A stretch of 64,000 nucleotides of DNA, from positions 1 through 64,000 of the forward strand of contig PBSN01000008.1 in assembly GCA_002726235.1 (NCBI GenBank), given 5' to 3'. Below the pieces are notes generated by a model. That model was not told the DNA's origin and made no database searches. It was given only the letters and a program-made list of their open reading frames with translations. The translations under genes and the position numbers were made by a program. Origin of the DNA: Nitrospiraceae bacterium. Lineage in GTDB: Bacteria > Nitrospirota > Nitrospiria > Nitrospirales > UBA2166. Positions 1-64,000 of the stretch are shown one piece after another; position 1 is the stretch's first letter; the number at the start of each line of letters is the position of its first letter.

Positions 1-55
1 ACTACATATGTTACATTAGATACATAGATGCCAACAGTACATTGAGAGGTGCGCA

Positions 56-208
56 ATGAGGATGACACGAATTTTGATACAGGTACCAGTTTCTATGAAG
101 CACAAATTAGATGCGTTGCGCGGCCAGGGCTACAGCGTAGCGGGGTATGTTCGGGCGGTGTTGGAGCGGGAGTTGAGCAAGACCACAACAGAATCGAAAG
201 CGAGGTAG
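56..208 (+). CDS. small ribbon-helix-helix-like protein upstream of integrase
   Basis: Short reading frame of 50 codons, ATG at 56 and TAG at 206-208, preceded by GAGAGGTG a few bases upstream. The product begins MRMTRILIQVPVSMKHKLDA, a beta-strand-like stretch (residues 5-11), and continues with two predicted helices (about 14-23 and 28-43). This is the size and pattern of CopG/MetJ-type ribbon-helix-helix DNA-binding proteins, which act as dimers. The stop lies 3 bp before the integrase ATG, so the two are almost certainly co-transcribed and the integrase Shine-Dalgarno lies inside this gene's end. Inference: a regulator of the integrase or a directionality factor for excision. The assignment rests on pattern only; no catalytic residues exist to test it. 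Confidence 0.6.
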   Translation: MRMTRILIQVPVSMKHKLDALRGQGYSVAGYVRAVLERELSKTTTESKAR

Positions 209-211
209 GGG

Positions 212-1342
212 ATGGCACGAGCAGGGCGTAAAGACCGGGGATTGGTACAACGCAAAGACACAGCGGGTAAACCTGTGTGGTATGTCAGGTTATGGGACCA
301 GGGCCGGGAACGCTGGTTTGGATCATTTGCCAATAAGACACAGGCACGAGAATTCTATGAAGCACGAAAGCTCGAACAGCGTGAGGGCAAACTTTTCCCC
401 GAACAATTCCAGCGGCGTGGGCAAGTGACTTTAGAGCAAGTCATTGAAGACTACATCGCCGCGAGTACCAAGAAGTCGGTTAGCGATGATAGGCGTTATG
501 CGCGGTTGTGGTTGAAAGAGTTTCCAGGGAGCAAGATTCGAGAAGTCACGCCGAGCAGTATCGAGAAAGTTCGTCAACGGCTACTTGACCGAGGGCTCGC
601 CCCAAGCAGCACCAACCGTGCTTTGGCTTTCTTGCGGCACGTCTTGAACCTTGCGGTACGGGATGGGTTGTTGGCCGTCAGCCCAATGATTCAAGTGAAG
701 TTCCTCAAAGAGTCGCCTGGAAAGTTACGTTACCTCAGTCTGGGGGAGGAGGCGAAGGTCTGTGAGGCGATCGGTCCGATGTATGCACCGTGGGTTCGGT
801 TTGCCATTCTGACGGGACTACGCCAGATGGAGCAGTTTAGTCTTCGGTGGGAACATGTGGATCTTGAACGTGGGGTGCTCACGCTTCCCCACACGAAATC
901 AGGTGAGGTTCAATACATGCATATCAACCACGAAGCTCAAATCATCCTACGAAGCCTTGACTCGTGGCAACGATCAGTATGGGTGTTTCCCTCAGACAAT
1001 TCGAGAACACACATGCAGCCGTTGAACTTCTATCATCGACACTACATCCCGGCTGTGAAGAAAGCAGGGCTTAGCGGTGTGACATGGCATACCCTCAGAC
1101 ACACATTCGCATCAAGGTTGGCCATGAGTGGGGCTACCGAACAGGATATAGCTGCATGTCTCAGACACAGCACGACTGCCTTAGTGAAGCGATATGCGCA
1201 TTTGAGTCCATCTCACCTAAAAGGAGTTGTCGAGAAGGTGGCGCGATTTGAAGAAATCGAGGCTGGAAAAACTGAAAACTCAGTTCCAACCGAGATTAAA
1301 CCGGGGATAGAGCCTGTGGCTGATCGGGAGCAGGTAGCGTAA
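212..1342 (+). CDS. tyrosine recombinase / site-specific integrase of an integrated element
   Basis: 376-residue phage-type integrase. The N-terminal part (about 1-65) is an arm-type DNA-binding region, 72-160 a SAM-like core-binding domain, and 175-335 the catalytic domain. The catalytic set is complete: R204 (TGLRQME), K229 (TKSGE), H293 and R296 (HTLRH), H319 (LRHS) and the nucleophile Y328 (RYAHLS). The ATG at 212 has AGGTAGGGG just upstream. The gene points at, and ends 14 bp from, the 3' end of a tRNA gene at 1357, the standard geometry for elements that integrate into a tRNA 3' end. The enzyme is therefore probably intact and marks the right end of an element that continues off the left edge. 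The small DNA-binding protein upstream is its likely partner. Confidence 0.93.
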   Translation: MARAGRKDRGLVQRKDTAGKPVWYVRLWDQGRERWFGSFANKTQAREFYEARKLEQREGKLFPEQFQRRGQVTLEQVIEDYIAASTKKSVSDDRRYARLWLKEFPGSKIREVTPSSIEKVRQRLLDRGLAPSSTNRALAFLRHVLNLAVRDGLLAVSPMIQVKFLKESPGKLRYLSLGEEAKVCEAIGPMYAPWVRFAILTGLRQMEQFSLRWEHVDLERGVLTLPHTKSGEVQYMHINHEAQIILRSLDSWQRSVWVFPSDNSRTHMQPLNFYHRHYIPAVKKAGLSGVTWHTLRHTFASRLAMSGATEQDIAACLRHSTTALVKRYAHLSPSHLKGVVEKVARFEEIEAGKTENSVPTEIKPGIEPVADREQVA

Positions 1343-1356
1343 GTGGTTGATTTAAT

Positions 1357-1433
1357 TGGTGGGCCCACCAGGACTTGAACCTGGGACCAACTGATTATGA
1401 GTCAGCCGCTCTAACCAACTGAGCTATGGGCCC
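1357..1433 (-). tRNA. tRNA with CAU anticodon, probably tRNA-Ile2
   Basis: 77-nt cloverleaf on the minus strand, with an acceptor stem GGGCCCA/TGGGCCC, D arm GCTC/GAGC, anticodon stem GCTGA/TCAGT, loop CTCATAA (anticodon CAT), T arm with GTTCAAGTC, and an encoded 3' CCA (plus-strand TGG at 1357-1359). CAU-anticodon tRNAs can be elongator Met or the Ile2 species whose C34 is lysidinylated by TilS. The GGGCCCA acceptor stem resembles tRNA-Ile2 genes I recall from Deltaproteobacteria, so Ile2 is preferred; elongator Met is not excluded. It lacks initiator features. The integrase gene abuts the 3' end, making it the probable attachment site. Confidence 0.9.
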
Positions 1434-1446
1434 ACAAAAATTCCTT

Positions 1447-1558
1447 TAGCAGGGTTTCAGAAGATACAGTCAGGAGTGTTGCTCAGCGTATGTCGTTCGG
1501 ATATGCTTTTTCTTCGACCAATCCAAGGCATGGCCAGAGGATATTTTTGACCATCCTG
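1447..1558. repeat. intergenic inverted-repeat element, copy 1 (degenerate)
   Basis: A stretch just beyond the rpoD stop. It opens with TAGCAGGGTTTCAGAA and closes with TTTTTGACCATCCTG, arms that are imperfect inverted repeats of each other, and has a central GTATGTCGTTCGGATATGC. The layout parallels the elements at 5326-5484 and 18096-18216. This is the most decayed of the three. Such a structure could form a long imperfect hairpin at the end of the dnaG-rpoD transcript. Confidence 0.4.
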
Positions 1559-1574
1559 AACATTCTTCCAAAAG

Positions 1575-3386
1575 CTACACGAAATTTTTAAGCCGTTCGC
1601 TACGGCTTGGATGGCGTAGTTTCCGCAGAGCTTTTGCTTCGATCTGGCGGATACGTTCCCTGGTGACTTCAAAGTTTTGTCCGACTTCTTCAAGTGTATG
1701 GTCTGTGCTTTCACCGATCCCGAAACGCTTACGCAGTACTTTTTCTTCCCGAGGGGTTAATGCATTTAGCGAGTTTCCGATTTGTTTTTGGAGGTCGTAG
1801 CGAACCGCGGCATCGAGGGGAGAGAGTGTTTTTTTGTCCTCGATGAAATCTCCGAGATGGCTATCTTCTTCTTCGCCGATGGGTGTCTCTAGGGAAATGG
1901 GTTCTTTGGAAATTTTTAATATTTTCCGAACCTTTTCGATGGGAATATCCATTTTTTCTCCGATCTCCTCAGGGAGCGGTTCACGTCCAAGTTGCTGAAC
2001 GAGTTGGCGTGACATGCGGGTCAGTTTATTGATAGTTTCAATCATATGGACGGGAATTCGTATGGTTCGAGCCTGATCGGCAATGGCTCTGGTAATGGCT
2101 TGACGAATCCACCAAGTGGCATAGGTGCTGAATTTGTATCCCCGCTGGTATTCAAACTTATCAACGGCCTTCATGAGGCCGATATTTCCCTCCTGAATCA
2201 GATCGAGGAATTGGAGTCCACGGTTGGTGTATTTTTTCGCGATGCTGACGACCAGTCGAAGGTTGGCTTCGACGAGTTCACTTTTTCCTTGCTTCGCGCG
2301 CCGATCTGCCGACTTGAGGCGGCTGCCAGCCTCTTTCAACTCATCAGCCGAAATCAATGTGGTCTCTTCCGTTGCTTTCCGTTTTTCCATGGCCCGTTGA
2401 TAGGTGGTTGCAATTCGGGTCAGGACGTCTTTGGAAAACTTGGAAAGGCTCTTGCGTTTTTGGGCGGCAACTAGGCCTTTTGGCCTCTGGAGTTGCTCCA
2501 ATAAACGGGCTCCCTTGTCCTTGTCACCTGAGACCCCAAGACGGGATCGGCAATGAGCGATCTCACGATCCGCTTTCTCCACTTCCACTGCCAGATTTTC
2601 TATTGAACCAATCAGTTTTTCACGAACCCGCGGATGGAGGTTCATTTCGCTCACCACCTGTGTGATCTTTTTGGTGATGGTAGCTATACGTGTCTTGATC
2701 TGTCGCTTTTGTTCAATAGTCTTTGTGGTAGTGCTCCGAGTTGCCGCAATCTGAGTATTGAGCTTAGTGTGGAGTTTTTGAAGCTCGAGCATTTTCTGGA
2801 TGATGTGCTGTTTCAGGTCGGTGTCATCTTGTTGTTCCATGTCTTCATTGCCAAATGCATTATCGTTGACAGTCACGATTTCGCGGACGGTGAGTGTGTC
2901 GGATTTTAATTGATCACCAAAAAAGAGCAGGGTTTTTATGGTACTTGACATCCCAAAGACGATGGTCGAAATGTCCATTTGTCCCTGCTCAATCCGTTTC
3001 GCAATGCCAATTTCCTCTGCGCGGTTCAACAGCGAGGTGGTGCCCATCTCTTTGAGATAGAGGCGCACTGGATCATCAGTACGTGTCAATATTCCCGGCG
3101 TTAGGTCAATATCTTTTTCTTCTTCCTCTGGCTCGGGGAAATCGCTGTTTGCTGAATTTTCAAGTTCTCCATCTTCGAGTGTCTTGGCATATTGGTTTTT
3201 CCTTTGTGAGGTATCATCGAATTCAATGTCTTTTCCGCTGAAGATGGCATCTAAATTATTTATGGGCGCAGATGGAGCCATATCCATGGGTAACGTGCTG
3301 CCTAAGTCATCGTAGGTAAGGCCACGTTTCTTTCCTTTATTGCTCACAACGGTTCGATTTGCGCCATTTTGCCGATTGTGTGCCAT
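1575..3386 (-). CDS. rpoD: primary RNA polymerase sigma factor RpoD (sigma-70)
   Basis: 603-residue housekeeping sigma factor that directs RNA polymerase to -10/-35 promoters. Region 1.2 is at about 100-133 ([11 protein letters not shown]), a long non-conserved coiled-coil-rich insert at 135-365, region 2 at about 370-450 ([31 protein letters not shown]), region 3 at 455-535, and region 4 at 540-600 ([19 protein letters not shown]). The first 95 residues are low-complexity and acidic, so a normal region 1.1 is not evident. The frame is open further upstream, but ATG at 3386 has GAGGAGGGG before it, whereas an upstream start would run into dnaG. It follows dnaG by 25 bp, the classic macromolecular-synthesis pairing, here without rpsU. 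Confidence 0.97.
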
Positions 3387-3411
3387 GGATATATGCCCCT
3401 CCTCGTTTAAG

Positions 3412-5232
3412 TTACTGCGCGTATGCGCTTTTCTCTTGCCGTAAGGCCTCGAGTTGAGTGTGCATGTCCTTAGTAGAGCATCCCTCACGTTCCGCAATAC
3501 GTATTTGCCGTGTGCGTTCACTGAACTGATTGTCTAGGTTGCGTGCTTTGATTCGTGACACGCACTCGCGTACGGCGCGCTCTATGGTGTGCTCTTCAAA
3601 TTCTAGTGGGCGCAACGCCAATCGTGAGATTAAGGACTCATATTCAGGATTCCGTTCACCAAAGGAGACAAAGTGTTGTGTGTGGGTGAGGTGCTCGTTT
3701 TCCGGCATCGCTCGTGCCCAGCTAAACAGCGTCTGATAGTCACGATTCAAAAACTCACTCGCTTGGAGGTCGCCAAGCCATTCTGGGTTTACCTTGCCCT
3801 GGATGACAAGTTGAAGAAGCATTTCTTCCACTTGTCCACTCTGAGGGGAAGGAGGGGGTTCCGCTATTCGGCGGATGCGTTTTGCGGGTTTGTTTGTTTT
3901 TACCGAGGCAGCACGGTGTTGCATTCGCAATGCGTGTTCATCAATCCCAAGTCGCTCCGCGATCTGTTTAAGATAAAGACTTTGGTAGCTATCCGACGTT
4001 TTGGCGATGATCGCAAGTATGGTGTCGAGGCTTTCAACGTGTGCCTCAATGGATTGATCGGTAGCCTGCGAAAGGTTGTGCCGAATCACAAAGTCGATGA
4101 GAGTTTCAGCGCCTTTCACTAACTGGTCAAAGGCGGCGGTGCCTTCTTCGCGGACGACAGTGTCCGGATCACGCTGATCAGGGAGCGTGACGACATCCAC
4201 AGAGATTCCGCGTCCAGCAAAGAGGTCAAGCATTTCGACTGCTGCTGTTCGCAAGGCTGCCCGGATACCAGCCGTGTCAGGATCGAAGACGAGCTTCAGG
4301 TTTTTTGAAAAACGTTGTATCAACGGGAGATGTGAACTCGTTAGCGCGGTTCCAAGTGTTGCGACAACGTTCTGTATTCCTGCCTGATGGAGAGCGATAA
4401 CGTCAAAATAACCTTCGACCACCATAAGAGCGTTATGGCGAGTTGCTTCCGTCCTCGCTTTTTCCATGGCATAGAGCTGTTGGCTCTTATGGAAGAGGAG
4501 AGTTTCGGGAGAATTTAGATACTTGGGTTGGGTCTTGTCAAGCACGCGCCCTCCGAAAGCAATGACGCGGTTTTGGAGATCGAAAATGGGGAAGATGATT
4601 CGGTCACGGAAACGATCGTAAACACCCGTTCGTTGTGCGCCATCTTGTGCATTGCGTGAAATGGCAACTCCAGCATCAACGAGGTCATTATCGGTCCATC
4701 CTTTTGCGTGCATTGCTTTGGCAAGTGCATCCCACGATGGGCGGGCAAATCCCAGCCGAAAAGTCCGTATGGTCTCTTCTTGTATGGCCCGTGTATTCAA
4801 ATATTCCATCCCTCGTTTTCCAAGCGAGTCGTGCCAGAGCGAAGTCTCAAAAAAATTGGCGACATCTTCGTTGAGTTGAATGAGGGTCTCGCGACGTCGT
4901 GCGATTTTGTCTCCTCCAGGGTGATCGCTTACGGAGGGAACATGAATGCCAACACGGTCAGCCACCTGCCTCACAGCAGAGGTAAATGATTCCCCGTTTA
5001 TTTTCATAATAAACGAAAAGATATCGCCTCCGGTTCCACAGCCAAAGCAGTGGAACATTTGGCGGGACGGACTTACTGTAAAGGAGGGAGTTTTTTCGCT
5101 GTGAAAGGGACATAGTCCCTTAAAATTTTGCCCAGCCTTATCGACGCGTAAATGGGCAGATACTATCTCAACAATATCGGCCCGTTCTCGAATGCGCTGG
5201 ATGATGTCTTCAGGGATGATTCGTGGGTTCAC
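3412..5232 (-). CDS. dnaG: DNA primase DnaG
   Basis: 606-residue bacterial primase that lays down RNA primers at the fork together with the replicative helicase. The N-terminal CHC2 zinc finger is complete (C41, H44, C62, C65). The catalytic TOPRIM core follows, with E273 in [10 protein letters not shown] and the D317-P-D319 acidic pair in LVFDPDTAG, and a C-terminal helicase-binding region extends from about 430. The start is GTG at 5232, 6 nt after AGGAG. It is co-transcribed with rpoD downstream, and a good sigma-70-type promoter lies 37-66 bp upstream. Length is normal for the family. Confidence 0.97.
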
Positions 5233-5268
5233 CGATACTCCTATCCCAAGAGTAAATACAACCGACCA

Positions 5269-5298
5269 ATGATATCAAGCAGCAAACTTTTCTGTCAA
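5269..5298 (-). promoter_or_regulatory. sigma-70-type promoter for dnaG-rpoD
   Basis: On the minus strand TTGACA (5293-5298) is followed after 18 bp by TATCAT (5269-5274), about 35 bp before the dnaG GTG. The -35 is a perfect consensus match; the -10 matches four of six. The position suits a short-leader promoter for the primase/sigma operon. Confidence 0.5.
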
Positions 5299-5325
5299 AA
5301 CATGTTGACTCGTCCAAGAGCGTTG

Positions 5326-5484
5326 CAGGGTGTCAAAAACGATCCCCTTGATGAGTGCGCTATCGTCACAACTGTTCGCAGGATGGTTCCAAGAGAGGTT
5401 GCCGCAACACGAGGAGGTGAGTATCGTTGCGGTACGTTGAGGCTTGGAGAAATGGCGAGGACTCTAGTTTCAACATCCTGCTAG
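5326..5484. repeat. intergenic inverted-repeat element, copy 2
   Basis: The left arm CAGGGTGTCAAAAA (5326-5339) and right arm TTTCAACATCCTG (5468-5480) are imperfect inverted repeats, with TGCGGTACGTTGAGG near the middle. The right end stops 4 bp from the stop codon of the HIT gene. Arms and centre match the element after uvrC when that one is reverse-complemented. The layout resembles, from memory, a dispersed repeat in Nitrospira genomes; that attribution was not checked. Confidence 0.55.
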
Positions 5485-5488
5485 TTTC

Positions 5489-5833
5489 TCAACCGGGGGG
5501 CCATCCCATTTGGCGCCCTCCCAAGACGTGGAAATGAAGATGGTTGACGGTTTGGCCGCCGTTTTTCCCAGTATTCAAAACGTATCGGTACCCTTCCTCA
5601 CAGATTCCTGTGAGTGAGGCCACTTGCTGGCAAAGGCCCATGAGGTGACCAAAGATAGCGATATCGTTTTCTCCGAGCTCTCTTGCAGAAGCTACATGTT
5701 GTTTTGGTACGACCAAAAAATGAGTGGGTGCCTGGGGATTGATATCGTTAAATGCGACTCCAATTTCGTCTTCTAGCAAAAAGTTTGTGCGATGAGGGTT
5801 TTCAATTAGTTGGCAAAAAATGCATTCAGTCAT
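5489..5833 (-). CDS. HIT family nucleotide-binding hydrolase (HinT-like)
   Basis: 114-residue histidine triad protein, a small cytoplasmic dimer that hydrolyses purine nucleoside phosphoramidates in characterised members. The HxHxHxx active-site motif is present near the C-terminus (HLHFHVLGG), and CIFCQL at residues 4-9 is the usual N-terminal cysteine pair. The frame is open upstream, but the ATG at 5833 gives the family start and overlaps the hisIE stop by 8 bp (ATGACTGA), implying translational coupling. It is the last gene of the long rho-to-his run. A direct role in histidine synthesis is not implied; the substrate cannot be read from sequence. Confidence 0.93.
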
Positions 5834-6533
5834 GTGTGCCCTCGTTCTTGTACCCGTCTTTCCGATGACCAGATATACCGTATCGGTTGGCAAGTTCTTG
5901 ATAGAGTTCTTGAGGAGGAATGTCATGAAACCCCAAGACAATAAGCACGTGAAAAAGCAGGTCGGAGGTTTCAGCGATGATCTCGCTGCGGTTTTGGTTT
6001 TTTGATCCGAGGATCATTTCCCCAGCTTCTTCCGTGATTTTTTTGAGAATTCGATCTTGCCCTGCCTGCATTAAGGTCGACACATACGATCGAGCGTTCG
6101 GATGTTTCCGGCGGTTTACGATGATGTCATAAAGACGATCAATCACACCTCCACGTACGTGTGGTAATGCGTTATCTGTAGATTCTTTCGCGGCAGGCCA
6201 AGCGAGCGAAAAGAAACATGATGGTTCGCCGGTATGGCATGCGGGTCCCATTGGTTCAACCTTGACAACCAATGTATCGTGATCGCAATCTACGAACAGC
6301 TCGCGCACTTGCTGATAGTGTCCAGATGTCGCTCCCTTTTCCCATAGTTCCTGGCGAGAACGACTCCAAAAATGGACGTGTTTGGTTTCGATCGTTTTAT
6401 TTATGGCCTCCCGATTCATGTAGGCCATCATCAAAATTGTCCCATCCCGCCAATCTTGGATGATTGCAGGAATCAATCCTTGTGCATCATAGGTGAGTGA
6501 TTCCATATTAATCGGCATGGTTGTATTCTTCAT
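5826..6533 (-). CDS. hisIE: bifunctional phosphoribosyl-AMP cyclohydrolase / phosphoribosyl-ATP pyrophosphatase HisIE
   Basis: 235-residue fusion catalysing histidine steps 2 and 3. The HisI domain occupies about 10-115, with [12 protein letters not shown], the metal-binding DCDHDT and the CHTGEPSCF cysteine pair. The HisE all-helical domain occupies about 125-220, with TEEAGEM and ETSDLLFH. The ATG at 6533 overlaps the end of hisF by 26 bp; an in-frame ATG at 6518 is an alternative and would overlap by 11 bp. The fused form is common in Proteobacteria and Nitrospirota. Confidence 0.95.
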
Positions 6534-7320
6534 TCAATCTGACCAGAATGTGGTTCGCATGCAGATAGGCTTTGGCTTCTTGAACAGTATGCTGACCGTA
6601 GTGAAAAATTGACGCAACCAGAACGGCATCGGCTTTTCCCTTCTTGAGTCCGTCAGCAAGATGGTTCAGACTCCCAGCTCCTCCAGAGGCGATAACTGGG
6701 ATTGTCACAGCTTCTGAAACCGCGGCTGTGAGTTCCAGGTCGTATCCTTCGCCTGTCCCATCGCGATCCATGCTGGTTAAAAGAATTTCACCGGCCCCAT
6801 ATTCTTTCACCGTTTGTGCCCACTCAATGACATCATGGCCGCTTGGTTTCCGTCCACCATGAGTGAAGACCTGCCATGATCGTTGGTTTGCTTCCCCGTG
6901 AGCGGAGTCGGGTTGGGATTGGCGTTTCGCATCGATTGCAACAACAATACATTGTGTGCCGAATCGCCCCGCGGCTTCTCGTATCAATTCAGGGTTTTTC
7001 ACCGCAGCCGTATTGATACTGACCTTGTCAGCCCCAGCTTTCAAAAGAGCACGAATGTCATCGGATGTGCGAATGCCGCCCCCTACAGTCAAGGGCATAA
7101 AAATCTTCTCCGCGGTTCGCGTGACGATATCAATAATTGTCGACCGACCTTCGTGTGAGGCAGTAATGTCGAGAAAACATAACTCGTCGGCTCCATCGCG
7201 GTCGTATATCGCTGCTACTTCAACAGGGTCGCCGGCATCCCTGAGATGCTCAAATGAGACTCCCTTGACAACTCGCCCATCCTTGACATCGAGACATGGA
7301 ATAATGCGTTTCGCGATCAT
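6508..7320 (-). CDS. hisF: imidazole glycerol phosphate synthase cyclase subunit HisF
   Basis: 270-residue TIM-barrel enzyme that uses ammonia channelled from HisH to convert PRFAR into imidazole glycerol phosphate and AICAR. It begins [15 protein letters not shown], with catalytic D11; the second catalytic aspartate is in VVAIDAKRQ. The phosphate-binding loops [10 protein letters not shown] and ASGGAGSL are intact. It is some 15 residues longer than usual, from an insertion after KRQ. The start overlaps the hisA stop by 4 bp. Its glutaminase partner hisH is two genes upstream. Confidence 0.96.
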
Positions 7321-8078
7321 GGTAATTGTGTTGAACTGTCTACTTGAGATGGGGAGGCTGGGTTGAGGGTTGCAATCGCTTTCGACAGATCAATGTTTCC
7401 ATCATATAGTGCTTTTCCAACGATGACCCCTGTGACGGATGGAACATTGAACTGTAGGGCAAGAAGATCATCAATTCCCGACACTCCTCCGGACACGATG
7501 AGGGGGATATTTGTTGCTATCGTGATATCCCGAATCGCATCGATATTGGGCCCGGTTTTCATCCCGTCACGACTGATATCGGTAAAGACTACCGCGGCTA
7601 GTGCACAATCATCAAGTTTGTTGAGGACGGTAAGGGGGGTGACTGTCGATTGCTCTACCCAACCTTGCCATGCCACATAGCCGTCTTTTACATCAAGGCT
7701 GATGATGATGCGGTGTGGGAAATGGGTACATGCTTCTCTGATAATGGAGGGTTTCATGACGGCAGTGGTGCCGAGGATGACCCACTGTACACCCATATCG
7801 AGATAGGTGCTGATTGTGGAAATGTCACGGATGCCTCCGCCGACTTCAACGGGAATTTTGAGTGTGGAAACGATTTCCTGAATCTCCTTGAGATGACGTG
7901 GCTTGCCGTCCACTGCTCCATTGAGGTCGACCAGATGAAGCCGTTGTGCGCCTTGAGTTTCCCATTGTGTTGCCATCATCACCGGATTATCTGAATACAC
8001 GGTTTCAGCACTCAGGTCTCCCTGACGCAACCGAACGCATCGCCCATCTTTGATGTCAATGGCTGGAATGATTACCAT
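7317..8078 (-). CDS. hisA: phosphoribosylformimino-5-aminoimidazole carboxamide ribotide isomerase HisA
   Basis: 253-residue TIM barrel performing the ProFAR-to-PRFAR Amadori rearrangement (step 4). The catalytic D8 (IPAIDIKDG) and the second aspartate in ISLDVKDG are present, with VGGGIRD and VSGGVSG as the two phosphate loops. GGGAG precedes the ATG at 8078. It overlaps hisF by ATGA and lies 4 bp after the lipoprotein gene. The last dozen residues are a polar tail of no recognised function. Confidence 0.96.
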
Positions 8079-8082
8079 GATG

Positions 8083-8748
8083 TTACTCCCATCCCTGAGC
8101 TAGAACCTGTTTGATTCCGTCCTCGGCAAGCTCCTTGGCTGTGAGCCAACGCCGGCGCTGAAGAAAGCCCTGGAGATCAGATGTCATGGGACGTTGGGTC
8201 TCAAAGAAGTGTCCCACCCATAGGGTGCTCCCATCACGCACACTCACCAGCCGTGTTTCAAACCCAACAGAGGCTGGCTGACTGATGCCTACCGCATTGC
8301 CAACACGATCTTGATATTGACTTACGCTGCCAAGCAAAATCGTGTTGGCTTCAAGCACCTCTCCGATCTTTCTGGCGATGGTATATGAGGGGTCTTTGTT
8401 GAGAGGTGGGAGTGTGAACTCATTGACCGCAATTTTGACTTTGTCGGGTGGAATTAGAGAGACCGAGAATTTTTTGCGGAGGTTCTTGTAAAATAGATCT
8501 GTCATCGTAGCGGGTGCAGTTGGATCGACGACACTGTTGCTCAGTAGAAATTGGCGCGTGGAATATTCCGATGAGTCAAGCTGAAAAGGCAGAATTGCGA
8601 TTGGTGGGATTACCTTCCCGCGGAAGTCTGGTGATGTGACGATCTGGACTGTGGAAGGGCTGCATGCACAGACCACAATCGCAAGTGCCGTGACTACCCA
8701 CGTTCTCAGGTGAGAAGCGAAAAGTTCTTGAGGATTTGTATGCCCCAT
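8083..8748 (-). CDS. putative lipoprotein (GNA1162/CsgG-like) inside the his genes
   Basis: 221-residue protein with a hydrophobic signal (about 15-27) and a cysteine cluster CAC at 27-29 that can serve as a lipobox. The body starts IAILPFQ and has LLGSVSQYQDR, PASVGFETRL and a late RRRWLTAKELAEDG, a pattern I recognise from DUF799/GNA1162-type lipoproteins related to the N-terminal domain of CsgG/TolB-like proteins. Role unknown; these are outer-membrane-associated proteins. The ATG at 8748 lies 43 bp inside hisH and the stop is 4 bp before hisA, so it is embedded in the his transcript. It has no evident link to histidine synthesis. Confidence 0.75.
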   Translation of the reverse strand: MGHTNPQELFASHLRTWVVTALAIVVCACSPSTVQIVTSPDFRGKVIPPIAILPFQLDSSEYSTRQFLLSNSVVDPTAPATMTDLFYKNLRKKFSVSLIPPDKVKIAVNEFTLPPLNKDPSYTIARKIGEVLEANTILLGSVSQYQDRVGNAVGISQPASVGFETRLVSVRDGSTLWVGHFFETQRPMTSDLQGFLQRRRWLTAKELAEDGIKQVLAQGWE

Positions 8749-9329
8749 CTTTGGCTCTTTTCAGGGTGGAACTGGCAGGCAAACAGGTTGTCTTTCCAAA
8801 TCCCAGAGGCAAATGACGCGCCGTAGTCCGTTACGGTTCCGATAATGGTTTGATCATCAGGCTTCACGTAAAACGAGTGCACAAAATAGAAATACGTTCC
8901 ATCTGGGATGCCCTGAAAAATTGGCATGGGGTTCGTAAACCTGATTTGATTCCAACCCATATGGGGGATTTTCATGGTTGTTTCGGTGGAGCGAAATTTT
9001 ACAACATGGCCTGGCAAAATATCTAGGCCATAGTGTACTCCGAACTCCTCACTTTTCGTAAAGAGGAGTTGGAGACCAAGGCAAATACCGAGAAACGGTT
9101 TTCCCACTTTGATTGTTTTGCGGACAGAAGAGGCCAGCCCAAATCGTTCCAGATTTTGCATGCAGTTACCAAACGCGCCAACTCCGGGGAGAACGACATG
9201 ACTGGCATCGTCAATGACCTGAGTACTGCGTGTGATGGTTGCAGAACATCCGATTGCCTCAAACGCTTTCTGAACACTCCGGAGATTCCCCATTTCATAG
9301 TCGATGATGGCGATGGTCGCCTGGCTCAT
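8706..9329 (-). CDS. hisH: imidazole glycerol phosphate synthase glutamine amidotransferase subunit HisH
   Basis: 207-residue class I glutamine amidotransferase that supplies ammonia to HisF. The triad is present: nucleophile C83 in GICLGLQ, and H188 and E190 in QFHPEKS. The start is ATG at 9329, immediately after the hisB stop with no spacer. The 3' end overlaps the downstream lipoprotein start by 43 bp. Length is typical. Confidence 0.96.
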   Translation of the reverse strand: MSQATIAIIDYEMGNLRSVQKAFEAIGCSATITRSTQVIDDASHVVLPGVGAFGNCMQNLERFGLASSVRKTIKVGKPFLGICLGLQLLFTKSEEFGVHYGLDILPGHVVKFRSTETTMKIPHMGWNQIRFTNPMPIFQGIPDGTYFYFVHSFYVKPDDQTIIGTVTDYGASFASGIWKDNLFACQFHPEKSQRWGIQILKNFSLLT

Positions 9330-9920
9330 CTAGAGGGATCCCTTTGTGGATGGAATTCCTTGTATACGGTGATCTTCACTGGCGGCGTGCTCGATCGCTT
9401 TTGCCATACCCTTGAAGATGGCTTCCATGATGTGGTGAGAATTTCGACCATAGGGCACAGTAATATGCAGAGTGATGGCAGCGTTGACGACGAACGCGCG
9501 GAAAAACTCTTCAAATAAATTTAGATCTAAATCTTTGATTCGTGGTTGAGGCAGGGGAACCTGATACAGGAGATAGGGTCTACCGCTAATGTCTAGCGTA
9601 ATGTGCGCCAACGACTCATCGAGAGGAACGGCTAAAGACGCAAAGCGTCGGATTCCTTTTTTTTCGCCTAGGGCCTTGCGAAAGGCGTCGCCTAACGTAA
9701 TCCCAATGTCTTCGATCAGGTGATGATCGTCGATCTTGGTATCGCCAGAAGCCCTTAGCGTCAAATTCAGGAGTGCATGTTTCGCCAAAATAGTCAGCAT
9801 ATGATCTAGAAATGGTATCGTTGTCTGAACATCGCTTGTGCCGGTCCCATCAATGACGATGTCTAGGGTGATGCTTGTTTCGGTGGTTGTTCTCTCCACA
9901 TGAGCCTGGCGCAATGGCAT
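9330..9920 (-). CDS. hisB: imidazoleglycerol-phosphate dehydratase HisB
   Basis: 196-residue monofunctional dehydratase (step 7), a manganese enzyme assembling into a 24-mer in known cases. The metal-binding DHHLIEDIGI motif, the FLDHML motif and the C-terminal HHIMEAIFKG repeat of the fold are present. There is no N-terminal histidinol-phosphatase domain, unlike E. coli. It directly abuts hisH and sits 5 bp after hisD. Confidence 0.96.
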   Translation of the reverse strand: MPLRQAHVERTTTETSITLDIVIDGTGTSDVQTTIPFLDHMLTILAKHALLNLTLRASGDTKIDDHHLIEDIGITLGDAFRKALGEKKGIRRFASLAVPLDESLAHITLDISGRPYLLYQVPLPQPRIKDLDLNLFEEFFRAFVVNAAITLHITVPYGRNSHHIMEAIFKGMAKAIEHAASEDHRIQGIPSTKGSL

Positions 9921-9925
9921 GACGT

Positions 9926-11212
9926 TTACCTCGTTCGTACCTCAACACATCGTGCGTGTGCGGTTAGTCCTTCCATGCTCGCCATTCTCACGACGTGATC
10001 CTTGGCTCGCGATACATCACCTTTGCCATAGGAAACGAAGTTGACCCACTTCGTAAAGTCCTGAACGGAGAGGCCGGAGGAGAATCGTGCAGTTCCGCCA
10101 GTTGGGAGGACATGGTTTGGGCCGGCGACGTAGTCCCCGATTGCTGGTGGGGTTTGCTCTCCAAGGAAGACCACCCCAGTATGGTGAATTTCTTCAATCA
10201 ACTCAAAGGGCGTCGCGACGTGAAGTCCCATGTGTTCGGGCGCGATGAGGTTTCCTAATTCGATAGCGTGATCCATGTCTCGTACCACGATGACTGCACC
10301 GTGCCGGTTTACCGCACGTGTTGCAATGGTGCGGCGGGATAATGATTTGAGTTGTTTTTCAACGTGACGAATGACCGTGTTCGCAAGGGTTGTAGACGGC
10401 GTGAGGAGTACGACGGTTGCCGCTTCGTCATGTTCGGCTTCGCACAGCAAATCTGCCGCAATATATTCGGCATTGGCATTGGCGTCGGCAATGATTAAAA
10501 GTTCGCTGGGTCCGGCAATGCTGTCGATTCCCACGTGCCCAAATACTAGGCGCTTTGCCGTTGCGACATAGAGGTTACCGGGACCGACAACCTTGTCGAC
10601 TTTCGGGAGCATTTTCGTCCCATACGCCATGGCTCCGATGGCCTGAACTCCACCAATTCTGTACAGCTCATCCACGCCTGCGATGTCCGCCGCAACCAAG
10701 AGATATGGACTTATCTCGCCTTTGCGGGAGGGAGTACACATCACCACACGTTTGACCCCAGCTACTTTTGCTGGAATCGCATTCATGAGGGCAGAAGAGG
10801 GATAGATCGCTTTTCCTCCGGGTACATATAACCCGACGCTGTCGAGAGGGACGCTCATCCGGCCAAGTTTGATGCCATCCTCTTGATACATCATGGTGTT
10901 GGGTGTCTGACGTTCGTGGAAGGCGCGTATTCGTTTTTCAACGTGTCGTAGTGTGTCGCCTTCATCTTTGCGGATATGGTAATACGCTTCTTTGATTTGA
11001 TCCTTGCTGATGCGGAAGGTCGTTGGTTTCAGATTCGCGCGATCGTATTGCAGGGTGTAGCGGGCTACGGCTCGATCACCCGTTCGTTGCACTGCCTGCA
11101 AAATCCGTTTCACAGATGCCTCTATTGCTGGGCTTGCTAACTGTGATCGGTTGCAGAGCCGTTGAACAGTCGTCTTAAACCCGCGGTCCGAAAAGGACAC
11201 CAATTTCATCAT
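9926..11212 (-). CDS. hisD: histidinol dehydrogenase HisD
   Basis: 428-residue zinc and NAD-dependent enzyme catalysing the last two oxidations to histidine. Recognisable stretches are VPGGKAIYPS, GPGNLYVATAKR, the zinc-region AEHDEAATVVLL, IAPEHMGLHV and GPNHVLPTGGTARF. The start ATG at 11212 overlaps the hisG stop (4 bp). Complete at normal length. Confidence 0.97.
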   Translation of the reverse strand: MMKLVSFSDRGFKTTVQRLCNRSQLASPAIEASVKRILQAVQRTGDRAVARYTLQYDRANLKPTTFRISKDQIKEAYYHIRKDEGDTLRHVEKRIRAFHERQTPNTMMYQEDGIKLGRMSVPLDSVGLYVPGGKAIYPSSALMNAIPAKVAGVKRVVMCTPSRKGEISPYLLVAADIAGVDELYRIGGVQAIGAMAYGTKMLPKVDKVVGPGNLYVATAKRLVFGHVGIDSIAGPSELLIIADANANAEYIAADLLCEAEHDEAATVVLLTPSTTLANTVIRHVEKQLKSLSRRTIATRAVNRHGAVIVVRDMDHAIELGNLIAPEHMGLHVATPFELIEEIHHTGVVFLGEQTPPAIGDYVAGPNHVLPTGGTARFSSGLSVQDFTKWVNFVSYGKGDVSRAKDHVVRMASMEGLTAHARCVEVRTR

Positions 11213-11865
11213 AGCGACCCTCGCTGTACCTCAGTTTTGAGGAGGTTGATCAAGTTGAGCACACGCTGGTGTTTGAGCGCAAGGCTTGCGCGGTTTACAA
11301 TCAGGCGTGCGCTTGATTCAGCCACTGTTTCTATAGGAACCAGCTTATGCGCGTGTAGGGTTTTGCCGGTGGACACAAGGTCAACAATCCGCTCGGAAAG
11401 CCCAACTAACGGTGCTAGTTCAATGGATCCATAGAGTTTTACCACCTCCACAGATTCCCCCTTTCGACTAAAATATTGTTCCGTAATGTTCGGATATTTG
11501 GTCGCGATCCTGAACGAAGGGCCCACGTCCTCTCTTGGAATTATTTCCTGTGGTCCAGCAAGCACAACCTTACATTGTCCAAACTTGAGATCCAATGGTT
11601 CGTACACATCCGATGCCTGCTCAAGAAGCACATCTTTGCCGGCAATGCCGACATCGGCTGATCCGTATTCCACATAGGTGGGCACATCCGTAGGTCGGAT
11701 GATCAAAAATGTTGTGTCGCATGACGGGTTCTCAAAGATTAAACTTCGTGAATTTGTCGATTGGGTTGGAACCGAAATACCAACACGGGCCAGCAGGTCT
11801 ATAGCCGATGAAAGGAGTTTGCCCTTTGACAACGCGATGGTGAGGATATCACAGTCCCTAGGCAT
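11209..11865 (-). CDS. hisG: ATP phosphoribosyltransferase, short form HisG
   Basis: 218-residue catalytic subunit for the first, committed step of histidine synthesis. It begins [35 protein letters not shown] contains the PRPP-binding loop. The C-terminal ACT-like regulatory domain of long-form HisG is missing, so a HisZ regulatory subunit is normally required; no hisZ is in this window. The open frame continues 18 codons upstream into murA. The ATG at 11865 overlaps the murA stop by 8 bp (ATGCCTAG) and is the better start. Confidence 0.95.
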   Translation of the reverse strand: MPRDCDILTIALSKGKLLSSAIDLLARVGISVPTQSTNSRSLIFENPSCDTTFLIIRPTDVPTYVEYGSADVGIAGKDVLLEQASDVYEPLDLKFGQCKVVLAGPQEIIPREDVGPSFRIATKYPNITEQYFSRKGESVEVVKLYGSIELAPLVGLSERIVDLVSTGKTLHAHKLVPIETVAESSARLIVNRASLALKHQRVLNLINLLKTEVQRGSL

Positions 11866-13126
11866 TGTTGCCTTTGACACGACGGACGTTGGCGCCGAGT
11901 GTTTTGAGGTTGATTTCAATGCGTTCGTATCCGCGGTCTACATGATATACCCGTGAAATGACAGTTTTGTCATCTGCCGCAAGACTGGCAATGATTAGTG
12001 CCGCCCCTCCTCGAAGATCCGACGCCATAACTGGTGCGCCGCTGAGTTTGTCTACCCCGGTGATTGTGGCTTGATTTCCGTTTGTGGTGATATTAGCGCC
12101 CATTCGGCGAAGTTCCGAGACATGAGTCAAGCGATTCTCAAACACCGTTTCCGTGACCAGACTCACGCCATTGGCTAGTGACAAGAGCGGAGTCATCTGA
12201 GCTTGCAGGTCGGTTGGAAATGCAGGAGAGGGACCCGTGGTCACATCGACGGAGGATGCTCGCCGATCCATTTTGACGCGGATACTTCCGTGCTTTCTGC
12301 TGATCTTTGCGCCGGTAGCGTGGAGCATCGTACAGAGGTCATCAAGAAGTTGTGGTGATGTTAAGCGAACCGTCACATCACCTTGGGTGATGGCACCAGC
12401 AATTAAGTACGTTCCAGCCTCTATCCGATCTGCCATGATTTTGTGTGGGTGTTCATGATCGTTGAGAACTTCTACTCCCTCAATCGTGATGGTGTTCGTT
12501 CCACATCCTTGAATGCGGGCTCCGCGCTTTACCAAAAATGCGGCGAGGTCTGCTACTTCAGGCTCGCGCGCAGCGTTATCAATTACCGTTACCCCCTTGG
12601 CTAATACCGCTGCCATCATGAGATTCTCTGTTCCAGTGACCGACGACGGCTCCATCGAGATTCGTGTCCCTTTGAGGCGTCTCGCCTTCACATGGATACT
12701 TCCACGTTGAATGCACACTTCCGCGCCTAATGCACGCAATCCGTCGATGTGCAGGTTAACCGGTCGGCTCCCAATTGAGCAACCTCCTGGCAGTGGAACG
12801 ATGGCCTCTCCCCCACGCGCAACCAGTGGCCCGAGTACGAGGATAGACGCTCGCATGGTGCTGACCAGCGAATATGGGGCTTCATGGGTCTGAAGCGCTT
12901 CAGTCTTGATCAGCAGGCGGTTGCCATCCCAGTTGGTCGTCGTTCCGAGCACACCAAGGAGCTGGTACATTGTTCTCACATCCCCTACATCTGGTACATT
13001 TTCCAGGACACATGTATGAGGGCTTAGGAGTGATGAGACGAGGATAGGAAGGGCCGCATTTTTTGCTCCGCTAACTTGGATCTCGCCAGAAAGCCGCTGG
13101 CCTCCTTCAACGACTAGTCTGTCCAT
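11858..13126 (-). CDS. murA: UDP-N-acetylglucosamine 1-carboxyvinyltransferase MurA
   Basis: 422-residue enzyme that transfers enolpyruvate from PEP to UDP-GlcNAc, the first committed step of peptidoglycan synthesis and the fosfomycin target. K22-N23 (SGAKNAALP) and C116 in [11 protein letters not shown] are present; a cysteine there predicts fosfomycin sensitivity. Two inside-out alpha/beta domains are covered at full length. It precedes hisG with overlap and follows prfA across an 82 bp gap holding a strong hairpin. Confidence 0.97.
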
Positions 13127-13179
13127 CCATCCTCCTTAATCGCAAATCGTGGCCATGATACTGGATGGGGAAAGGATGT

Positions 13180-13209
13180 GCTACGACAAAATAGATTATT
13201 TGTCGTAGC
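13180..13209 (-). other. 11-bp perfect stem hairpin between prfA and murA
   Basis: GCTACGACAAA and TTTGTCGTAGC form a perfect 11-bp inverted repeat around an 8-nt loop; the stem overlaps the first base of the prfA stop codon. No T-run follows on either strand, so it does not look like a factor-independent terminator. It could be an RNA processing or stabilising element that lets prfA and murA differ in expression. Confidence 0.6.
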
Positions 13210-14288
13210 TATTCAGCGAGGTCTGCAGCAGCTAAGGCATCAACCAGCTCATCAAGACTTCCTTGAAGAGTTCGGTCTAAGGTGTGCAGGGATAGCCCAA
13301 TGCGATGGTCGGTGACCCGATTCTGAGGAAAATTGTAGGTTCGTATTTTTTCGCTTCGTTCCCCGCTGCCTACTTGGATGCGACGGTTTTTTGCAATGTC
13401 ACCGTCTTGTTTTATTCGTTCGATTTCATCCAAACGAGATCGGAGCACACGCATGGCGGTCTGCTTATTCTTGAGTTGAGATCTCTCATCTTGGCAGCTG
13501 ACAACTAGTCCGGATGGCATGTGGGTAATTCGAACGGCGGAATAGGTGGTGTTGACCCCTTGGCCTCCTGGCCCTGAAGAACAGAAGGTATCGATGCGAA
13601 GGTCTTTTTGATCGATCTGTACGTCGACATCTTTGGCTTCAGGGAGTACAGCGACGGTGACAGTGGAGGTATGAAGCCGTCCGCTCGCCTCGGTTATTGG
13701 CACACGCTGAACTCGATGCACTCCGCGTTCGAACTTGAATCGACTATACGCACCTTTTCCTTCAATCAGAATGGTCGCCTCTTTGAGGCCTCCAAGATCA
13801 TTGTGGTTTGCGTTGACGATTTCTGTTCGCCAGCCGTGTTTTTCGGTGTACCTAGCGTACATTCGGAGCATTTCCGAAGCGAATAATGCTGCTTCAAGTC
13901 CGCCTGTACCAGCCCTGATCTCCACAAAAATATTTTTCTCATCGTTTAGATCTTTCGGTTTGAGTAGCTCTGCTGCACGAATGTCGAGCTCGGCACGGCG
14001 TGTGTGAAGCTCCTTTAATTCTTCGCCAGCCAGAAGCATTATTTCTGTATCAGTGTCTGGATTGTCAATAATTTCAACAACTTGCGAGACATGCCTGAGG
14101 ACAGACTGATACTCTCCACACAACTCTGCGGCTTCGACAAGCTGCCGTCGTTCCTTATTAATTTTTTGGACTTGCTCTTGCTTGGACAGAACCGAGGGGT
14201 CAGCTAGGAGAAGATTAAGCTCATCATAACGGGAAGCGGCCGCTTCGAGGCGGCTAAGGAGAAACGCCTCCTTTACTTCAGGCATCAC
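13209..14288 (-). CDS. prfA: peptide chain release factor 1
   Basis: 359-residue class I release factor reading UAA and UAG. The GGQ tripeptide that triggers peptidyl-tRNA hydrolysis is at 241-243 (SGPGGQGVNTTYS), and the PIT stop-codon-reading motif at 197-199 marks it as RF1 rather than RF2 (which has SPF). The usual neighbour prmC, which methylates the GGQ glutamine, is absent: murA follows directly. The start ATG at 14288 lies 17 bp after rpmE; an ATG one codon in is an alternative. Confidence 0.96.
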   Translation of the reverse strand: MMPEVKEAFLLSRLEAAASRYDELNLLLADPSVLSKQEQVQKINKERRQLVEAAELCGEYQSVLRHVSQVVEIIDNPDTDTEIMLLAGEELKELHTRRAELDIRAAELLKPKDLNDEKNIFVEIRAGTGGLEAALFASEMLRMYARYTEKHGWRTEIVNANHNDLGGLKEATILIEGKGAYSRFKFERGVHRVQRVPITEASGRLHTSTVTVAVLPEAKDVDVQIDQKDLRIDTFCSSGPGGQGVNTTYSAVRITHMPSGLVVSCQDERSQLKNKQTAMRVLRSRLDEIERIKQDGDIAKNRRIQVGSGERSEKIRTYNFPQNRVTDHRIGLSLHTLDRTLQGSLDELVDALAAADLAE

Positions 14289-14305
14289 ACGCTTATAACT
14301 GGAGT

Positions 14306-14533
14306 TTAACGGGTTTTTGAGGCGACAGGAGGAGTTTTTTTCTCGTATTTCTTTCGAAACTTTTCAACGCGACCCTCCGTATCAATAATTTTCTGGGTTC
14401 CAGTGAAGAAGGGATGACATTGAGAGCACACTTCGATGCGCAAGTCCCCACGGGTGGAGCGGGTCTGAATCACAGCGCCGCAGGGGCATGAAAAGGTCGC
14501 CTCTTTGTATTCTGGATGGATGCCTTTTTTCAT
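14306..14533 (-). CDS. rpmE: 50S ribosomal protein L31, zinc-binding form
   Basis: 75-residue L31 with the zinc-ribbon cysteines (CPCG at 16-19, CSQC at 36-39), so it is the C+ form. HPFFTGTQK and the basic C-terminal tail are typical. It is slightly longer than most L31 because of a Lys/Pro-rich end. It lies between rho (24 bp) and prfA (17 bp). Confidence 0.96.
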
Positions 14534-14557
14534 GAGCAGTCTTCGTCCTTACTGTTT

Positions 14558-15805
14558 TTAGCGGTTCATGGATTCGAGAAATTCTTTGTTGGTCTTCGTT
14601 CCTTGCAGTTTGTCAAGAAGAAACTCAAGACTTTCCACTGTCCCGAGTGGGTGGAGAACCTTCCTGAGGATCCACATTTTGTTCAGTTTGTCCTTCTCTA
14701 CTAGCAATTCCTCTTTCCGAGTTCCGGATTGGTTGATGTCGATTGATGGGAAAATTCGTTTGTCGGCCAGTCGTCGATCAAGGTGGACTTCCATATTGCC
14801 AGTACCTTTAAACTCTTCAAAAATCACATCATCCATTCGGCTTCCCGTGTCCACAAGTGATGTTGCCACGATTGTTACGCTTCCACCCTCTTCAACATTG
14901 CGGGCTGCTCCAAAGAATCGTTTTGGCCGCTGCAATGCGCTTGCGTCGAGTCCTCCAGAGAGCACGCGTCCGCTTGAGGGAGCAATCGTGTTATATGCGC
15001 GAGCAAGACGTGTCAAGCTATCGAGCAGAATAACGACATCTTTTTTATGTTCCACGAGACGTTTCGTTTTCTCCAAAACCATCTCGGCAACTTGGGTGTG
15101 TCGTTGAGCAGGTTCGTCAAAGGTTGAACTCACCACTTCTGCATTGACCTGACGTTGCCAATCCGTCACCTCTTCCGGTCGTTCGTCAATGAGGAGGACA
15201 ATTAGGGTGACGTCGGGATGGTTTTTCAGGATCGCTCGTGCGATAGCTTGTAGTAACATTGTCTTGCCTGTTCTGGGTGCTGCAACGATCAGACCACGTT
15301 GTCCCTTTCCAATTGGGGAGGTGAGGTCAAGCATCCGGGTGTTATAGTCCTCGGGGCTATATTCCACTTCGATGCGTTCTTCCGGGTATAGTGGGGTCAG
15401 GTTATCAAAGAGAATTTTATCCCGAGCTACCTCGGGGTCATCGTAATTGATCTTTTCTACTTTCAACAGCGCAAAGTATCGTTCGCTTTCCTTGGGGGGG
15501 CGAATCTGCCCCGAAATGGTGTCGCCGGTGCGCAGATTAAAGCGGCGGATCTGAGATGGTGAAATATAGATGTCATCTGGCCCCGGAAGGTAATTGGAGT
15601 CCGGAGCACGCAGAAATCCAAAACCGTCTTGGAGCGTTTCGAGCACGCCTTCACCAAAGATTGCCCCATTCTTCTCAGTTTGAGTCTGCAGGATTGAGAA
15701 AAGGAGTTCCTGTTTTCTCAGGTTCCCTGCTCCCTCAATGTGAAGCTCTTTGGCCACTTCATTGAGGTCTACAATGCTTTTCCGCTTTAACTCGCCAAGG
15801 TGCAT
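14558..15805 (-). CDS. rho: transcription termination factor Rho
   Basis: 415-residue hexameric RNA helicase that ends untranslated transcripts. An N-terminal RNA-binding domain at about 1-125 includes [18 protein letters not shown] (cold-shock-like). The ATPase core has the P-loop APRTGKT, Walker [17 protein letters not shown], and R/Q-loop region sequences. The frame opens at 15826, but GGAGGAG lies after that codon and 11-12 nt before the ATG at 15805, so 15805 is chosen. It heads the minus-strand run that ends with the HIT gene. Confidence 0.97.
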
Positions 15806-16032
15806 AATGTTTTCAACTCCTCCCAATCAATAATTGTTGATCACGAGACTTATCCTTCATTCATTGGATCATAACTATACGGATTGTTGTTTTACCGTCT
15901 CCAACAAAAAGTTAGCCTCCATAGCTCTGTGGTCGTTTTTCATTGTTTTTCAATAATGAGACGATCCAGACAACGTGTGAAACCTTCACGACGAAGAACG
16001 TCCAAAGTTTCTGTAGGGGAATGTGTTTAGAG

Positions 16033-16087
16033 GGCCTCTCCGGACGATGTAAACAGATCGAACGATCTGCTAGATTAACTGGAGGCC
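16033..16087. promoter_or_regulatory. nested inverted repeats upstream of uvrC
   Basis: CAGATCG-AA-CGATCTG (16054-16069) is a perfect 16-bp palindrome. It is enclosed by GGCCTC (16033-16038) and GAGGCC (16082-16087), also a perfect pair. It lies about 20 bp upstream of the candidate uvrC -35, which fits a regulator-binding site, or it may be an RNA hairpin if transcribed from further upstream. Confidence 0.4.
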
Positions 16088-16107
16088 AGTATATCCAAAG
16101 GGGGGTA

Positions 16108-16136
16108 TTGTGTCAATAGGGAACCTCTCCTAAGAT
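16108..16136 (+). promoter_or_regulatory. candidate promoter for uvrC
   Basis: TTGTGT (16108-16113), a 17-bp spacer, then TAAGAT (16131-16136). Both boxes are partial matches to the sigma-70 consensus. Initiation near 16143 would leave a leader of about 144 nt before the chosen uvrC ATG. Confidence 0.35.
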
Positions 16137-16286
16137 GAGATAGCATTGAATGCGGTCACACTCAATTTCGGTAAAGCTATCTTTTGCACAGAGCTACAAG
16201 GCTATCTACCTTGTAGCCTCCTAGGAGCATATCCACCACCATTGTACAGTACCACGTACGGAGTGGAAAATTCTTACGGGCGTATT

Positions 16287-18095
16287 ATGAACAGCGTAGC
16301 GTTTCTTTCACATCTTCCGGACGATTCTGGCGTCTACCTAATGAAAGATTCAAAGGGTGAGATTATCTATATTGGGAAGGCTCGCTCGCTTTCGTCACGC
16401 GTACGATCGTATTTTCAGCGTGGTGCGGGCCATTCCTCCAAGACATCTTATATGGTCGAGGAGGTTGCGGATATCGATTGGATTATCACGTCATCAGACC
16501 TCGAGGCTCTTTTGCTCGAAAGTAATCTCGTTAAACACCATCACCCTAGATTCAACGTTGTGCTTCGTGATGATAAGCAGTATCCCTATCTTCGCCTCCC
16601 AGTAAAGGATGATTTTCCTCGGCTAACGGTTGTTCGCAAGGTCGAGAATGATGGCGCTCTGTACTTTGGACCCTATGTTCCGGCGGGAGCCTTGCGGGGA
16701 ACCCTACGTGTCATCCAGAAGATGTTTCCGCTTGCCACCTGTGAACTCGATTTGAGCCAGCGCGTGGAACGTGCCTGTATTGACTTTGAAATCAAGCGTT
16801 GTATGGCTCCCTGCATTGGGAATCAATCGTCTGAGGAATATCATAGGATTGTGGCTCAGGTGCGGATGTTTCTTGAGGGTCGTGATCGTGAGCTGTGTGA
16901 TGTGCTGAAGGCAAGCATGGTCGCGGCCGCTGACCGTCGTGATTTTGAAGAAGCTGCTCGAAAACGAGATCAATTGTTCAAAGTAAAGCGCGTATTGGAG
17001 AAGCAGCGTATTACTCAAGTTGGAATGGTTGACCAGGATGTGATTGGGATGGCTCGTGATGGAGCGCTACTGGCGGTGCATGTTCTTTTTGTGCGAGGGG
17101 GGCTTCTCATTGGGCGAAAGGAGTTTTTTTGGAGCAATGTGAAGGAACTGTCAGATCATGACTGTCTTCGATCCATCATCGAACAGTTTTATGCGATGGA
17201 TCTCGTTTCTCCCAAGGAAATTTTGCTCCCCTTTCAATTGGAGGCTCAAAGTGTCATCATTTCGTGGTTGTCGCAACGAAAAGGGGCGGCAGTTCGAGTT
17301 ACCGTTCCGAAACGAGGCGTGAAGGTTCGGTTGCTGGCATTGGCTCACGAAAACGCGGTGAGACGATTGCAAGAACATGCCATGCGGAAAATGTTGACTG
17401 TTGATGCGTCAGCGGCAGTGATGAGAGACCTCGGTCTAGCCGCTTTCCCAACACGTGTTGTTGGTGTTGATATCTCCAATATTCAAGGGGCTCAGCCGGT
17501 AGGGTCGGTGGTAGTTTTTGAGAATGGTGTTTCCAAAAAAGCCGAGTATCGCCGGTTTAGGATCAAAGGGGTAGATGGTCCTGATGATTTTGCGATGATC
17601 GGCGAGGTTATGCAGCGATTTGGAACGCGCATCTGCAGTGGGGAAGTTCCACGGCCTGACCTTATTCTGATTGATGGTGGTCGGGGACAATTGTCCTCTG
17701 CTCAGGTCAGTTTGGCGAAACTTGGTTTGGATGGGATTGAGGTAATCGGGCTGGCCAAGGCTCGTGGCGAGACGTTTGAGCGGGTTTTTGTGGGAGGAAA
17801 TTCTGAGGCGATTCCACTCGATCCTCACTCGACGGCCACACATCTGCTACAGCGAGTTCGAGATGAGGCGCATCGGTTCGCGCTGACCTATCATCGCAAA
17901 CTGCGTGGTAAAGGGATGCTTGACTCTAGGTTGGACGAGATTGCAGGAATTGGCAAAGCGCGTAAGCAGGTTTTGCTGAAGCAATTAGGTTCAATTGACA
18001 AAATCCGACATGCGTCGGTGGAGGAACTTCAACGTGTTCGAGGGATTACGCCTCAGCTAGCACGTGCGATTCAGTCGTCGCTGGAACAGGGCTGA
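16287..18095 (+). CDS. uvrC: excinuclease ABC subunit C (UvrC)
   Basis: 602-residue dual-incision endonuclease of nucleotide excision repair. The GIY-YIG domain for 3' incision is at about 12-85 (SGVYLMKD, IIYIGKARSL), the UVR motif for UvrB contact at about 205-240 (RDFEEAARKRDQL), the RNase H-like domain for 5' incision at about 375-535 (GVDISNIQG, LILIDGGRGQL), and tandem helix-hairpin-helix motifs at the C-terminus (IAGIGKARKQVLL). The frame is open 47 codons upstream, but family N-termini match the ATG at 16287. It is followed immediately by an inverted-repeat element. Confidence 0.96.
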   Translation: MNSVAFLSHLPDDSGVYLMKDSKGEIIYIGKARSLSSRVRSYFQRGAGHSSKTSYMVEEVADIDWIITSSDLEALLLESNLVKHHHPRFNVVLRDDKQYPYLRLPVKDDFPRLTVVRKVENDGALYFGPYVPAGALRGTLRVIQKMFPLATCELDLSQRVERACIDFEIKRCMAPCIGNQSSEEYHRIVAQVRMFLEGRDRELCDVLKASMVAAADRRDFEEAARKRDQLFKVKRVLEKQRITQVGMVDQDVIGMARDGALLAVHVLFVRGGLLIGRKEFFWSNVKELSDHDCLRSIIEQFYAMDLVSPKEILLPFQLEAQSVIISWLSQRKGAAVRVTVPKRGVKVRLLALAHENAVRRLQEHAMRKMLTVDASAAVMRDLGLAAFPTRVVGVDISNIQGAQPVGSVVVFENGVSKKAEYRRFRIKGVDGPDDFAMIGEVMQRFGTRICSGEVPRPDLILIDGGRGQLSSAQVSLAKLGLDGIEVIGLAKARGETFERVFVGGNSEAIPLDPHSTATHLLQRVRDEAHRFALTYHRKLRGKGMLDSRLDEIAGIGKARKQVLLKQLGSIDKIRHASVEELQRVRGITPQLARAIQSSLEQG

Positions 18096-18216
18096 CAGAA
18101 TGTTGCAAAAGGCTGCCAGTGGTTTTCTCGGCTCGTTGCTGTGCTTACGTACTCCGCATGTGTTCTGTACGCCAAAGAGCCTAGGTTTGGCTGGCTGGGC
18201 CTTTTTGAACATCCTG
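18096..18216. repeat. intergenic inverted-repeat element, copy 3
   Basis: Starts at the base after the uvrC stop. The left arm CAGAATGTTGCAAAAGGC and the right arm GCCTTTTTGAACATCCTG are near-perfect inverted repeats; an inner CGTAC...GTACG pair flanks the centre. It would fold into a long cruciform or hairpin. Arms and centre match the reverse-complemented copy at 5326-5484. A T-rich stretch follows at about 18237-18243. It may end uvrC transcription. Confidence 0.6.
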
Positions 18217-18300
18217 CCCTTTAACTGGCGTTTGTCGTTTTTTATGTAGAATTAACGTCCTCTGAGCATTTTTAAGGTTTTCAATAACTGTTAGAGAGTG

Positions 18301-18358
18301 TCGATGTGTGCGTATGCAGACATCGTAATGGAGTGAACGCGTCGAGTTCACACATCGA
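18301..18358 (+). promoter_or_regulatory. overlapping inverted repeats in the epimerase leader
   Basis: TCGATGTGTG (18301-18310) and CACACATCGA (18349-18358) are a perfect 10-bp inverted repeat. GTGAAC (18333-18338) and GTTCAC (18346-18351) are a second perfect pair whose right arm overlaps the first, so the two hairpins are mutually exclusive. The structure ends 19 bp before the ATG. It could be an operator or a switchable RNA leader. Confidence 0.4.
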
Positions 18359-18377
18359 GGTTAAGTAAGGTAAAAGC

Positions 18378-19382
18378 ATGATTTTGGTTACGGGGGCGGC
18401 AGGATTTATTGGGTCGCACGTATCACAACGTCTCCTGGAGCGCGGTGACACGGTGGTTGGTCTTGATAACGTGAATGAGTACTATGACCCCACGCTGAAG
18501 GAAGCGCGATTGGCGCGACTCATGCCATTTGAAAAGTTTACCTTTTACCGGCAGGATCTTTCAGATCGTGCGGCAATGAAGGTACTGTTTGAGTCGAGGG
18601 CGATTCGCCAGGTGGTGCATCTTGCCGCCCAGGCAGGAGTCCGCTACTCGCTGGTCAACCCTTATGCCTATACGGAAAGTAACATTGAGGGGTTTCTGAA
18701 TATTCTCGAAAACTGTCGGCATGCGAATGTTGAACATTTGCTGTATGCATCATCGAGTTCCGTCTACGGGAGCAATACCCAGATGCCATTCTCCGTTCGT
18801 GATAATGTCGATCACCCAGTATCGTTGTACGCGGCCACTAAAAAAGCCAATGAGCTGATGGCGCATACCTACTCACATTTGTTCAACCTTCCCTGCTCGG
18901 GTCTCAGGTTTTTTACCGTGTACGGCCCTTGGGGACGACCGGATATGGCGTTGTTTATTTTTACCAAGGCCATTTTAGAGGACAAACCTATTGATCTGTT
19001 CAATTTTGGAAAGATGAAGCGGGATTTTACCTATGTTGACGACATTGTTACGGGCATCATGCACGTATTGGATAAACCGGCTGATCCTGACTCCACATGG
19101 TCTGGCGACGCGCCGAAGCCGGAAAGCAGTGTATCTCCCTACCGGCTCTACAATATCGGCAGCCATCGTCCTGTTGAATTGCTGCGGTTTGTCGAAATTA
19201 TCGAAGAGGTGCTCGGAAAGAAAGCCATCAAGAACCTTAAGCCGATACAGCCAGGTGATGTTCCTTCAACTCATGCCGATGTTAGAGAATTGATGGAGCA
19301 GTATTCCTTTCAACCTAACACGCCGCTGGAAGAAGGTATTAAGAGATTTATCGAATGGTATCGAGAGTATTATAAGGCATGA
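18378..19382 (+). CDS. NAD-dependent epimerase, probably UDP-glucuronate 4-epimerase
   Basis: 334-residue short-chain dehydrogenase/reductase of the extended type. The NAD-binding GAAGFIG is at 6-12 and the catalytic Y151-x3-K155 (YAATK) with SSSSVYG before it. The stretches DNVNEYYDPTLKEARL and FFTVYGPWGRPDMALF are characteristic of UDP-glucuronate/galacturonate 4-epimerases (LpsL/WbnF/Cap1J type), which supply UDP-galacturonate for LPS or capsule. Substrate is inferred from family. No other polysaccharide gene is adjacent; the stop overlaps the next gene by 4 bp. AAGTAAGG precedes the start. Confidence 0.88.
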   Translation: MILVTGAAGFIGSHVSQRLLERGDTVVGLDNVNEYYDPTLKEARLARLMPFEKFTFYRQDLSDRAAMKVLFESRAIRQVVHLAAQAGVRYSLVNPYAYTESNIEGFLNILENCRHANVEHLLYASSSSVYGSNTQMPFSVRDNVDHPVSLYAATKKANELMAHTYSHLFNLPCSGLRFFTVYGPWGRPDMALFIFTKAILEDKPIDLFNFGKMKRDFTYVDDIVTGIMHVLDKPADPDSTWSGDAPKPESSVSPYRLYNIGSHRPVELLRFVEIIEEVLGKKAIKNLKPIQPGDVPSTHADVRELMEQYSFQPNTPLEEGIKRFIEWYREYYKA

Positions 19383-20437
19383 AAGTTGGAATTCTTGGAT
19401 ATCCTCAAGTGGGGAGAACCACTTTGTTTGCGATGCTGACCAAACTGGAGAAAAACGCAAACACGTCGTCTTCAGCCGCGGAGACTTTGGTGGGGGTCGC
19501 CAAAATAAATGATCCACGTTTAACCATCCTAACCGGAATGTTTAAACCCAAGAAAACCATTCCTGCGACCCTTGATCTTGTCGACTTAGGGGGGGTCGGA
19601 AAGAAGGAAGCGCTACGTAATGTCGATGTTCTGGTGCATGTCGTGCGTGCATTTCACGACGAGGCGGTTCCGCATGCGAATGGGGAGGTTGATCCCGTAC
19701 GAGATATTGCTGCCATGGAATTGGAACTCGTCATATCGGATTTGGCTTGGGTCGAAAATCGCCTCACAAAAATCGACAAAGAACTGCAAAAGATGCCTAA
19801 GGCTGGCCTGGAGCCGGAAAAGAAGGTGCTGACCAGATTCAGGACGCAACTTGAATCCGAGCGACCGTTGCGTGAGTTAGCATTGCAAGACGATGAAGTG
19901 AAGCTAGTTTTGGGCTACGGGTTTCTGTCCTTGAAACCGATGCTGTTTGTTCTAAACGTTGGTGAAGATGCGCTCGCAAAACCGGATCACGGTGAAACCA
20001 TGGAGCAACTCAATTCATATGAGGATAAGGCGAATACGCGGATTTTATCCGTCTGTGCAAAAATTGAGGCCGAGTTGGCGCAGTTGAGTCCTGATGATGT
20101 TGCGATGTTCATGGCAGATCTTGGTCTTGATGAGCCGGGACTAGATCGTTTGGCTCGGGAAGCGTATGGATTGCTTGGGCGCATCTCATTTTTTACGGTC
20201 GGACCAGATGAGGTTCGTGCCTGGTCGATTCGACGAGGAACCATGGCGAAACAGGCAGCTGGTGCCATCCATTCAGATATCGAGCGTGGATTTATCCGTG
20301 CGGAAGTGGTGCACTATGATGATTTTATGCAGCATAAATCGATGGCTGTATGCAAAGAGAAAGGGATTTTTCGCCTTGAAGGGAAGGAGTATTTGGTGAG
20401 AGAAGGCGATATTATTAATTTTCGATTCAATGTGTAG
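19379..20437 (+). CDS. divergent YchF-like (Obg-family) NTPase
   Basis: 352 residues, colinear with YchF: N-terminal G domain, helical coiled-coil insert at about 115-165, and a C-terminal TGS/DUF933 domain at 265-352 (FFTVGPDEVRAW, AAGAIHSDIERGFIRAE). YchF proteins bind ATP and act at the ribosome and in stress responses. Here the P-loop reads GYPQVGRTT (7-15), with arginine replacing the lysine of GxxxxGK[ST]. The G3/switch II region, normally DIAGLVKGASKGEGLGN, is shortened to DLVDLGGVGKKEALRN, and the G4 NVNE is NVGE (193-196). Nucleotide hydrolysis is doubtful. It overlaps the epimerase stop by ATGA. Confidence 0.85.
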   Translation: MKVGILGYPQVGRTTLFAMLTKLEKNANTSSSAAETLVGVAKINDPRLTILTGMFKPKKTIPATLDLVDLGGVGKKEALRNVDVLVHVVRAFHDEAVPHANGEVDPVRDIAAMELELVISDLAWVENRLTKIDKELQKMPKAGLEPEKKVLTRFRTQLESERPLRELALQDDEVKLVLGYGFLSLKPMLFVLNVGEDALAKPDHGETMEQLNSYEDKANTRILSVCAKIEAELAQLSPDDVAMFMADLGLDEPGLDRLAREAYGLLGRISFFTVGPDEVRAWSIRRGTMAKQAAGAIHSDIERGFIRAEVVHYDDFMQHKSMAVCKEKGIFRLEGKEYLVREGDIINFRFNV

Positions 20438-20543
20438 CATGATGTTGGCTGGAGGTCAGGATTCCAGTTGTCAGCAAAAGCCGAGTAAGCAAAAACTGAG
20501 CGTTGTGGCTGAACGCTGATAACTTTGTTACCTAGGAGTTGTC

Positions 20544-21101
20544 GTGAAAAAAAGTGTTTCCGTCGGGACCAGTGAAGCTGTGGTGATGGGTCGGTCAGCC
20601 ATGTGCGAAGCACTTGACCGCATTGCGGATGCTATTGTCGAGAATCACAAGGATGATGCTATGATGGCACTCGTTGGGATTCGGACCGGAGGTATCCATC
20701 TTGCTAGACGACTGGTTTCGACCATGCAAGAGCGGTTTGCTCGTGAGGTTCCTATCGGGACGCTAGATATCAATCTCTACAGGGACGACTTGGTGGGGCG
20801 GGCTCGCCAGCCTGTGTTGCGAACGACTGATATTCCGTTTGATGTTACTGATCGGAACATTGTGCTCGTTGATGATGTACTTTTTACCGGTCGAACGATT
20901 CGAGCCGCCATGGATGGTGTCATGGATTTGGGCAGACCGGCGCGCATTCAACTTGCTATCCTCGTCGATCGGGGGCATCGAGAACTTCCAATTGCAGCTG
21001 ACTTTGTCGGGCGAGAACTTGTGACGACCGAGAAGCAGATGGTCAAAGTCCGTCTTCAGGAAGAGGGACATCTAACTGATGCCGTCATCATCACGTCATA
21101 A
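20544..21101 (+). CDS. pyrR: PyrR bifunctional pyr regulator / uracil phosphoribosyltransferase
   Basis: 185-residue type I phosphoribosyltransferase of the PyrR family. It carries the PRPP-binding loop VLVDDVLFTGRT and VGIRTGGIHLARRL near the start. In Bacillus PyrR binds the pyr mRNA leader in response to UMP and causes attenuation; many homologues also have weak UPRTase activity. GTG start at 20544 with AGGAG 7 nt upstream. It overlaps pyrB by 23 bp. The 106-bp leader has one short hairpin (AGCGTT/AACGCT, 20499-20517), but I could not find a convincing PyrR-binding loop. Confidence 0.93.
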   Translation: MKKSVSVGTSEAVVMGRSAMCEALDRIADAIVENHKDDAMMALVGIRTGGIHLARRLVSTMQERFAREVPIGTLDINLYRDDLVGRARQPVLRTTDIPFDVTDRNIVLVDDVLFTGRTIRAAMDGVMDLGRPARIQLAILVDRGHRELPIAADFVGRELVTTEKQMVKVRLQEEGHLTDAVIITS

Positions 21102-22098
21102 ACAGGCCATCCGATCTACCAAAGCGCCCCTCGACTCTTCACAGGAAGGCTGGATAGCCGGGAAAGATCTTCTAACGATCAAGGCATTGGATGCACGCGA
21201 TATCGAATTGATTATCGATACCGCCACCGCATTCCACGAAGTGGCTGGTCGGGCAATGAAGAAAGTTCCAGTGTTGCGCGGAAAAACGATTGCAAATCTG
21301 TTCATCGAGCCGAGTACGCGGACACGAACGTCATTTGAGCTTGCGGCAAAACGACTCAGTGCGGATGTGGTGAACCTCTCTGGAGGTTCAAGCAGTATCA
21401 TGAAGGGTGAGAGTTTGGTCGATACTGGACGAGCGCTCGAATGTATGGGGGTTGACCTGGTAGTCATTCGTCATTCTGCGGCGGGCGCGGCTCACACCTT
21501 GGCGCGAACGTTAAAGGCTGGAGTGGTGAACGCGGGAGATGGGGCGCATGAGCATCCTACTCAGGCTCTACTGGACCTTTTCACCATTCGTGCGTGCGGA
21601 AAGAATGTGGCCGGCCTGCGTGTGGTGATGATTGGCGATATTACTCGAAGTCGCGTCGCACGCTCGAATATTCATCTCTTGACAAAGCTCAACGCAAACG
21701 TGTGTGTTGTTGGTCCACCTACCATGATTCCGCCGCATATCGAAAAATTGGGTGTGTCGGTGTCCTATGATTTAGAATCAGCACTCAAGGGAGCTGAACT
21801 GGTAATGATTTTGAGGGTCCAGCATGAGCGTGAACAACGTAGCCTTTTTCCGAATGTCCAAGAGTATGCGCGGTTCTATGGGGTCACTAGAGAACGCTTA
21901 GCATTGGCTTCACCTGATGTTCTCGTTCTTCATCCCGGCCCGATGAATCGCGGGATCGAAATCGCCACTGAAGTAGCCGACGGGTTGTCATCAGTCATTT
22001 TGGACCAAGTCGCCAATGGGATTGCCGTGCGCATGGCCGTGCTTTATCTTCTGGTTGCCACACGCGAAACAACAAAAGGGGTAGGGGTGACACGATAG
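21079..22098 (+). CDS. pyrB: aspartate carbamoyltransferase catalytic subunit
   Basis: 339-residue transcarbamoylase making N-carbamoyl-aspartate. The carbamoyl-phosphate loop PSTRTRTSFE, DGAHEHPTQALLD and VLHPGPMNRG are all present. It is about 25 residues longer than typical at the N-terminus: the ATG at 21079 lies inside pyrR, and similarity begins near LLTIKALDARD, so a later start is possible. No regulatory pyrI is nearby. It is co-transcribed with pyrR and pyrC. Confidence 0.95.
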   Translation: MPSSSRHKQAIRSTKAPLDSSQEGWIAGKDLLTIKALDARDIELIIDTATAFHEVAGRAMKKVPVLRGKTIANLFIEPSTRTRTSFELAAKRLSADVVNLSGGSSSIMKGESLVDTGRALECMGVDLVVIRHSAAGAAHTLARTLKAGVVNAGDGAHEHPTQALLDLFTIRACGKNVAGLRVVMIGDITRSRVARSNIHLLTKLNANVCVVGPPTMIPPHIEKLGVSVSYDLESALKGAELVMILRVQHEREQRSLFPNVQEYARFYGVTRERLALASPDVLVLHPGPMNRGIEIATEVADGLSSVILDQVANGIAVRMAVLYLLVATRETTKGVGVTR

Positions 22099-22129
22099 GT
22101 TCGCTACTTTGAACTTTCCGTGCAGAACC

Positions 22130-23431
22130 ATGGCGCAACGATATACTTCAGACATTCTGATCCAAAATGGAAGGGTTGTTCGTCCGGGCATGCCGACGAT
22201 GACGGCAAACGTCTTGATTCAGTCTGGGACAGTTGTCGGCATTCGGCGTGGAATTAAAGCGTCAGCAAAATGTGTGGTGATTGATGCAAAAGGGAAACTT
22301 GTGTGTCCTGGGTTTATCGATCTGCACACTCATCTTCGCGAGCCTGGATTTGAATATAAAGAAACTATCCAAACGGGATCAGCTGCGGCCGTGGCGGGTG
22401 GGTTTACCACTATCTGTTGCATGCCCAATACCAACCCGGTCAATGACAATAAGGTCGTGACGGAATTTATTCTTGGGAAAGCGCGGTTAGCCGGATTGGC
22501 ACGGGTGTTACCCATTGGCGCGATTACGACGCGCTTAGACGGGGATGAACTTGCGATGATTGGGGAACTCGCTTCGGCTGGATGTGTGGCATTGTCTGAT
22601 GACGGCTACCCCGTTTCGAGTAGCCTGATCATGCGCCGAGCAATGGAATATGCTAAAGCGCTTGGTCTCACCATTGTCGATCATTGTGAGGACCGAGAGC
22701 TTTCAAAGCATGGGGTTATGCATGAGGGGCTAGTATCGACTACCCTTGGTTTGCTGGGAATTCCTTCTGCTGCTGAGGATGTAATGGTTGCGCGTGATAT
22801 CGCATTGGCTGAAATGACAGGATGTCGCTTGCACCTTGCACATGTCAGTACTGCAGGGGCGGTCAGGCTAGTCCGAGAGGCGAAAGCGCGCGGGGTGCCA
22901 ATTACCGCGGAGGCCTGTCCTCATCACTTTATCTTGACCGATGAAGCGGTTGGCGAGTTTGATACTCAGGCGAAGGTAAATCCTCCTTTACGTGCCGAGT
23001 CTGACGTTCAGGCCATACGCGCTGGTCTTTCAGATGGAACCATTGAAGTGATTGCAACGGATCATGCTCCTCACGCTTCGGAGGAGAAAGAACAAGGATT
23101 TGATAGGGCCCCTTTTGGGATCACTGGGTTAGAGACGGCGCTTGGACTCACTCTTTCGCTTGTGGAAGACGGCGTTCTTGATCTTGAGTCGGCCGTTGGG
23201 GCATTAACCTCGAATCCGGCCAAGGCATTTGGCCTAGAAGGGGGGGACCTTCGAGAGGGGAGAACGGCCGATATCACGATTGTGGATCCAAAAGAGGAAT
23301 GGGTGGTTGATCCGTCAACATTTCGGTCCAAAGGACGGAACACACCCTTCGCAGGACGGAAGCTTAAAGGCAGGGTTGTCACGACTATCGTTGGTGGAGA
23401 GGTGGTCTTTTCCACCAATGAGAAGCCATGA
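22130..23431 (+). CDS. pyrC: dihydroorotase (type I)
   Basis: 433-residue amidohydrolase closing carbamoyl-aspartate to dihydroorotate. The zinc ligands H66 and H68 are in FIDLHTHLREPG; other metal or substrate motifs are CMPNTNP, VDHCED, HLAHVSTAGAV and ATDHAPHA. The frame also has a TTG at 22109 with weak AGG upstream; ATG at 22130 is chosen because residues MAQRYTSDILIQNG match the family start. It follows pyrB by 31 bp and overlaps sppA by 4 bp. Confidence 0.95.
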   Translation: MAQRYTSDILIQNGRVVRPGMPTMTANVLIQSGTVVGIRRGIKASAKCVVIDAKGKLVCPGFIDLHTHLREPGFEYKETIQTGSAAAVAGGFTTICCMPNTNPVNDNKVVTEFILGKARLAGLARVLPIGAITTRLDGDELAMIGELASAGCVALSDDGYPVSSSLIMRRAMEYAKALGLTIVDHCEDRELSKHGVMHEGLVSTTLGLLGIPSAAEDVMVARDIALAEMTGCRLHLAHVSTAGAVRLVREAKARGVPITAEACPHHFILTDEAVGEFDTQAKVNPPLRAESDVQAIRAGLSDGTIEVIATDHAPHASEEKEQGFDRAPFGITGLETALGLTLSLVEDGVLDLESAVGALTSNPAKAFGLEGGDLREGRTADITIVDPKEEWVVDPSTFRSKGRNTPFAGRKLKGRVVTTIVGGEVVFSTNEKP

Positions 23432-24411
23432 AAATTGTGGTCACGTCGGCTGGAATGGGAAAAGTATGTTTTCTTATGGTTGTGAGTGTTGTGGTCTGGT
23501 TGGCAGGATGTGTTTCGATATCTCTTGTCCCGCCCCTCCAACCATTGCAGGAAACTACCCTGAGTGGAACCGGAAAAGCAAAGGTGTTGCTGATCGATGT
23601 GTCTGGAGTGATTGCCCATAGGACTACAGATCGTGGAGGTGTCTTCCCTGATCCTCCCGATATTGTTTCCCGGGTTAAAGAGGAGTTGGATTTGGCGGCG
23701 CAGGATGATCACGTGAAGGCGGTGGTTCTTCGGATTAACAGTCCCGGAGGCACAGTGACGGCTTCAGATCAGCTTTACTATGAACTGCGACGTTTTAAGG
23801 CTACACGTAAGATTCCGATCGTGGCAGTATTTATGGATGTAGGGGCTTCGGGAGCTTACTATGTGGCAATGGCGGCAGATTCCGTGATTGCACATCCAAC
23901 GAGTGTCGTTGGAAGCATTGGCGTGGTGATGCTTCGAATGAATGTGGAGGGCCTTCTTGAAAAACTTGGACTTGAAACCTCTGCGATCAAGTCGGGAGCG
24001 ATGAAGGATATGGGATCTCCATTTCGGACTATGACCGATGAGGAGTATCACGTCTTCATGGGTGTCATTATGGACTTCTACAATCGATTTGTGCAGGTTG
24101 TTGGTGAGGGGCGTCCGGGACTCAAGCGGGACAGAGTTCGAGAACTTGCGGATGGGAGGATTTATACTGCAGCGCAAGCACTTAAAGCAGGTCTTGTGGA
24201 TGAGTTAGGCTACCTTGATACCGCGCTCGATCGTGCAAAGCAATCCGCAGAGCTTACAGAGGCGAGGGTCGTGACGTATCACCGGCCTGGCACGTACACT
24301 AACAATATCTACTCAGGGTTGCGTGACTCATCTACCCTGCGTCGTATTGCAGATTGGAGTCAATTGCCAGTTGGTATGCCCCAGTTTCTTTACCTCTGGG
24401 GGGCATCATGA
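23428..24411 (+). CDS. SppA-like signal peptide peptidase, putative lipoprotein
   Basis: 327-residue S49 serine protease. Residues 13-28 form a hydrophobic signal ending in LAGC, a good lipobox (C28). The Ser/Lys dyad is S141 (DVGASGAYY) with a lysine of IKSGAMKDMGSPFR (K188 or K193), and RINSPGGTV is the first conserved block. It is the short, single-domain form. SppA cleaves residual signal peptides in membranes; here lipidation would place it on the periplasmic side. The ATG overlaps the pyrC stop, and it overlaps the downstream M48 peptidase by ATGA. Confidence 0.92.
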   Translation: MKIVVTSAGMGKVCFLMVVSVVVWLAGCVSISLVPPLQPLQETTLSGTGKAKVLLIDVSGVIAHRTTDRGGVFPDPPDIVSRVKEELDLAAQDDHVKAVVLRINSPGGTVTASDQLYYELRRFKATRKIPIVAVFMDVGASGAYYVAMAADSVIAHPTSVVGSIGVVMLRMNVEGLLEKLGLETSAIKSGAMKDMGSPFRTMTDEEYHVFMGVIMDFYNRFVQVVGEGRPGLKRDRVRELADGRIYTAAQALKAGLVDELGYLDTALDRAKQSAELTEARVVTYHRPGTYTNNIYSGLRDSSTLRRIADWSQLPVGMPQFLYLWGAS

Positions 24412-25262
24412 GGTTCAAGGACGTGCGTCTGTCTCCTTCGCTGTCCATTGTGCTATTGCTTCTCATTGCGGTTGTTGCCACCACATGCCAGAAAGCGCCG
24501 GTGACAGGACGTGATCAACTGATTTTCTACTCAGAGGAAAAAGAGATTGACATGGGCCTCAACGCCTTTCGAGGGTTTCTGCGGCAAGCTCCATTGAGTG
24601 ATGATCCTGAGCTTCTCGCATTAGTAAATCGTGTGGGCGATCGGATTGCGGCGGTTGCTGATAAGCCTGAATATGATTGGGAATTTGCGGTCATTCAAGA
24701 AGATCGGGTTCCAAATGCATTTGCTCTTCCTGGCGGGAAAGTCGCTGTCTTTACCGGCATCCTCAAATATACGAAAGACGAAGACGGGCTTGCAACTGTG
24801 ATTGGACATGAGGTGGCGCATGCGCTGCAACGACATGGAAACGAGCGTGTTAGTCGTGCTTGGATTGATCAGGCCCTCCAAGTAGGAGCCATTGCTGCTG
24901 CAGCGACCGGAAGCGTGGATCCTGGCGTTACCCAGGGATTTTTGAGCGCATATGGTGTAGGAGTGTCTTTGCCGTTCAATCGACTTCAGGAGTCGGAAGC
25001 AGATACCGTTGGTCTGTTATTGATGGCGAAGGCAGGCTATGATCCTCGGGCATCAGTAGATTTCTGGGAGCGGATGAGCGGATGTCCGCGCCGATGGATT
25101 GGGAAGCTCTGTTTCCGGTCGGGAGCGGGAGTTCCAGAGTTTCTTTCGACACATCCCTCTGATGAGAATCGCATCAGACACTTAGAGCGGCTAATTGACC
25201 GAGCCATGCCTTACTATGAGGCGGCGCAAAGAGGTCATCCTCCAAACGCACCTGAAGGCTAA
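24408..25262 (+). CDS. M48 family metallopeptidase (BepA/Oma1-like), secreted
   Basis: 284 residues, with a signal-like hydrophobic segment at 10-26 followed by C27, a weak lipobox. The zinc motif HEVAH is at 134-138 and the third ligand glutamate is in ESEADTVG. FALPGGKVAVFTG and STHPSDENRI are family hallmarks. The related proteins BepA and YcaL act in periplasmic quality control of outer-membrane proteins. The C-terminal TPR domain of BepA is absent. The start at 24408 overlaps the sppA stop (ATGA) and is preferred over an upstream in-frame ATG at 24354. Confidence 0.92.
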   Translation: MRFKDVRLSPSLSIVLLLLIAVVATTCQKAPVTGRDQLIFYSEEKEIDMGLNAFRGFLRQAPLSDDPELLALVNRVGDRIAAVADKPEYDWEFAVIQEDRVPNAFALPGGKVAVFTGILKYTKDEDGLATVIGHEVAHALQRHGNERVSRAWIDQALQVGAIAAAATGSVDPGVTQGFLSAYGVGVSLPFNRLQESEADTVGLLLMAKAGYDPRASVDFWERMSGCPRRWIGKLCFRSGAGVPEFLSTHPSDENRIRHLERLIDRAMPYYEAAQRGHPPNAPEG

Positions 25263-25365
25263 CGTTTCATCGTAATGCGGTATTGATCCACGCACCAACA
25301 TTTTTTCCCATTTCCAGCGCGCGCGACTGATTCTCCAATATCAGGGCATTCCTTGCTAGGATTTT

Positions 25366-25397
25366 TACCATATGGTATGGTGCCTCGGCGCTCGCCG
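25366..25397. promoter_or_regulatory. palindromes upstream of argS
   Basis: TACCATATGGTA (25366-25377) is a perfect 12-bp palindrome, and CGGCG-CT-CGCCG (25386-25397) a perfect GC-rich hairpin. TTGCTA, 17 bp, TATGGT overlaps the first as a weak promoter. These sit about 85-115 bp before argS and could control it; no known element is recognised. Confidence 0.3.
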
Positions 25398-25480
25398 GGG
25401 GATGCTGTATCCCTTGCCAGTTGCAAGTTTTTGTCGGTTTCAGTGTCGCATCTGGTGTTTTTTTTGCCTGGGAGATCTGC

Positions 25481-27172
25481 TTGTCAGAGGGTATTATTTC
25501 TACTGCGGTCACCTCCGCACTCCATGAGGCTCTGCGTAAGGCTCAGACTGATGGCCAGTTGCGTCTAGCAGTTTGGCCGAGTCTCGTATTTGATATCCCT
25601 AAACGTGCGGAGTGGGGAGATCTTTCCACCACGGTGGCGATGGGATTGGCTAAAGGAGAAAAACGCCCACCTCGTGAAATTGCAGACGTTATTGCATCTC
25701 ACCTCCAATGGAAAACTGATCTTTTTGACCATGTCGATGTAGTACCACCTGGATATATAAACCTCACCATCAAGCGAGATCAGTGGTTCCGCGTGCTGAC
25801 GGAGATCGAGCAGCAGGGAACAGCATATGGCGACTCGACTGTGCGTGCTGGTCAAAAGGTTTTGATTGAATTTGTCAGTGCAAATCCCACTGGGCCGCTT
25901 CATGTTGGCCATGGACGTGGGGCTGCTGTCGGTGATGCGCTTGCGCATCTTCTGACGCGAACTGGGGCTGATGTTACACGCGAATACTATGTGAACGATG
26001 TCGGCACTCAGGTCGAGACGTTAGGTAAATCTGTGCTCATGCGTGTGCCACAAGAGGGATTAGGTGTTGAACTCAAGGATGCGCCGTTGCCTGAGGGACT
26101 TTATCAGGGGCAGTACATTTCAGAGATAGCGACAGCGTTTGTGGAGTCTCAACCGTTACCGGCTATGAAAAATGGTGAAGCTGATGTGGCCGAGGCAGGT
26201 CGTTTTGCGAAAGATCTTCTCTTACGAGAGATCCTAGCAGACCTTCACCAATTCAATGTCCGTTTTGACGCAGTCTTTGAAGAACACACCTTGTACGACA
26301 ATGGTGTAGTGCCAGATGCGCTTGATGCATTGCGTGCGAAAGAGTATGTGTATACCTCGGAAGAAGCTGATTGGTTAGCAACCTCACGGTGGGGTGACGA
26401 CAAGGATCGTGTCGTAAAGCGTGCGAATGGTCAATACACCTACTTTGCTTCTGATATTGCATACCATGTCCATAAATTCAACCGTGGTTTTCAGCAGCTT
26501 ATCAATGTGTGGGGTGCCGACCACCATGGGTATGTTCCGCGTATGAAGGCGATGATTCATGCGTTGGGATATTCGGAAAACAGTTTTCAGGTGTCATTGG
26601 TGCAGCTTGTCAGTCTTGTGCGCAGTGGAAAACCCGTCGCCATGTCGACCAGAGCTGGGGAGTTTGTAACGTTGCGTGAAGTGATGGACGAGGTGGGTGT
26701 CGATGCTGCACGTTTCTTCTTTCTCATGCGGCGATCCGATACTCCCTTGGACTTTGATCTTGATCTGGCACAGCGGAAGTCGAACGATAATCCCGTTTTC
26801 TACGTACAATATGCACACGCGCGCATTACAAGCCTGTTTAAGATGGCACAGGAGCAAGGGATGAACGTCCCTTCGGTTTCTGAAGTAGACCTAACCTTGT
26901 TGGGATTTCCAGAAGAGTTGGCACTGGTTAAGAAGTTGGCGGAATACCCGGAACTCATTAGCGAAAGCGCGCGATGTCTCGAACCCCACCGCGTGGCATA
27001 CTATCTGCAAGACCTTGCCGGTTTGCTCCATTCCTACTATTACAAGCATCGTATTCTCCAAGTTAATGCCTCGGCGTTGACGTTGGCCAGATTGGTGCTC
27101 ATGGGAGCCGTGCAGACAGTCGTTCGCAATGGCCTCACAGTATTAGGCGTATCTGCGCCGGAGACGATGTGA
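25481..27172 (+). CDS. argS: arginyl-tRNA synthetase
   Basis: 563-residue class Ia synthetase. The N-terminal additional domain covers about 1-120, the HIGH-type signature HVGHGRG is at 141-147, and the KMSKS-equivalent is PVAMSTRAGEF. The C-terminal anticodon-binding DALR domain includes YLQDLAGLLHSYYYKHRIL. The chosen start is TTG at 25481, because GGGAG lies 7 nt upstream and SEGIISTAVTSAL matches family N-termini; an open extension runs back to 25421. It overlaps tgt. Confidence 0.95.
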   Translation: MSEGIISTAVTSALHEALRKAQTDGQLRLAVWPSLVFDIPKRAEWGDLSTTVAMGLAKGEKRPPREIADVIASHLQWKTDLFDHVDVVPPGYINLTIKRDQWFRVLTEIEQQGTAYGDSTVRAGQKVLIEFVSANPTGPLHVGHGRGAAVGDALAHLLTRTGADVTREYYVNDVGTQVETLGKSVLMRVPQEGLGVELKDAPLPEGLYQGQYISEIATAFVESQPLPAMKNGEADVAEAGRFAKDLLLREILADLHQFNVRFDAVFEEHTLYDNGVVPDALDALRAKEYVYTSEEADWLATSRWGDDKDRVVKRANGQYTYFASDIAYHVHKFNRGFQQLINVWGADHHGYVPRMKAMIHALGYSENSFQVSLVQLVSLVRSGKPVAMSTRAGEFVTLREVMDEVGVDAARFFFLMRRSDTPLDFDLDLAQRKSNDNPVFYVQYAHARITSLFKMAQEQGMNVPSVSEVDLTLLGFPEELALVKKLAEYPELISESARCLEPHRVAYYLQDLAGLLHSYYYKHRILQVNASALTLARLVLMGAVQTVVRNGLTVLGVSAPETM

Positions 27173-28353
27173 TGGAATTTCGTGTTTTGCATAGGGAGGA
27201 ACGAACTGCCGCACGAGTTGGGCAACTACAAACCACGCATGGTGTGATCAACACTCCAGCATTTATGCCCGTTGGCACCCAAGCGTCGGTGAAAGGCATT
27301 TCCCCCCAAGAACTGCGGGAGGTTGGAGCCCAGATGATCCTTGCTAATGCGTACCACCTCTACTTGCGCCCTGGGCATGAGCTCATTCGTGAACTTGGGG
27401 GGCTGCACCGATTTATGGCTTGGGATGGGCCAATCCTCACCGATAGTGGAGGCTATCAGGTGATGAGTTTAGCTGCAAACTGTACTGTCACGGATGATGG
27501 GGCTGAATTTAAATCTCATCTCGATGGATCTTTACATCATATGACTCCTGAACGATCGATGGAAATTCAAGAGGCGCTTGGGGCTGACGTCGCGATGGTA
27601 TTTGATGAATGTCTTGCATTCCCAGCTTCTCGTGAGGTCGTAGAGCCATCAATGCGGCGCACAACTGCATGGGCACAGCGTTGTCGAGAGGTTCATCGTC
27701 GGCCTGACCAGGCTTTGTTCGGTATTATTCAGGGTGCCCATTATCCGGATCTTCGCCAGAAGTCAGCCAGAGAGATTGTGTCAATTGGGTTTGACGGCTA
27801 CGCGATCGGTGGGGTCAGCGTTGGTGAAGGAAAACCTCTGATGTATGAAATGGTCGAATATGCCTCGGCGGAGTTGCCTGAATCGAGCCCAAAATATCTT
27901 ATGGGTGTCGGACTTCCTGAGGATCTTGTAGAATGTGCCGCTCGTGGCATCGATCTGTTTGATTGTGTCGCACCAACCCGTCATGGCCGAACGGGGTGGC
28001 TATATACGACGGCAGGCCGGATACAGATTAAGAACGCGAAGCATATTCATGAAGAAGAGCCGATTGATGCCGCCTGTGGTTGTTATACTTGTCGGCATTT
28101 TTCTAGGGCCTATCTTCGACATCTGTTTATAAGCTGTGAGCTTTTCGGATTGCGTTTGAATACGATTCACAACCTCCACATGCTCACGCAGCTGATGCGT
28201 GAGATACGTGAGGCCATCAATGGTGACTACCTCGATGAATTTCGTGGGGCATTTTACGCTCGGCGTGGCATTACGTTGTCAGGAGACGAGGGGATCGTAG
28301 GCTCGACATTAGGTCAACCGACGTCCCAACGAGCATTGGAGGTGCCAGTATGA
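27172..28353 (+). CDS. tgt: queuine tRNA-ribosyltransferase (tRNA-guanine transglycosylase)
   Basis: 393-residue TIM-barrel enzyme exchanging guanine-34 for preQ1 in GUN-anticodon tRNAs. The general-base D91 (LTDSGGYQV), nucleophile D264 (DLFDCVAPTR) and zinc site C302, C304, C307 and H333 are present. The stretch after the nucleophile reads PTRHGRTG where E. coli has PTRNARNG, and SGGYQ replaces SGGFQ; both are conservative. The start may be GTG at 27169 or ATG at 27172, each overlapping the argS stop. The order tgt-yajC-secD-secF is classic. Confidence 0.95.
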   Translation: MEFRVLHREERTAARVGQLQTTHGVINTPAFMPVGTQASVKGISPQELREVGAQMILANAYHLYLRPGHELIRELGGLHRFMAWDGPILTDSGGYQVMSLAANCTVTDDGAEFKSHLDGSLHHMTPERSMEIQEALGADVAMVFDECLAFPASREVVEPSMRRTTAWAQRCREVHRRPDQALFGIIQGAHYPDLRQKSAREIVSIGFDGYAIGGVSVGEGKPLMYEMVEYASAELPESSPKYLMGVGLPEDLVECAARGIDLFDCVAPTRHGRTGWLYTTAGRIQIKNAKHIHEEEPIDAACGCYTCRHFSRAYLRHLFISCELFGLRLNTIHNLHMLTQLMREIREAINGDYLDEFRGAFYARRGITLSGDEGIVGSTLGQPTSQRALEVPV

Positions 28354-28682
28354 TATGGAGTGACGGGGTTGCGTGGGCTCAGACAGCCGCAGGGGCTCCA
28401 CAGGGAGGCCCAGGGCTCTTGGTTTCTCTCATTCCATTTGTCCTTATTTTCCTTATTTTCTACTTTCTCCTGATTCGTCCCCAGAAACAACGCTCTTCCC
28501 AACACAAAGCGATGTTGGATGCGCTCACAAAGGGGGATAAGGTGATTACGAGTGGGGGATTATGGGGAACGATTGCGAATCTTGGAAAAGAAACCGTAAC
28601 ATTGCAGATTGCGGACAGTGTCAAGGTGAAGGTTGAGCGAAGTCATGTGACTCAGCTCCAGCGTATAGACGATGAAGAGTAG
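28350..28682 (+). CDS. yajC: preprotein translocase accessory subunit YajC
   Basis: 110-residue single-pass membrane protein that associates with SecDF. One transmembrane segment at about 22-44 (PFVLIFLIFYFLLI) is followed by RPQKQR and the KGDKVITSGG beta-rich domain typical of YajC. It has a slightly long Ala/Gly-rich N-terminus. It overlaps tgt by ATGA and precedes secD by 12 bp. Confidence 0.95.
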   Translation: MIWSDGVAWAQTAAGAPQGGPGLLVSLIPFVLIFLIFYFLLIRPQKQRSSQHKAMLDALTKGDKVITSGGLWGTIANLGKETVTLQIADSVKVKVERSHVTQLQRIDDEE

Positions 28683-28694
28683 GATCGAAGACGT

Positions 28695-30335
28695 ATGAAA
28701 CCAGTTCGAGGACGTTTGCTTGCGCTTGGAATTATTGTGGTGCTCTCCGGAGCGTTTTTTCTTCCGTCAACCCCGTACTTCGCGATGATGCCGGCGTGGT
28801 GGCAAGAGTACTTTCCGAGCAAGGGTACTCGATTAGGCTTAGATCTCCAGGGTGGCATGCATTTGGTCTTGGAAGTTCAAACAGATAAAGCGGTGGAAAT
28901 TAATCTCGATCGAACGGCTGACGGCATCAATGGATTATTGGAAGAAAATGACATCTTGGATGCAGAGGTGAAGCGCATTGATCAAACCAACGTGCAGGTA
29001 GTGGTATCAGGAGAGCACTTGGAGAGTGAAATTGAGACTGTGATATCGGAAACCTATGCAACCTTGATTAGGCGTTCCTCAGACGAGGAAGGCGTGTTGA
29101 TCTTTGGAATTAGCGAGCAAGAAGCCAAGCGAATTAAAGAAGGGGCTGTTGAACAGGCGTTGGAGACAATTAGAAACAGGGTGGACGAATTTGGTGTAGC
29201 TGAACCATTGATCCAGACACAGGGGCTCAAAGAGATTGTCGTGCAGCTTCCTGGGATCAAGGATCCAAAGCGTGCGCTCAGGTTGATCAAGAGCACAGCC
29301 CAACTTGAATTTAAGTTGCTTGATGAGGATCATGTGTTAGCGCGGGAACTTCCTCAACTGATTGCGGCGGGACAGGAAGACTCAACCTTGCAGGAGTTTG
29401 CTGACCGAATTCCAGAGGAAGACGAAATTCTTTTTGAGCGGCAGGTGAATCTTGATAGCGGGGTTGTCAGTAAGGTTCCCTATCTCATAAAAAAACAAGC
29501 CATGCTGACGGGTGATTTGTTAACGGACGCGCGAGTACAGGTTGGAGAGTTTAATGAGCCATATGTTTCGATTTCATTTGATCGAACCGGTGGCAAGATT
29601 TTCGATACGGTCACGGCGGCAAACGTTCAAAAGCGTATGGCGATTATTCTTGATGATACCGTTTACTCGGCTCCGGTTATTCAGGAACGGATCTCTGGAG
29701 GACGTGCTCAAATTACAGGGTCGTTTACTCACCAAGAAGCGGCTGATTTGGCTATTGCATTGCGAGCGGGTGCGTTGCCAGCGCCAGTGGCCATTATTCA
29801 GAACCTGACGGTTGGTCCGTCGCTGGGACGCGATTCAATTGAAAAGGGTGCGACTTCGATGGCGATTGCCGCATTTCTCGTTGTCGTGTTCATGATCTAC
29901 TATTATCGAATTTCCGGCCTGATTGCAGATGTCGCGCTGGTGTTAAATGTTGTGGGACTCATTGGAGCCTTGGGCGGACTTGAAGCAACGCTCACGCTTC
30001 CTGGTATTGCCGGGATCATCTTAACCATTGGTATGGGGGTTGACTCCAACGTGCTCATTTTGGAACGTATTCGTGAGGAGATTCGACAGGAAAAACCGGT
30101 TCGATTAGCGATTGATGCTGGGTACAACAAAGCCCTTCTGACCATTGTGGATGCTCATGTCACGACATTGATTACTGGGTTTGCACTATTCGTGTTTGGC
30201 ACCGGCCCAATCAAGGGATTTGCGGTCACACTGTGCCTTGGTATCGGCATTAACCTGTTTACGGCGTTGGTTGGGACAAAGGTGGTTTATGATATTGGGA
30301 ATAACCGCTGGAGGTTTAAGCGTCTTAGTGTTTGA
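28695..30335 (+). CDS. secD: protein translocase subunit SecD
   Basis: 546-residue RND-like membrane protein that uses the proton-motive force to pull substrates through SecYEG on the periplasmic side. TM1 is at about 7-25, LGLDLQGGMHLVLEV starts the first periplasmic domain, then a large periplasmic head, then five C-terminal helices from about 375 with the GVDSNVLILERIREE motif. Residues normal for a SecD not fused to SecF. It is followed 79 bp later by secF. Confidence 0.96.
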   Translation: MKPVRGRLLALGIIVVLSGAFFLPSTPYFAMMPAWWQEYFPSKGTRLGLDLQGGMHLVLEVQTDKAVEINLDRTADGINGLLEENDILDAEVKRIDQTNVQVVVSGEHLESEIETVISETYATLIRRSSDEEGVLIFGISEQEAKRIKEGAVEQALETIRNRVDEFGVAEPLIQTQGLKEIVVQLPGIKDPKRALRLIKSTAQLEFKLLDEDHVLARELPQLIAAGQEDSTLQEFADRIPEEDEILFERQVNLDSGVVSKVPYLIKKQAMLTGDLLTDARVQVGEFNEPYVSISFDRTGGKIFDTVTAANVQKRMAIILDDTVYSAPVIQERISGGRAQITGSFTHQEAADLAIALRAGALPAPVAIIQNLTVGPSLGRDSIEKGATSMAIAAFLVVVFMIYYYRISGLIADVALVLNVVGLIGALGGLEATLTLPGIAGIILTIGMGVDSNVLILERIREEIRQEKPVRLAIDAGYNKALLTIVDAHVTTLITGFALFVFGTGPIKGFAVTLCLGIGINLFTALVGTKVVYDIGNNRWRFKRLSV

Positions 30336-30414
30336 TGTATGGCGTATTACCGTTGGCTTAGGACGTTCAAGTTAACCTGAATCCTGTTCGCTGACCCCTT
30401 AATTCGGAGGATTT

Positions 30415-31332
30415 GTGGTAGAGATTGTTGGGAAAACAAATTTTGATTTCATGGGAAAACGTAAATACACCTTTACGGTTTCCGGGCTGATGGTGTTTAT
30501 TGGCTGTGTTGCGTTATTCCAGATCGGATGGGGGACGGCAAACTTAGGCATTGATTTTGCGGGAGGTACAGCCGTTCAGCTCAGGTTTGATAACCCTATG
30601 CCCATTGATCAGGCCAGGGACGCCCTTGGAAAGAGTGGACTTGGAGATGCCGACCTCCAAGAGATCGTTCGTGAAAACAAACTGATGATTCGGGTGAAAG
30701 AGTCAACTACAATCGAGGAAGAGGTTGCAGACCGGATTGTCAAAGTTTTTGAAGATGCTTTTCCAGAAAATCAATTTGTCGTCGATTCTAGTGTTGAAAT
30801 TGGACCGACCATAGGGAAGAAGCTTCAAAAAGATGCCCTTGTCGCAATTTTCATCTCATTGGTTGGGATTATTTTGTACATCGCAGCGCGCTTTGAAGTT
30901 CGTTTCGGTTTTGCGGCAGCGGTAGCCACCTTCCACGATGTGTTCGTCGTGTTGGGAATTTTCTACATTTTGGATAAGGAAATTACCCTGCTCGTTGTTA
31001 CCGCACTGTTAACGTTGGCGGGTTATTCATTAACTGATACGGTTGTTGTCTTTGACCGAATCAGGGAAAATCTTCGTATTCGTCGCCGGCAACCTATAGA
31101 TCAAGTAATCAATGCCGGGATCAATCAGGTGTTGAGTCGGACGATAATTACCACACTGACCATCGTATTGGTGTTGATTCCTCTGACTTTCTTTGGCGGG
31201 GAAGTGCTTCATGATTTTTCCCTTGCTCTGTTAATCGGGGTGTTGATCGGGACCTATTCCTCGGTATTCGTGGCAAGTCCAATTTTGGTCGTGTGGAAGG
31301 GGAGCCGAGGGAAACTTCTCAGCCGGATGTGA
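30415..31332 (+). CDS. secF: protein translocase subunit SecF
   Basis: 305-residue partner of SecD with six transmembrane helices. LGIDFAGGTAVQLRF after TM1 and GYSLTDTVVVFDRIREN in the C-terminal half are signature motifs. GTG start at 30415 with CGGAGG 5 nt before. The gene ends the argS-tgt-yajC-secD-secF run, and a small hairpin lies 70 bp past the stop. Confidence 0.96.
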   Translation: MVEIVGKTNFDFMGKRKYTFTVSGLMVFIGCVALFQIGWGTANLGIDFAGGTAVQLRFDNPMPIDQARDALGKSGLGDADLQEIVRENKLMIRVKESTTIEEEVADRIVKVFEDAFPENQFVVDSSVEIGPTIGKKLQKDALVAIFISLVGIILYIAARFEVRFGFAAAVATFHDVFVVLGIFYILDKEITLLVVTALLTLAGYSLTDTVVVFDRIRENLRIRRRQPIDQVINAGINQVLSRTIITTLTIVLVLIPLTFFGGEVLHDFSLALLIGVLIGTYSSVFVASPILVVWKGSRGKLLSRM

Positions 31333-31402
31333 TTCTATTGCGTCATTACGCGGGTTAGGCCAACCATCCAAGATTTTCTTCCCTAGCGACACAACAACAA
31401 GT

Positions 31403-31424
31403 ACCCAGTTATTTGCCACTGGGT
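31403..31424 (+). terminator. hairpin after secF
   Basis: ACCCAGT-TATTTGCC-ACTGGGT is a perfect 7-bp stem, 70 bp after the secF stop, followed only by GTCATTTGGG. The T-run is poor, so termination may be Rho-assisted. Confidence 0.3.
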
Positions 31425-32053
31425 GTCATTTGGGTGTGAGTGTTTTCTGTTCGGTGCTCGAAGATAGTCGCTGGGCAGGTCCTCCCCGGGAAGGTGTCCA
31501 TCCTCTAACACGCAGAACTCCCTAGCGCGATCGATATGGCCGATGGGGAGATGTTGCACCTTCGGTGCCATTTGTCGCAGTGCGATTGTTTGGCTGGTGT
31601 CAGCATTCAAGAAGAGAAATTTAGCCTGATGCTACCTGTCGTCTGTCCCAGATCAGACTTGAGCGATCGGGTGGCTGTGCGGAACATTTCAGAAAGCGAA
31701 TCTAGTTAGGTGTAGGCTGAGCGTACTTGGTGGCACAGTGGTGAGGGTTTTGGGTAAGACATCTCTTCGATGCTTGCACAGAATCTAACATTGATTGGCA
31801 ATACTCGGGAACGTGGTGGAGCAACTGCAGCGTTTGAAAGCTTCTCGGAGAGTCGCCAGAACGTGGCTAGCCAAGAGGCGCTAATGGCTTTAGGGGTCGC
31901 TTTGCAAGGCGGCAAGCCAGCATGTATTGGGAATGTGTGCTTTCGCTCATGCTTTAATGCTCTGCCGCTAGTTTTAATTGTAATGATTATCACAGAACTT
32001 AAGTTAAAGCAAAAAGTAGTAACAAGTGTAGAACTTTTTGTTTAAAGTTTTTA

Positions 32054-32082
32054 TTGACACTACGTGTATGTGGTGATATAAG
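32054..32082 (+). promoter_or_regulatory. strong sigma-70 promoter for the Kelch gene
   Basis: TTGACA (32054-32059), exactly 17 bp, then TATAAG (32077-32082) in an AT-rich setting. This is one of the best consensus matches in the window. Transcription from about 32089 gives a leader near 165 nt before the GTG at 32256. Confidence 0.65.
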
Positions 32083-32124
32083 ACACAAAATACTTAAGGA
32101 TGTGGGTGTCCGTTGTGGGTACTC

Positions 32125-32140
32125 TGTGATGTAGATCATA
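32125..32140. promoter_or_regulatory. CRP/FNR-like palindrome in the Kelch leader
   Basis: TGTGAT-GTAG-ATCATA has the half-site geometry of CRP/FNR family operators. It lies about 40 bp downstream of the predicted start site, where binding would repress. Single site, low certainty. Confidence 0.25.
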
Positions 32141-32255
32141 GTTTATGGAAGAGCTTAAAGTTATCGTTGACTGCCACATTAGGGAATTAATAGCTTAGCC
32201 AGCTTAACCTTAATCTAGGGTAAATTAGAGCATATATAAAAAAGAGGGGGTACGC

Positions 32256-35200
32256 GTGATACGTACAATAAGCATTAGATCACTGTTTGTACTGGTAGCC
32301 GGTGTGGTTGCCATCTTTGGAAGTGCAGTGCTCGCCGTGGGCCAGACATTTACGTCTACTGGCACCCTTACCGCACCACGAATCTTTCATACCGCCACAT
32401 TGTTGCCGGATGGACGAGTGCTCCTCGCCGGTGGCTCGGATGCGGGGGCGACAGCGGAGCTGTTTGACCCAACGATTGCAGCGTTTTTTCCCGCGGGTAG
32501 CATGCTTACGACTCGTACTCTTCATTCCGCAACTCTCCTGAATAATGGGCAGGTGCTCATCGCCGGCGGCGTGGGTAGTGGCGCATCAGCGGAGCTGTTT
32601 GACCCGGCGACTGGGATTTTCACCCCGACAGGTAGTCTGATCACGGCCCGGAGTAATCATACGGCGACTCTATTGCCCGATGGACACGTGCTCCTCGCCG
32701 GAGGAACGGGCGCGGATGGGTTGCCTCGCGCGACGGCCGAGCGCTATGATCCGCTAACCGGAACCTTTGCCGCGACGGGTAGTTTGACCTCTGTGCGAAC
32801 GTTTCACCGCGCCACAATCCTTACGAATGGGCAGGTGCTCCTAACAGGAGGCGCTGAGGATGCGACGACGACCGAACTTTATGACCCTGCCACCGAGATC
32901 TTTACCCCTGCCAGCAACATGACGGAAGCCCGTAGCAACCATACTGCCACCCTGTTGTCCACTGGACAGGTGCTTATTGCGGGGGGTGCGGGAGAAGGGG
33001 GGCGGACGTTATCCTCCGCCGAACTGTTTGATCCAACAATAAACGCCTCTGGCCGTTTTGGGGTGTTTACGTCGACGGGTAGCTTGCTCACTGAGCGGCG
33101 AGATCCGACGGCAACGCTCTTATCAAATGGTCAGGTACTCGTTGCAGGAGGCTTGGCGGGAGGATCTACCGCGGAGCTCTTTGATCCGGCGACAGGCGTA
33201 TTTTCCCCGACGGAACCTTTGACCACGGAGCGTGCATTTCAGACAGCCACCCGTCTGCCCACTGGACAGGTACTGATTGCGGGGGGCGTTGGTGGCAGCA
33301 CGACTGCCGAGTTCTTTGAGTTTGAGCTCTCCGCCTCTGTGCCAGAGGTGCTGGTTTCGTCTGAGCCGGATGTTGCGCTTGAGATGCTCATCAATGGTCG
33401 CTTTCTCGAAGCGGACAGTATGAGCGCAGCTCGCCAGAGCCATACGGCGACTCTTTTGTCGACGGGGCAGATCCTTGTCGCTGGAGGGATTGGTGGCAGC
33501 GCGACGGCCGAGCTGTTTGACACTGAATCCGAATCGTTTTTCCCGACAGGGTCCATGGCTGTGGCACGCCACGAGCATACGGCAGTGTCGTTGTCGGATG
33601 GCCGTGTGCTGATTGCCGGAGGATCAGGCGGCGGCGCAACGGCCGAGTTGTATGGGCTGGACACGGAGTCCTTCACTGCAACCGGGAACTTGACGACCGC
33701 CCGAAGCCGTCATACTGCTACCCGGCTGACTGATGGCCGTGTCCTCCTCACCGGTGGAATTAGCGAGGACGGCCGCACACTTTCCTCGGCCGAGGTGTTC
33801 GACCCGATCACGGGATCCTTCACCGCGACCGGCACCTTGACGACCGCCCGAAGTCGCCATACCGCCACATTGTTGACGGATGGCCGCGTGCTTCTCACCG
33901 GCGGCCTGGGCAACATCTTTGCACTTGCGACGGCTGAGGTGTTTGATCCGACCACGGGATTCTTCACCGCGACCGGCACCTTGACGATCGCTCGGAGTTT
34001 CCATACCGCTACACTGTTGCCTGATGGCAGTGTCCTCGTCGCAGGCGGGGTCGCGCAGGACGCTTCGGTTGGTAAGACGGCCGAGCTGTTCAATCCAAGT
34101 ACTGAATCATTCGTTCAGGCCGCTGATATGACGCTGGCACGCGAACTTCATACGGCCACGTTGCTTCCGAGTGGGCACGTGATTCTCGCGGGCGGAGTTA
34201 GCGGCGGCGCAGAGGCATTCGATCCGGTGACGGCCTCATTCACTGCCCTTGCTTCGATGATGACACCGCGTCAATTGCACACGGCCACCTTGCTTCCGAG
34301 CGGGCAGTTGCTCTTGACAGGGGGTATTGGCATTCTCGCTACCGCGGAGCTATTCGTGAAGTCTGCGCCTGATCTTGCCATGACCATTACAAAACTGAGA
34401 CTGAAGGCAAAGGAAACGGGTAACAAGCTTAAAGTTAAAGTGACAATCGGAAATCTCGGGACGGAAATAGCCAACAGTCCATTTTCCGTTTCCTTATTCC
34501 TGTCCGATAATGAGAGTTTGGATGAGCAGGATGCCATTCTCCAAACCATCGCGATGGATGATGTCAGAGCTGGTGAAGAAGTGAATATGCAGTTTAAGGT
34601 CAAGGGCCTTGGAGCTATTGGCGGCATGTTCGCAATTGTCACCCTTGATCCCGTTGCCGGCGAAGAGAATATGCAAAATAATGTCTTGGCTCAGCTTGTC
34701 GAGGAGCCCGCCCCCGTTACCTCTCTCGTGGCCGTCAGTACTGCTGGAGCCGGGAGCGGTGTGGTCAGCAGCACTCCAGAGGGTATCTTGTGTCCCATCG
34801 TTGCTTGCAGCAGCAACTTTACAGCCAACGCAAGCGTTCTTTTCACGGCCACAGCTGATCCGGGTTCTGTGTTCACGGGGTGGCTCGGCGACACGTGTAG
34901 TGTTGCCGTTATCGCCGATAATGGATTGAGCGGAACCTGTCAGGTCCTTCAGTTGCTTGAGGACAGGTCGGTGATTGCATCCTTCGAGCTTGTGCTTGCC
35001 GAGATCGTGCCTGTTGAGACCACGCCTGTCGAGCCGGTGCCTGCTGTTGCGGGGCTGATTCTCACGGTCACCACGACGGGTGCAGGGACGGTTACGAGTA
35101 TACCGGGAGGTATTGCGTGTGGGGCGGATTGTGCAGAAACCTATTCCCCAGGAGCCATCGTTATTTTGCAAGCAACTCCAGATGAAGGGTCAATATTTGT

Positions 35201-35303
35201 CGGATGGAGTGGCGGTGGGTGCGTAGGCACCGGGGACTGTTTCATGGACATGACAGACAACCAAACCGTGCTCGCTCAGTTCATAGGGGCAACATCGCCT
35301 TAG
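32256..35303 (+). CDS. large secreted Kelch-repeat protein with CARDB and InlB-like C-terminal domains
   Basis: 1015 residues. Residues 1-30 are a signal peptide (hydrophobic 11-26, then AVGQ). From about 31 to 705 there are 14 Kelch-type blades of 40-68 residues, each with the pattern R-x3-H-T-A-T-L-L-x-x-G-x-V-L-(I/L)-x-G-G and a later A-E-x-(F/Y)-(D/N). A spacer of some 20 residues falls after blade 7, so the array reads as two seven-bladed propellers. At about 708-825 is a CARDB-like beta-sandwich (VTIGNLGTEIANSPFSV). Two divergent InlB B-repeat-like domains follow (GSVFTGWLGDTC; GSIFVGWSGGGC), each with cysteines. No enzyme motif or membrane anchor; likely an exported binding or adhesion protein. 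GTG start after AGAGGGGG. Confidence 0.85.
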   Translation: MIRTISIRSLFVLVAGVVAIFGSAVLAVGQTFTSTGTLTAPRIFHTATLLPDGRVLLAGGSDAGATAELFDPTIAAFFPAGSMLTTRTLHSATLLNNGQVLIAGGVGSGASAELFDPATGIFTPTGSLITARSNHTATLLPDGHVLLAGGTGADGLPRATAERYDPLTGTFAATGSLTSVRTFHRATILTNGQVLLTGGAEDATTTELYDPATEIFTPASNMTEARSNHTATLLSTGQVLIAGGAGEGGRTLSSAELFDPTINASGRFGVFTSTGSLLTERRDPTATLLSNGQVLVAGGLAGGSTAELFDPATGVFSPTEPLTTERAFQTATRLPTGQVLIAGGVGGSTTAEFFEFELSASVPEVLVSSEPDVALEMLINGRFLEADSMSAARQSHTATLLSTGQILVAGGIGGSATAELFDTESESFFPTGSMAVARHEHTAVSLSDGRVLIAGGSGGGATAELYGLDTESFTATGNLTTARSRHTATRLTDGRVLLTGGISEDGRTLSSAEVFDPITGSFTATGTLTTARSRHTATLLTDGRVLLTGGLGNIFALATAEVFDPTTGFFTATGTLTIARSFHTATLLPDGSVLVAGGVAQDASVGKTAELFNPSTESFVQAADMTLARELHTATLLPSGHVILAGGVSGGAEAFDPVTASFTALASMMTPRQLHTATLLPSGQLLLTGGIGILATAELFVKSAPDLAMTITKLRLKAKETGNKLKVKVTIGNLGTEIANSPFSVSLFLSDNESLDEQDAILQTIAMDDVRAGEEVNMQFKVKGLGAIGGMFAIVTLDPVAGEENMQNNVLAQLVEEPAPVTSLVAVSTAGAGSGVVSSTPEGILCPIVACSSNFTANASVLFTATADPGSVFTGWLGDTCSVAVIADNGLSGTCQVLQLLEDRSVIASFELVLAEIVPVETTPVEPVPAVAGLILTVTTTGAGTVTSIPGGIACGADCAETYSPGAIVILQATPDEGSIFVGWSGGGCVGTGDCFMDMTDNQTVLAQFIGATSP

Positions 35304-35563
35304 CAGATGGGACCGAAAGTACGCACTGGTATTAGAACCGTCGCTTTGGACTGTACAAAGCTATTCGTGATTGGGTCGGCTGGCTCTGCTGTAGGCGGAG
35401 ACAGTCGACCCTCACCATCTGGAGTGGTTTGAATGGTGTTCCAGTAGCCAATCTTACTATCGTTTAACTTCACGGTGCATAGTGCCTTGCGTGGACCCTG
35501 TAAAAAATTAAGGTGTTCTGCCGCGGGGGAACTTGCCAGAAGTAACCTTCCCTTTCCTTTGTA
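35300..35563 (-). pseudogene. possible coding remnant on the minus strand
   Basis: A minus-strand frame stays open for 87 codons, ending with TAA at 35300-35302, which overlaps the Kelch stop. It has no ATG; a GTG would give about 49 residues. The translation (containing LNDSKIGYWNTIQTTPDG and VLIPVRTFGPIC) is balanced and protein-like, unlike most chance frames here. It may be the 3' end of a broken gene or a short unannotated gene. No family is recognised. Confidence 0.25.
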
Positions 35564-35654
35564 TTAGCCAGTCAAACGCGTGATCAGTGTGATTGCGCAT
35601 CTCATTGCTCTTGCGTTCTTGCTCCACCGCGAATTTGCGTGCTACATTGTCGTG
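35304..35654. other. intergenic region Kelch gene / oxidoreductase
   Basis: 351 bp. Apart from the minus-strand open frame described separately I see no RNA gene, terminator with a T-run, or good promoter. The oxidoreductase frame is open from 35580, but those first 25 codons look non-homologous. Confidence 0.5.
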
Positions 35655-36311
35655 ATGTCTGAAAATAGTCGTTTGATTGCAACGAAAGAGGAATGGGCTC
35701 GTAAGGGACGCGGGTTGCTGGAAGATGGGGTTTTGCGTGATACTAGGCAACGATCACGGCGACTTCCTCCAGGACAGCATATGGCAAAAGGATGGCCCGT
35801 GATTGACCTTGGTATTCATCCGACCGTGGCACTCTCAGGGTGGATGCTGACCATCACGGGGTCTGTCGAGCGGCCTGTGATCTGGGACTGGGATATATTT
35901 CTCGAACAACCACAGGCGAAGTTCGTCTTAGACTTTCATTGCGTTACGACCTGGAGTACGTTTGATAACGAATGGGAGGGGGTCACGTTTGCACATCTGG
36001 CTGAGACTGTAAAACTGAAACCTGAAGCCGCCTATGTTTTTTTCACGTCCTACGACAACTACTCAACAAACCTTCCACTTTCGGTATGTCTGGACGATGA
36101 TGTTCTGCTCGCACGAAGCTGGAATGGTCAGCCATTATCTGTTGAGCATGGCGGACCGTTGCGGATGATTGTGCCAAAAGTCTACGCCTGGAAAGGGGCG
36201 AAGTGGGTCAAAGAAATACGATTTATGGAACGCGATCGGCTTGGATATTGGGAGAACCGTGGCTATTCGAACACGGCTGATCCGTGGATGGATGATCGCT
36301 ATTCGCTATGA
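35655..36311 (+). CDS. sulfite oxidase-like molybdopterin oxidoreductase
   Basis: 218 residues corresponding to the molybdopterin-binding domain of the sulfite oxidase/MsrP superfamily. C96 in VLDFHCVTTWS is the molybdenum-ligating cysteine, and WNGQPLSVEHGGPLRMIVP and KWVKEIRFMERDR are hallmark stretches. There is no Tat signal, haem or dimerisation domain, so it is a compact, probably cytoplasmic member whose substrate is unknown. The ATG at 35655 is chosen for family-like length, though no good Shine-Dalgarno is visible; an in-frame start at 35580 would add a hydrophobic 25-residue leader. It ends 15 bp before tRNA-Cys. No redox partner is next to it. Confidence 0.88.
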   Translation: MSENSRLIATKEEWARKGRGLLEDGVLRDTRQRSRRLPPGQHMAKGWPVIDLGIHPTVALSGWMLTITGSVERPVIWDWDIFLEQPQAKFVLDFHCVTTWSTFDNEWEGVTFAHLAETVKLKPEAAYVFFTSYDNYSTNLPLSVCLDDDVLLARSWNGQPLSVEHGGPLRMIVPKVYAWKGAKWVKEIRFMERDRLGYWENRGYSNTADPWMDDRYSL

Positions 36312-36326
36312 CAATTCCGTGTTTGA

Positions 36327-36402
36327 GGCGGCGTACCCAAGTGGTTAAGGGAGCAGTCTGCAAAACTGCGATTCAGCGGTTCGATTCCGCTCGCCGCCTC
36401 CA
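36327..36402 (+). tRNA. tRNA-Cys (GCA)
   Basis: 76-nt cloverleaf: acceptor GGCGGCG/CGCCGCC, anticodon loop CTGCAAA with GCA, T arm GCGGTTCGATTCCGC, discriminator U73 and encoded CCA. U73 and the GCA anticodon are the identity elements for CysRS. Confidence 0.96.
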
Positions 36403-36577
36403 TTAATTTTCTAGTCATATCAATGGGTTTGGGCTTGTTGAATTGGTAAGATTGGCTCAGGCCTTTCTCGTTACTTCTAGTTTTACCTCGCTCCAGAAAA
36501 ACCCTTGGCTCTCCCTCATCATGAGGTGAGGGGAAATCGGGGCGTGCTCCGTAGCATTTTATGGTGAAAGAGATTGT

Positions 36578-36607
36578 TTCTTGATCACCCCTCAGATTGT
36601 GTATAGA
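36578..36607 (+). promoter_or_regulatory. candidate promoter for hppA
   Basis: TTCTTG (36578-36583), 18 bp, TATAGA (36602-36607), about 80 bp before the hppA ATG. A 6-bp inverted repeat CCCTCA/TGAGGG lies upstream at 36513-36532. Both promoter boxes are partial matches. Confidence 0.3.
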
Positions 36608-36690
36608 ATGATGCCGTTCGGGCATATTTTCGGGGTGTTGTGTGTGATTTATAGCGATTTTATTGTTTATTCGAGGGAGGCAATAACAGA

Positions 36691-38754
36691 ATGATGGAAA
36701 TGGATTTGACGGGAATAACGGTTCTGGTTTCGATCGTGTGCAGCATGATTGGCATCGGGTATGCTGCGTATTTGACCATGTGGGTTCTGAAACGTGATGA
36801 GGGCAATGAAAAGATGAAGAGTATTGCGCGGGCTATTCAGGAAGGTGCACGCGCGTATCTTAATCGTCAGTACGGCACCGTCGCAGTGGTGGCAGCGGTC
36901 ATGGCTGTGCTGTTGTGGCTTGTGTTTGACTGGCTGACCGCAGTTGGGTTTCTTATCGGGGCGGTGGCCTCGGCTTTTGCCGGCTATGTTGGGATGCATA
37001 TGGCTGTTCGAGCCAATGTTCGGACCGCACAAGATGCCCATGATGGCCTCGACCCAGCGTTGCGGGTCGCGTTTCGTGGGGGTGCCGTAACCGGATTGTT
37101 GTTGATCGGCCTTGGACTGCTCTCGGTGGCCGGATTTTACGCCTTCGCGGAGTTTATTACAGAAGGCCCGAAAGGCGCGGTGCATGCTCTTATCGGTTTA
37201 GCATTTGGTGGAAGCCTCATCAGCGTATTTGCTAGGGTCGGTGGGGGGATTTTCACCAAAGCGGCTGATGTTGGTGCCGATCTCGTTGGAAAAGTTGAAG
37301 CGGGTATTCCAGAAGATGATCCAAGAAATCCTGCGGTGATTGCGGATAATGTTGGGGACAACGTTGGCGATTGTGCTGGTATGGCGGCGGATCTGTTTGA
37401 AACCTACGTGGTCACGACTGTTGCTGCGATGGTATTGGCAGTCTCGTTATTTCCAGGTCAACTGGAACCCGTCCTCTATCCTCTGCTTTTGGGCGCTGTC
37501 GCGATTCTTGCCACCGTTGTTGGTATTTGGTTTGTACGTGTGGGTGCAGGTGGGAGCATTATGGCGGCGCTCTACAAGGGGCTGGCGGTTGCAGGTATTG
37601 GATCCGGCATTGCATTCTATCCCATTACGAACATGCTGATGGATGGCGTTGGTGGTTTTTCTGGTCTTGCATATTTTGGCACAGCAGTTATTGGACTCGT
37701 CGTTACACTCGCTATGGTCGTCATTACGGATTATTACACGTCAACGGAATACGCTCCGGTGCGTGAAGTTGCACAAGCCAGTACCACCGGTCACGCAACC
37801 AATATCATCTCCGGGTTAGCGGTAAGTCTTCAATCCACTGCGCTTCCGGTCATCGTGATCGGGGCGGCGATCTTGGGAAGTTTTCATCTAGCAGGTCTAT
37901 ATGGTGTCGGTGTCGCAGCTGTAGCGATGTTGTCGATGGCAGGGATTATAGTTGCCATCGATGCGTTTGGTCCCATCACGGATAATGCGGGTGGTATTGC
38001 TGAAATGGCGGGTCTTCCTGAGGAGGTGCGCAATATTACCGATCCGCTCGATGCAGTGGGGAATACCACGAAAGCGGTGACCAAGGGATATGCGATTGGG
38101 TCGGCTGCTCTCGCCGCGATCGTGTTGTTTTCCGAGTATGCCCGCGAAGTGGTTCCCAGTGCGGAGGGGCAATCTGTGTCTTTTGATCTCGCTGATCCCT
38201 TGGTTATCGTGGGGCTGTTTCTCGGCGGGATGCTTCCGTTTCTCTTTGGCTCACTGTGCATGAAAGCGGTTGGTGAGGCAGGAGGCTTGGTTGTTGAGGA
38301 AGTCCGCCGGCAGTTTCGCGAGGTTAAGGGCATTATGGATGGAAGTGGAAAACCTGAGTACGGGAAATGTGTCGATATTGTGACCAAAGCCGCGATCAAA
38401 AAAATGATGATTCCTGGTCTTATTCCTGTCGTTGCTCCAATTTTAGTTGGGGTGATTCTTGGGCCAATTGCACTTGGGGCAATGCTCGTCGGCACGATTA
38501 TCACGGGCCTGTTTGTCGCAATTTCCATGACGAGTGGCGGTGGGGCGTGGGATAACGCGAAGAAGTACATTGAAGATGGCCACCATGGTGGGAAACAAAG
38601 TCTTGCTCATCAGGCTGCGGTTACTGGGGATACCGTAGGAGATCCGTACAAAGACACGGCTGGACCGGCAATCAATCCGATGATTAAGGTTGTCAATATC
38701 GTTGCGCTGATGATTGTTGCCAAACTGGGAGCCGATGGATTGCTCGGTCTATGA
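36691..38754 (+). CDS. hppA: K+-independent membrane proton-translocating pyrophosphatase
   Basis: 687-residue integral membrane pump with about 16 transmembrane helices that couples PPi hydrolysis to proton export. The PPi/Mg site [20 protein letters not shown] is at 208-227, with further acidic clusters in [16 protein letters not shown] and the C-terminal [18 protein letters not shown]. The position distinguishing the K+ subfamilies carries K461 (and T464) in [10 protein letters not shown], where K+-dependent enzymes have Ala and Gly, so this is the K+-independent H+ type. GAGGGAGG precedes the start. The enzyme saves energy by recycling PPi from biosynthesis. Confidence 0.96.
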
Positions 38755-38827
38755 TCGCGTGAGGATGTTTGCGGATGGTGTTTGTATGTAGCCTAATGTA
38801 GGGATCGCATACGAGGGAAGGCGGAAT

Positions 38828-39025
38828 ATGGAACAACGGCAGAAATCGTATGACGCAAGTAAGAGTAGCGATCCTGAACAGGATGCGACCCAAAGTCAGA
38901 CCGTCATTGAGACGGGAGAAAAACTCAAGCAGGACATCGATTCCCTCATTGATGAGATTGACGCGGTCTTGGAGGAGAATGCCGAAGAGTTCGTGAAGAA
39001 TTACATTCAGAAAGGTGGGGAATAG
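38828..39025 (+). CDS. pup: prokaryotic ubiquitin-like protein Pup
   Basis: 65-residue, highly charged protein. The C-terminal half (DIDSLIDEIDAVLEENAEEF, then VKNYIQKGGE) matches the helical binding region of Mycobacterium Pup, which ends DDVLEENAEDFVRAYVQKGGQ-like. Pup is ligated through its C-terminal glutamate to lysines of targets by PafA and delivers them to the Mpa/ARC-proteasome. This Pup already ends Gly-Gly-Glu, so Dop deamidation would not be needed. The N-terminal 25 residues are disordered. GGAAGGCGG sits 4 nt before the ATG. No pafA, dop, mpa or proteasome gene is in this window; recJ starts 5 bp later. Confidence 0.9.
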   Translation: MEQRQKSYDASKSSDPEQDATQSQTVIETGEKLKQDIDSLIDEIDAVLEENAEEFVKNYIQKGGE

Positions 39026-39030
39026 GGTTC

Positions 39031-40773
39031 TTGTCACGTGTTGTCCGTCAAAAAGAATGGAACATTCCACAACGAAATAGCGATGTAGAGCGGCAGCTTG
39101 TTGAGTTGGCGAATATCGGTTCCGTCACAGCGTCGGTCCTGGTGTCGAGGGGCGTGGTTACTGCGGAGCAGGCGCTGAGTCAACTTACCGGGCGTGGGGA
39201 AATTCTCCACGATCCCTTCCTCATTCCTGACATGGAGCGGGCAGTCGATCGTATGAGGCAAGCCATTCAAGGGCAGGAGCGTGTTCTTATTTATGGTGAC
39301 TACGACGTCGATGGAATCACCTCAACAAGCCTGTATGTTGAATTCTTTCGTGCGCATGGACTCGAAGTCGCATACCAACTGCCGCATCGATTTCGGGATG
39401 GTTATGGCTTCAATATGGATACCATCACTCAATTTCGAGACCGTGAAATCTCATTATTGATTACGACTGATTGTGGCACGACATCTCGGAATGAGGTGGC
39501 ATATGCTGGGACATGTGGGATTGATGTGATCATTGCCGATCACCATGAGCCCGGCGATGATGGCCTGCCTCATGCTCTCGCCTTGTTAAATCCCTGCCGA
39601 GCAGATTCATCGTATCCCTTCCGAGGTTTGTGTTCCTGTGCCATTGCCTTCAAAGTCGCCATGGCGTACGACCAGAAATATAACGGCGATATTGATAGCC
39701 ATGTCGTCGATTTTGAATTGCGAGACGGCCTAGATCTTGTGGCGTTGGCAACCATTGCCGACATGGCACCATTGGTCAATGAGAATCGCACGCTGGTCTG
39801 TGAGGGATTAAAACGGCTCTCCACCGATGAACGTGTGGGGATCAAAGCATTGAAGAACGTTGCGAACGTGTCTGGTACCTGTCGTGCAGAGACGATTGGG
39901 TTTACGCTAGCACCTCGGATTAATGCTGCGGGCCGGATGGACGATGCAAAAATTGGTGTTCGTCTTCTCACAACACACTCGTTGGATGAGGCTCATGCGA
40001 TTGCGTCCAAGATGAATCGTTTCAATGATGAGAGAAAGCGGGCGCAGCATGAGACAGAACTAGAAGTCGAGGGAATGCTGAGTCAATTGCACGATGGCTC
40101 TGGCCCAATTGTTGTAAGCGGTATTGGGTGGCATATGGGTGTGGTTGGCATTGTTGCAGCTCACATGGCCGAACGATATTATCGCCCTGTCGTTGTCATT
40201 GCCCTGAATGAGAATGGGATCGGTCGCGGATCTGCGCGTAGCATTCCAGAGTTCGATCTGTTTCATGGAATAAACCAATGCCGCATGCATCTGGACGCGT
40301 TTGGAGGCCATAAGTTTGCCGCCGGATTGACAATTCGGCAGGAAAAGATTCCGGCTTTTCGAGAGGCGTTTACTGCGGTTGTCCATGAGGCGATGAATGG
40401 AGCCGATCCTGTGCCTCGCATCAATATTGATGCCGAGGTTGATCTTGGCGAGATTTCCTTCGGAGTGGTTGATGAACTTTCAGCTCTTGGTCCATTTGGA
40501 ACGAAGAACCCAGAACCCATTCTGGCCGCTAGTTATGTACACGTAAGTTCTTATCGACGCGTTGGCCAGGGGCATCTGAGCCTTACATTTCGTTCTCGGA
40601 GTGGGGCTACGTACGATGCGATAGGATTTGGGATGAGTGGGCTGCTGGATGATGGTACGATTGCTCGAGGCCCTGTTGATGCTGCCTTTAAGGTGGGGAG
40701 GGATTCTTGGCGTGGAACTGATCGCTTGCGCTTACAACTTGTCGATGTTCGCCCGAGCTGTGGAATCGCATAG
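39031..40773 (+). CDS. recJ: single-stranded-DNA-specific exonuclease RecJ
   Basis: 580-residue DHH-family 5'-3' exonuclease of recombination and mismatch repair. Motif I DYDVDG is at 90-95, the DHH motif at 170-172 (ADHHEPGD), and the DHHA1 domain follows with GIGWHMGVVGIVAAHMAERY and FGGHKFAAGLTI. The start is TTG at 39031, directly after pup; the Shine-Dalgarno-like GGTGGGG overlaps the end of pup, so translation is probably coupled. Length is normal. Confidence 0.95.
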   Translation: MSRVVRQKEWNIPQRNSDVERQLVELANIGSVTASVLVSRGVVTAEQALSQLTGRGEILHDPFLIPDMERAVDRMRQAIQGQERVLIYGDYDVDGITSTSLYVEFFRAHGLEVAYQLPHRFRDGYGFNMDTITQFRDREISLLITTDCGTTSRNEVAYAGTCGIDVIIADHHEPGDDGLPHALALLNPCRADSSYPFRGLCSCAIAFKVAMAYDQKYNGDIDSHVVDFELRDGLDLVALATIADMAPLVNENRTLVCEGLKRLSTDERVGIKALKNVANVSGTCRAETIGFTLAPRINAAGRMDDAKIGVRLLTTHSLDEAHAIASKMNRFNDERKRAQHETELEVEGMLSQLHDGSGPIVVSGIGWHMGVVGIVAAHMAERYYRPVVVIALNENGIGRGSARSIPEFDLFHGINQCRMHLDAFGGHKFAAGLTIRQEKIPAFREAFTAVVHEAMNGADPVPRINIDAEVDLGEISFGVVDELSALGPFGTKNPEPILAASYVHVSSYRRVGQGHLSLTFRSRSGATYDAIGFGMSGLLDDGTIARGPVDAAFKVGRDSWRGTDRLRLQLVDVRPSCGIA

Positions 40774-40812
40774 GAACGTGTAGCAGGACGTAATATTTCG
40801 ACGGATTATTAG

Positions 40813-43008
40813 GTGAGTGTCCTAGCATTAGAATGTGATCGTATTGAGGACGTGATTGGCCGAGTCCTCGCGTATCATCCGACCGCCGATGTCGATCTTC
40901 TTCAACGTGCCTATGACTTTTCTGCACGAGCACATGAGGGGCAACAGCGTCTCTCAGGTGAACCATATCTCAAGCATCCGCTTGCGGTTGCGTCGGTCCT
41001 CTGCGCACTACGACTCGATGTTCCACCTATTGCTGCTGGGCTTCTTCATGATGTGGTTGAAGATACGGTTTGCACCTTCGAGTGTCTTGAGAATGAATTT
41101 GGTGAAGAAATTGCTCGTTTGGTTGACGGGGTCACCAAGATTGGAAAAGTCGAATTTAAGAGTGATGAAGAAAAACAAGCTGAGAATTTTAGGAAGATGC
41201 TTCTGTCGATGGCCGATGATATTCGAGTCATTATCATTAAGCTTGCCGACCGCCTTCACAATATGCAAACACTCAACCATCTACACCCAACACGTAAGGC
41301 AGAAATTGTCCGTGAGACGCTAGAGATTTATGCCCCGTTGGCGAATCGTCTTGGGATTGGGTGGATAAAAAATTCACTGGAAGATTTGTGCCTCAAGTCG
41401 TTGTGGCCAGAGAAATATGAAATGCTTAGCAAGAAGGTGGCCAAACGGATTCAAGAGCGAGAAGCCTATGTCGATGAGGTTACGGAATTTGTCAGTCAAA
41501 AGCTTCTGGAGCAAGGGATCAAAGCAGATATCACAGGTCGACCAAAGCATCTTTATAGCATTTACCAGAAGATGGAGACGCAAGGGATTTTATTCGAGGA
41601 AGTATACGATTTGACCGCTATCCGTGTGACTACCGACACTCTGATTAATTGTTATGGCATCTTAGGGATTGTTCACTCACTGTGGCGGCCAGTTCCTGGT
41701 CGATTTAAGGATTATATTGGTGTCCCCAAGTCTAATCTCTATCAATCTCTCCATACCACGGTGGCAGGACCGAGTGGAGAGCATGTGGAGTTTCAGATTC
41801 GTACTGAGGCAATGCATCGTGTTGCGGAAGAAGGGATCGCTGCCCACTGGCGATATAAGGACAAAGGTAAAGTTAATACAAATGACGAAAAGATCTTTAC
41901 GTGGTTGCGCCAATTGGTGGAATGGCACCGTGATCTTTCGGACAATCGCCAGTTTATGAATTCAGTCAAACTTGGTCTGTATGCCGATGTGATTTATGTC
42001 TTTACGCCTGAAGGTGCTGTCAAAGAGCTTCCCGCAGGTGCAACGTCAATCGATTTTGCCTATGCGGTTCATACCGAGGTCGGTCACCATTATTTTGGTG
42101 CGAAGGTAAACGGAAAGATCGTGCCGCCGTCCACGACGTTACATAGTGGTGATTCAGTGGAAATTCTAACTTCCACGACGAGTGTTCCAAGTAAGGATTG
42201 GTTGAAGTTTGTCCAAACCCCATCGGCTAAAACGAAGATAAAACACTGGATTCGTGATGCAGAGCGAGTGCGCAACGTTGCCCTTGGGAAGAAACTGGTT
42301 GAAAAAGAAATGCGTCGGCAAGGTATGACGCATCGCGAATTGATAGAAATTCAGGAATTTTCTGTCCTCGCAAAACACATTGGGTTCCAGTCTACAGAGG
42401 AACTGCTAGGAGCTGTCAGCGTAGGAAAGGTTTCTGTTTCGCAAGTTGTAAAATGGATGATGGATAAGTTGAAAGGGGGGACTGGTGTCGATGATGGTGA
42501 ACTCTTGCCGCATGATCGAAGCGTCAAGGTTCGAGGTGCGAGTGGGCTTCTATTTCACTTTTCGCGTTGCTGTAATCCTGTTCCCGGAGATCATATATTT
42601 GGATTTATAACCCGTGGACGTGGAATTTCAATTCACGCCTCATGGTGTCATAACTTAGATATTTTAGAATGCCATAAAGAGCGGTTTGTGGATGCGGAAT
42701 GGGATGTTTTGTGTGATCGCACCCACCGAGCGGGCATCTCCGTCTTGACGGTGAATCGACCGGGCCTTTTGGCCAGCGTGTCCTCTACCATTACAGCGGG
42801 GAATGTCAATATTACTTCTGCTGATATCGCAGAGACCCATGATGCGAAGGCTGCACAGAATTTCGTCGTTGAGGTGCGGCATGCGTCTCAGTTGGAGCTA
42901 GTGATTAAAAGTGTTGCGGAACTTGAGGGCGTGTTTTACGCGAAACGCGTCCCAGTCCGTCCCTTTGGCTCTCATCGATTTCGACGTTCCCTTCCTCCCA
43001 AGTCGTAA
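40813..43008 (+). CDS. bifunctional (p)ppGpp synthetase/hydrolase (Rel/SpoT type)
   Basis: 731-residue long RSH protein. The HD hydrolase domain is intact (H55; H79-D80 in GLLHDVVEDT), and the synthetase domain follows with GRPKHLYSIYQKM and PGRFKDYIGVPK, where the RFKD charge pattern marks bifunctional Rel rather than RelA (EFDD). Then come TGS (YVFTPEGAVKELPAGAT), zinc-finger/helical and C-terminal ACT domains (AGISVLTVNRPGLL). It makes and destroys the stringent-response alarmone. GTG start at 40813, 39 bp after recJ. This is the form expected of a single-RSH organism. Confidence 0.95.
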   Translation: MSVLALECDRIEDVIGRVLAYHPTADVDLLQRAYDFSARAHEGQQRLSGEPYLKHPLAVASVLCALRLDVPPIAAGLLHDVVEDTVCTFECLENEFGEEIARLVDGVTKIGKVEFKSDEEKQAENFRKMLLSMADDIRVIIIKLADRLHNMQTLNHLHPTRKAEIVRETLEIYAPLANRLGIGWIKNSLEDLCLKSLWPEKYEMLSKKVAKRIQEREAYVDEVTEFVSQKLLEQGIKADITGRPKHLYSIYQKMETQGILFEEVYDLTAIRVTTDTLINCYGILGIVHSLWRPVPGRFKDYIGVPKSNLYQSLHTTVAGPSGEHVEFQIRTEAMHRVAEEGIAAHWRYKDKGKVNTNDEKIFTWLRQLVEWHRDLSDNRQFMNSVKLGLYADVIYVFTPEGAVKELPAGATSIDFAYAVHTEVGHHYFGAKVNGKIVPPSTTLHSGDSVEILTSTTSVPSKDWLKFVQTPSAKTKIKHWIRDAERVRNVALGKKLVEKEMRRQGMTHRELIEIQEFSVLAKHIGFQSTEELLGAVSVGKVSVSQVVKWMMDKLKGGTGVDDGELLPHDRSVKVRGASGLLFHFSRCCNPVPGDHIFGFITRGRGISIHASWCHNLDILECHKERFVDAEWDVLCDRTHRAGISVLTVNRPGLLASVSSTITAGNVNITSADIAETHDAKAAQNFVVEVRHASQLELVIKSVAELEGVFYAKRVPVRPFGSHRFRRSLPPKS

Positions 43009-43171
43009 CAAAAGTACCTTTCGCAGCCCCTCTAGCGTATTGGTTGGGGCATGGGATGCCGCGCCTTTCAGCTTACAGATGAGTTGGTGGCTACCGCAGT
43101 CTACTACTCGTATATTTGCAGGGTGTTCAGTGCTTTTTTTGAATCAGGCATGTATGTGTTGTGGAACCGTG

Positions 43172-43660
43172 ATGCAAAGAAGGCATTCAGATTCCCATGA
43201 CCGCGGCAAGTTGATCGTGGCGAGCAGAATTAGTGGATTCATCGTTCTAGTTCTATCGTTACTGCTATGTTTTGTTCCACCTGCGTTGGCCACGGTTTAT
43301 GCTCTTCATATCCAGGACGATGTAGATGGAGGGTTCCATGAGTCTCTGTATGTCATCGTTGTTGCTGAGGCCCCCGATGAGAATGTCGCACGGATGATGG
43401 CGTTTGTGATCCAAGAAGTAGTTCGGCGCCCTCTTCACCTCTATCGTGGTGATGACAGGGTCATGATTGTCCTCACTGGCCATCCCATTTCTTTAGCGGA
43501 TGCGGAGATTATTGGAAGAGATCTCAAGTATCTTGCCCTCTTTCAAGATACCCCATATCCCCGCTTTCACCCTGTTCAATCAATTGACTATTGTGATCAG
43601 ACTCGGCGTTGCCTTGATATCTCTGAATCCAATCAAGACCAGTCGAGGGCGGATATTTAG
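43172..43660 (+). CDS. small secreted protein of unknown function
   Basis: 162 residues from the ATG at 43172. A hydrophobic core of a signal peptide (FIVLVLSLLLCFVPPALA, residues 24-41) is followed by a mature domain of about 120 residues beginning TVYALHIQDDVDGG. The mature part is acidic, alpha/beta-like, with one Cys pair near the end (YCDQTRRC). No family is recognised. The frame is open back to 42911 inside rel, but that N-terminal stretch looks non-coding; ATG at 43154 or a GTG immediately before the signal core are alternative starts. It stands alone between rel and the dcw promoter. Confidence 0.55.
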   Translation: MQRRHSDSHDRGKLIVASRISGFIVLVLSLLLCFVPPALATVYALHIQDDVDGGFHESLYVIVVAEAPDENVARMMAFVIQEVVRRPLHLYRGDDRVMIVLTGHPISLADAEIIGRDLKYLALFQDTPYPRFHPVQSIDYCDQTRRCLDISESNQDQSRADI

Positions 43661-43832
43661 GACAACCACTCTCCCCCCATCTACACGATTTTGTTCCGAT
43701 ATTCCATCGTAACGAGGTTTGCCAGTAGTCCTTCGGAGGATTAGAGGGCTTGCCGAGGTAGAATTCTCGACCCTGTTCAGTGTTCGAACTTATGTCGACT
43801 GTGCGCTTATGCATGCTGTAATTTATTGGATG

Positions 43833-43859
43833 TTATCCACGCTGTGGGTAAAAGTGGTA
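43833..43859. promoter_or_regulatory. distal TGGxx repeat pair / DnaA-box-like palindrome
   Basis: TTATCCACGCTGTGGGTAA (43833-43851) is an inverted pair of DnaA-box-like 9-mers, each one mismatch from TTATCCACA. Overlapping it, TGGGT (43845-43849) and TGGTA (43855-43859) are spaced by 10 bp. The shared core GTGGxTAAAAGTGG recurs 151 bp downstream. Confidence 0.4.
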
Positions 43860-43957
43860 GCTAGTTGATGTAGTTCTTTAACCTGTGCCATAAAAGGCGA
43901 AATCAAGTAGTAGCGCAATATACCTGTAAGTACGCTATAAATTTGACAATTTTTAGT

Positions 43958-43985
43958 TTGACATCCATGGGTGGTGGCGTATACT
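43958..43985 (+). promoter_or_regulatory. near-consensus promoter of the dcw cluster
   Basis: TTGACA (43958-43963, perfect), a 16-bp spacer, then TATACT (43980-43985, five of six). Predicted start near 43992, about 75 nt before the rsmH start. An additional TTGACA lies at 43943. Confidence 0.65.
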
Positions 43986-43993
43986 TTACGAAA

Positions 43994-44020
43994 TGTGGAT
44001 AAAAGTGGGAGGTAATGGAT
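43994..44020. promoter_or_regulatory. proximal MraZ-box-like triple repeat overlapping a perfect DnaA box
   Basis: TGGAT (43996), TGGGA (44006) and TGGAT (44016) are three direct repeats at exact 10-bp spacing, the arrangement bound by MraZ (TGGGN-N5 repeats) upstream of dcw clusters. TGTGGATAA (43994-44002) is also the complement of the consensus DnaA box TTATCCACA. The site overlaps the predicted transcription start, so either protein would repress. Confidence 0.5.
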
Positions 44021-44066
44021 TGGTTATTTGGAGAAACTTTAAAGTTGTTTTAGCTCGTGTTGCATA

Positions 44067-44981
44067 TTGAATTTGGAAAATAGAGAAAAGCACGTACCGG
44101 TTCTGAAGGATGAAGTTATTGAGTGCCTTAAAGTCGGTCGTGGTGGTGTCTATGTTGATGGAACGGTTGGTGCTGGTGGACATGCCGAGGCACTCCTTCG
44201 GGCTAGTGCGCCGAATGGAATTGTCATTGGGGTCGATCAAGATGACGACGCCATTAAAGTAGCCGAAGAGCGTCTAAAGGAATTTGGAACCCGTTTTCAG
44301 CTGATCCATGGAAATTTTGAGCAACTTGCTCAATGTGTTCAATCAGCTGGGATCGATGCGGTGAACGGAATTGTTTTGGATTTGGGAATCTCCTCGATGC
44401 AGCTTGATGATCCCGCAAGGGGATTTAGCTTTCAGTCTGAAGGTCCTTTGGATATGAGGATGGATCAGAGGATTTCTCGGATGGCATCCCACGTGATTAA
44501 CGATACTTCAGAAGTGGAACTTGCCAAAATCTTTGCTGAGTACGGGGAAGAACGATATGCACGACGCATTGCACGCGGTATCGTGCAACGCCGCGTTAAG
44601 CAGCCCATTCTCACGACGAGTGCACTTAAGGATATTATTCGGTTTTCTGTGCCTTCGCAGTATCGGTCTGGACGCCTGCATTGCGCCACTCGGGTGTTTC
44701 AGTCATTGCGTATTGCGGTGAATGGTGAGCTTGATGTGTTGTCTCGTGGTATCCAGCAAGCGGTTTTGCTTCTTTCCCCGGGCGGAAGGTTGGGTGTGAT
44801 TACCTTCCACTCTTTGGAAGATCGTATTGTAAAGCAGAGCTTTCTGGCCATGGCTCGGGCTGCGCAACCAACGGTTGTTCGGCTATTCAAAAAACCGATC
44901 TGTCCCTCGGAGAAAGAACGACGCGAGAACCGAAGATCGCGGAGTGCAAAATTTCGTGTAATTGAAAAGGTGGCGGTTTGA
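44067..44981 (+). CDS. rsmH: 16S rRNA (cytosine1402-N4)-methyltransferase RsmH
   Basis: 304-residue SAM-dependent methyltransferase (MraW). HVPVLKDEV near the start, the SAM motif DGTVGAGGHAE, LDLGISSMQLDDPARGFSF and GVITFHSLEDRIVK are all family hallmarks. The frame begins with TTG at 44067 and has no clear Shine-Dalgarno; a second TTG lies at 44073. It is the first gene of the dcw cluster, directly behind a strong promoter. It overlaps ftsL by 4 bp. Confidence 0.95.
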   Translation: MNLENREKHVPVLKDEVIECLKVGRGGVYVDGTVGAGGHAEALLRASAPNGIVIGVDQDDDAIKVAEERLKEFGTRFQLIHGNFEQLAQCVQSAGIDAVNGIVLDLGISSMQLDDPARGFSFQSEGPLDMRMDQRISRMASHVINDTSEVELAKIFAEYGEERYARRIARGIVQRRVKQPILTTSALKDIIRFSVPSQYRSGRLHCATRVFQSLRIAVNGELDVLSRGIQQAVLLLSPGGRLGVITFHSLEDRIVKQSFLAMARAAQPTVVRLFKKPICPSEKERRENRRSRSAKFRVIEKVAV

Positions 44982-45235
44982 AAGTCATCCTCGGCAGTGC
45001 ATTGCTTCTTTTTCTGATGTTATTTAGCGTCTGGGAAGATCAAGAGATAGTCAATCTGGGATATGCGACCGAAGAGATGAGACTTGCCAAAGCCCATCAA
45101 TACGAACGGCAACAGGCATTAATGGGGAAATACTATGGCCTCATTTCACTTGATCGCATTGAAAGACGTGCGATGACACAACTTGGGCTTGTACGGCCTC
45201 AGGCAGGTCAGGTTATTCTAATGTCCAAGCAATAG
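44978..45235 (+). CDS. ftsL: cell division protein FtsL
   Basis: 85-residue bitopic protein with one transmembrane helix at about 4-20 and a periplasmic coiled-coil-like helix (about 25-60), the architecture of FtsL, which joins FtsB and FtsQ in activating septal synthesis. TTG start overlaps the rsmH stop (TTGA). Sequence similarity in this family is low; the call leans on position between rsmH and ftsI. The end is RIERRAMTQLGLVRPQAGQV, a typical FtsL tail. Confidence 0.85.
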   Translation: MKVILGSALLLFLMLFSVWEDQEIVNLGYATEEMRLAKAHQYERQQALMGKYYGLISLDRIERRAMTQLGLVRPQAGQVILMSKQ

Positions 45236-45245
45236 GAGGGTGTTC

Positions 45246-46979
45246 ATGGAATCACCACGTGCCATCCAGCGAAAGAATGGCCGCTTCACCTTTTCTATGG
45301 TGTGTGTTGTGGTTGGGTTTTGTGTGCTTGCGTTTCGTCTTGTTGAATTGCAAGTCGTTGATTCTCCAGATCTTGCTCGCGAGGCGAAAGACCAACACCG
45401 AAAAATCCACTTGATCGAGCCTGGCCGTGGTACCATCTATGATCGTCGAGAGACTGTCTTGGCAATCAATAGCGATGTGCCATCGATCTTTGGCGATCCC
45501 CCACAATGTCTTAATCCTCGCGAGACAGCAGGAACTGTCGCGGCAGTGTTAGGGCTTGATGCCGATCATGTCGAGCAGAAGCTCCGTAGCCCTAAGTCAT
45601 TTGTCTGGATTAAGCGCCGTATTGATGATCACGCGGTCGAGGCGTTACGTCACATGTCGCTAGATGGAATTGGGGTGATCAGGGAACGGCAACGCGTTTA
45701 TCCCAATGGCGCTCTGCTTTCACATGTTCTCGGTTTTGCTGGTATTGATGGATATGGCCTTGAGGGGCTTGAATGGAAGTATGACCGATCCCTGCGTGGA
45801 AAACGCGGTCAGCTACTGATGGATCACGATGCGGTAGGACAGCCAATATTTTCTGAAGTTTTAGCAGAGCAACTTCCAGCGGTCGGTCACGATATCGTCT
45901 TGACAATTGACATGGGTCTTCAGTACATGGCGGAAAGCGCATTGGATGAGGCGATCGAGTCAACGCAGGCGAAAGGTGGAAACGTCATTGTGATGGATCC
46001 GTTTACGGGGGCCATCTTGGCCATGACTGGTCGGCCGACATTTAACCCCAACGCCGTTAGACAGTATCAGCCTGAGCAGTGGCGCAACCGGGTGGTCACG
46101 GATCCATATGAACCTGGTTCAACGTTTAAGATTGTGGCGGCCGCAGCGGCGTTGAATGAAGAAATATTTCGTTCTGATGACCGTCTGTTTGCTGAAGATG
46201 GTCATTATGACGTCGGGGGAACTGTTGTCCATGATATTCACTCTCGAGGGTGGATGACGTTTTCAGAGGTTATTGAACACTCGAGTAATATTGGAGCGAT
46301 AAAAATTGCACAGCGAGTAGGGGAGGAGACGTTTTCCGACTATCTCCACGCCTTTGGATTTGGGGAGAAGACCGGTGTAGATCTTAGTGGCGAAAGTTCC
46401 GGTATTTTGCGGCCACGAGATCGATGGAGTGGTCGTTCATTGGCGTCACTCGCTATTGGACATGAAGTGGCGGTGACGCCGTTGCAATTGATCACTGCAG
46501 CGGCGGCTGTGGCCAATGGAGGATCTTTGATGCGGCCATATGTGGTTGCTGAAGTCAGGGATGGAGACGGATATACCGTAATGCGAACGGAACCACATGT
46601 TCGGAAGAAGGTAATCAGCATTCAAGCCGCTGCCGAACTGACTGAAATTCTCAGCCGTGTAGTATCTCAAGGCACGGCAGGGATGGCAGCATTGCCTTCC
46701 CACGCAGTCGCAGGGAAAACTGGCACGGCTCAAAAAGCTGATCGGAAGCATGGAGGATATCTTAAAGATCAATACATAAGTTCGTTCTTTGGCTTCTTTC
46801 CTGCACGGTTTCCTCAGCTCATCATTCTTGTGGTTATCGATGAGCCGAAGACGGAGTTCTGGGGAGGAAAAGTAGCCGCCCCGGTGTTTCGGAAAATTGC
46901 GGAGCAGGCTGTGCCCTATCTCAATATTTTGCCTGATGTTCCTGGACGTGACATCGCTGCGCTACTTGTCGCAAGCTAG
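45246..46979 (+). CDS. ftsI: peptidoglycan transpeptidase FtsI (PBP3)
   Basis: 577-residue class B penicillin-binding protein for septal cross-linking. One N-terminal transmembrane helix is at about 15-35, then the pedestal domain (EPGRGTIYDRR). In the transpeptidase domain the active-site S292 is in GSTFK, the SxN motif at 346-348 (SSN) and KTGTA at about 491. AGGAGG lies 6 nt before the ATG at 45246, preferred over GTG at 45240. No PASTA domains, in line with a Gram-negative enzyme. Confidence 0.96.
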   Translation: MESPRAIQRKNGRFTFSMVCVVVGFCVLAFRLVELQVVDSPDLAREAKDQHRKIHLIEPGRGTIYDRRETVLAINSDVPSIFGDPPQCLNPRETAGTVAAVLGLDADHVEQKLRSPKSFVWIKRRIDDHAVEALRHMSLDGIGVIRERQRVYPNGALLSHVLGFAGIDGYGLEGLEWKYDRSLRGKRGQLLMDHDAVGQPIFSEVLAEQLPAVGHDIVLTIDMGLQYMAESALDEAIESTQAKGGNVIVMDPFTGAILAMTGRPTFNPNAVRQYQPEQWRNRVVTDPYEPGSTFKIVAAAAALNEEIFRSDDRLFAEDGHYDVGGTVVHDIHSRGWMTFSEVIEHSSNIGAIKIAQRVGEETFSDYLHAFGFGEKTGVDLSGESSGILRPRDRWSGRSLASLAIGHEVAVTPLQLITAAAAVANGGSLMRPYVVAEVRDGDGYTVMRTEPHVRKKVISIQAAAELTEILSRVVSQGTAGMAALPSHAVAGKTGTAQKADRKHGGYLKDQYISSFFGFFPARFPQLIILVVIDEPKTEFWGGKVAAPVFRKIAEQAVPYLNILPDVPGRDIAALLVAS

Positions 46980-47008
46980 CAGGGTGAGTGTAATCACGGG
47001 TATTCTCG

Positions 47009-48520
47009 ATGAGGCTGAATGTGTTGCTTGATGGAGTTGAATCGTTGGTTGTATCTGGGTCAATGAATCCTGATATTAGGGCGATTTGTGATGATTCGAG
47101 AGATGTGCAGCCGGGAAGTCTCTTTGTGGCCATTAAGGGCCTGCAATCAGACGGAAATTGTTTTCTGGCCGATGCCGTTTCTGCTGGGGCGGCGGCGGTC
47201 GCAAGTGATAAGTGCTTAGAGAATTTTGGTGGAGAGTTTCCAGACATTGCTGCTGTGCAGGTACGTGACTCCCGACATGCGCTCGGAATTCTTGCGCGCA
47301 ATTTTTATCGTGATCCGTCATCAATGTTAATGATGTGCGGGATCACTGGGACTAATGGGAAAACGACTGTTGGGCATCTTGTCAAATCCATTCTCGAGGC
47401 GGCAGGGAGAAAGTCCGGGCTGATTGGAACCGTTGGGTATGAAATTGGAGATGAACGACTCACCGCGTCACATACAACTCCGAGTGCAGCGGTCTTGCAA
47501 GGTCTTCTTGGCCAAATGGTGCAGCGGGGCGTGACGGAGGCAGTCATCGAAGTGACGTCTCATGCGTTGGCGCTTTCGCGTACATCCGGTTGTTTGTTTG
47601 ACATCGTGGTGTTCACAAATGTGACACGAGATCACTTTGATTTTCACGGCGATATTGAAACCTACTTCAATGTCAAGCTGAGACTGTTTTCATCGGAGTT
47701 GCTAAAACCTGTCACGGATTTCTCGGCCGTTCGAGCGTTCATCAATCTGGATGACCCCTACGGCGAACGAGTGCGTAGTGCATGTAGTGTTTTGGCGTGG
47801 GGCTATGCGATCGACTGTCATGCAGATATACGCGCTGATGATATCGTTATCGCGTTTGAAGGAACTTCGTTTACCGCTCAGACTCCCATGGGCAGCTTTG
47901 AGGTTCAGTCGGCGCTGCTGGGACGCCACAATGTCTATAACATTCTGGCTGCAATTGGCGTAGGGTTGAGTCGAGGATGTTCTATTGAGTCTATCCAAGA
48001 AGGTATTGCGTCGTTGCGATGTGTGCCTGGGCGTTTTGAGAAAATTGATGAAGGTCAAGGGTACGGGGTGGTGGTTGACTATGCCCATACGGATGATGCA
48101 CTGGATAAACTTTTGAATACGGCGCGTTCTTTAACTGCGGGGCGCCTTATTACCGTTTTTGGTTGTGGGGGCGATCGGGATCAAGGAAAGCGGTCTGCAA
48201 TGGGAAAAACTGCATCCACGTTGAGTGATCTCCTGATCGTTACTTCTGACAACCCTCGAACCGAAGATCCAAATCAGATTATCCGTGATGTGATGGATGG
48301 AATTGCGTCTTCGGAAACCTCCTCTGCGTATGAGGTTATTCCGGATCGTAAAGAAGCCATTGTAACAGCCGTCCGGTCAGCCCGCCCGGGTGATTTGGTG
48401 GTCATCGCTGGTAAGGGACATGAAGCTTACCAAATTGTTGGAGATCGTCGGTTGCATTTTGACGATCGCTGTGTTGTGCGAGAAGCCATCGTGAGTGGCC
48501 ATGGCCAGCTTCACAGTTGA
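47009..48520 (+). CDS. murE: UDP-MurNAc-L-Ala-D-Glu:meso-diaminopimelate ligase MurE
   Basis: 503-residue ATP-dependent ligase adding the third residue of the stem peptide. The P-loop is GTNGKTT at about 113-119, the carbamylated-lysine region follows, and the substrate-selecting motif DNPR (in TSDNPRTEDP) predicts meso-diaminopimelate, not lysine. KGHEAYQ is the C-terminal family motif. The start ATG at 47009 lies 29 bp after ftsI. The end overlaps murF. Confidence 0.96.
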   Translation: MRLNVLLDGVESLVVSGSMNPDIRAICDDSRDVQPGSLFVAIKGLQSDGNCFLADAVSAGAAAVASDKCLENFGGEFPDIAAVQVRDSRHALGILARNFYRDPSSMLMMCGITGTNGKTTVGHLVKSILEAAGRKSGLIGTVGYEIGDERLTASHTTPSAAVLQGLLGQMVQRGVTEAVIEVTSHALALSRTSGCLFDIVVFTNVTRDHFDFHGDIETYFNVKLRLFSSELLKPVTDFSAVRAFINLDDPYGERVRSACSVLAWGYAIDCHADIRADDIVIAFEGTSFTAQTPMGSFEVQSALLGRHNVYNILAAIGVGLSRGCSIESIQEGIASLRCVPGRFEKIDEGQGYGVVVDYAHTDDALDKLLNTARSLTAGRLITVFGCGGDRDQGKRSAMGKTASTLSDLLIVTSDNPRTEDPNQIIRDVMDGIASSETSSAYEVIPDRKEAIVTAVRSARPGDLVVIAGKGHEAYQIVGDRRLHFDDRCVVREAIVSGHGQLHS

Positions 48521-49946
48521 GGAGTTATTGCTAGCAACGGGAGGACATCTGTTGTCCGGCTCAAGATCAAGACGATCATCTCGTCTGAGCATTGATAGTC
48601 GGACAGCAAAACACGGCGAGTTTTTTGTAGCGATTAAGGGGCAGCGATTTGATGGACATGCGTTTGTTCCGAGCGCACTAAAAAAAGGGGTAATGGGTGC
48701 ACTAGTGCATGGTGACTATAGACCATCACTTGCGAGATTGAGACAACGATCTGCCCCGGTCTTGATTGGTGTCGATGATCCCGTTCGTGCGTTTCAGGAT
48801 CTCGCCGGGTTTCATCGGAGGCGCTTCGATATTCCTGTGATTGCCGTTTCAGGAAGTAATGGAAAAACAACAACAACGCAGATGATTGGGAGCATATTGC
48901 AAGAAGAGTTTCGTCTTCTGCAGACCAAAGAAAATTTGAACAATCATATTGGAGTGCCGCTGACGTTGTTGCGCTTGACTCGCCGACACCAGGCTGCTGT
49001 CCTCGAGATGGGGATTAATCAGTTTGGCGAGCTAACACGGTTGTGCGGGATCGCACGGCCAATGATTGGCGTACTGACGAATATTGGTCGAGCACACTTA
49101 TCTGGACTCAAGCATCTTGATGGAGTGGCGCGTGCAAAGGGGGAGCTTGTGGCATCACTTCCCGCAGACGGGTCAATAATACTAAATGCAGATGATCCTT
49201 ACTTTCCGTTCTTGAGTTCCATGGCGAAGGGTCGTGTCTCTTCGTTTGGTTTTGCGCCACACGCCGATATTCACATCATCTGGACGCGCTCACATCGATC
49301 ACATCTATGGACCTTTGCTTTGCGTCGGCCTGGGTACCGGCGGCCGGTTGTAGTGCGACTCCCCGTTCCTGGCGGGCATAATATCGCCAACGCTGCTGCT
49401 GCGTCAGCCGTGGGTTTTGTAATGGGAGTGAAGCCAATGTCAATCCGCAATGGACTTGCGCGGTTTCGTCCCATGGCAATGCGAACAGAGATCGTGCAGT
49501 GGAATAATGTGAAGATTCTCAATGATGCCTACAATGCAAATCCTTCGTCAATGTACGTTGCATTGGAGGCGCTGAGTCATATGCCTGGAAGAGGGAAGCG
49601 TATTGCTGTACTCGGAGATATGTTGGAACTTGGTCGTGCAGCCAAAACCGCTCATGAGGAAATCGGAGCTTTGGTCGCCAATTTTGGTGTAGATCATCTT
49701 ATTGTTTGTGGCTCCATGGGGGTGCATGTGGCTGCTGGTGCGGTCAAAGCAGGGATGTGTCGCGATCATGTTGAGGTTACGCGTGATGGCCCAAACACAG
49801 GCTATCCGATGCTTATTGCTTGCCTTACCGCGTGTCTTTCCCCTGGTGATATGGTGTTGGTGAAAGGATCGCGAGCCATGCGCATGGAACGCATTGTCGA
49901 GTGTTGGAAACAACAGTTCCCAATGGCGCGTACGAAAGCGAGATAA
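48501..49946 (+). CDS. murF: UDP-MurNAc-tripeptide:D-Ala-D-Ala ligase MurF
   Basis: 481-residue Mur ligase completing the UDP-MurNAc pentapeptide. VSGSNGKTTT is the P-loop, ENLNNHIGVPLTLL and LNDAYNANPSSM are MurF-specific, and LGDMLELG follows. ATG at 48501 is preferred over GTG two codons upstream; both overlap murE (20 bp from the ATG). Confidence 0.96.
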   Translation: MASFTVEELLLATGGHLLSGSRSRRSSRLSIDSRTAKHGEFFVAIKGQRFDGHAFVPSALKKGVMGALVHGDYRPSLARLRQRSAPVLIGVDDPVRAFQDLAGFHRRRFDIPVIAVSGSNGKTTTTQMIGSILQEEFRLLQTKENLNNHIGVPLTLLRLTRRHQAAVLEMGINQFGELTRLCGIARPMIGVLTNIGRAHLSGLKHLDGVARAKGELVASLPADGSIILNADDPYFPFLSSMAKGRVSSFGFAPHADIHIIWTRSHRSHLWTFALRRPGYRRPVVVRLPVPGGHNIANAAAASAVGFVMGVKPMSIRNGLARFRPMAMRTEIVQWNNVKILNDAYNANPSSMYVALEALSHMPGRGKRIAVLGDMLELGRAAKTAHEEIGALVANFGVDHLIVCGSMGVHVAAGAVKAGMCRDHVEVTRDGPNTGYPMLIACLTACLSPGDMVLVKGSRAMRMERIVECWKQQFPMARTKAR

Positions 49947-49955
49947 TACGATCCC

Positions 49956-51032
49956 ATGTTCTACCTTTTTTTATATCCCTGGGCTGACGAAGTTCCCCTC
50001 TTCAATGTATTTCGTTATCTTAGTTTCCGAACCATCTACGCGGTGGTGACCGCTTTTGTGATCGCGTTCGCATTTGCGCCAATTTTGACGAGACGTCTAC
50101 AAAGGCTTGGATTTACGGAATCTATCCGAGACGATGGACCGGAACGCCACATTGTGAAAAGCGGGACTCCAACGATGGGAGGAATTCTTATTGTCGGGGC
50201 TGTTGTGTGCTCGACGCTTCTATGGGCGGACCTTCGCAATCCGTATATTTGGCTAGCATTATTTACCATGATTGGGTTTGGGGCTTTAGGAATCCTCGAT
50301 GATTATCGTAAAGGTGGTCAGAGAGCGAATCACGAACTTACTATTATGCCAAAGCTCATGATCCAACTTCTCCTTGCAAGTGTGATTGGGATCGCCCTGT
50401 ACTTCCTGCCTGCATATTCCACGTCGCTGAATGTCCCGTTTTTCAAAACGTTTTCTCCCGACCTTGGGTGGTTCTATATTCCGTTTGCCATACTCGTAAT
50501 TGTTGGGGCGTCAAACGCGGTGAACCTGACTGATGGATTAGATGGGCTGGCTATTGGACCTGTTATGGTTGCAACGGTTGCCTATACCATCGTGGTCTAT
50601 GTTTCTGGACACGTGGGTTTCGCAGAATATCTACTGATCCCCTATGTTGAAGGGTCAGGGGAGTTGGCCGTTTTTACTGGTGCCATGTTTGGGGCAAGTC
50701 TGGCATTCCTGTGGTTCAATACCTATCCCGCGTCAATCTTCATGGGTGACGCAGGGTCGTTACCTCTAGGATCTGCGCTTGGTCTCGTCGCCATCGTAAG
50801 CAAGCACGAACTCTTGTTAATGCTGGTTGGAGGTGTGTTTGTCATTGAAGCTGTTTCAGTCATCTTTCAAGTCGCATCGTATAAGGCAAGAGGGAAGCGA
50901 ATGTTTCTGATGGCGCCTCTCCATCATCACTTTGAATTAAAAGGATGGGAAGAGCCAAAGATCGTTATTCGCTTATGGATTATTGCGATATTCTTTGCAT
51001 TGTTGAGTTTAAGCACACTGAAACTTCGCTAG
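49956..51032 (+). CDS. mraY: phospho-N-acetylmuramoyl-pentapeptide transferase MraY
   Basis: 358-residue polytopic enzyme (about 10 helices) making lipid I on the inner membrane. The magnesium-binding aspartates are in LGILDDYRKG, NLTDGLDGLA and FMGDAGSLPLG; the HHHFE motif is in APLHHHFELKGW. Complete and of standard length. It starts 9 bp after murF and ends 7 bp before murD. Confidence 0.97.
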   Translation: MFYLFLYPWADEVPLFNVFRYLSFRTIYAVVTAFVIAFAFAPILTRRLQRLGFTESIRDDGPERHIVKSGTPTMGGILIVGAVVCSTLLWADLRNPYIWLALFTMIGFGALGILDDYRKGGQRANHELTIMPKLMIQLLLASVIGIALYFLPAYSTSLNVPFFKTFSPDLGWFYIPFAILVIVGASNAVNLTDGLDGLAIGPVMVATVAYTIVVYVSGHVGFAEYLLIPYVEGSGELAVFTGAMFGASLAFLWFNTYPASIFMGDAGSLPLGSALGLVAIVSKHELLLMLVGGVFVIEAVSVIFQVASYKARGKRMFLMAPLHHHFELKGWEEPKIVIRLWIIAIFFALLSLSTLKLR

Positions 51033-51039
51033 GCGAGAC

Positions 51040-52443
51040 ATGAAAACCGTTGTACCGAATGTTGAGTCAGAACTTAAGGGAAAGCACGTCACTGTGGTTG
51101 GCCTCGCGCGCAGTGGGCGTAAGGCAATTGAATTACTCACGTGGCTTGGTGCGCTTGTGACGGCCGTGGACGTGAAGCCTCGTTCCGCGATGGGAGAAAT
51201 CGTAGATCAGCTTGTGGACCAAGGGATCCCGGTCTACTTTGGAGGGGAGAATCACTCAGCACTTACTACTGCGGATCTTATTGTCATTAGTCCCGGAGTT
51301 CCTCTAGTAGAGAAATCGCTTGACGATGCGCGTCGCGCGGGGATTCCAATCATTGCTGAAATCGAACTCGCATTTCCGTATCTCCAAGGGCGGCTTGTCG
51401 GGGTGACCGGAACCAACGGAAAAAGTACGACCGTGACGATGGCGGGGACAATGTTGGAACAGGCGGGTATTTCAGTGCGGATGGGTGGAAACCTCGGAAC
51501 GCCTCTGTCTCAGATCGCATTGGATTGTTTGCGCGGAAACAACCAATCAGTCAAATATATTATTGCCGAACTTTCAAGTTTTCAACTTGAAGCAATCAAC
51601 ATGTTTGCCCCGTGGCTTGCGGTGGTTTTGAACATTACGAATGATCACATGGATCGATACTCGACGTTTGATGACTATGTCATGGCCAAGGCGAGAATAT
51701 TTCGGCGTCAAAGACAAGGGGATTACGGATTACTCAATCAAGATGATTCCGTTGTGAAAAAGTTGGCTTCCGTTGTCCTTTCCTCCCTAATGACGTTTAG
51801 TCACCGGCACGCTGTAGATTCTGGGATGTACGTTGAGCGAGGTTGGTTTATGTGGCGTATCAACAATCGCACGGTGGAGATCTGTCCTCTTTCCGAGTTG
51901 CGGCTTCAAGGAGCCCATAATGTTGATAATGCAATGGCCGCAGCGGCCATCGCATTGTTGTGTGGGTGCTCTGTGGACGTGGTTCGTCGGGTACTCCAAA
52001 CGTTCTCAGGACTTGAACATGCCTGCGAGTATGTGAGAGATCGTCATGGTGTCACCTTTATCAACGACTCCAAAGCGACAAATGTTGCCTCAACAATTGG
52101 AGCTCTCGAAAGTATTGGACGGCCGATTGTCTTGATCGCCGGAGGGCGTGACAAGGCTACTGATTTTTCTGAACTCGTACACGCTATTTCTCTGTACGTA
52201 AAATCGGTGATTCTGATTGGAGAATCTGGTCATAAGATTAAGGAAGCCCTTGAAGACGCTGATGTGAATGCGATTCCGATGTACTTCGAAGATTCATTGG
52301 AAATGGCGATTCAACTTGCAAGTCGTGAAGCTGATTCTGGTGATGTTGTGCTCTTTTCTCCAACATGCACCAGCTTTGACATGTTTCAGGATTATCAACA
52401 CCGTGGCAATCGATTCAAGGAGTGTGTTCATGCACTCTCGTGA
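51040..52443 (+). CDS. murD: UDP-MurNAc-L-alanine:D-glutamate ligase MurD
   Basis: 467-residue Mur ligase that adds D-glutamate. An N-terminal Rossmann-like domain (VVGLARSGRKAIELL) is followed by the P-loop VTGTNGKSTT, NITNDHMDRY, FINDSKATN and LIAGGRDK. Length is slightly above average. It overlaps ftsW by 14 bp. Confidence 0.96.
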   Translation: MKTVVPNVESELKGKHVTVVGLARSGRKAIELLTWLGALVTAVDVKPRSAMGEIVDQLVDQGIPVYFGGENHSALTTADLIVISPGVPLVEKSLDDARRAGIPIIAEIELAFPYLQGRLVGVTGTNGKSTTVTMAGTMLEQAGISVRMGGNLGTPLSQIALDCLRGNNQSVKYIIAELSSFQLEAINMFAPWLAVVLNITNDHMDRYSTFDDYVMAKARIFRRQRQGDYGLLNQDDSVVKKLASVVLSSLMTFSHRHAVDSGMYVERGWFMWRINNRTVEICPLSELRLQGAHNVDNAMAAAAIALLCGCSVDVVRRVLQTFSGLEHACEYVRDRHGVTFINDSKATNVASTIGALESIGRPIVLIAGGRDKATDFSELVHAISLYVKSVILIGESGHKIKEALEDADVNAIPMYFEDSLEMAIQLASREADSGDVVLFSPTCTSFDMFQDYQHRGNRFKECVHALS

Positions 52444-53605
52444 CGTTGAGGATCATCACGGGGTGCAGTCGCCGTTGTCGTGGTCGGCGTCATCAATGCG
52501 GCGTGACTCCTCAGGAGATCAGGTGCTCATTATCGTCACCCTACTGCTACTCGCCGTGGGAATTATGATGATGTACAGTTCAAGTGCTCTTCTTGCGCAA
52601 CGGACATATGACGATGCCGCGTTTTTTCTTAAGCGACAGTCAATGTGGATCGCTGTTGGGTTGATCCTGTTGTATGCCTTCTCTCGTTTTCAACACCAAT
52701 ATTGGAAAAATGTGATTGGGCCATTGCTAGGTGTCGGACTTGCCCTGCTTGCGGTTGTGCTGCTTTCGCCGCTTGGGGAGCCGATTAATGGTTCGCGTCG
52801 CTGGCTTCGACTGGGTGTGATGACAGTTCAACCCTCGGAATTTGTCAAGGTAATGCTGATTATTTATCTGGCGTGTTATCTCGCTGGGCGAGGAGAACGT
52901 ATCCGAAGCTTTGTTAGTGGGGCCCTTCCCGCAGTCCTCGTAGTCGGCGTATTTGTTGGCTTAATCGTGTGTGAGCCGGATCTTGGTACGGCAGTTGTTA
53001 TTCTAATCGTCACCGCTGGAATGCTTTTTATTGGCGGCGTTCCAGCCTGGCATCTTGCGGGATTGTCAACGGCTACGCTGGCCATGTGTGTGTATCGTGT
53101 TACGCAGACCGCCTATCAGCGACAGCGCGTATTGACATTTTTGAATCCAGGGGAGGACCCGCAGGGTTCTGGATATCAGACCATTCAGTCTATTCTTGCC
53201 ATCGGAAAAGGAGGTGTGTGGGGATCAGGATTAGGAGAATCAAGTCAAAAACGCCTCTTTCTTCCAGAACCTCATACCGATTTCATTTTTGCCGTTCTTT
53301 CCGAGGAGCTTGGGTTAATTGGAGGAATACTTCTCCTCGGGCTTTATGGGCTGCTGATCTGGAGAGGCTTTCGGATTTCGTGGAGGAGCTGGGGGAGCAA
53401 TGATCTCCTAGGGCACTACCTAGCGTACGGGATTGCGCTTCTGTTCGTGGTGCAGGTGTTAATCAATGTTGGTGTTGTATCCGGAATGCTTCCGGCAAAG
53501 GGATTGCCCCTTCCGTTATTGAGCTATGGGGGCTCTTCGATCGTCATGAACCTTGCCGCTATTGGAATACTGATCAGTATCTCGCGATCGCAGGAGCGTG
53601 TATGA
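52430..53605 (+). CDS. ftsW: septal peptidoglycan glycosyltransferase FtsW
   Basis: 391-residue SEDS-family polymerase with about 10 transmembrane helices, which works with FtsI at the septum. NGSRRWLRLGVMTVQPSEFVK, the catalytic-region EPDLGTA, HTDFIFAVLSEELG and LPLLSYGGSS are SEDS hallmarks. The frame is open far into murD, but the ATG at 52430 has AAGGAG at good spacing and gives a typical cytoplasmic N-terminus. It overlaps murG by ATGA. Confidence 0.96.
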   Translation: MHSRDVEDHHGVQSPLSWSASSMRRDSSGDQVLIIVTLLLLAVGIMMMYSSSALLAQRTYDDAAFFLKRQSMWIAVGLILLYAFSRFQHQYWKNVIGPLLGVGLALLAVVLLSPLGEPINGSRRWLRLGVMTVQPSEFVKVMLIIYLACYLAGRGERIRSFVSGALPAVLVVGVFVGLIVCEPDLGTAVVILIVTAGMLFIGGVPAWHLAGLSTATLAMCVYRVTQTAYQRQRVLTFLNPGEDPQGSGYQTIQSILAIGKGGVWGSGLGESSQKRLFLPEPHTDFIFAVLSEELGLIGGILLLGLYGLLIWRGFRISWRSWGSNDLLGHYLAYGIALLFVVQVLINVGVVSGMLPAKGLPLPLLSYGGSSIVMNLAAIGILISISRSQERV

Positions 53606-54708
53606 ACGTGTGCATTGCTGCAGGAGGCACTGGGGGCCATCTCTATCCCGGCATTGCGCTTGCACAAGAAATGATGCGTCAAGATGAAAAGAGCCAGATA
53701 CAATTTGTTGGTACGCCACGGGGACTTGAGGTACGTGTGTTGCCAGAGGTTGGGTTTGAATTGCGGTGCATTGCCGCGAGGGGGGTTATGGGAACATCCC
53801 CTATTAGGGCACTGGTTGCGCTTGCACAACTTCCATATGCGATAGGGCAATGTATTCGTCTTCTGCGGAAAAAGAAATCTGACTTGGTGATTGGCATTGG
53901 TGGGTATACCAGCCCGCCACTGTTTTTTGCAGCGCTTTACTTGGGGATTCCACGAGTGCTTGTTGAGCCTAACGTCATTCCAGGAATGGCAAACCGGGTA
54001 CTTTGCAGAATTGCCGATACTGTACTTCTGGCATTTGAAGAGACTAAGCGTTCTTTCCGGGGAGTTCCAACATACGTTGTCGGAGTGCCATTACGACGTG
54101 GGTTCAAACGATTTCAAGACACCAAAACGGTGGATAGATGGCATGGTGATCGACACACCATCTTGATATTTGGAGGGAGTCAAGGTTCACGAACACTCAA
54201 CCGGGTAGTCGTGCGTGCCGTATCATTCCTCAACACGAATCGAGCAGGTCTTCGCATTGTGCACCAGACGGGAGGGTCCGATTGCCTTTTTGTTCGCCAT
54301 GACTATGCGGAGAGACATCTTGACGCGACTGTTGTAACCTCGTTGGATGATATGGCCGCAGCTTATGCGGCGGCGGATGTTGTGATCAGTCGAGCTGGAG
54401 CAGGAACGATCGCGGAACTTACGGCGTGTGGAAAACCGGCTATTCTTATTCCGTTTCCTTCAGCCGCAGGTCAGCACCAGTTGCGCAACGCCGAGGTAAT
54501 GGTGAATGCCGGTGCCGCAGTATTGATAGAGGAAACTTGCTTAAGTGATCGATTACTTGCGGACACCATACAAACCCTTATCAGCGATACGGATCGCCTT
54601 GCAAGGATGGCGCGATGCAGTGCGGAGTTGGCCAAGCATGATGCGACAGAGCAGAGCGTCAAGTTTTGCAGAGAATTAGTCGAGCAACCGTCACGACGGG
54701 CTGTCTGA
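53602..54708 (+). CDS. murG: UDP-GlcNAc:lipid I N-acetylglucosaminyltransferase MurG
   Basis: 368-residue GT-B enzyme making lipid II on the cytoplasmic face. GGTGGHLYPGIALAQE is at 8-23, GIGGYTSPP in the N-domain, and the C-domain has GGSQGS, SRAGAGTIAELTACGKPAILIP and the following QHQLRNAE for UDP-GlcNAc. It overlaps ftsW by 4 bp. Confidence 0.97.
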   Translation: MNVCIAAGGTGGHLYPGIALAQEMMRQDEKSQIQFVGTPRGLEVRVLPEVGFELRCIAARGVMGTSPIRALVALAQLPYAIGQCIRLLRKKKSDLVIGIGGYTSPPLFFAALYLGIPRVLVEPNVIPGMANRVLCRIADTVLLAFEETKRSFRGVPTYVVGVPLRRGFKRFQDTKTVDRWHGDRHTILIFGGSQGSRTLNRVVVRAVSFLNTNRAGLRIVHQTGGSDCLFVRHDYAERHLDATVVTSLDDMAAAYAAADVVISRAGAGTIAELTACGKPAILIPFPSAAGQHQLRNAEVMVNAGAAVLIEETCLSDRLLADTIQTLISDTDRLARMARCSAELAKHDATEQSVKFCRELVEQPSRRAV

Positions 54709-54733
54709 TCTTATAACGCACATTGGATGGGTG

Positions 54734-56101
54734 ATGTTCGGAAAAACACGGCACATACATTTTGTTGGAATAGGTGGATCTGGAATGAGCGGTATTGCGG
54801 AGGTCTTGATTGATTTAGGCTACGTGGTGACCGGTTCTGATGTTCGTGAATCGGTTACCACGAAGCATCTCCGTAATGTAGGCGCGACGGTGATGATTGG
54901 TCATGATGAGAAGAATATTGCGGGAGCCCAGGTGCTTGTTGCGTCGACCGCAGTGTCAGCGTTCAACCCTGAAGTTCGTGCTGCCGAAGGCAATAGGATC
55001 CCCGTTATTCCACGGGCGGAAATGCTGGCAGAGTTGATGCGTCTCAAGCAAGGCGTTGCGATTGCTGGTGCGCATGGGAAGACTACCACGACATCAATGA
55101 TTGCAGCGATTCTTTCTGATTCTCATCTTGATCCTACGATCGTCATTGGGGGTAGAGTTAATGCATTTGGTGGAGGTTCGCGGTCTGGTCAAGGCTCATT
55201 ACTGATTGCCGAAGCTGATGAAAGCGATGGAACATTTCTGAAGCTCTCCCCTTCAATCGTTGTGGTAACCAATATCGATCGGGAACATTTGGATTACTAT
55301 AAGAGTCTCGACAAGATTCTTGAATCTTTTTCACGGTTTGTCGAGAAGGTGCCCTTTTATGGCCTGGTCGTCTTGTGCGCGGACGACCCACTCCTTCGGT
55401 CACTGATCCCATCCTTGCACAAGCGCTGTGTCACCTATGGGATACAGCAACATGCTGATTTTGTGGCGTCAGAGGTGGAATTGGGGCCATGGAAATCCAC
55501 CTTTACTGTCCATGCTGAGCAACGGTTAGTCGGAAAATTTACAATCCCGCTTCCTGGGAGGCACTATGTCTTAAACGCCCTTGCCGCTATTGTGGTTAGC
55601 TTGGAACTTGATATTCCAGTGGAGCAAATCTCAGATGGCCTTGCAGGTTTTCGAGGAGTAGAACGTCGTTTTCAGTGTGTGGGAGAGAAATCCGGCGTGT
55701 TGGTGCTTGATGACTATGCTCATCATCCTACGGAAATTCGGGCCACCGTTGCTGCTGTGAAGGAAGGCTGGGGGAGGCGATTCATTGTCCTGTTTCAGCC
55801 GCATCGTTTTTCTAGAACTCGTGATCTGATGGATGACTTTGCGGTTTCCTTTGATGGCGTAGATGCGCTGTTTGTCACCGAGATATACCCGGCAGGAGAA
55901 GATCCTATCGATGGCGTAAACGGAACTCGGCTTGTTGAGCAGATTAAGAGAACAAATCTTTCTGCTGTGTCATTTGTTGCAGAATCAGAAGCCATGGTTG
56001 ATCAGGTTCTCCCGATGCTTCGTGAGGGAGATGTTGTCTTGACTATGGGGGCAGGGGATATCTGGAAAGTAGGACAAACCCTCATGGAAAGACTTCCTTG
56101 A
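54734..56101 (+). CDS. murC: UDP-N-acetylmuramate:L-alanine ligase MurC
   Basis: 455-residue Mur ligase adding the first amino acid. FVGIGGSGMSGIAEVL opens the Rossmann domain, GAHGKTTTTSM is the P-loop, EADESDGTFL and DDYAHHPTEI are MurC hallmarks. GTG at 54731 directly precedes the ATG and is an alternative start; TTGGATGG lies just upstream. It overlaps murB. Confidence 0.96.
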   Translation: MFGKTRHIHFVGIGGSGMSGIAEVLIDLGYVVTGSDVRESVTTKHLRNVGATVMIGHDEKNIAGAQVLVASTAVSAFNPEVRAAEGNRIPVIPRAEMLAELMRLKQGVAIAGAHGKTTTTSMIAAILSDSHLDPTIVIGGRVNAFGGGSRSGQGSLLIAEADESDGTFLKLSPSIVVVTNIDREHLDYYKSLDKILESFSRFVEKVPFYGLVVLCADDPLLRSLIPSLHKRCVTYGIQQHADFVASEVELGPWKSTFTVHAEQRLVGKFTIPLPGRHYVLNALAAIVVSLELDIPVEQISDGLAGFRGVERRFQCVGEKSGVLVLDDYAHHPTEIRATVAAVKEGWGRRFIVLFQPHRFSRTRDLMDDFAVSFDGVDALFVTEIYPAGEDPIDGVNGTRLVEQIKRTNLSAVSFVAESEAMVDQVLPMLREGDVVLTMGAGDIWKVGQTLMERLP

Positions 56102-57000
56102 TGCTCGCAGCGTCCATGGCTTCAGCGCTTAATACTCTTCAGGGAGAAGTTCGTGTCAACGAGCCAATGTGGCGTCATGTCTCGTTTCGTATTGGTGGGA
56201 ATGCAGATGCTCTGGTCATTCCGCACAATATAGAGGATTTGCAAGGTCTTGTCGTGCAGACTAGAAGGGCGAAGATTCCAATGACTGTCATCGGCGGAAC
56301 AAACCTTCTTGTCCGCGATGATGGCATCGAAGGCATTGTCGTCTCTTTGCATCAATTTCAGGAGATCCAGTATGAAGGGGGATCTCGTCTCTACGTTGGA
56401 GGTGGCGTGCGAATGCCGCATCTGCTTAATGTCGCGACGAAACACGGACATGGGGGATTTGAATTTGCGGCAGGAATTCCAGGAACGGTTGCTGGTTCTC
56501 TAGTGATGAATGCTGGAACAGCGCGAGGTGAAATGAAAGATGTTCTTCAGGCAATTCATTTACTTGATGCGGAAGGCCAGCTTCATGTGATTCAAGCTGA
56601 GGCACTGGAGTTTGGATATCGACGCTCTTCTTTTCCTCCTGGTATCGTGGTTGGAGCGTGGCTCAACGTCATACCGAGTTCGGTGAAGCAGCTTGCTCTG
56701 AGTATTAAGTCTGCATTACGTAAGCGGAAGCAAACTCAACCTCTCACACTTCCAAGTGCGGGATGTGTGTTCCGGAACCCACAAGGGGACTCTGCCGGGC
56801 GGCTTATCGAACACGCGGGTTTCAAGGGATGTCGTGTGGGGGATGCAGCTATCTCGACTGTACACGCAAATTTTGCGGTTAATGTTGGGTGTGCGATGGC
56901 ACGAGATGTGATTGCTCTGGTCGATCAGGTACGCACTGGTGTTAAGGAAAAGACGGGAACATTGCTTGACCTTGAATTAACTATTGTGGGCCGTGAATAA
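56101..57000 (+). CDS. murB: UDP-N-acetylenolpyruvoylglucosamine reductase MurB
   Basis: 299-residue FAD enzyme reducing the MurA product to UDP-MurNAc. The FAD-binding core has VIGGTNLLVRDDG and GFEFAAGIPGTVAGSLVMNAG. The proton-donor position, usually serine in SAGSVFKNP, is cysteine here (PSAGCVFRNP); some other bacteria have this and are active. It is of the short type II class without the E. coli Tyr loop. The start is ATG at 56101, or TTG at 56098, in overlap with murC. Confidence 0.95.
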   Translation: MLAASMASALNTLQGEVRVNEPMWRHVSFRIGGNADALVIPHNIEDLQGLVVQTRRAKIPMTVIGGTNLLVRDDGIEGIVVSLHQFQEIQYEGGSRLYVGGGVRMPHLLNVATKHGHGGFEFAAGIPGTVAGSLVMNAGTARGEMKDVLQAIHLLDAEGQLHVIQAEALEFGYRRSSFPPGIVVGAWLNVIPSSVKQLALSIKSALRKRKQTQPLTLPSAGCVFRNPQGDSAGRLIEHAGFKGCRVGDAAISTVHANFAVNVGCAMARDVIALVDQVRTGVKEKTGTLLDLELTIVGRE

Positions 57001-57011
57001 CCATAGTCACG

Positions 57012-57935
57012 ATGGAAGGAAAACACATTGGGGTATTGATGGGTGGACGGTCGGCGGAACGTGATATTTCCCTGAAGAGTGGAAAGGCCATTGCTGATTC
57101 ACTGATGCGGCAGGGATATCGGGTCACGTGTATCGATGCGAGTCCTAATGTTGGAGAAGAATTGCAGTGCAATCATATTGACGTGGCCTTTTTGGCTCTT
57201 CATGGTCCAGGCGGGGAGGACGGTGCAATTCAGGGGTTCTTGGAAGTGCTTGACCTCCCATATACTGGGTCAGGGATTGCGGCGAGTGCGGTGGGGATGA
57301 ATAAAGTCTTGACCAAGTTGATATTAAAAGCATCGAGCTTACCGACTCCGCCGAGTGTGCTTCTCACTGCGAGTGCTCTTTCATCCATGATGCGGAATAA
57401 AATATCACTCCCGTTTTCATTTCCGGCCGTAGTAAAGCCGGTTGCTCAGGGTTCATCGATTGGAGTGAGTGTCATGCACGGTGCGGGCGACGTCCAGGTT
57501 GCATATGAAACCGCTATGCAGTTTGGTCATCAGGTTCTGGTTGAACAATTCATTGACGGTGCAGAATTTACGGTTGGGATTATCGGTGAAACACCACTAC
57601 CGGTATTAGAAATTCTCTTGGCAAAAACGCTTTTCGATTTTGACACGAAATATGAAGTGAGCGCTACACCTCATGCTGTGCGCGCAACACTTTCTCCAAC
57701 TCGCACACATGAGATGCAGCAACTGGCACTTCAAGTACACCAAGACATTGGGTGTCGTGGTGTTTCGCGTGTAGATATTCGGGTTGATGACGCAGGCAAC
57801 CCCTTTGTTCTTGAAATCAATACGATTCCAGGGATGACCAATGAAAGCTTACTCCCATTAGCTGCGCGTGAAGCGGATATCCAATATGACTGTTTGGTCA
57901 AGAAAATGTTGTCTGCAACTGTGGGAGAACAATGA
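57012..57935 (+). CDS. ddl: D-alanine:D-alanine ligase
   Basis: 307-residue ATP-grasp ligase supplying D-Ala-D-Ala to MurF. GGRSAERDISL and LHGPGGEDGAIQGFLE are in the N-domain, VKPVAQGSSIGV binds ATP, and RVDIRVDDAGNPFVLEINTIPGMT carries the metal ligands. The SS in AQGSSIG and the YEVSATPHAV loop fit a Ddl forming D-Ala-D-Ala; D-lactate specificity is not suggested. It overlaps ftsQ by 4 bp. Confidence 0.96.
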   Translation: MEGKHIGVLMGGRSAERDISLKSGKAIADSLMRQGYRVTCIDASPNVGEELQCNHIDVAFLALHGPGGEDGAIQGFLEVLDLPYTGSGIAASAVGMNKVLTKLILKASSLPTPPSVLLTASALSSMMRNKISLPFSFPAVVKPVAQGSSIGVSVMHGAGDVQVAYETAMQFGHQVLVEQFIDGAEFTVGIIGETPLPVLEILLAKTLFDFDTKYEVSATPHAVRATLSPTRTHEMQQLALQVHQDIGCRGVSRVDIRVDDAGNPFVLEINTIPGMTNESLLPLAAREADIQYDCLVKKMLSATVGEQ

Positions 57936-58519
57936 ACGTTCGGATATGGAGTGAACAAAAATATCAAGAGCTGGGACGTCGTCCACGTGTCTTGATTGTG
58001 TTCATGGGTATGCTTTTGGTTATTCTCGGTACGACATATATTGGCTTGTTGCCGGGATGGTCGGCTGGGATAGACCGCGTGAGTATTTCGCAACCGTCGG
58101 TGTTGGTTGAGGCATCATATGCTTGGTTTTTGGTTGATGCGCATGGCATTGTCCGTGGGGCAATCGATCGCGATAGGCCTCAAATGCTGCCGAAGATTTC
58201 TGGGATCGACTCACGTGCATTGTTACGGCAGGAGTTTTCTGCAGTGGACGCAGCCCAAAACGGGTATGAATTGGCCACACTCCTGTTGGATAGTGATGAC
58301 CGTCAACTGCATGGGCGAGACCTACGGATTGACTTTTCTGATCCTCAAAATATTGTCGCGACGTTTCATGGCACGACGATTCATTTTGGAAGCAACGGCT
58401 TCCGGGAGAAATGGGACAGGGTCAGGCGCGTTCGTGGTGCGCGAACAGGTAGCCTTTCAGCAGGGCATGAATTGGACTTGCGTTTTCCAAACACTGTGAT
58501 TGTGCGTAAACCTCAATGA
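57932..58519 (+). CDS. ftsQ: short FtsQ/DivIB-like cell division protein, POTRA domain apparently missing
   Basis: 195 residues, shorter than the usual 240-290. A cytoplasmic N-terminus with RRPR is followed by one transmembrane helix at about 20-40. Only some 15 residues later the sequence enters what corresponds to the start of the FtsQ beta domain (AYAWFLVDAHGIV, then PKISGID; later LDLRFPNTVIVRK). The roughly 70-residue POTRA domain that normally sits between is not visible. Position between ddl and ftsA, ATGA overlaps with both, and the C-terminal match support FtsQ. FtsQ links FtsB/FtsL to the divisome. Confidence 0.8.
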   Translation: MNVRIWSEQKYQELGRRPRVLIVFMGMLLVILGTTYIGLLPGWSAGIDRVSISQPSVLVEASYAWFLVDAHGIVRGAIDRDRPQMLPKISGIDSRALLRQEFSAVDAAQNGYELATLLLDSDDRQLHGRDLRIDFSDPQNIVATFHGTTIHFGSNGFREKWDRVRRVRGARTGSLSAGHELDLRFPNTVIVRKPQ

Positions 58520-59772
58520 GAACAGGTGCTGGAAAAAAAGGCCGAATGACCAACATCATCGTCGGCCTTGATATTGGGACGACGAAAATCTGCTGCATTG
58601 TTGCGGCAGTAACTGATGAAGGCACTCTTGATGTTATCGGACATGGGGTGAGTGCGTCTCGGGGTTTGCGAAAAGGCGCTGTGGTCAATATCGAAGATAC
58701 TGTCGAGTCCATAAAGAAGGCGGTAAAAGAAGCTGAGCTAATGTCTGATGTACGGATAAGTTCAGTGTATGTGGGGATTGCTGGAAGCCATATCGTTGGT
58801 TTCAACTCCCTTGGGTATATTACTATCCGAAATGAAGATGAGGGCGTTACTCAAGCTGATAAGACTCGTGTACACGCGAAAGCGAAACCACCAAAAGAAA
58901 CATTTTCAAAAGATCGCGAAGAGCTCCATACTATTCCCCAGAGGTATATTGTGGATGATCAGGATGGCATCAAGGATCCGTTAAATATCTGTGGGGAAAG
59001 ACTCGAAGTTGATGTCTATATCATCACTGGAGCCAAGATGGCGGTGAAGAATATCAAACGGAGCGTTCACCGCGCGGGGTTGAGTGTCTCCCGTGTCATT
59101 CTTCAACCGCTTGCGTCAAGTAAGGCTGTCTTAACCTCCGAGGAAATGGACGTGGGTGTTGCGATGGTCGATTTGGGAGGTGGGACAGCAGATCTTGCGA
59201 TTTATTCAGAGGGGAGCCTTGTGCACACTGCTGTACTGGCAATTGGAGGCAACCACTTTACACATGATGTTGCTGTTGGGCTACGACTTTCGCATATTGA
59301 GGCTGAAAACGTAAAGGTTCAGCATGGATCTGTCTCAAGTGAGTCGATTGAGGATGATGAAATGTTTGAGGCACGTGGTATGGGTGGTCGTCCTCCACAG
59401 CCGCGACTGCGGAAAGAGCTGTCCGGAATCTTGGAACTGCGTGCCGAGGAATTGTTCGAGCTCGTGGGAGAAGAGATCAAAAAATCCGGCCATGAGGAGA
59501 AAGTGGTTGCCGGACTTGTTTTAGCGGGAGGAGCGGCTTTGCTCGACGGAATTGAGAGTGTTGCTGAACGTGTTCTTGCTCTTCCTGTTCGTGTCGGGTC
59601 CCCACGCGAGCTTAGTGGACTACGCAGTATTGCCAAAAGCCCTGTTTACGCAACAGCGGTTGGGTTGATTCTGGAAGCATGGCAATCCTCGGACGGAGAA
59701 GACACTAGCTTAGAGGGAATATGGCAGAAACCACGTAGTGTGGTTCAGAGAATCAAGGAATGGTTTTTTTGA
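58516..59772 (+). CDS. ftsA: cell division protein FtsA
   Basis: 418-residue actin-like ATPase that tethers FtsZ to the membrane. VGLDIGTTKICCIV is the phosphate-1 motif, the 1C domain spans about 95-170, MVDLGGGTADLAIY is phosphate-2 and VLAGGAALLDGI the adenosine motif. The C-terminal RSVVQRIKEWFF is the amphipathic membrane-targeting helix. The ATG at 58516 overlaps the ftsQ stop; the first 11 residues precede the conserved MTNIIVGLDIG, so ATG at 58546 is an alternative. Confidence 0.96.
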   Translation: MRTGAGKKGRMTNIIVGLDIGTTKICCIVAAVTDEGTLDVIGHGVSASRGLRKGAVVNIEDTVESIKKAVKEAELMSDVRISSVYVGIAGSHIVGFNSLGYITIRNEDEGVTQADKTRVHAKAKPPKETFSKDREELHTIPQRYIVDDQDGIKDPLNICGERLEVDVYIITGAKMAVKNIKRSVHRAGLSVSRVILQPLASSKAVLTSEEMDVGVAMVDLGGGTADLAIYSEGSLVHTAVLAIGGNHFTHDVAVGLRLSHIEAENVKVQHGSVSSESIEDDEMFEARGMGGRPPQPRLRKELSGILELRAEELFELVGEEIKKSGHEEKVVAGLVLAGGAALLDGIESVAERVLALPVRVGSPRELSGLRSIAKSPVYATAVGLILEAWQSSDGEDTSLEGIWQKPRSVVQRIKEWFF

Positions 59773-59816
59773 GATCGCAATGATCTGTGTAAGGCTGCAA
59801 CAATAGGGAGGCTACT

Positions 59817-60980
59817 ATGTCGAAAAATCATGAAGGATTCTTATTCAAGGAACCAGATGCGACATCGGCGAAATTAAAGGTGATTGGGGTTGGAGGCGGT
59901 GGCTGCAACGCCGTGAATTCAATGGTGGCGGATGGATTGACAGGCGTCGATTTTATCGCAGCCAATACCGATCTTCAGGCTCTTGAGAAGTCCTTGGCCC
60001 CTTCAAAAATCCAACTCGGGAAGGAGCGTACCAAAGGTCTTGGGGCTGGTGCTGATCCGGATATTGGAGCTGAGTCGGCACTGGAGCAGTCCGAGGAGAT
60101 TCGTCAAGTACTTGATGGAGCCGATATGGTCTTTGTCACTGCTGGGATGGGTGGAGGCACAGGGACTGGTGCAGCTCCCGTGATCTCGAGTCTGGCTAGA
60201 GATCTAGGAGCCTTGACGGTCGCGGTGGTGACAAAACCGTTTCCGTTCGAAGGTGGGAAACGGATGTGCAGGGCAGAAGAAGGCGTTGCTCAGTTGAAAA
60301 GAAATACTGATACACTGTTAGCCATTCCGAACCAACGGCTCTTGAAAATCATTGAGACAGGCACCCCGCTGACCGAGGCGTTTATCCAATCTAATACGGT
60401 GCTCCGTCATGCAATAGCGGGAATTGCTGACGTGATTACGACGCCCGGCCTCGTGAATGTTGACTTTGCTGATGTGCGTGCGGTTATGAACCATATGGGG
60501 CGAGCTGTGCTGGGAATGGGAAGAGCACGTGGGGAGGAGCGTGCAGTCATGGCGGCTCGGGATGCTATCTCTAGTCCCTTGCTTGAAGATGGAGGAATTG
60601 CAGGGGCTCGTGCGCTCTTGTTTAATATTACAGGGGGTGCTGATCTCTCTCTTCATGAGGTAAGCGCAGCTGCTGAGGTTATTCATGAGGAAGCGGATAA
60701 GGATGCGAATATTATTTTCGGGGCTGTGGTAAACCCTGATTTCTCAGACGAAGTCGTGATCACAGTGATTGCGACTGGATTTGATCGTGAACTAGCGTTG
60801 GCGCAACCAGTGTCGAAGAATGTTTCTGCCTCGTCAACCAATGGTGCTGGGCGTGAACCTTGCCTGACAAGTGTTGGAAAAGGAGTAGTAAGTCCTGGAC
60901 GAAATGTTCAACGCAAACTTCCTCTCATGGATGCCTATGAGACACCTACGTTTCTTAGGCAGGGGAAACATACATCGTAG
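59817..60980 (+). CDS. ftsZ: cell division protein FtsZ
   Basis: 387-residue tubulin-like GTPase forming the Z ring. The tubulin signature [12 protein letters not shown] is at 110-121, the T7 synergy-loop region has [11 protein letters not shown], and the C-terminal conserved peptide ends [16 protein letters not shown], the binding site for FtsA and ZipA-type partners. The linker (about 320-370) is short. AGGGAGG lies 6 nt before the ATG. A 44-bp gap separates it from ftsA. Confidence 0.97.
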
Positions 60981-61014
60981 GCTCCATGCGTATTGAGGCT
61001 GTAAAATTTGTGAG

Positions 61015-61767
61015 GTGATATTGGAGGCAAATGAGCGTCGGGAACGGTATATCAGAGACGCCTTGGCACAAACCGTTGATGCGATTGCTGTGGCTGCGGG
61101 AAAGGTTGGACGGGATCCAACTTCAGTGCGTCTTATTGCTGCGACAAAAACTCTTTCCGTTCAACACCTGGTGATGGCCATCAATGCTGGCCTGAGAATA
61201 TTTGGAGAAAATCGAGTACAAGAGGGGTTGGTGAAAATGCATGCACTGACCGCAAGGGATTTGCCGGAACAATTCTTCGCAAATCTCTCATGGCATATGA
61301 TTGGACATCTCCAGAAAAACAAGGTCAAGTCCGTGGTTGGAAATTTTGATCTCATTCATTCCGTTGATAGTCTTGCGCTGGCTCAGGCCATTGATGATCG
61401 TGCACGATCAGTGGAGACATCGCAGCAGATATTGCTCCAAGTCAATGTGTCAGGTGAGTCGAGTAAGTATGGTCTGTCTCCTACTGTCGTCCGGTCAACT
61501 GTTCATGAGATCGCCTCCATGAAGCATGTGCATCTACGTGGACTGATGACCATTCCCCCTTTTGCAGGGACCGAGAAACAGACACGAGCAATATTTCGTC
61601 GACTCCGATCTCTTGCGACGGAAATAGAAAGTGAAGCAATTGATGGTGTGGAATTGACTGAACTGTCCATGGGAATGTCAGACGATTACGAAATAGCGAT
61701 CGAGGAAGGTGCGACGATGGTGAGAATTGGTCGTGGGATTTTCGGAGAGAGAAAGGTAGTGTCTTGA
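61015..61767 (+). CDS. yggS: YggS family PLP-binding homeostasis protein
   Basis: 250-residue single-domain alanine-racemase-fold protein. The PLP lysine is in LIAATKT, with GENRVQE, WHMIGHLQKNK, SVDS and LSMGMSDDYEIAI as family motifs. It controls PLP availability rather than acting as an enzyme in known members. GTG at 61015 begins the frame; a TTG at 61021 with GAGG upstream is equally plausible. The ftsZ-yggS-proC-yggT-divIVA order is common in bacteria. It overlaps proC. Confidence 0.94.
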   Translation: MILEANERRERYIRDALAQTVDAIAVAAGKVGRDPTSVRLIAATKTLSVQHLVMAINAGLRIFGENRVQEGLVKMHALTARDLPEQFFANLSWHMIGHLQKNKVKSVVGNFDLIHSVDSLALAQAIDDRARSVETSQQILLQVNVSGESSKYGLSPTVVRSTVHEIASMKHVHLRGLMTIPPFAGTEKQTRAIFRRLRSLATEIESEAIDGVELTELSMGMSDDYEIAIEEGATMVRIGRGIFGERKVVS

Positions 61768-62588
61768 GCAAGGTATCCGCAAAGAAAAATATTGCGATTA
61801 TTGGTTGTGGGGCGATGGGAGAGGCGCTGATCGCTGGCATTGTCGCTGCTGGAAACGTTGAGCTAGATTCAATATTTGCTTCGGATACCTTGGTGGAGCG
61901 AGTCGAGGTGATTGGTAGGCAGTATGGGGTTCGGATCGGTACAGACAACATTAAAGCTGCAGCCTTTGCCGATGTTGTGGTGCTTGCCGTCAAGCCTGGC
62001 CTCATTAATAATGTGCTTGCTCAGATTCGGGAAACTCTCACTGAGAACACGCTTGTGATCTCAGTGGCCGCTGGTGTTACCATTGGCCAACTTCTGAATG
62101 GATTACCGACAGGTGCTAAAATTGTCCGAGTCATGCCCAACATGCCTGCGCTTGTACGAGAAGGTATGTCTGTACTTGTTGGCGGCCCTGGTGTCCATGA
62201 TCGTGACCTTGATATTGCGCAAGGAATATTTCGTGCTGTCGGTAAAACCCTTGTTGTCGAGGAGCACATGATTGATGCGGTGACAGGTGTGAGTGGAAGT
62301 GGTCCGGCATATGTACTGCTTTTGATTGAGGCGCTTGCAGATGGTGGTGTGAGAATGGGGTTGCCGCGTGACATTGCCATCACTCTTGCAACCCAGACCG
62401 TGAGAGGAACTGCGCATTTACAGCATCAGACGGGAGAACATCCAGCTCGCCTCAAGGATCGTATTACCTCCCCTGGTGGTACTACCAGCGCCGCTGTACA
62501 TGTGCTCGAAAAGGGAGGCTTTCGTGGATTGGTAAGTGCGGCAGTGGAGATGGCGACAAAACGGGCAACGGAGTTACGAAGCGAATGA
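61764..62588 (+). CDS. proC: pyrroline-5-carboxylate reductase
   Basis: 274-residue NAD(P)H-dependent enzyme for the last step of proline synthesis. The dinucleotide-binding IAIIGCGAMGEALIAGI is at the start, VKPGLINNVL and VRVMPNMPA follow, and GSGPAYVLLLIEAL and SPGGTTSAAVHVLEKGGFR make the dimer/catalytic region. TTG start overlaps the yggS stop (TTGA). It overlaps yggT by ATGA. Confidence 0.95.
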   Translation: MSKVSAKKNIAIIGCGAMGEALIAGIVAAGNVELDSIFASDTLVERVEVIGRQYGVRIGTDNIKAAAFADVVVLAVKPGLINNVLAQIRETLTENTLVISVAAGVTIGQLLNGLPTGAKIVRVMPNMPALVREGMSVLVGGPGVHDRDLDIAQGIFRAVGKTLVVEEHMIDAVTGVSGSGPAYVLLLIEALADGGVRMGLPRDIAITLATQTVRGTAHLQHQTGEHPARLKDRITSPGGTTSAAVHVLEKGGFRGLVSAAVEMATKRATELRSE

Positions 62589-62872
62589 CCGTCGCTGAGA
62601 ACATGACAGTGTTGGTGGCACGGTTGCTGGATCTCGCACTCAATGTGTATATGTGGGTCATCATTGTGCGAGCGCTTATTTCTTGGGTGAATCCGGATCC
62701 CTATAACCCAATTGTGCAGTTTCTTCATCGAGTAACTGAACCCGTGCTCGGACCAATCAGGCGGTGGTTATGGGGTTTAATTCCGGCAATGAGATTTGGT
62801 ATGGATCTGTCGCCACTGGTAGTTATTATGATGATCATTTTTCTTCAATCATTGCTTATATCATTCAGATAG
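62585..62872 (+). CDS. yggT: YggT family integral membrane protein
   Basis: 95-residue protein with two transmembrane segments (about 15-35 and 73-93) and the family motif RALISWVNPDPYNPIV, then VTEPVLGPIRR. Members occur beside divIVA and septation genes and affect osmotic stress or division in some bacteria; the biochemical role is unknown. It overlaps proC by 4 bp and precedes divIVA by 12 bp. Confidence 0.92.
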   Translation: MTVAENMTVLVARLLDLALNVYMWVIIVRALISWVNPDPYNPIVQFLHRVTEPVLGPIRRWLWGLIPAMRFGMDLSPLVVIMMIIFLQSLLISFR

Positions 62873-62884
62873 GAGGGGATTATA

Positions 62885-63403
62885 ATGAAACTTACCCCAT
62901 TAGACATTCAGCAGATGAGGTTTTCGACACGTCTTCGCGGATACGATCGAGATGAGGTCGATCACTTTTTGGAAGTTGTGACGAGTGCATATGAAGAGAT
63001 ACTCAAGGGTCATCAAGCTCTTCAAGATCAGGTTTCTGGTGTGGAGCAGCAGTTGTCGGAGTGGCATCGAAAGGAAGAGACGATCAGTCAAGCCGTCCTT
63101 GCAACCCAAGATGTTGTTAATGATCTGAAGCAGAACGCGTGTCGAGAGGCTGAGATTATTGTCCAAGAGGCGGAATTGCGTGCCGAGACACTAGTTCGTG
63201 ATGCTCAGGCTCAGGTTGTTAGGATGGAGGGAGAGCTAGTTTCTCTTCGAAAACAGCGCTTGATTGCGATCGAGAAAATTCGAGGAGTCATGCAAATGTT
63301 CAAAATTGTTCTCGATACGGAAGATGAGGAAGGGGTAGCAGGCCATATAGAAAATGGTACGCAGCGTGAATTACAAAGTGCCTCGCATTTTCACGCGGGA
63401 TAA
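62885..63403 (+). CDS. DivIVA-domain protein
   Basis: 172-residue coiled-coil protein. The first 35 residues (LTPLDIQQMRFSTRLRGYDR, then DEVDHFLE) are the DivIVA membrane-binding N-domain; residues 35-145 are a long coiled coil with heptad-like spacing. In Gram-positives DivIVA marks poles and septa; in Gram-negatives such proteins are less studied. The C-terminal 25 residues are polar. AGGAGG precedes the ATG. It is the last gene before a 259-bp gap. Confidence 0.92.
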   Translation: MKLTPLDIQQMRFSTRLRGYDRDEVDHFLEVVTSAYEEILKGHQALQDQVSGVEQQLSEWHRKEETISQAVLATQDVVNDLKQNACREAEIIVQEAELRAETLVRDAQAQVVRMEGELVSLRKQRLIAIEKIRGVMQMFKIVLDTEDEEGVAGHIENGTQRELQSASHFHAG

Positions 63404-63662
63404 GAACCCGCTACGATATAACATGAACAAATTGGCGAGATGATTGTGGAGTAAACGAAGGAGCAAAAAGAACGTATACCGGGAATATGTAAGCGATGAG
63501 CAACGCAGGCGTAGAAAAAGGTTTGGCCATTTGAGGAGGCCTTTGGCGAGTGACGTTGTTGTGCCTCGATCTCATAGTTTTTGCTATGGACTTTCGTTGT
63601 ACCCTGCCGTAGTCTCAAACCTGGCCTCCCAATTTGTCCATGCTATTGCGTGACGAGTCCTA

Positions 63663-63953
63663 ATGGGAAGGCCCTTGGTTGCAACGTCACAGAACTCTAC
63701 CATTGTGACGGTCCGTGTCCTCCCTCGGTCGTCTCATGACAAAATCTGTGGAGTCGTTGATGGAATTATTCGGTTGCGCGTGTCGGCCCCGCCTGTAGAT
63801 GGGAAAGCCAATGCACGCTGTATCACTCTGCTTTCCAAGGAACTTGGAATTCCTGTCTCTGCCGTTCAGATTATGCGTGGGGAACGTTCTCGTGTGAAAC
63901 TTCTTCGTATCCAAGGGATGAGTGAGCACGAAATTTTTACGAAACTTGAGTAA
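63663..63953 (+). CDS. DUF167 family protein (YggU-like)
   Basis: 96-residue small alpha/beta protein. VRVLPRSSHDKICGV, LRVSAPPVDGKAN and RSRVKLLRIQG are the conserved blocks of DUF167/YggU. Function unknown. The frame starts at ATG 63663; the preceding GACGAG is a weak ribosome site, and the conserved part begins near residue 12. In many genomes it follows yggT directly; here divIVA and a 259-bp gap come between. Confidence 0.9.
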   Translation: MGRPLVATSQNSTIVTVRVLPRSSHDKICGVVDGIIRLRVSAPPVDGKANARCITLLSKELGIPVSAVQIMRGERSRVKLLRIQGMSEHEIFTKLE

Positions 63954-64000
63954 CGTTTCCCCCATCGCCCTCTTTAATACATGATGTCAGCGGATCCAAT

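Follow-up and report, generated by a model that had tools for sequence, protein, structure and literature searches.

In Mycobacterium tuberculosis the Pup-proteasome system is encoded by mpa, dop-pup-prcB-prcA and pafA, i.e., pup is located between dop and prcB. The order dop-pup-prcBA is considered canonical (PMC3511204), and according to a survey from 2008 a PafA-family gene is "invariably" found next to pup (PMC2588565). Pup outside the Actinobacteria, including the Nitrospirae, has long been known (PMC2588565); a first, sequence-only reading of the DNA discussed here overstated matters when it called Pup largely actinobacterial. Two further systems are closely related. In pupylation without a proteasome of the Corynebacterium type the Pup-PafA-Dop-Mpa set is found in another gene arrangement (PMC3511204), with pup directly before pafA and prcBA missing. 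UBact (NF033388/PF20513) is a parallel operon which has separate homologues of mpa, dop, prcB, prcA and pafA and carries a small tag in the slot between dop and prcB; the tag ends in ...RYRQRTGE, and the enzymes share only about 35-40% identity with their Pup-system counterparts. In the sister orders of the class Nitrospiria and in other classes of the phylum Nitrospirota the arrangement is mpa-dop-pup-prcB-prcA-pafA, and a dop-prcB gap of 195-299 nt holds pup.

The DNA examined, hereafter the window, comprises bases 1-64000 of contig C8 from an incomplete metagenome-assembled genome (1.87 Mb, 27 contigs, 90.65% complete). Its Pup system shares with that of M. tuberculosis all six components, the Pup C-terminal signature with a GG[EQ] end and the NCBIfam equivalog families, yet pup lies far from both dop and prcB. 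The system also differs from the Corynebacterium type, as it has prcBA and a distant pup. We consider it very probable that this is the ordinary Pup of a Pup-proteasome system which was relocated throughout the order Nitrospirales and drawn into a tight cluster with recJ in the genus of the window.

The pup gene and its partners on a second contig

The pup gene (38828..39025, forward strand, stop TAG at 39023-39025) codes for a protein of 65 aa, MEQRQKSYDASKSSDPEQDATQSQTVIETGEKLKQDIDSLIDEIDAVLEENAEEFVKNYIQKGGE, as translated from the open reading frame. The product runs MEQRQK...EIDAVLEENAEEFVKNYIQKGGE, followed by the TAG stop. The sequence-only reading had placed the start correctly, but its end at 39030 took in a 5-nt intergenic gap. 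It was right about the Pup C-terminal signature, EIDAVLEENAEEF followed by QKGGE, and the Gly-Gly-Glu ending is borne out by the translation. The match to PF05639 in the genome search (E = 1.7e-20, 75 bits, cut-off 27) and that to TIGR03687 (E = 4.4e-17, 61.8 bits, cut-off 41.45) are far above chance, the curated cut-off being exceeded over the C-terminal helical region and the tail. Solved mycobacterial Pup chains (PDB) align with E = 7.7e-11. PF20513 (UBact) does not match the protein; PF05639 does instead. The ATG is preceded by a Shine-Dalgarno-like stretch (AGGGAAGGCGGAAT, 38814..38827, forward strand), which reads GGAGGGCGGAA in two congeners and is partly deleted in a third genome of the genus, G184. 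Comparison with two congeners yields dN of 0.08-0.10 and dS of 0.80-1.05, i.e., the frame is under purifying selection. Hence, the frame is a true pup, coding for the tag which plays the part of ubiquitin in bacteria. A PF05639 search detected no second pup in this 90.65% complete genome.

The partners are located on contig C7 (155 kb) in the order mpa-dop-prcB-prcA-pafA, all of them named by NCBIfam. The proteasome ATPase Mpa matches TIGR03689 with 714 bits against a cut-off of 505; Dop (TIGR03688), PrcB (TIGR03690) and PrcA (TIGR03691) each exceed their curated cut-offs. PafA has TIGR03686 as its best family (3.4e-164) with 546.8 bits, just under the cut-off of 551.3, and exceeds the Pfam cut-off for PF03136 with 510 bits. 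A cognate ligase for this Pup is thus encoded in the same genome. The tail by which mycobacterial Mpa docks to the proteasome is GQYL. The Mpa on C7 ends in GHYL, which by its resemblance is a candidate docking tail. In addition to the ligase, the genome therefore has an Mpa/ARC ATPase with a docking-like C-terminus, PrcB, PrcA and Dop. Both ligase-fold enzymes on C7 retain the G-x-E-x-E motif (GIESE, GTETE) and, on inspection, the Asp of NGxRLYxD. All genes for which the sequence-only reading had proposed to search the rest of the genome, pafA, mpa, prcA, prcB and dop, are accounted for. It had also correctly stated that they are not local, as matches to the ligase/depupylase families and the proteasome operon are found exclusively on C7. 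With pafA present and the reading frame conserved, the assignment as Pup has held.

The frames of dop and prcB overlap on C7 which leaves no room for pup at this position, and a second pup hidden in the operon can be dismissed. The pup gene on C8 is neither next to a PafA-family gene nor between dop and prcB; judged by the contig ends it is separated from the operon by at least about 110 kb. In complete or near-complete genomes of relatives the distance varies from 47 kb to 1.4 Mb.

Our evidence for the system consists of the family membership of its components, the catalytic motifs in the sequences, the gene order, and a joint decay upon loss of the operon. By homology with the known biochemistry, ligation, recognition, degradation and depupylation would proceed as in the established systems. 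Mpa would bind Pup at its conserved helical part and thread the tagged protein into the 20S chamber of PrcBA, and Dop would remove the tag. In relatives with a GGQ end Dop would also deamidate the tag. The 61 pup loci of the order comprise 49 GGE ends, 11 GGQ ends and a single decayed GRG. The proposal that a terminal Glu, ready for ligation without Dop, is a special trait does not agree with this variation within Nitrospirales, nor with the retention of Dop. GGE versus GGQ reads as a trivial E/Q polymorphism among Nitrospirales, and the intact Dop would still serve as a depupylase.

The position of pup in Nitrospirales

Pup was detected in 213 of 235 Nitrospirales genomes and is vertically conserved through 37 genera. 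The loci which we checked span four families (f1-f4); the genus of the window belongs to f1. Directly 3' of pup is recJ in 53 of 61 loci, which answers a question about pup-recJ synteny in relatives raised by the sequence-only reading; relA takes this position in six loci, and two are at a contig edge. Neither dop, prc nor pafA is beside pup in any of the 61. Upstream, hppA is found across the order; the exceptions are some of the f4 loci and those cut off by a contig end.

In the window the neighbors, all on the forward strand, are hppA, a membrane pyrophosphatase (36691..38754, NF001951), recJ, a single-strand DNA exonuclease with a TTG start (39031..40773, TIGR00644, 6.9e-155), and relA/spoT (40813..43008, TIGR00691, 1.1e-227), the ancestral neighbor of recJ throughout the phylum. 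The pair secD-secF, which the window retains farther upstream (28695..31332, forward strand), marks the ancestral neighborhood which hppA and pup entered. The region also contains a tRNA-Cys just upstream of hppA (36327-36402) and a frame for a probably secreted protein of 1015 aa with Kelch/galactose-oxidase-type repeats and divergent InlB B-repeats (32256-35303).

A second, independent scan used named genomes and yielded 76 loci of the Nitrospirales type. In 75 of them hppA, recJ or relA is next to pup; in the remaining one pup stands alone at a contig end. Nitrospira moscoviensis is among the named genomes with a relocated pup. Four other matches, labeled Myxococcales, Tectomicrobia, an actinobacterium and a deltaproteobacterium, have the canonical operon. 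One of the loci of the Nitrospirales type bears a Nitrospinota label (L243, JADFRB010000100.1); it shows pup-recJ-relA and reflects either a mislabeled genome or a transfer.

Except for pup, the operon of Nitrospirales has the same families in the same order as the canonical operon of the phylum. The gap which holds pup in the sister clades is closed: dop-prcB spacing is -5 to 104 nt in Nitrospirales compared to 195-299 nt in pup-keeping sisters. Conversely, recJ and relA are adjacent without pup in 16-17 sister-clade genomes, i.e., those with a detected recJ; secD-secF-recJ-relA is present in four of them, from other classes (L264, L274-L276). The shared position at hppA, recJ and relA across the order speaks for a single early move. 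The simplest history is that pup moved once, at or near the base of Nitrospirales, to a place upstream of an older secDF-recJ-relA; this rests on the shared position because 65 aa offer too little sequence to settle the matter by a gene tree. Pup would have left the slot between dop and prcB early in the order and settled next to hppA. In the open-access literature we found no paper which joins pup with recJ or describes a relocation in Nitrospirales, a weak indication that the relocation may be novel.

Genomes of the order in which pup was not detected are not uniformly true losses, because in some of them a contig ends within hppA or hppA is absent entirely. Those which retain a canonical pafA without a match for hppA (e.g., G035 and G073) are most simply regarded as assembly gaps. 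G141 is a clear loss of pup: it keeps only a UBact-type system, and the interval from hppA to recJ lacks pup. UBact itself is present in 167 of the 235 Nitrospirales genomes in a second, divergent operon. An mpa2-dop2-UBact-prcB2-prcA2-pafA2 operon exists beside the Pup system in G025 (L149, G025:C1:928000-942000), G185 (L153) and G207 (L154). UBact was not found in the genome of the window (G000), which leaves Pup as the sole tag of this kind detected in it.

Promoters and the distance to recJ

Of 121 distinct sequences from the order, 114 have a sigma70-like motif, TTGAC-N17-20-TAnnnT, before the start codon of pup (mean of shuffled sequences 0.8), mostly at a distance of 70-130 nt. A site of this type is absent before pup in 33 sister operons and before dop in Nitrospirales. 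A promoter-like site also precedes recJ in 47 of 53 loci of the order; before relA it was seen in one of 62. Given the conserved site before pup and the site before recJ, pup appears to form a separate transcription unit in the majority of Nitrospirales. Terminators after pup are not clearly enriched (7 of 120, shuffle mean 2.3). The mpa operon has a separate strong site, TTGACC-N17-18-TAnAAT, which is kept upstream of mpa across the phylum (L007:7030-7070 and L116-L148), canonical operons included; in the genome of the window it reads TTGACC...AACAAT. This site is often accompanied by an inverted-repeat-like spacer and might include an operator. With a promoter of its own at the new position, the supply of the tag would be set separately from the machinery.

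A different picture emerges in the genus of the window. The spacer between hppA and pup has a length of 73 nt (38755..38827, forward strand). The conserved promoter motif of the order is absent from it, just as from the other three genomes of the genus, and these 73 nt yielded no terminator-like site. A weak match, TTGCGG-N19-TAATGT, is present upstream of pup in the window. The stop of pup and the TTG of recJ at 39031 are separated by 5 nt (39026..39030, forward strand), precisely as the sequence-only reading had noted. Each of the four genomes of the genus has a gap of 4-5 nt, compared with 116-674 nt in the remainder of Nitrospirales; consequently, tight coupling to recJ is genus-specific. 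A co-translation of pup and recJ, suggested from the window, is therefore plausible within the genus and ruled out as a general property beyond it. The short spacer without a terminator-like site or the conserved promoter makes it plausible that, in this genus only, pup is read through from hppA and linked to the translation of recJ; co-transcription is deduced here from the spacing and the missing motif.

In a tree of Dop and PrcB, in which monophyly of Nitrospirales has a support of 88, family f2, which possesses the promoter, is basal and f1 groups with f3 and f4 (support 100). Since f1 is nested in this manner, its missing pup promoter was probably lost. The genus of the window would then have lost the promoter together with the spacer between pup and recJ, resulting in a tight hppA-pup-recJ-relA cluster. 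A general conserved gene between pup and recJ does not exist in the order. In family f2 (L039, L046, L060) the gap contains a conserved gene for a protein of about 170 aa, apparently secreted, with an N-terminal hydrophobic stretch and the motif IVMAHGQEMVMG.

Decay of pup after operon loss and the significance of its neighbors

In G184, a congener which is 96% complete, the Pup-proteasome operon is cleanly deleted (L152, G184:C106; L151, G184:C79). At the former site a 3' stub of pafA stands between thiE and an M23 peptidase gene, with conserved flanks, and the sole remaining match to the proteasome family aligns like the HslV-type match of other genomes. The distant pup has lost its ATG, its Shine-Dalgarno stretch and two codons, and GGE has changed to GRG. 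Its dN to G000 is 0.34, about four times the 0.08-0.10 of the other congeners. The adjacent recJ is intact and RecJ has an ordinary dN of 0.13. The decay of pup after deletion of the operon ties this distant gene to that machinery. The decayed frame is still open. Under simulated neutral drift the frame stays free of stops in roughly 10-40% of runs, thus drift suffices often enough and the notion that the frame is kept open to serve recJ translation is not supported. In essence, G184 is a natural experiment in which decay of a tag is linked to loss of a remote operon.

These data bear directly on the possibility that Pup has left protein degradation and serves DNA repair together with RecJ, a shared function being the reason for the tight coupling. 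The adjacency of recJ is widespread in the order, the gap shrinks to 4-5 nt in the genus, and the mycobacterial proteasome clears DNA-repair proteins after damage (PMC6789036). However, G184 displays the opposite of what is predicted, an intact recJ next to a decaying pup. Further, the recJ-relA pair is older than the arrival of pup, so that adjacency is no sign of a repair role; the gap is wide elsewhere in the order, a promoter-like site generally precedes recJ itself, and in several genomes pup is directly followed by relA. We regard such a function as highly improbable, and a DNA-repair role for Pup here is unsupported. Even less can be said for an orphan Pup without a cognate ligase, a relic or a horizontally acquired stray gene. 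The window, which has no partner gene, invited this interpretation, and the genome search has ruled it out by uncovering the complete operon; purifying selection and vertical conservation are also at odds with it, and its probability is negligible. Most likely, the Pup itself is ordinary and its arrangement, shared across the lineage, is new.

What the arrangement does is a separate matter. Possibly, though we would not favor it, the adjacency of pup to hppA and recJ has no regulatory meaning anywhere and reflects a chance landing followed by slow change of gene order. The neighborhood is generally stable, as recJ-relA is kept phylum-wide without pup, and pup normally has its own promoter. Yet a chance landing leaves unexplained why the genus lost the promoter and narrowed the gap to 4-5 nt while Pup is still selected. 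With similar reserve we suggest that across the order the relocation may render tag supply independent of ligase and proteasome, and that the unit in the genus of the window may tie Pup to the expression of hppA, RecJ and the stringent response.

An ordinary Pup in a relocated position means that a whole order, including cultured nitrite oxidizers such as N. moscoviensis, breaks the rule that pup is next to a PafA-family gene. Annotation that relies on gene neighborhood can overlook the system or, as in the present case, take such a pup for an orphan. The relocation turns a regulatory question into a testable one, i.e., does the supply of Pup limit pupylation independently of the enzymes? Many Nitrospirales run UBact as a second tag in parallel, which provides a setting for this question.

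Follow-up and report, generated by a model that had tools for sequence, protein, structure and literature searches.

The dcw gene cluster in the analyzed stretch of DNA (hereafter the window, 64,000 nucleotides of contig PBSN01000008.1 of a Nitrospiraceae bacterium) is preceded by direct repeats that very probably represent its operator, an MraZ box at which a distantly encoded MraZ would bind in trans and repress the promoter, the mraZ gene having left the operon and the operator having stayed. The closest named relatives, Nitrospiraceae bacterium UBA2166 and Nitrospirales bacterium UWMA-0026, place the window in the order Nitrospirales of the phylum Nitrospirota. The initial annotation had described a dcw cluster lacking mraZ. 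No mraZ precedes rsmH (mraW; 44067-44981, + strand; Pfam PF01795, E 1.3e-108), which heads the cluster, but the genome does encode this gene: the genome search proposed earlier revealed it on a separate contig, as a 146-aa protein with both MraZ domains (Pfam E 1e-27). The absence of mraZ from the genome was thereby rejected, and the puzzle of a box without mraZ was resolved because the gene is located elsewhere. Besides rsmH, the presumed target of the promoter is the remaining dcw cluster (44978-60980, + strand), delineated from open reading frames and including, in order, ftsL-like, ftsI, murE, murF, mraY, murD, ftsW, murG, murC, murB, ddl, ftsQ-like, ftsA, and ftsZ genes; names other than rsmH were assigned by reading the sequences. 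A further reading frame (42911-43660, + strand) lies between a relA/spoT-like gene and rsmH. The 162-aa part of it that was searched had a signal-like N terminus and no Pfam match; its relative precedes rsmH in one of the two other compared members of the genus (G003) and was not seen in the second (G001).

The rsmH promoter comprises a -35 element TTGACA (43958-43963, + strand) and a -10 element TATACT (43980-43985, + strand), both recognized by their conservation across Nitrospirales rsmH upstream regions. They are separated by 16 bp and match the consensus at 11 of 12 positions. About 10 bp past TATACT begins the array GTGGATAAAAGTGGGAGGTAATGG, a putative MraZ box consisting of three GTGG/ATGG direct repeats, GTGGATAAAA, GTGGGAGGTA, and ATGG (43995-44018, + strand), with an exact period of 10 bp. 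At least three GTGG-core direct repeats at this period are expected of an MraZ-controlled dcw promoter, and three are present, directly downstream of the -10 element and covering the start site, which is itself predicted. The three repeats reported over the start site in the initial annotation were found at the coordinates given there. The assignment as an MraZ box is based on conservation, on the occurrence of the motif before mraZ in sister orders, and on its frequency of about one per genome.

Alignment of this region across relatives, another of the proposed checks, covered the sequence upstream of rsmH in 137 Nitrospirales genomes, mostly drafts, that represent about 29 genera, and strongly supported the MraZ interpretation: the conserved feature of the 137 orthologous promoters is the MraZ-type repeats and their 10-bp periodicity. 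A TTGAC-16-TATA promoter was found in 133 of the 137 regions, with a spacer of 16 bp in 133/133, and the best array of three GTGG repeats at period 10 scored 11-12 of 12 in 119 of them, although same-genus genomes in these counts are not independent. The array started 7-11 bp past the -10 box in nearly all relatives, and arrays scoring at least 11/12 were never observed at periods of 8, 9, 11, or 12. Scores of at least 11/12 were reached by 0.3% of Markov-shuffled leaders versus 86% of the real ones, which indicates that the array is not a product of chance. In genus-averaged profiles, the information content of the GTGG letters is 1.5–2 bits per position, with A or G at the start of the third repeat, and it decreases to about 0–0.4 bit in the leader bases behind the array.

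This near-complete conservation of letters over some 29 genera, in a leader otherwise free to vary, together with the identical motif before mraZ in sister orders, makes a relic, or a site for some protein different from MraZ, a very unlikely explanation of the repeats. What speaks for such a possibility is that MraZ binding is deduced from the motif and that the boxes have decayed in some genomes. Weak boxes occurred despite the presence of mraZ in G015, G018, G039, G048, and part of genus g13 (here and below, labels of genera, g, and of families, f1–f4, follow the naming of the search tool), and they also count against repression by MraZ, the preferred explanation. Variant arrangements of the box were seen as well. 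In genus g13 (G029, G042, and G052) the third repeat is inverted, GTGGG..GTGGG..TTTCCACAT, and in the rsmH promoters of G015 and G322 the middle repeat reads AAATCCCA.

The mraZ gene was found in 56 of 57 relatives. In G259 (a genome 95% complete), no mraZ was found and the box is kept, which is a further point against the preferred explanation. Within 500 bp before rsmH, no MraZ reading frame was detected in the 137 genomes, the only hit being one antisense chance match, and in seven one-contig Nitrospirales genomes the distance between mraZ and rsmH is 137–356 kb. Outside the order, mraZ is directly before rsmH in 20 of 20 genomes sampled elsewhere in the class (other orders) and in the phylum (other families), and the box precedes mraZ in 19 of them; the contig of the 20th (L149) contains just the end of mraZ. 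The supposed lack of rsmH after mraZ in two outgroups was rejected, as the gene is present with a variant motif. The mraZ-rsmH operons of other Nitrospirota thus have the same type of promoter and GTGG repeats, with the box before mraZ and rsmH directly after it, while in Nitrospirales the box stands before rsmH. The simplest history starts from an ancestor with the order promoter-box-mraZ-rsmH; in Nitrospirales, mraZ would then have come to lie elsewhere, with the promoter and the box left before rsmH.

In another history, which leaves the regulatory mechanism the same, the present mraZ would be a distant homolog that arrived by horizontal transfer, replaced the lost original gene, and took control of its operator. 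In the phylogenetic tree, the Nitrospirales MraZ form one clade (support 100/100) with a very long stem of 1.57 changes per site, which does not nest among class-mates. However, placement with the class-mates was not rejected (p-AU 0.16), and fast divergence following relocation would give the same look, so xenologous replacement is possible but the less likely of these histories. The strong divergence of Nitrospirales MraZ is also an argument against the preferred explanation.

None of the 56 relocated mraZ promoters has a box; their best scores, 6–9 of 12, are at the background level, so box-mediated self-repression of MraZ appears to be lost. The strict box motif was present in 39 of 57 genomes, once in each, and was located at rsmH in 35 of the 39, so that the MraZ regulon looks like a single operon. 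On the evidence of the strict motif, a wider box regulon was rejected, and permitting one mismatch gave chance-like numbers. The surroundings of the relocated gene differ between families. Family f2 and the majority of f3 carry a small excisionase-type HTH_17 gene (PF12728) directly before mraZ, for example at L108:313-510 (+ strand) in G049; it is a candidate co-regulator. In family f1, mraZ is preceded by a TTGACA promoter of its own, with an inverted repeat downstream of it. In the window genome (G000), this repeat, CCTCATGTGTTACATGAGG, lies between the mraZ promoter and the start of the gene (L001:1711-1790, - strand, contig C13); weaker forms occur in other members of the genus, and G001 has a matched change on both arms. 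It could possibly serve as an operator or form an RNA hairpin.

The MraZ site of Burkholderia cenocepacia covers the start site with four 7-nt repeats, spaced by 3 nt to give a period of 10, and, as in Escherichia coli, lies downstream of the -10 box; the protein itself is reported to form an octameric ring (PMC7761207). In Mollicutes, the direct repeats are AAAGTG[T/G], and Mycoplasma genitalium has a single site (PMC8475190). Like these systems, Nitrospirales have GTG(G)-core repeats of period 10 just past the -10 element, over the start and before the dcw cluster (PMC7761207, PMC8475190), and the box is likewise nearly unique in the genome. Unlike in these systems, where a self-repressing mraZ opens the operon, the gene here is located elsewhere and its own promoter is boxless. 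An mraZ gene at the head of the operon, absent from the window, characterizes the known examples, although binding does not depend on it.

Since the anatomy matches the B. cenocepacia site, with three repeats, the best interpretation is that MraZ occludes the promoter, and repression of dcw in trans at the start site is the most likely mechanism. MraZ produced from a gene far off on the chromosome would act in trans on the rsmH promoter. Its ring-shaped oligomer would cover the transcription start by binding the 10-bp-spaced GTGG repeats from one side of the helix, and would block the TTGACA/TATACT promoter, decreasing the expression of rsmH and the downstream division and wall genes. Transfer of mraZ to a position outside the operon would have taken place in the ancestor of Nitrospirales, with the operator remaining in place. 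With no box at the relocated gene, repression is presumably no longer self-limiting, and the level of MraZ may be set by other inputs. Action in trans is not a given, because mraZ of M. genitalium was complemented only from inside the division cluster, from which the authors concluded that repression requires linkage (PMC8475190), and this counts against the proposed mechanism. The conserved box and the unlinked mraZ of Nitrospirales imply that MraZ can act in trans in nature, unless another protein uses the box.

A second array in the window, the two-repeat half-array GTGGGTAAAAGTGG (43844-43857, + strand), lies exactly 151 bp before the main array, as reported in the initial annotation, and is a candidate auxiliary MraZ site. 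It could be a second operator that strengthens the proposed repression through DNA looping, in addition to the main box. This addition is tentative and rather doubtful: a similar half-array with the same core is found in G001, and it precedes the main array by 145-151 bp in the two genomes, but the spacing differs by 6 bp between them, there are two repeats only, and the array is missing from G003 and from almost every other genus.

The other possibility raised in the initial annotation was that DnaA links the expression of the division genes to replication. It would do so by binding the window promoter, either by itself or competing with MraZ where their sites overlap. The strings on which it was based are present. 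A perfect DnaA 9-mer, TTATCCACA, is located on the complement at 43994-44002 (forward strand TGTGGATAA), inside the MraZ box, and a near-perfect inverted pair at 43833-43851 is formed by TTATCCACG (43833-43841, + strand) and TTACCCACA (43843-43851, - strand), each with one mismatch to TTATCCACA. Two of these three matches near the promoter, one perfect and two with one mismatch, are made largely of MraZ-repeat letters. Within the genus, the perfect 9-mer occurs in G000 and G003 only, inside the array, and was rejected as a conserved feature since it is missing in G001; thus, the three members do not keep 9-mers independently of the MraZ letters. The inverted pair is kept in neither G001 nor G003. 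The numbers of such matches are close to chance, with 13 one-mismatch matches in the whole window versus 13.7 expected and 17 perfect 9-mers in the whole genome versus about 14 expected. The contig carrying dnaA has no perfect 9-mer, one-mismatch forms alone being found near dnaA. The perfect 9-mer at 43994-44002 is probably coincidental.

In other lineages, DnaA boxes sit upstream of the rsmH promoter rather than within the array. At least one perfect box was found in 17 of 18 genomes of genus g6, at -113/-124 (about 112–125 bp upstream of the -10 end), and several of these promoters contain the full inverted pair TTATCCACAAATGTGGATAA (for example, L016 of G051 and L072 of G008). Perfect boxes were also present in 3 of 3 rsmH promoters of family f2, at about -91 from the -10 end, and in 2 of 12 promoters of genus g14, while none was found in g3, the largest genus sampled. 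Overall, there are 14 perfect boxes before rsmH in 52 promoters versus 0.22 expected, an excess explained by the lineages that hold boxes at fixed places, although same-genus genomes are not independent in this count. DnaA is known to bind the ftsL operon promoter of Bacillus subtilis (PMC8203912; PMC11019786). The sites at this rsmH-ftsL operon promoter are comparable with those of g6 and f2, so DnaA input is plausible there; in contrast, the perfect 9-mer of the window falls within the MraZ array and is not kept throughout the genus. The DnaA alternative is therefore weak at the bases for which it was suggested, where DnaA control is unlikely, but it is plausible for other lineages with positionally conserved boxes upstream of the same promoter. 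A link between DnaA and dcw expression would be lineage-specific.

Beyond repression of dcw in trans, Nitrospirales MraZ may be a free, non-autoregulated repressor with new inputs, joined in some lineages with the upstream DnaA sites in a two-input switch between replication and division. Candidates for such inputs are the HTH_17 gene of f2 and f3 and the palindrome after the mraZ promoter of f1. We consider this extension speculative and rather improbable.

The cluster normally headed by mraZ is among the oldest conserved ones in bacteria, and to our knowledge, the persistence of mraZ as its first gene is not understood. No published description of the separation of mraZ from the operator in Nitrospirales was found in the literature searched, in which few subscription journals were covered. 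A whole order with unlinked mraZ and a near letter-for-letter conserved operator is a natural test of the claim that linkage is required (PMC8475190), as well as of the role of MraZ autoregulation. If the repeats act as proposed, Nitrospirales would provide a clear example of an operator remaining in place while the regulator gene sits elsewhere, and of the rewiring of a very old circuit.
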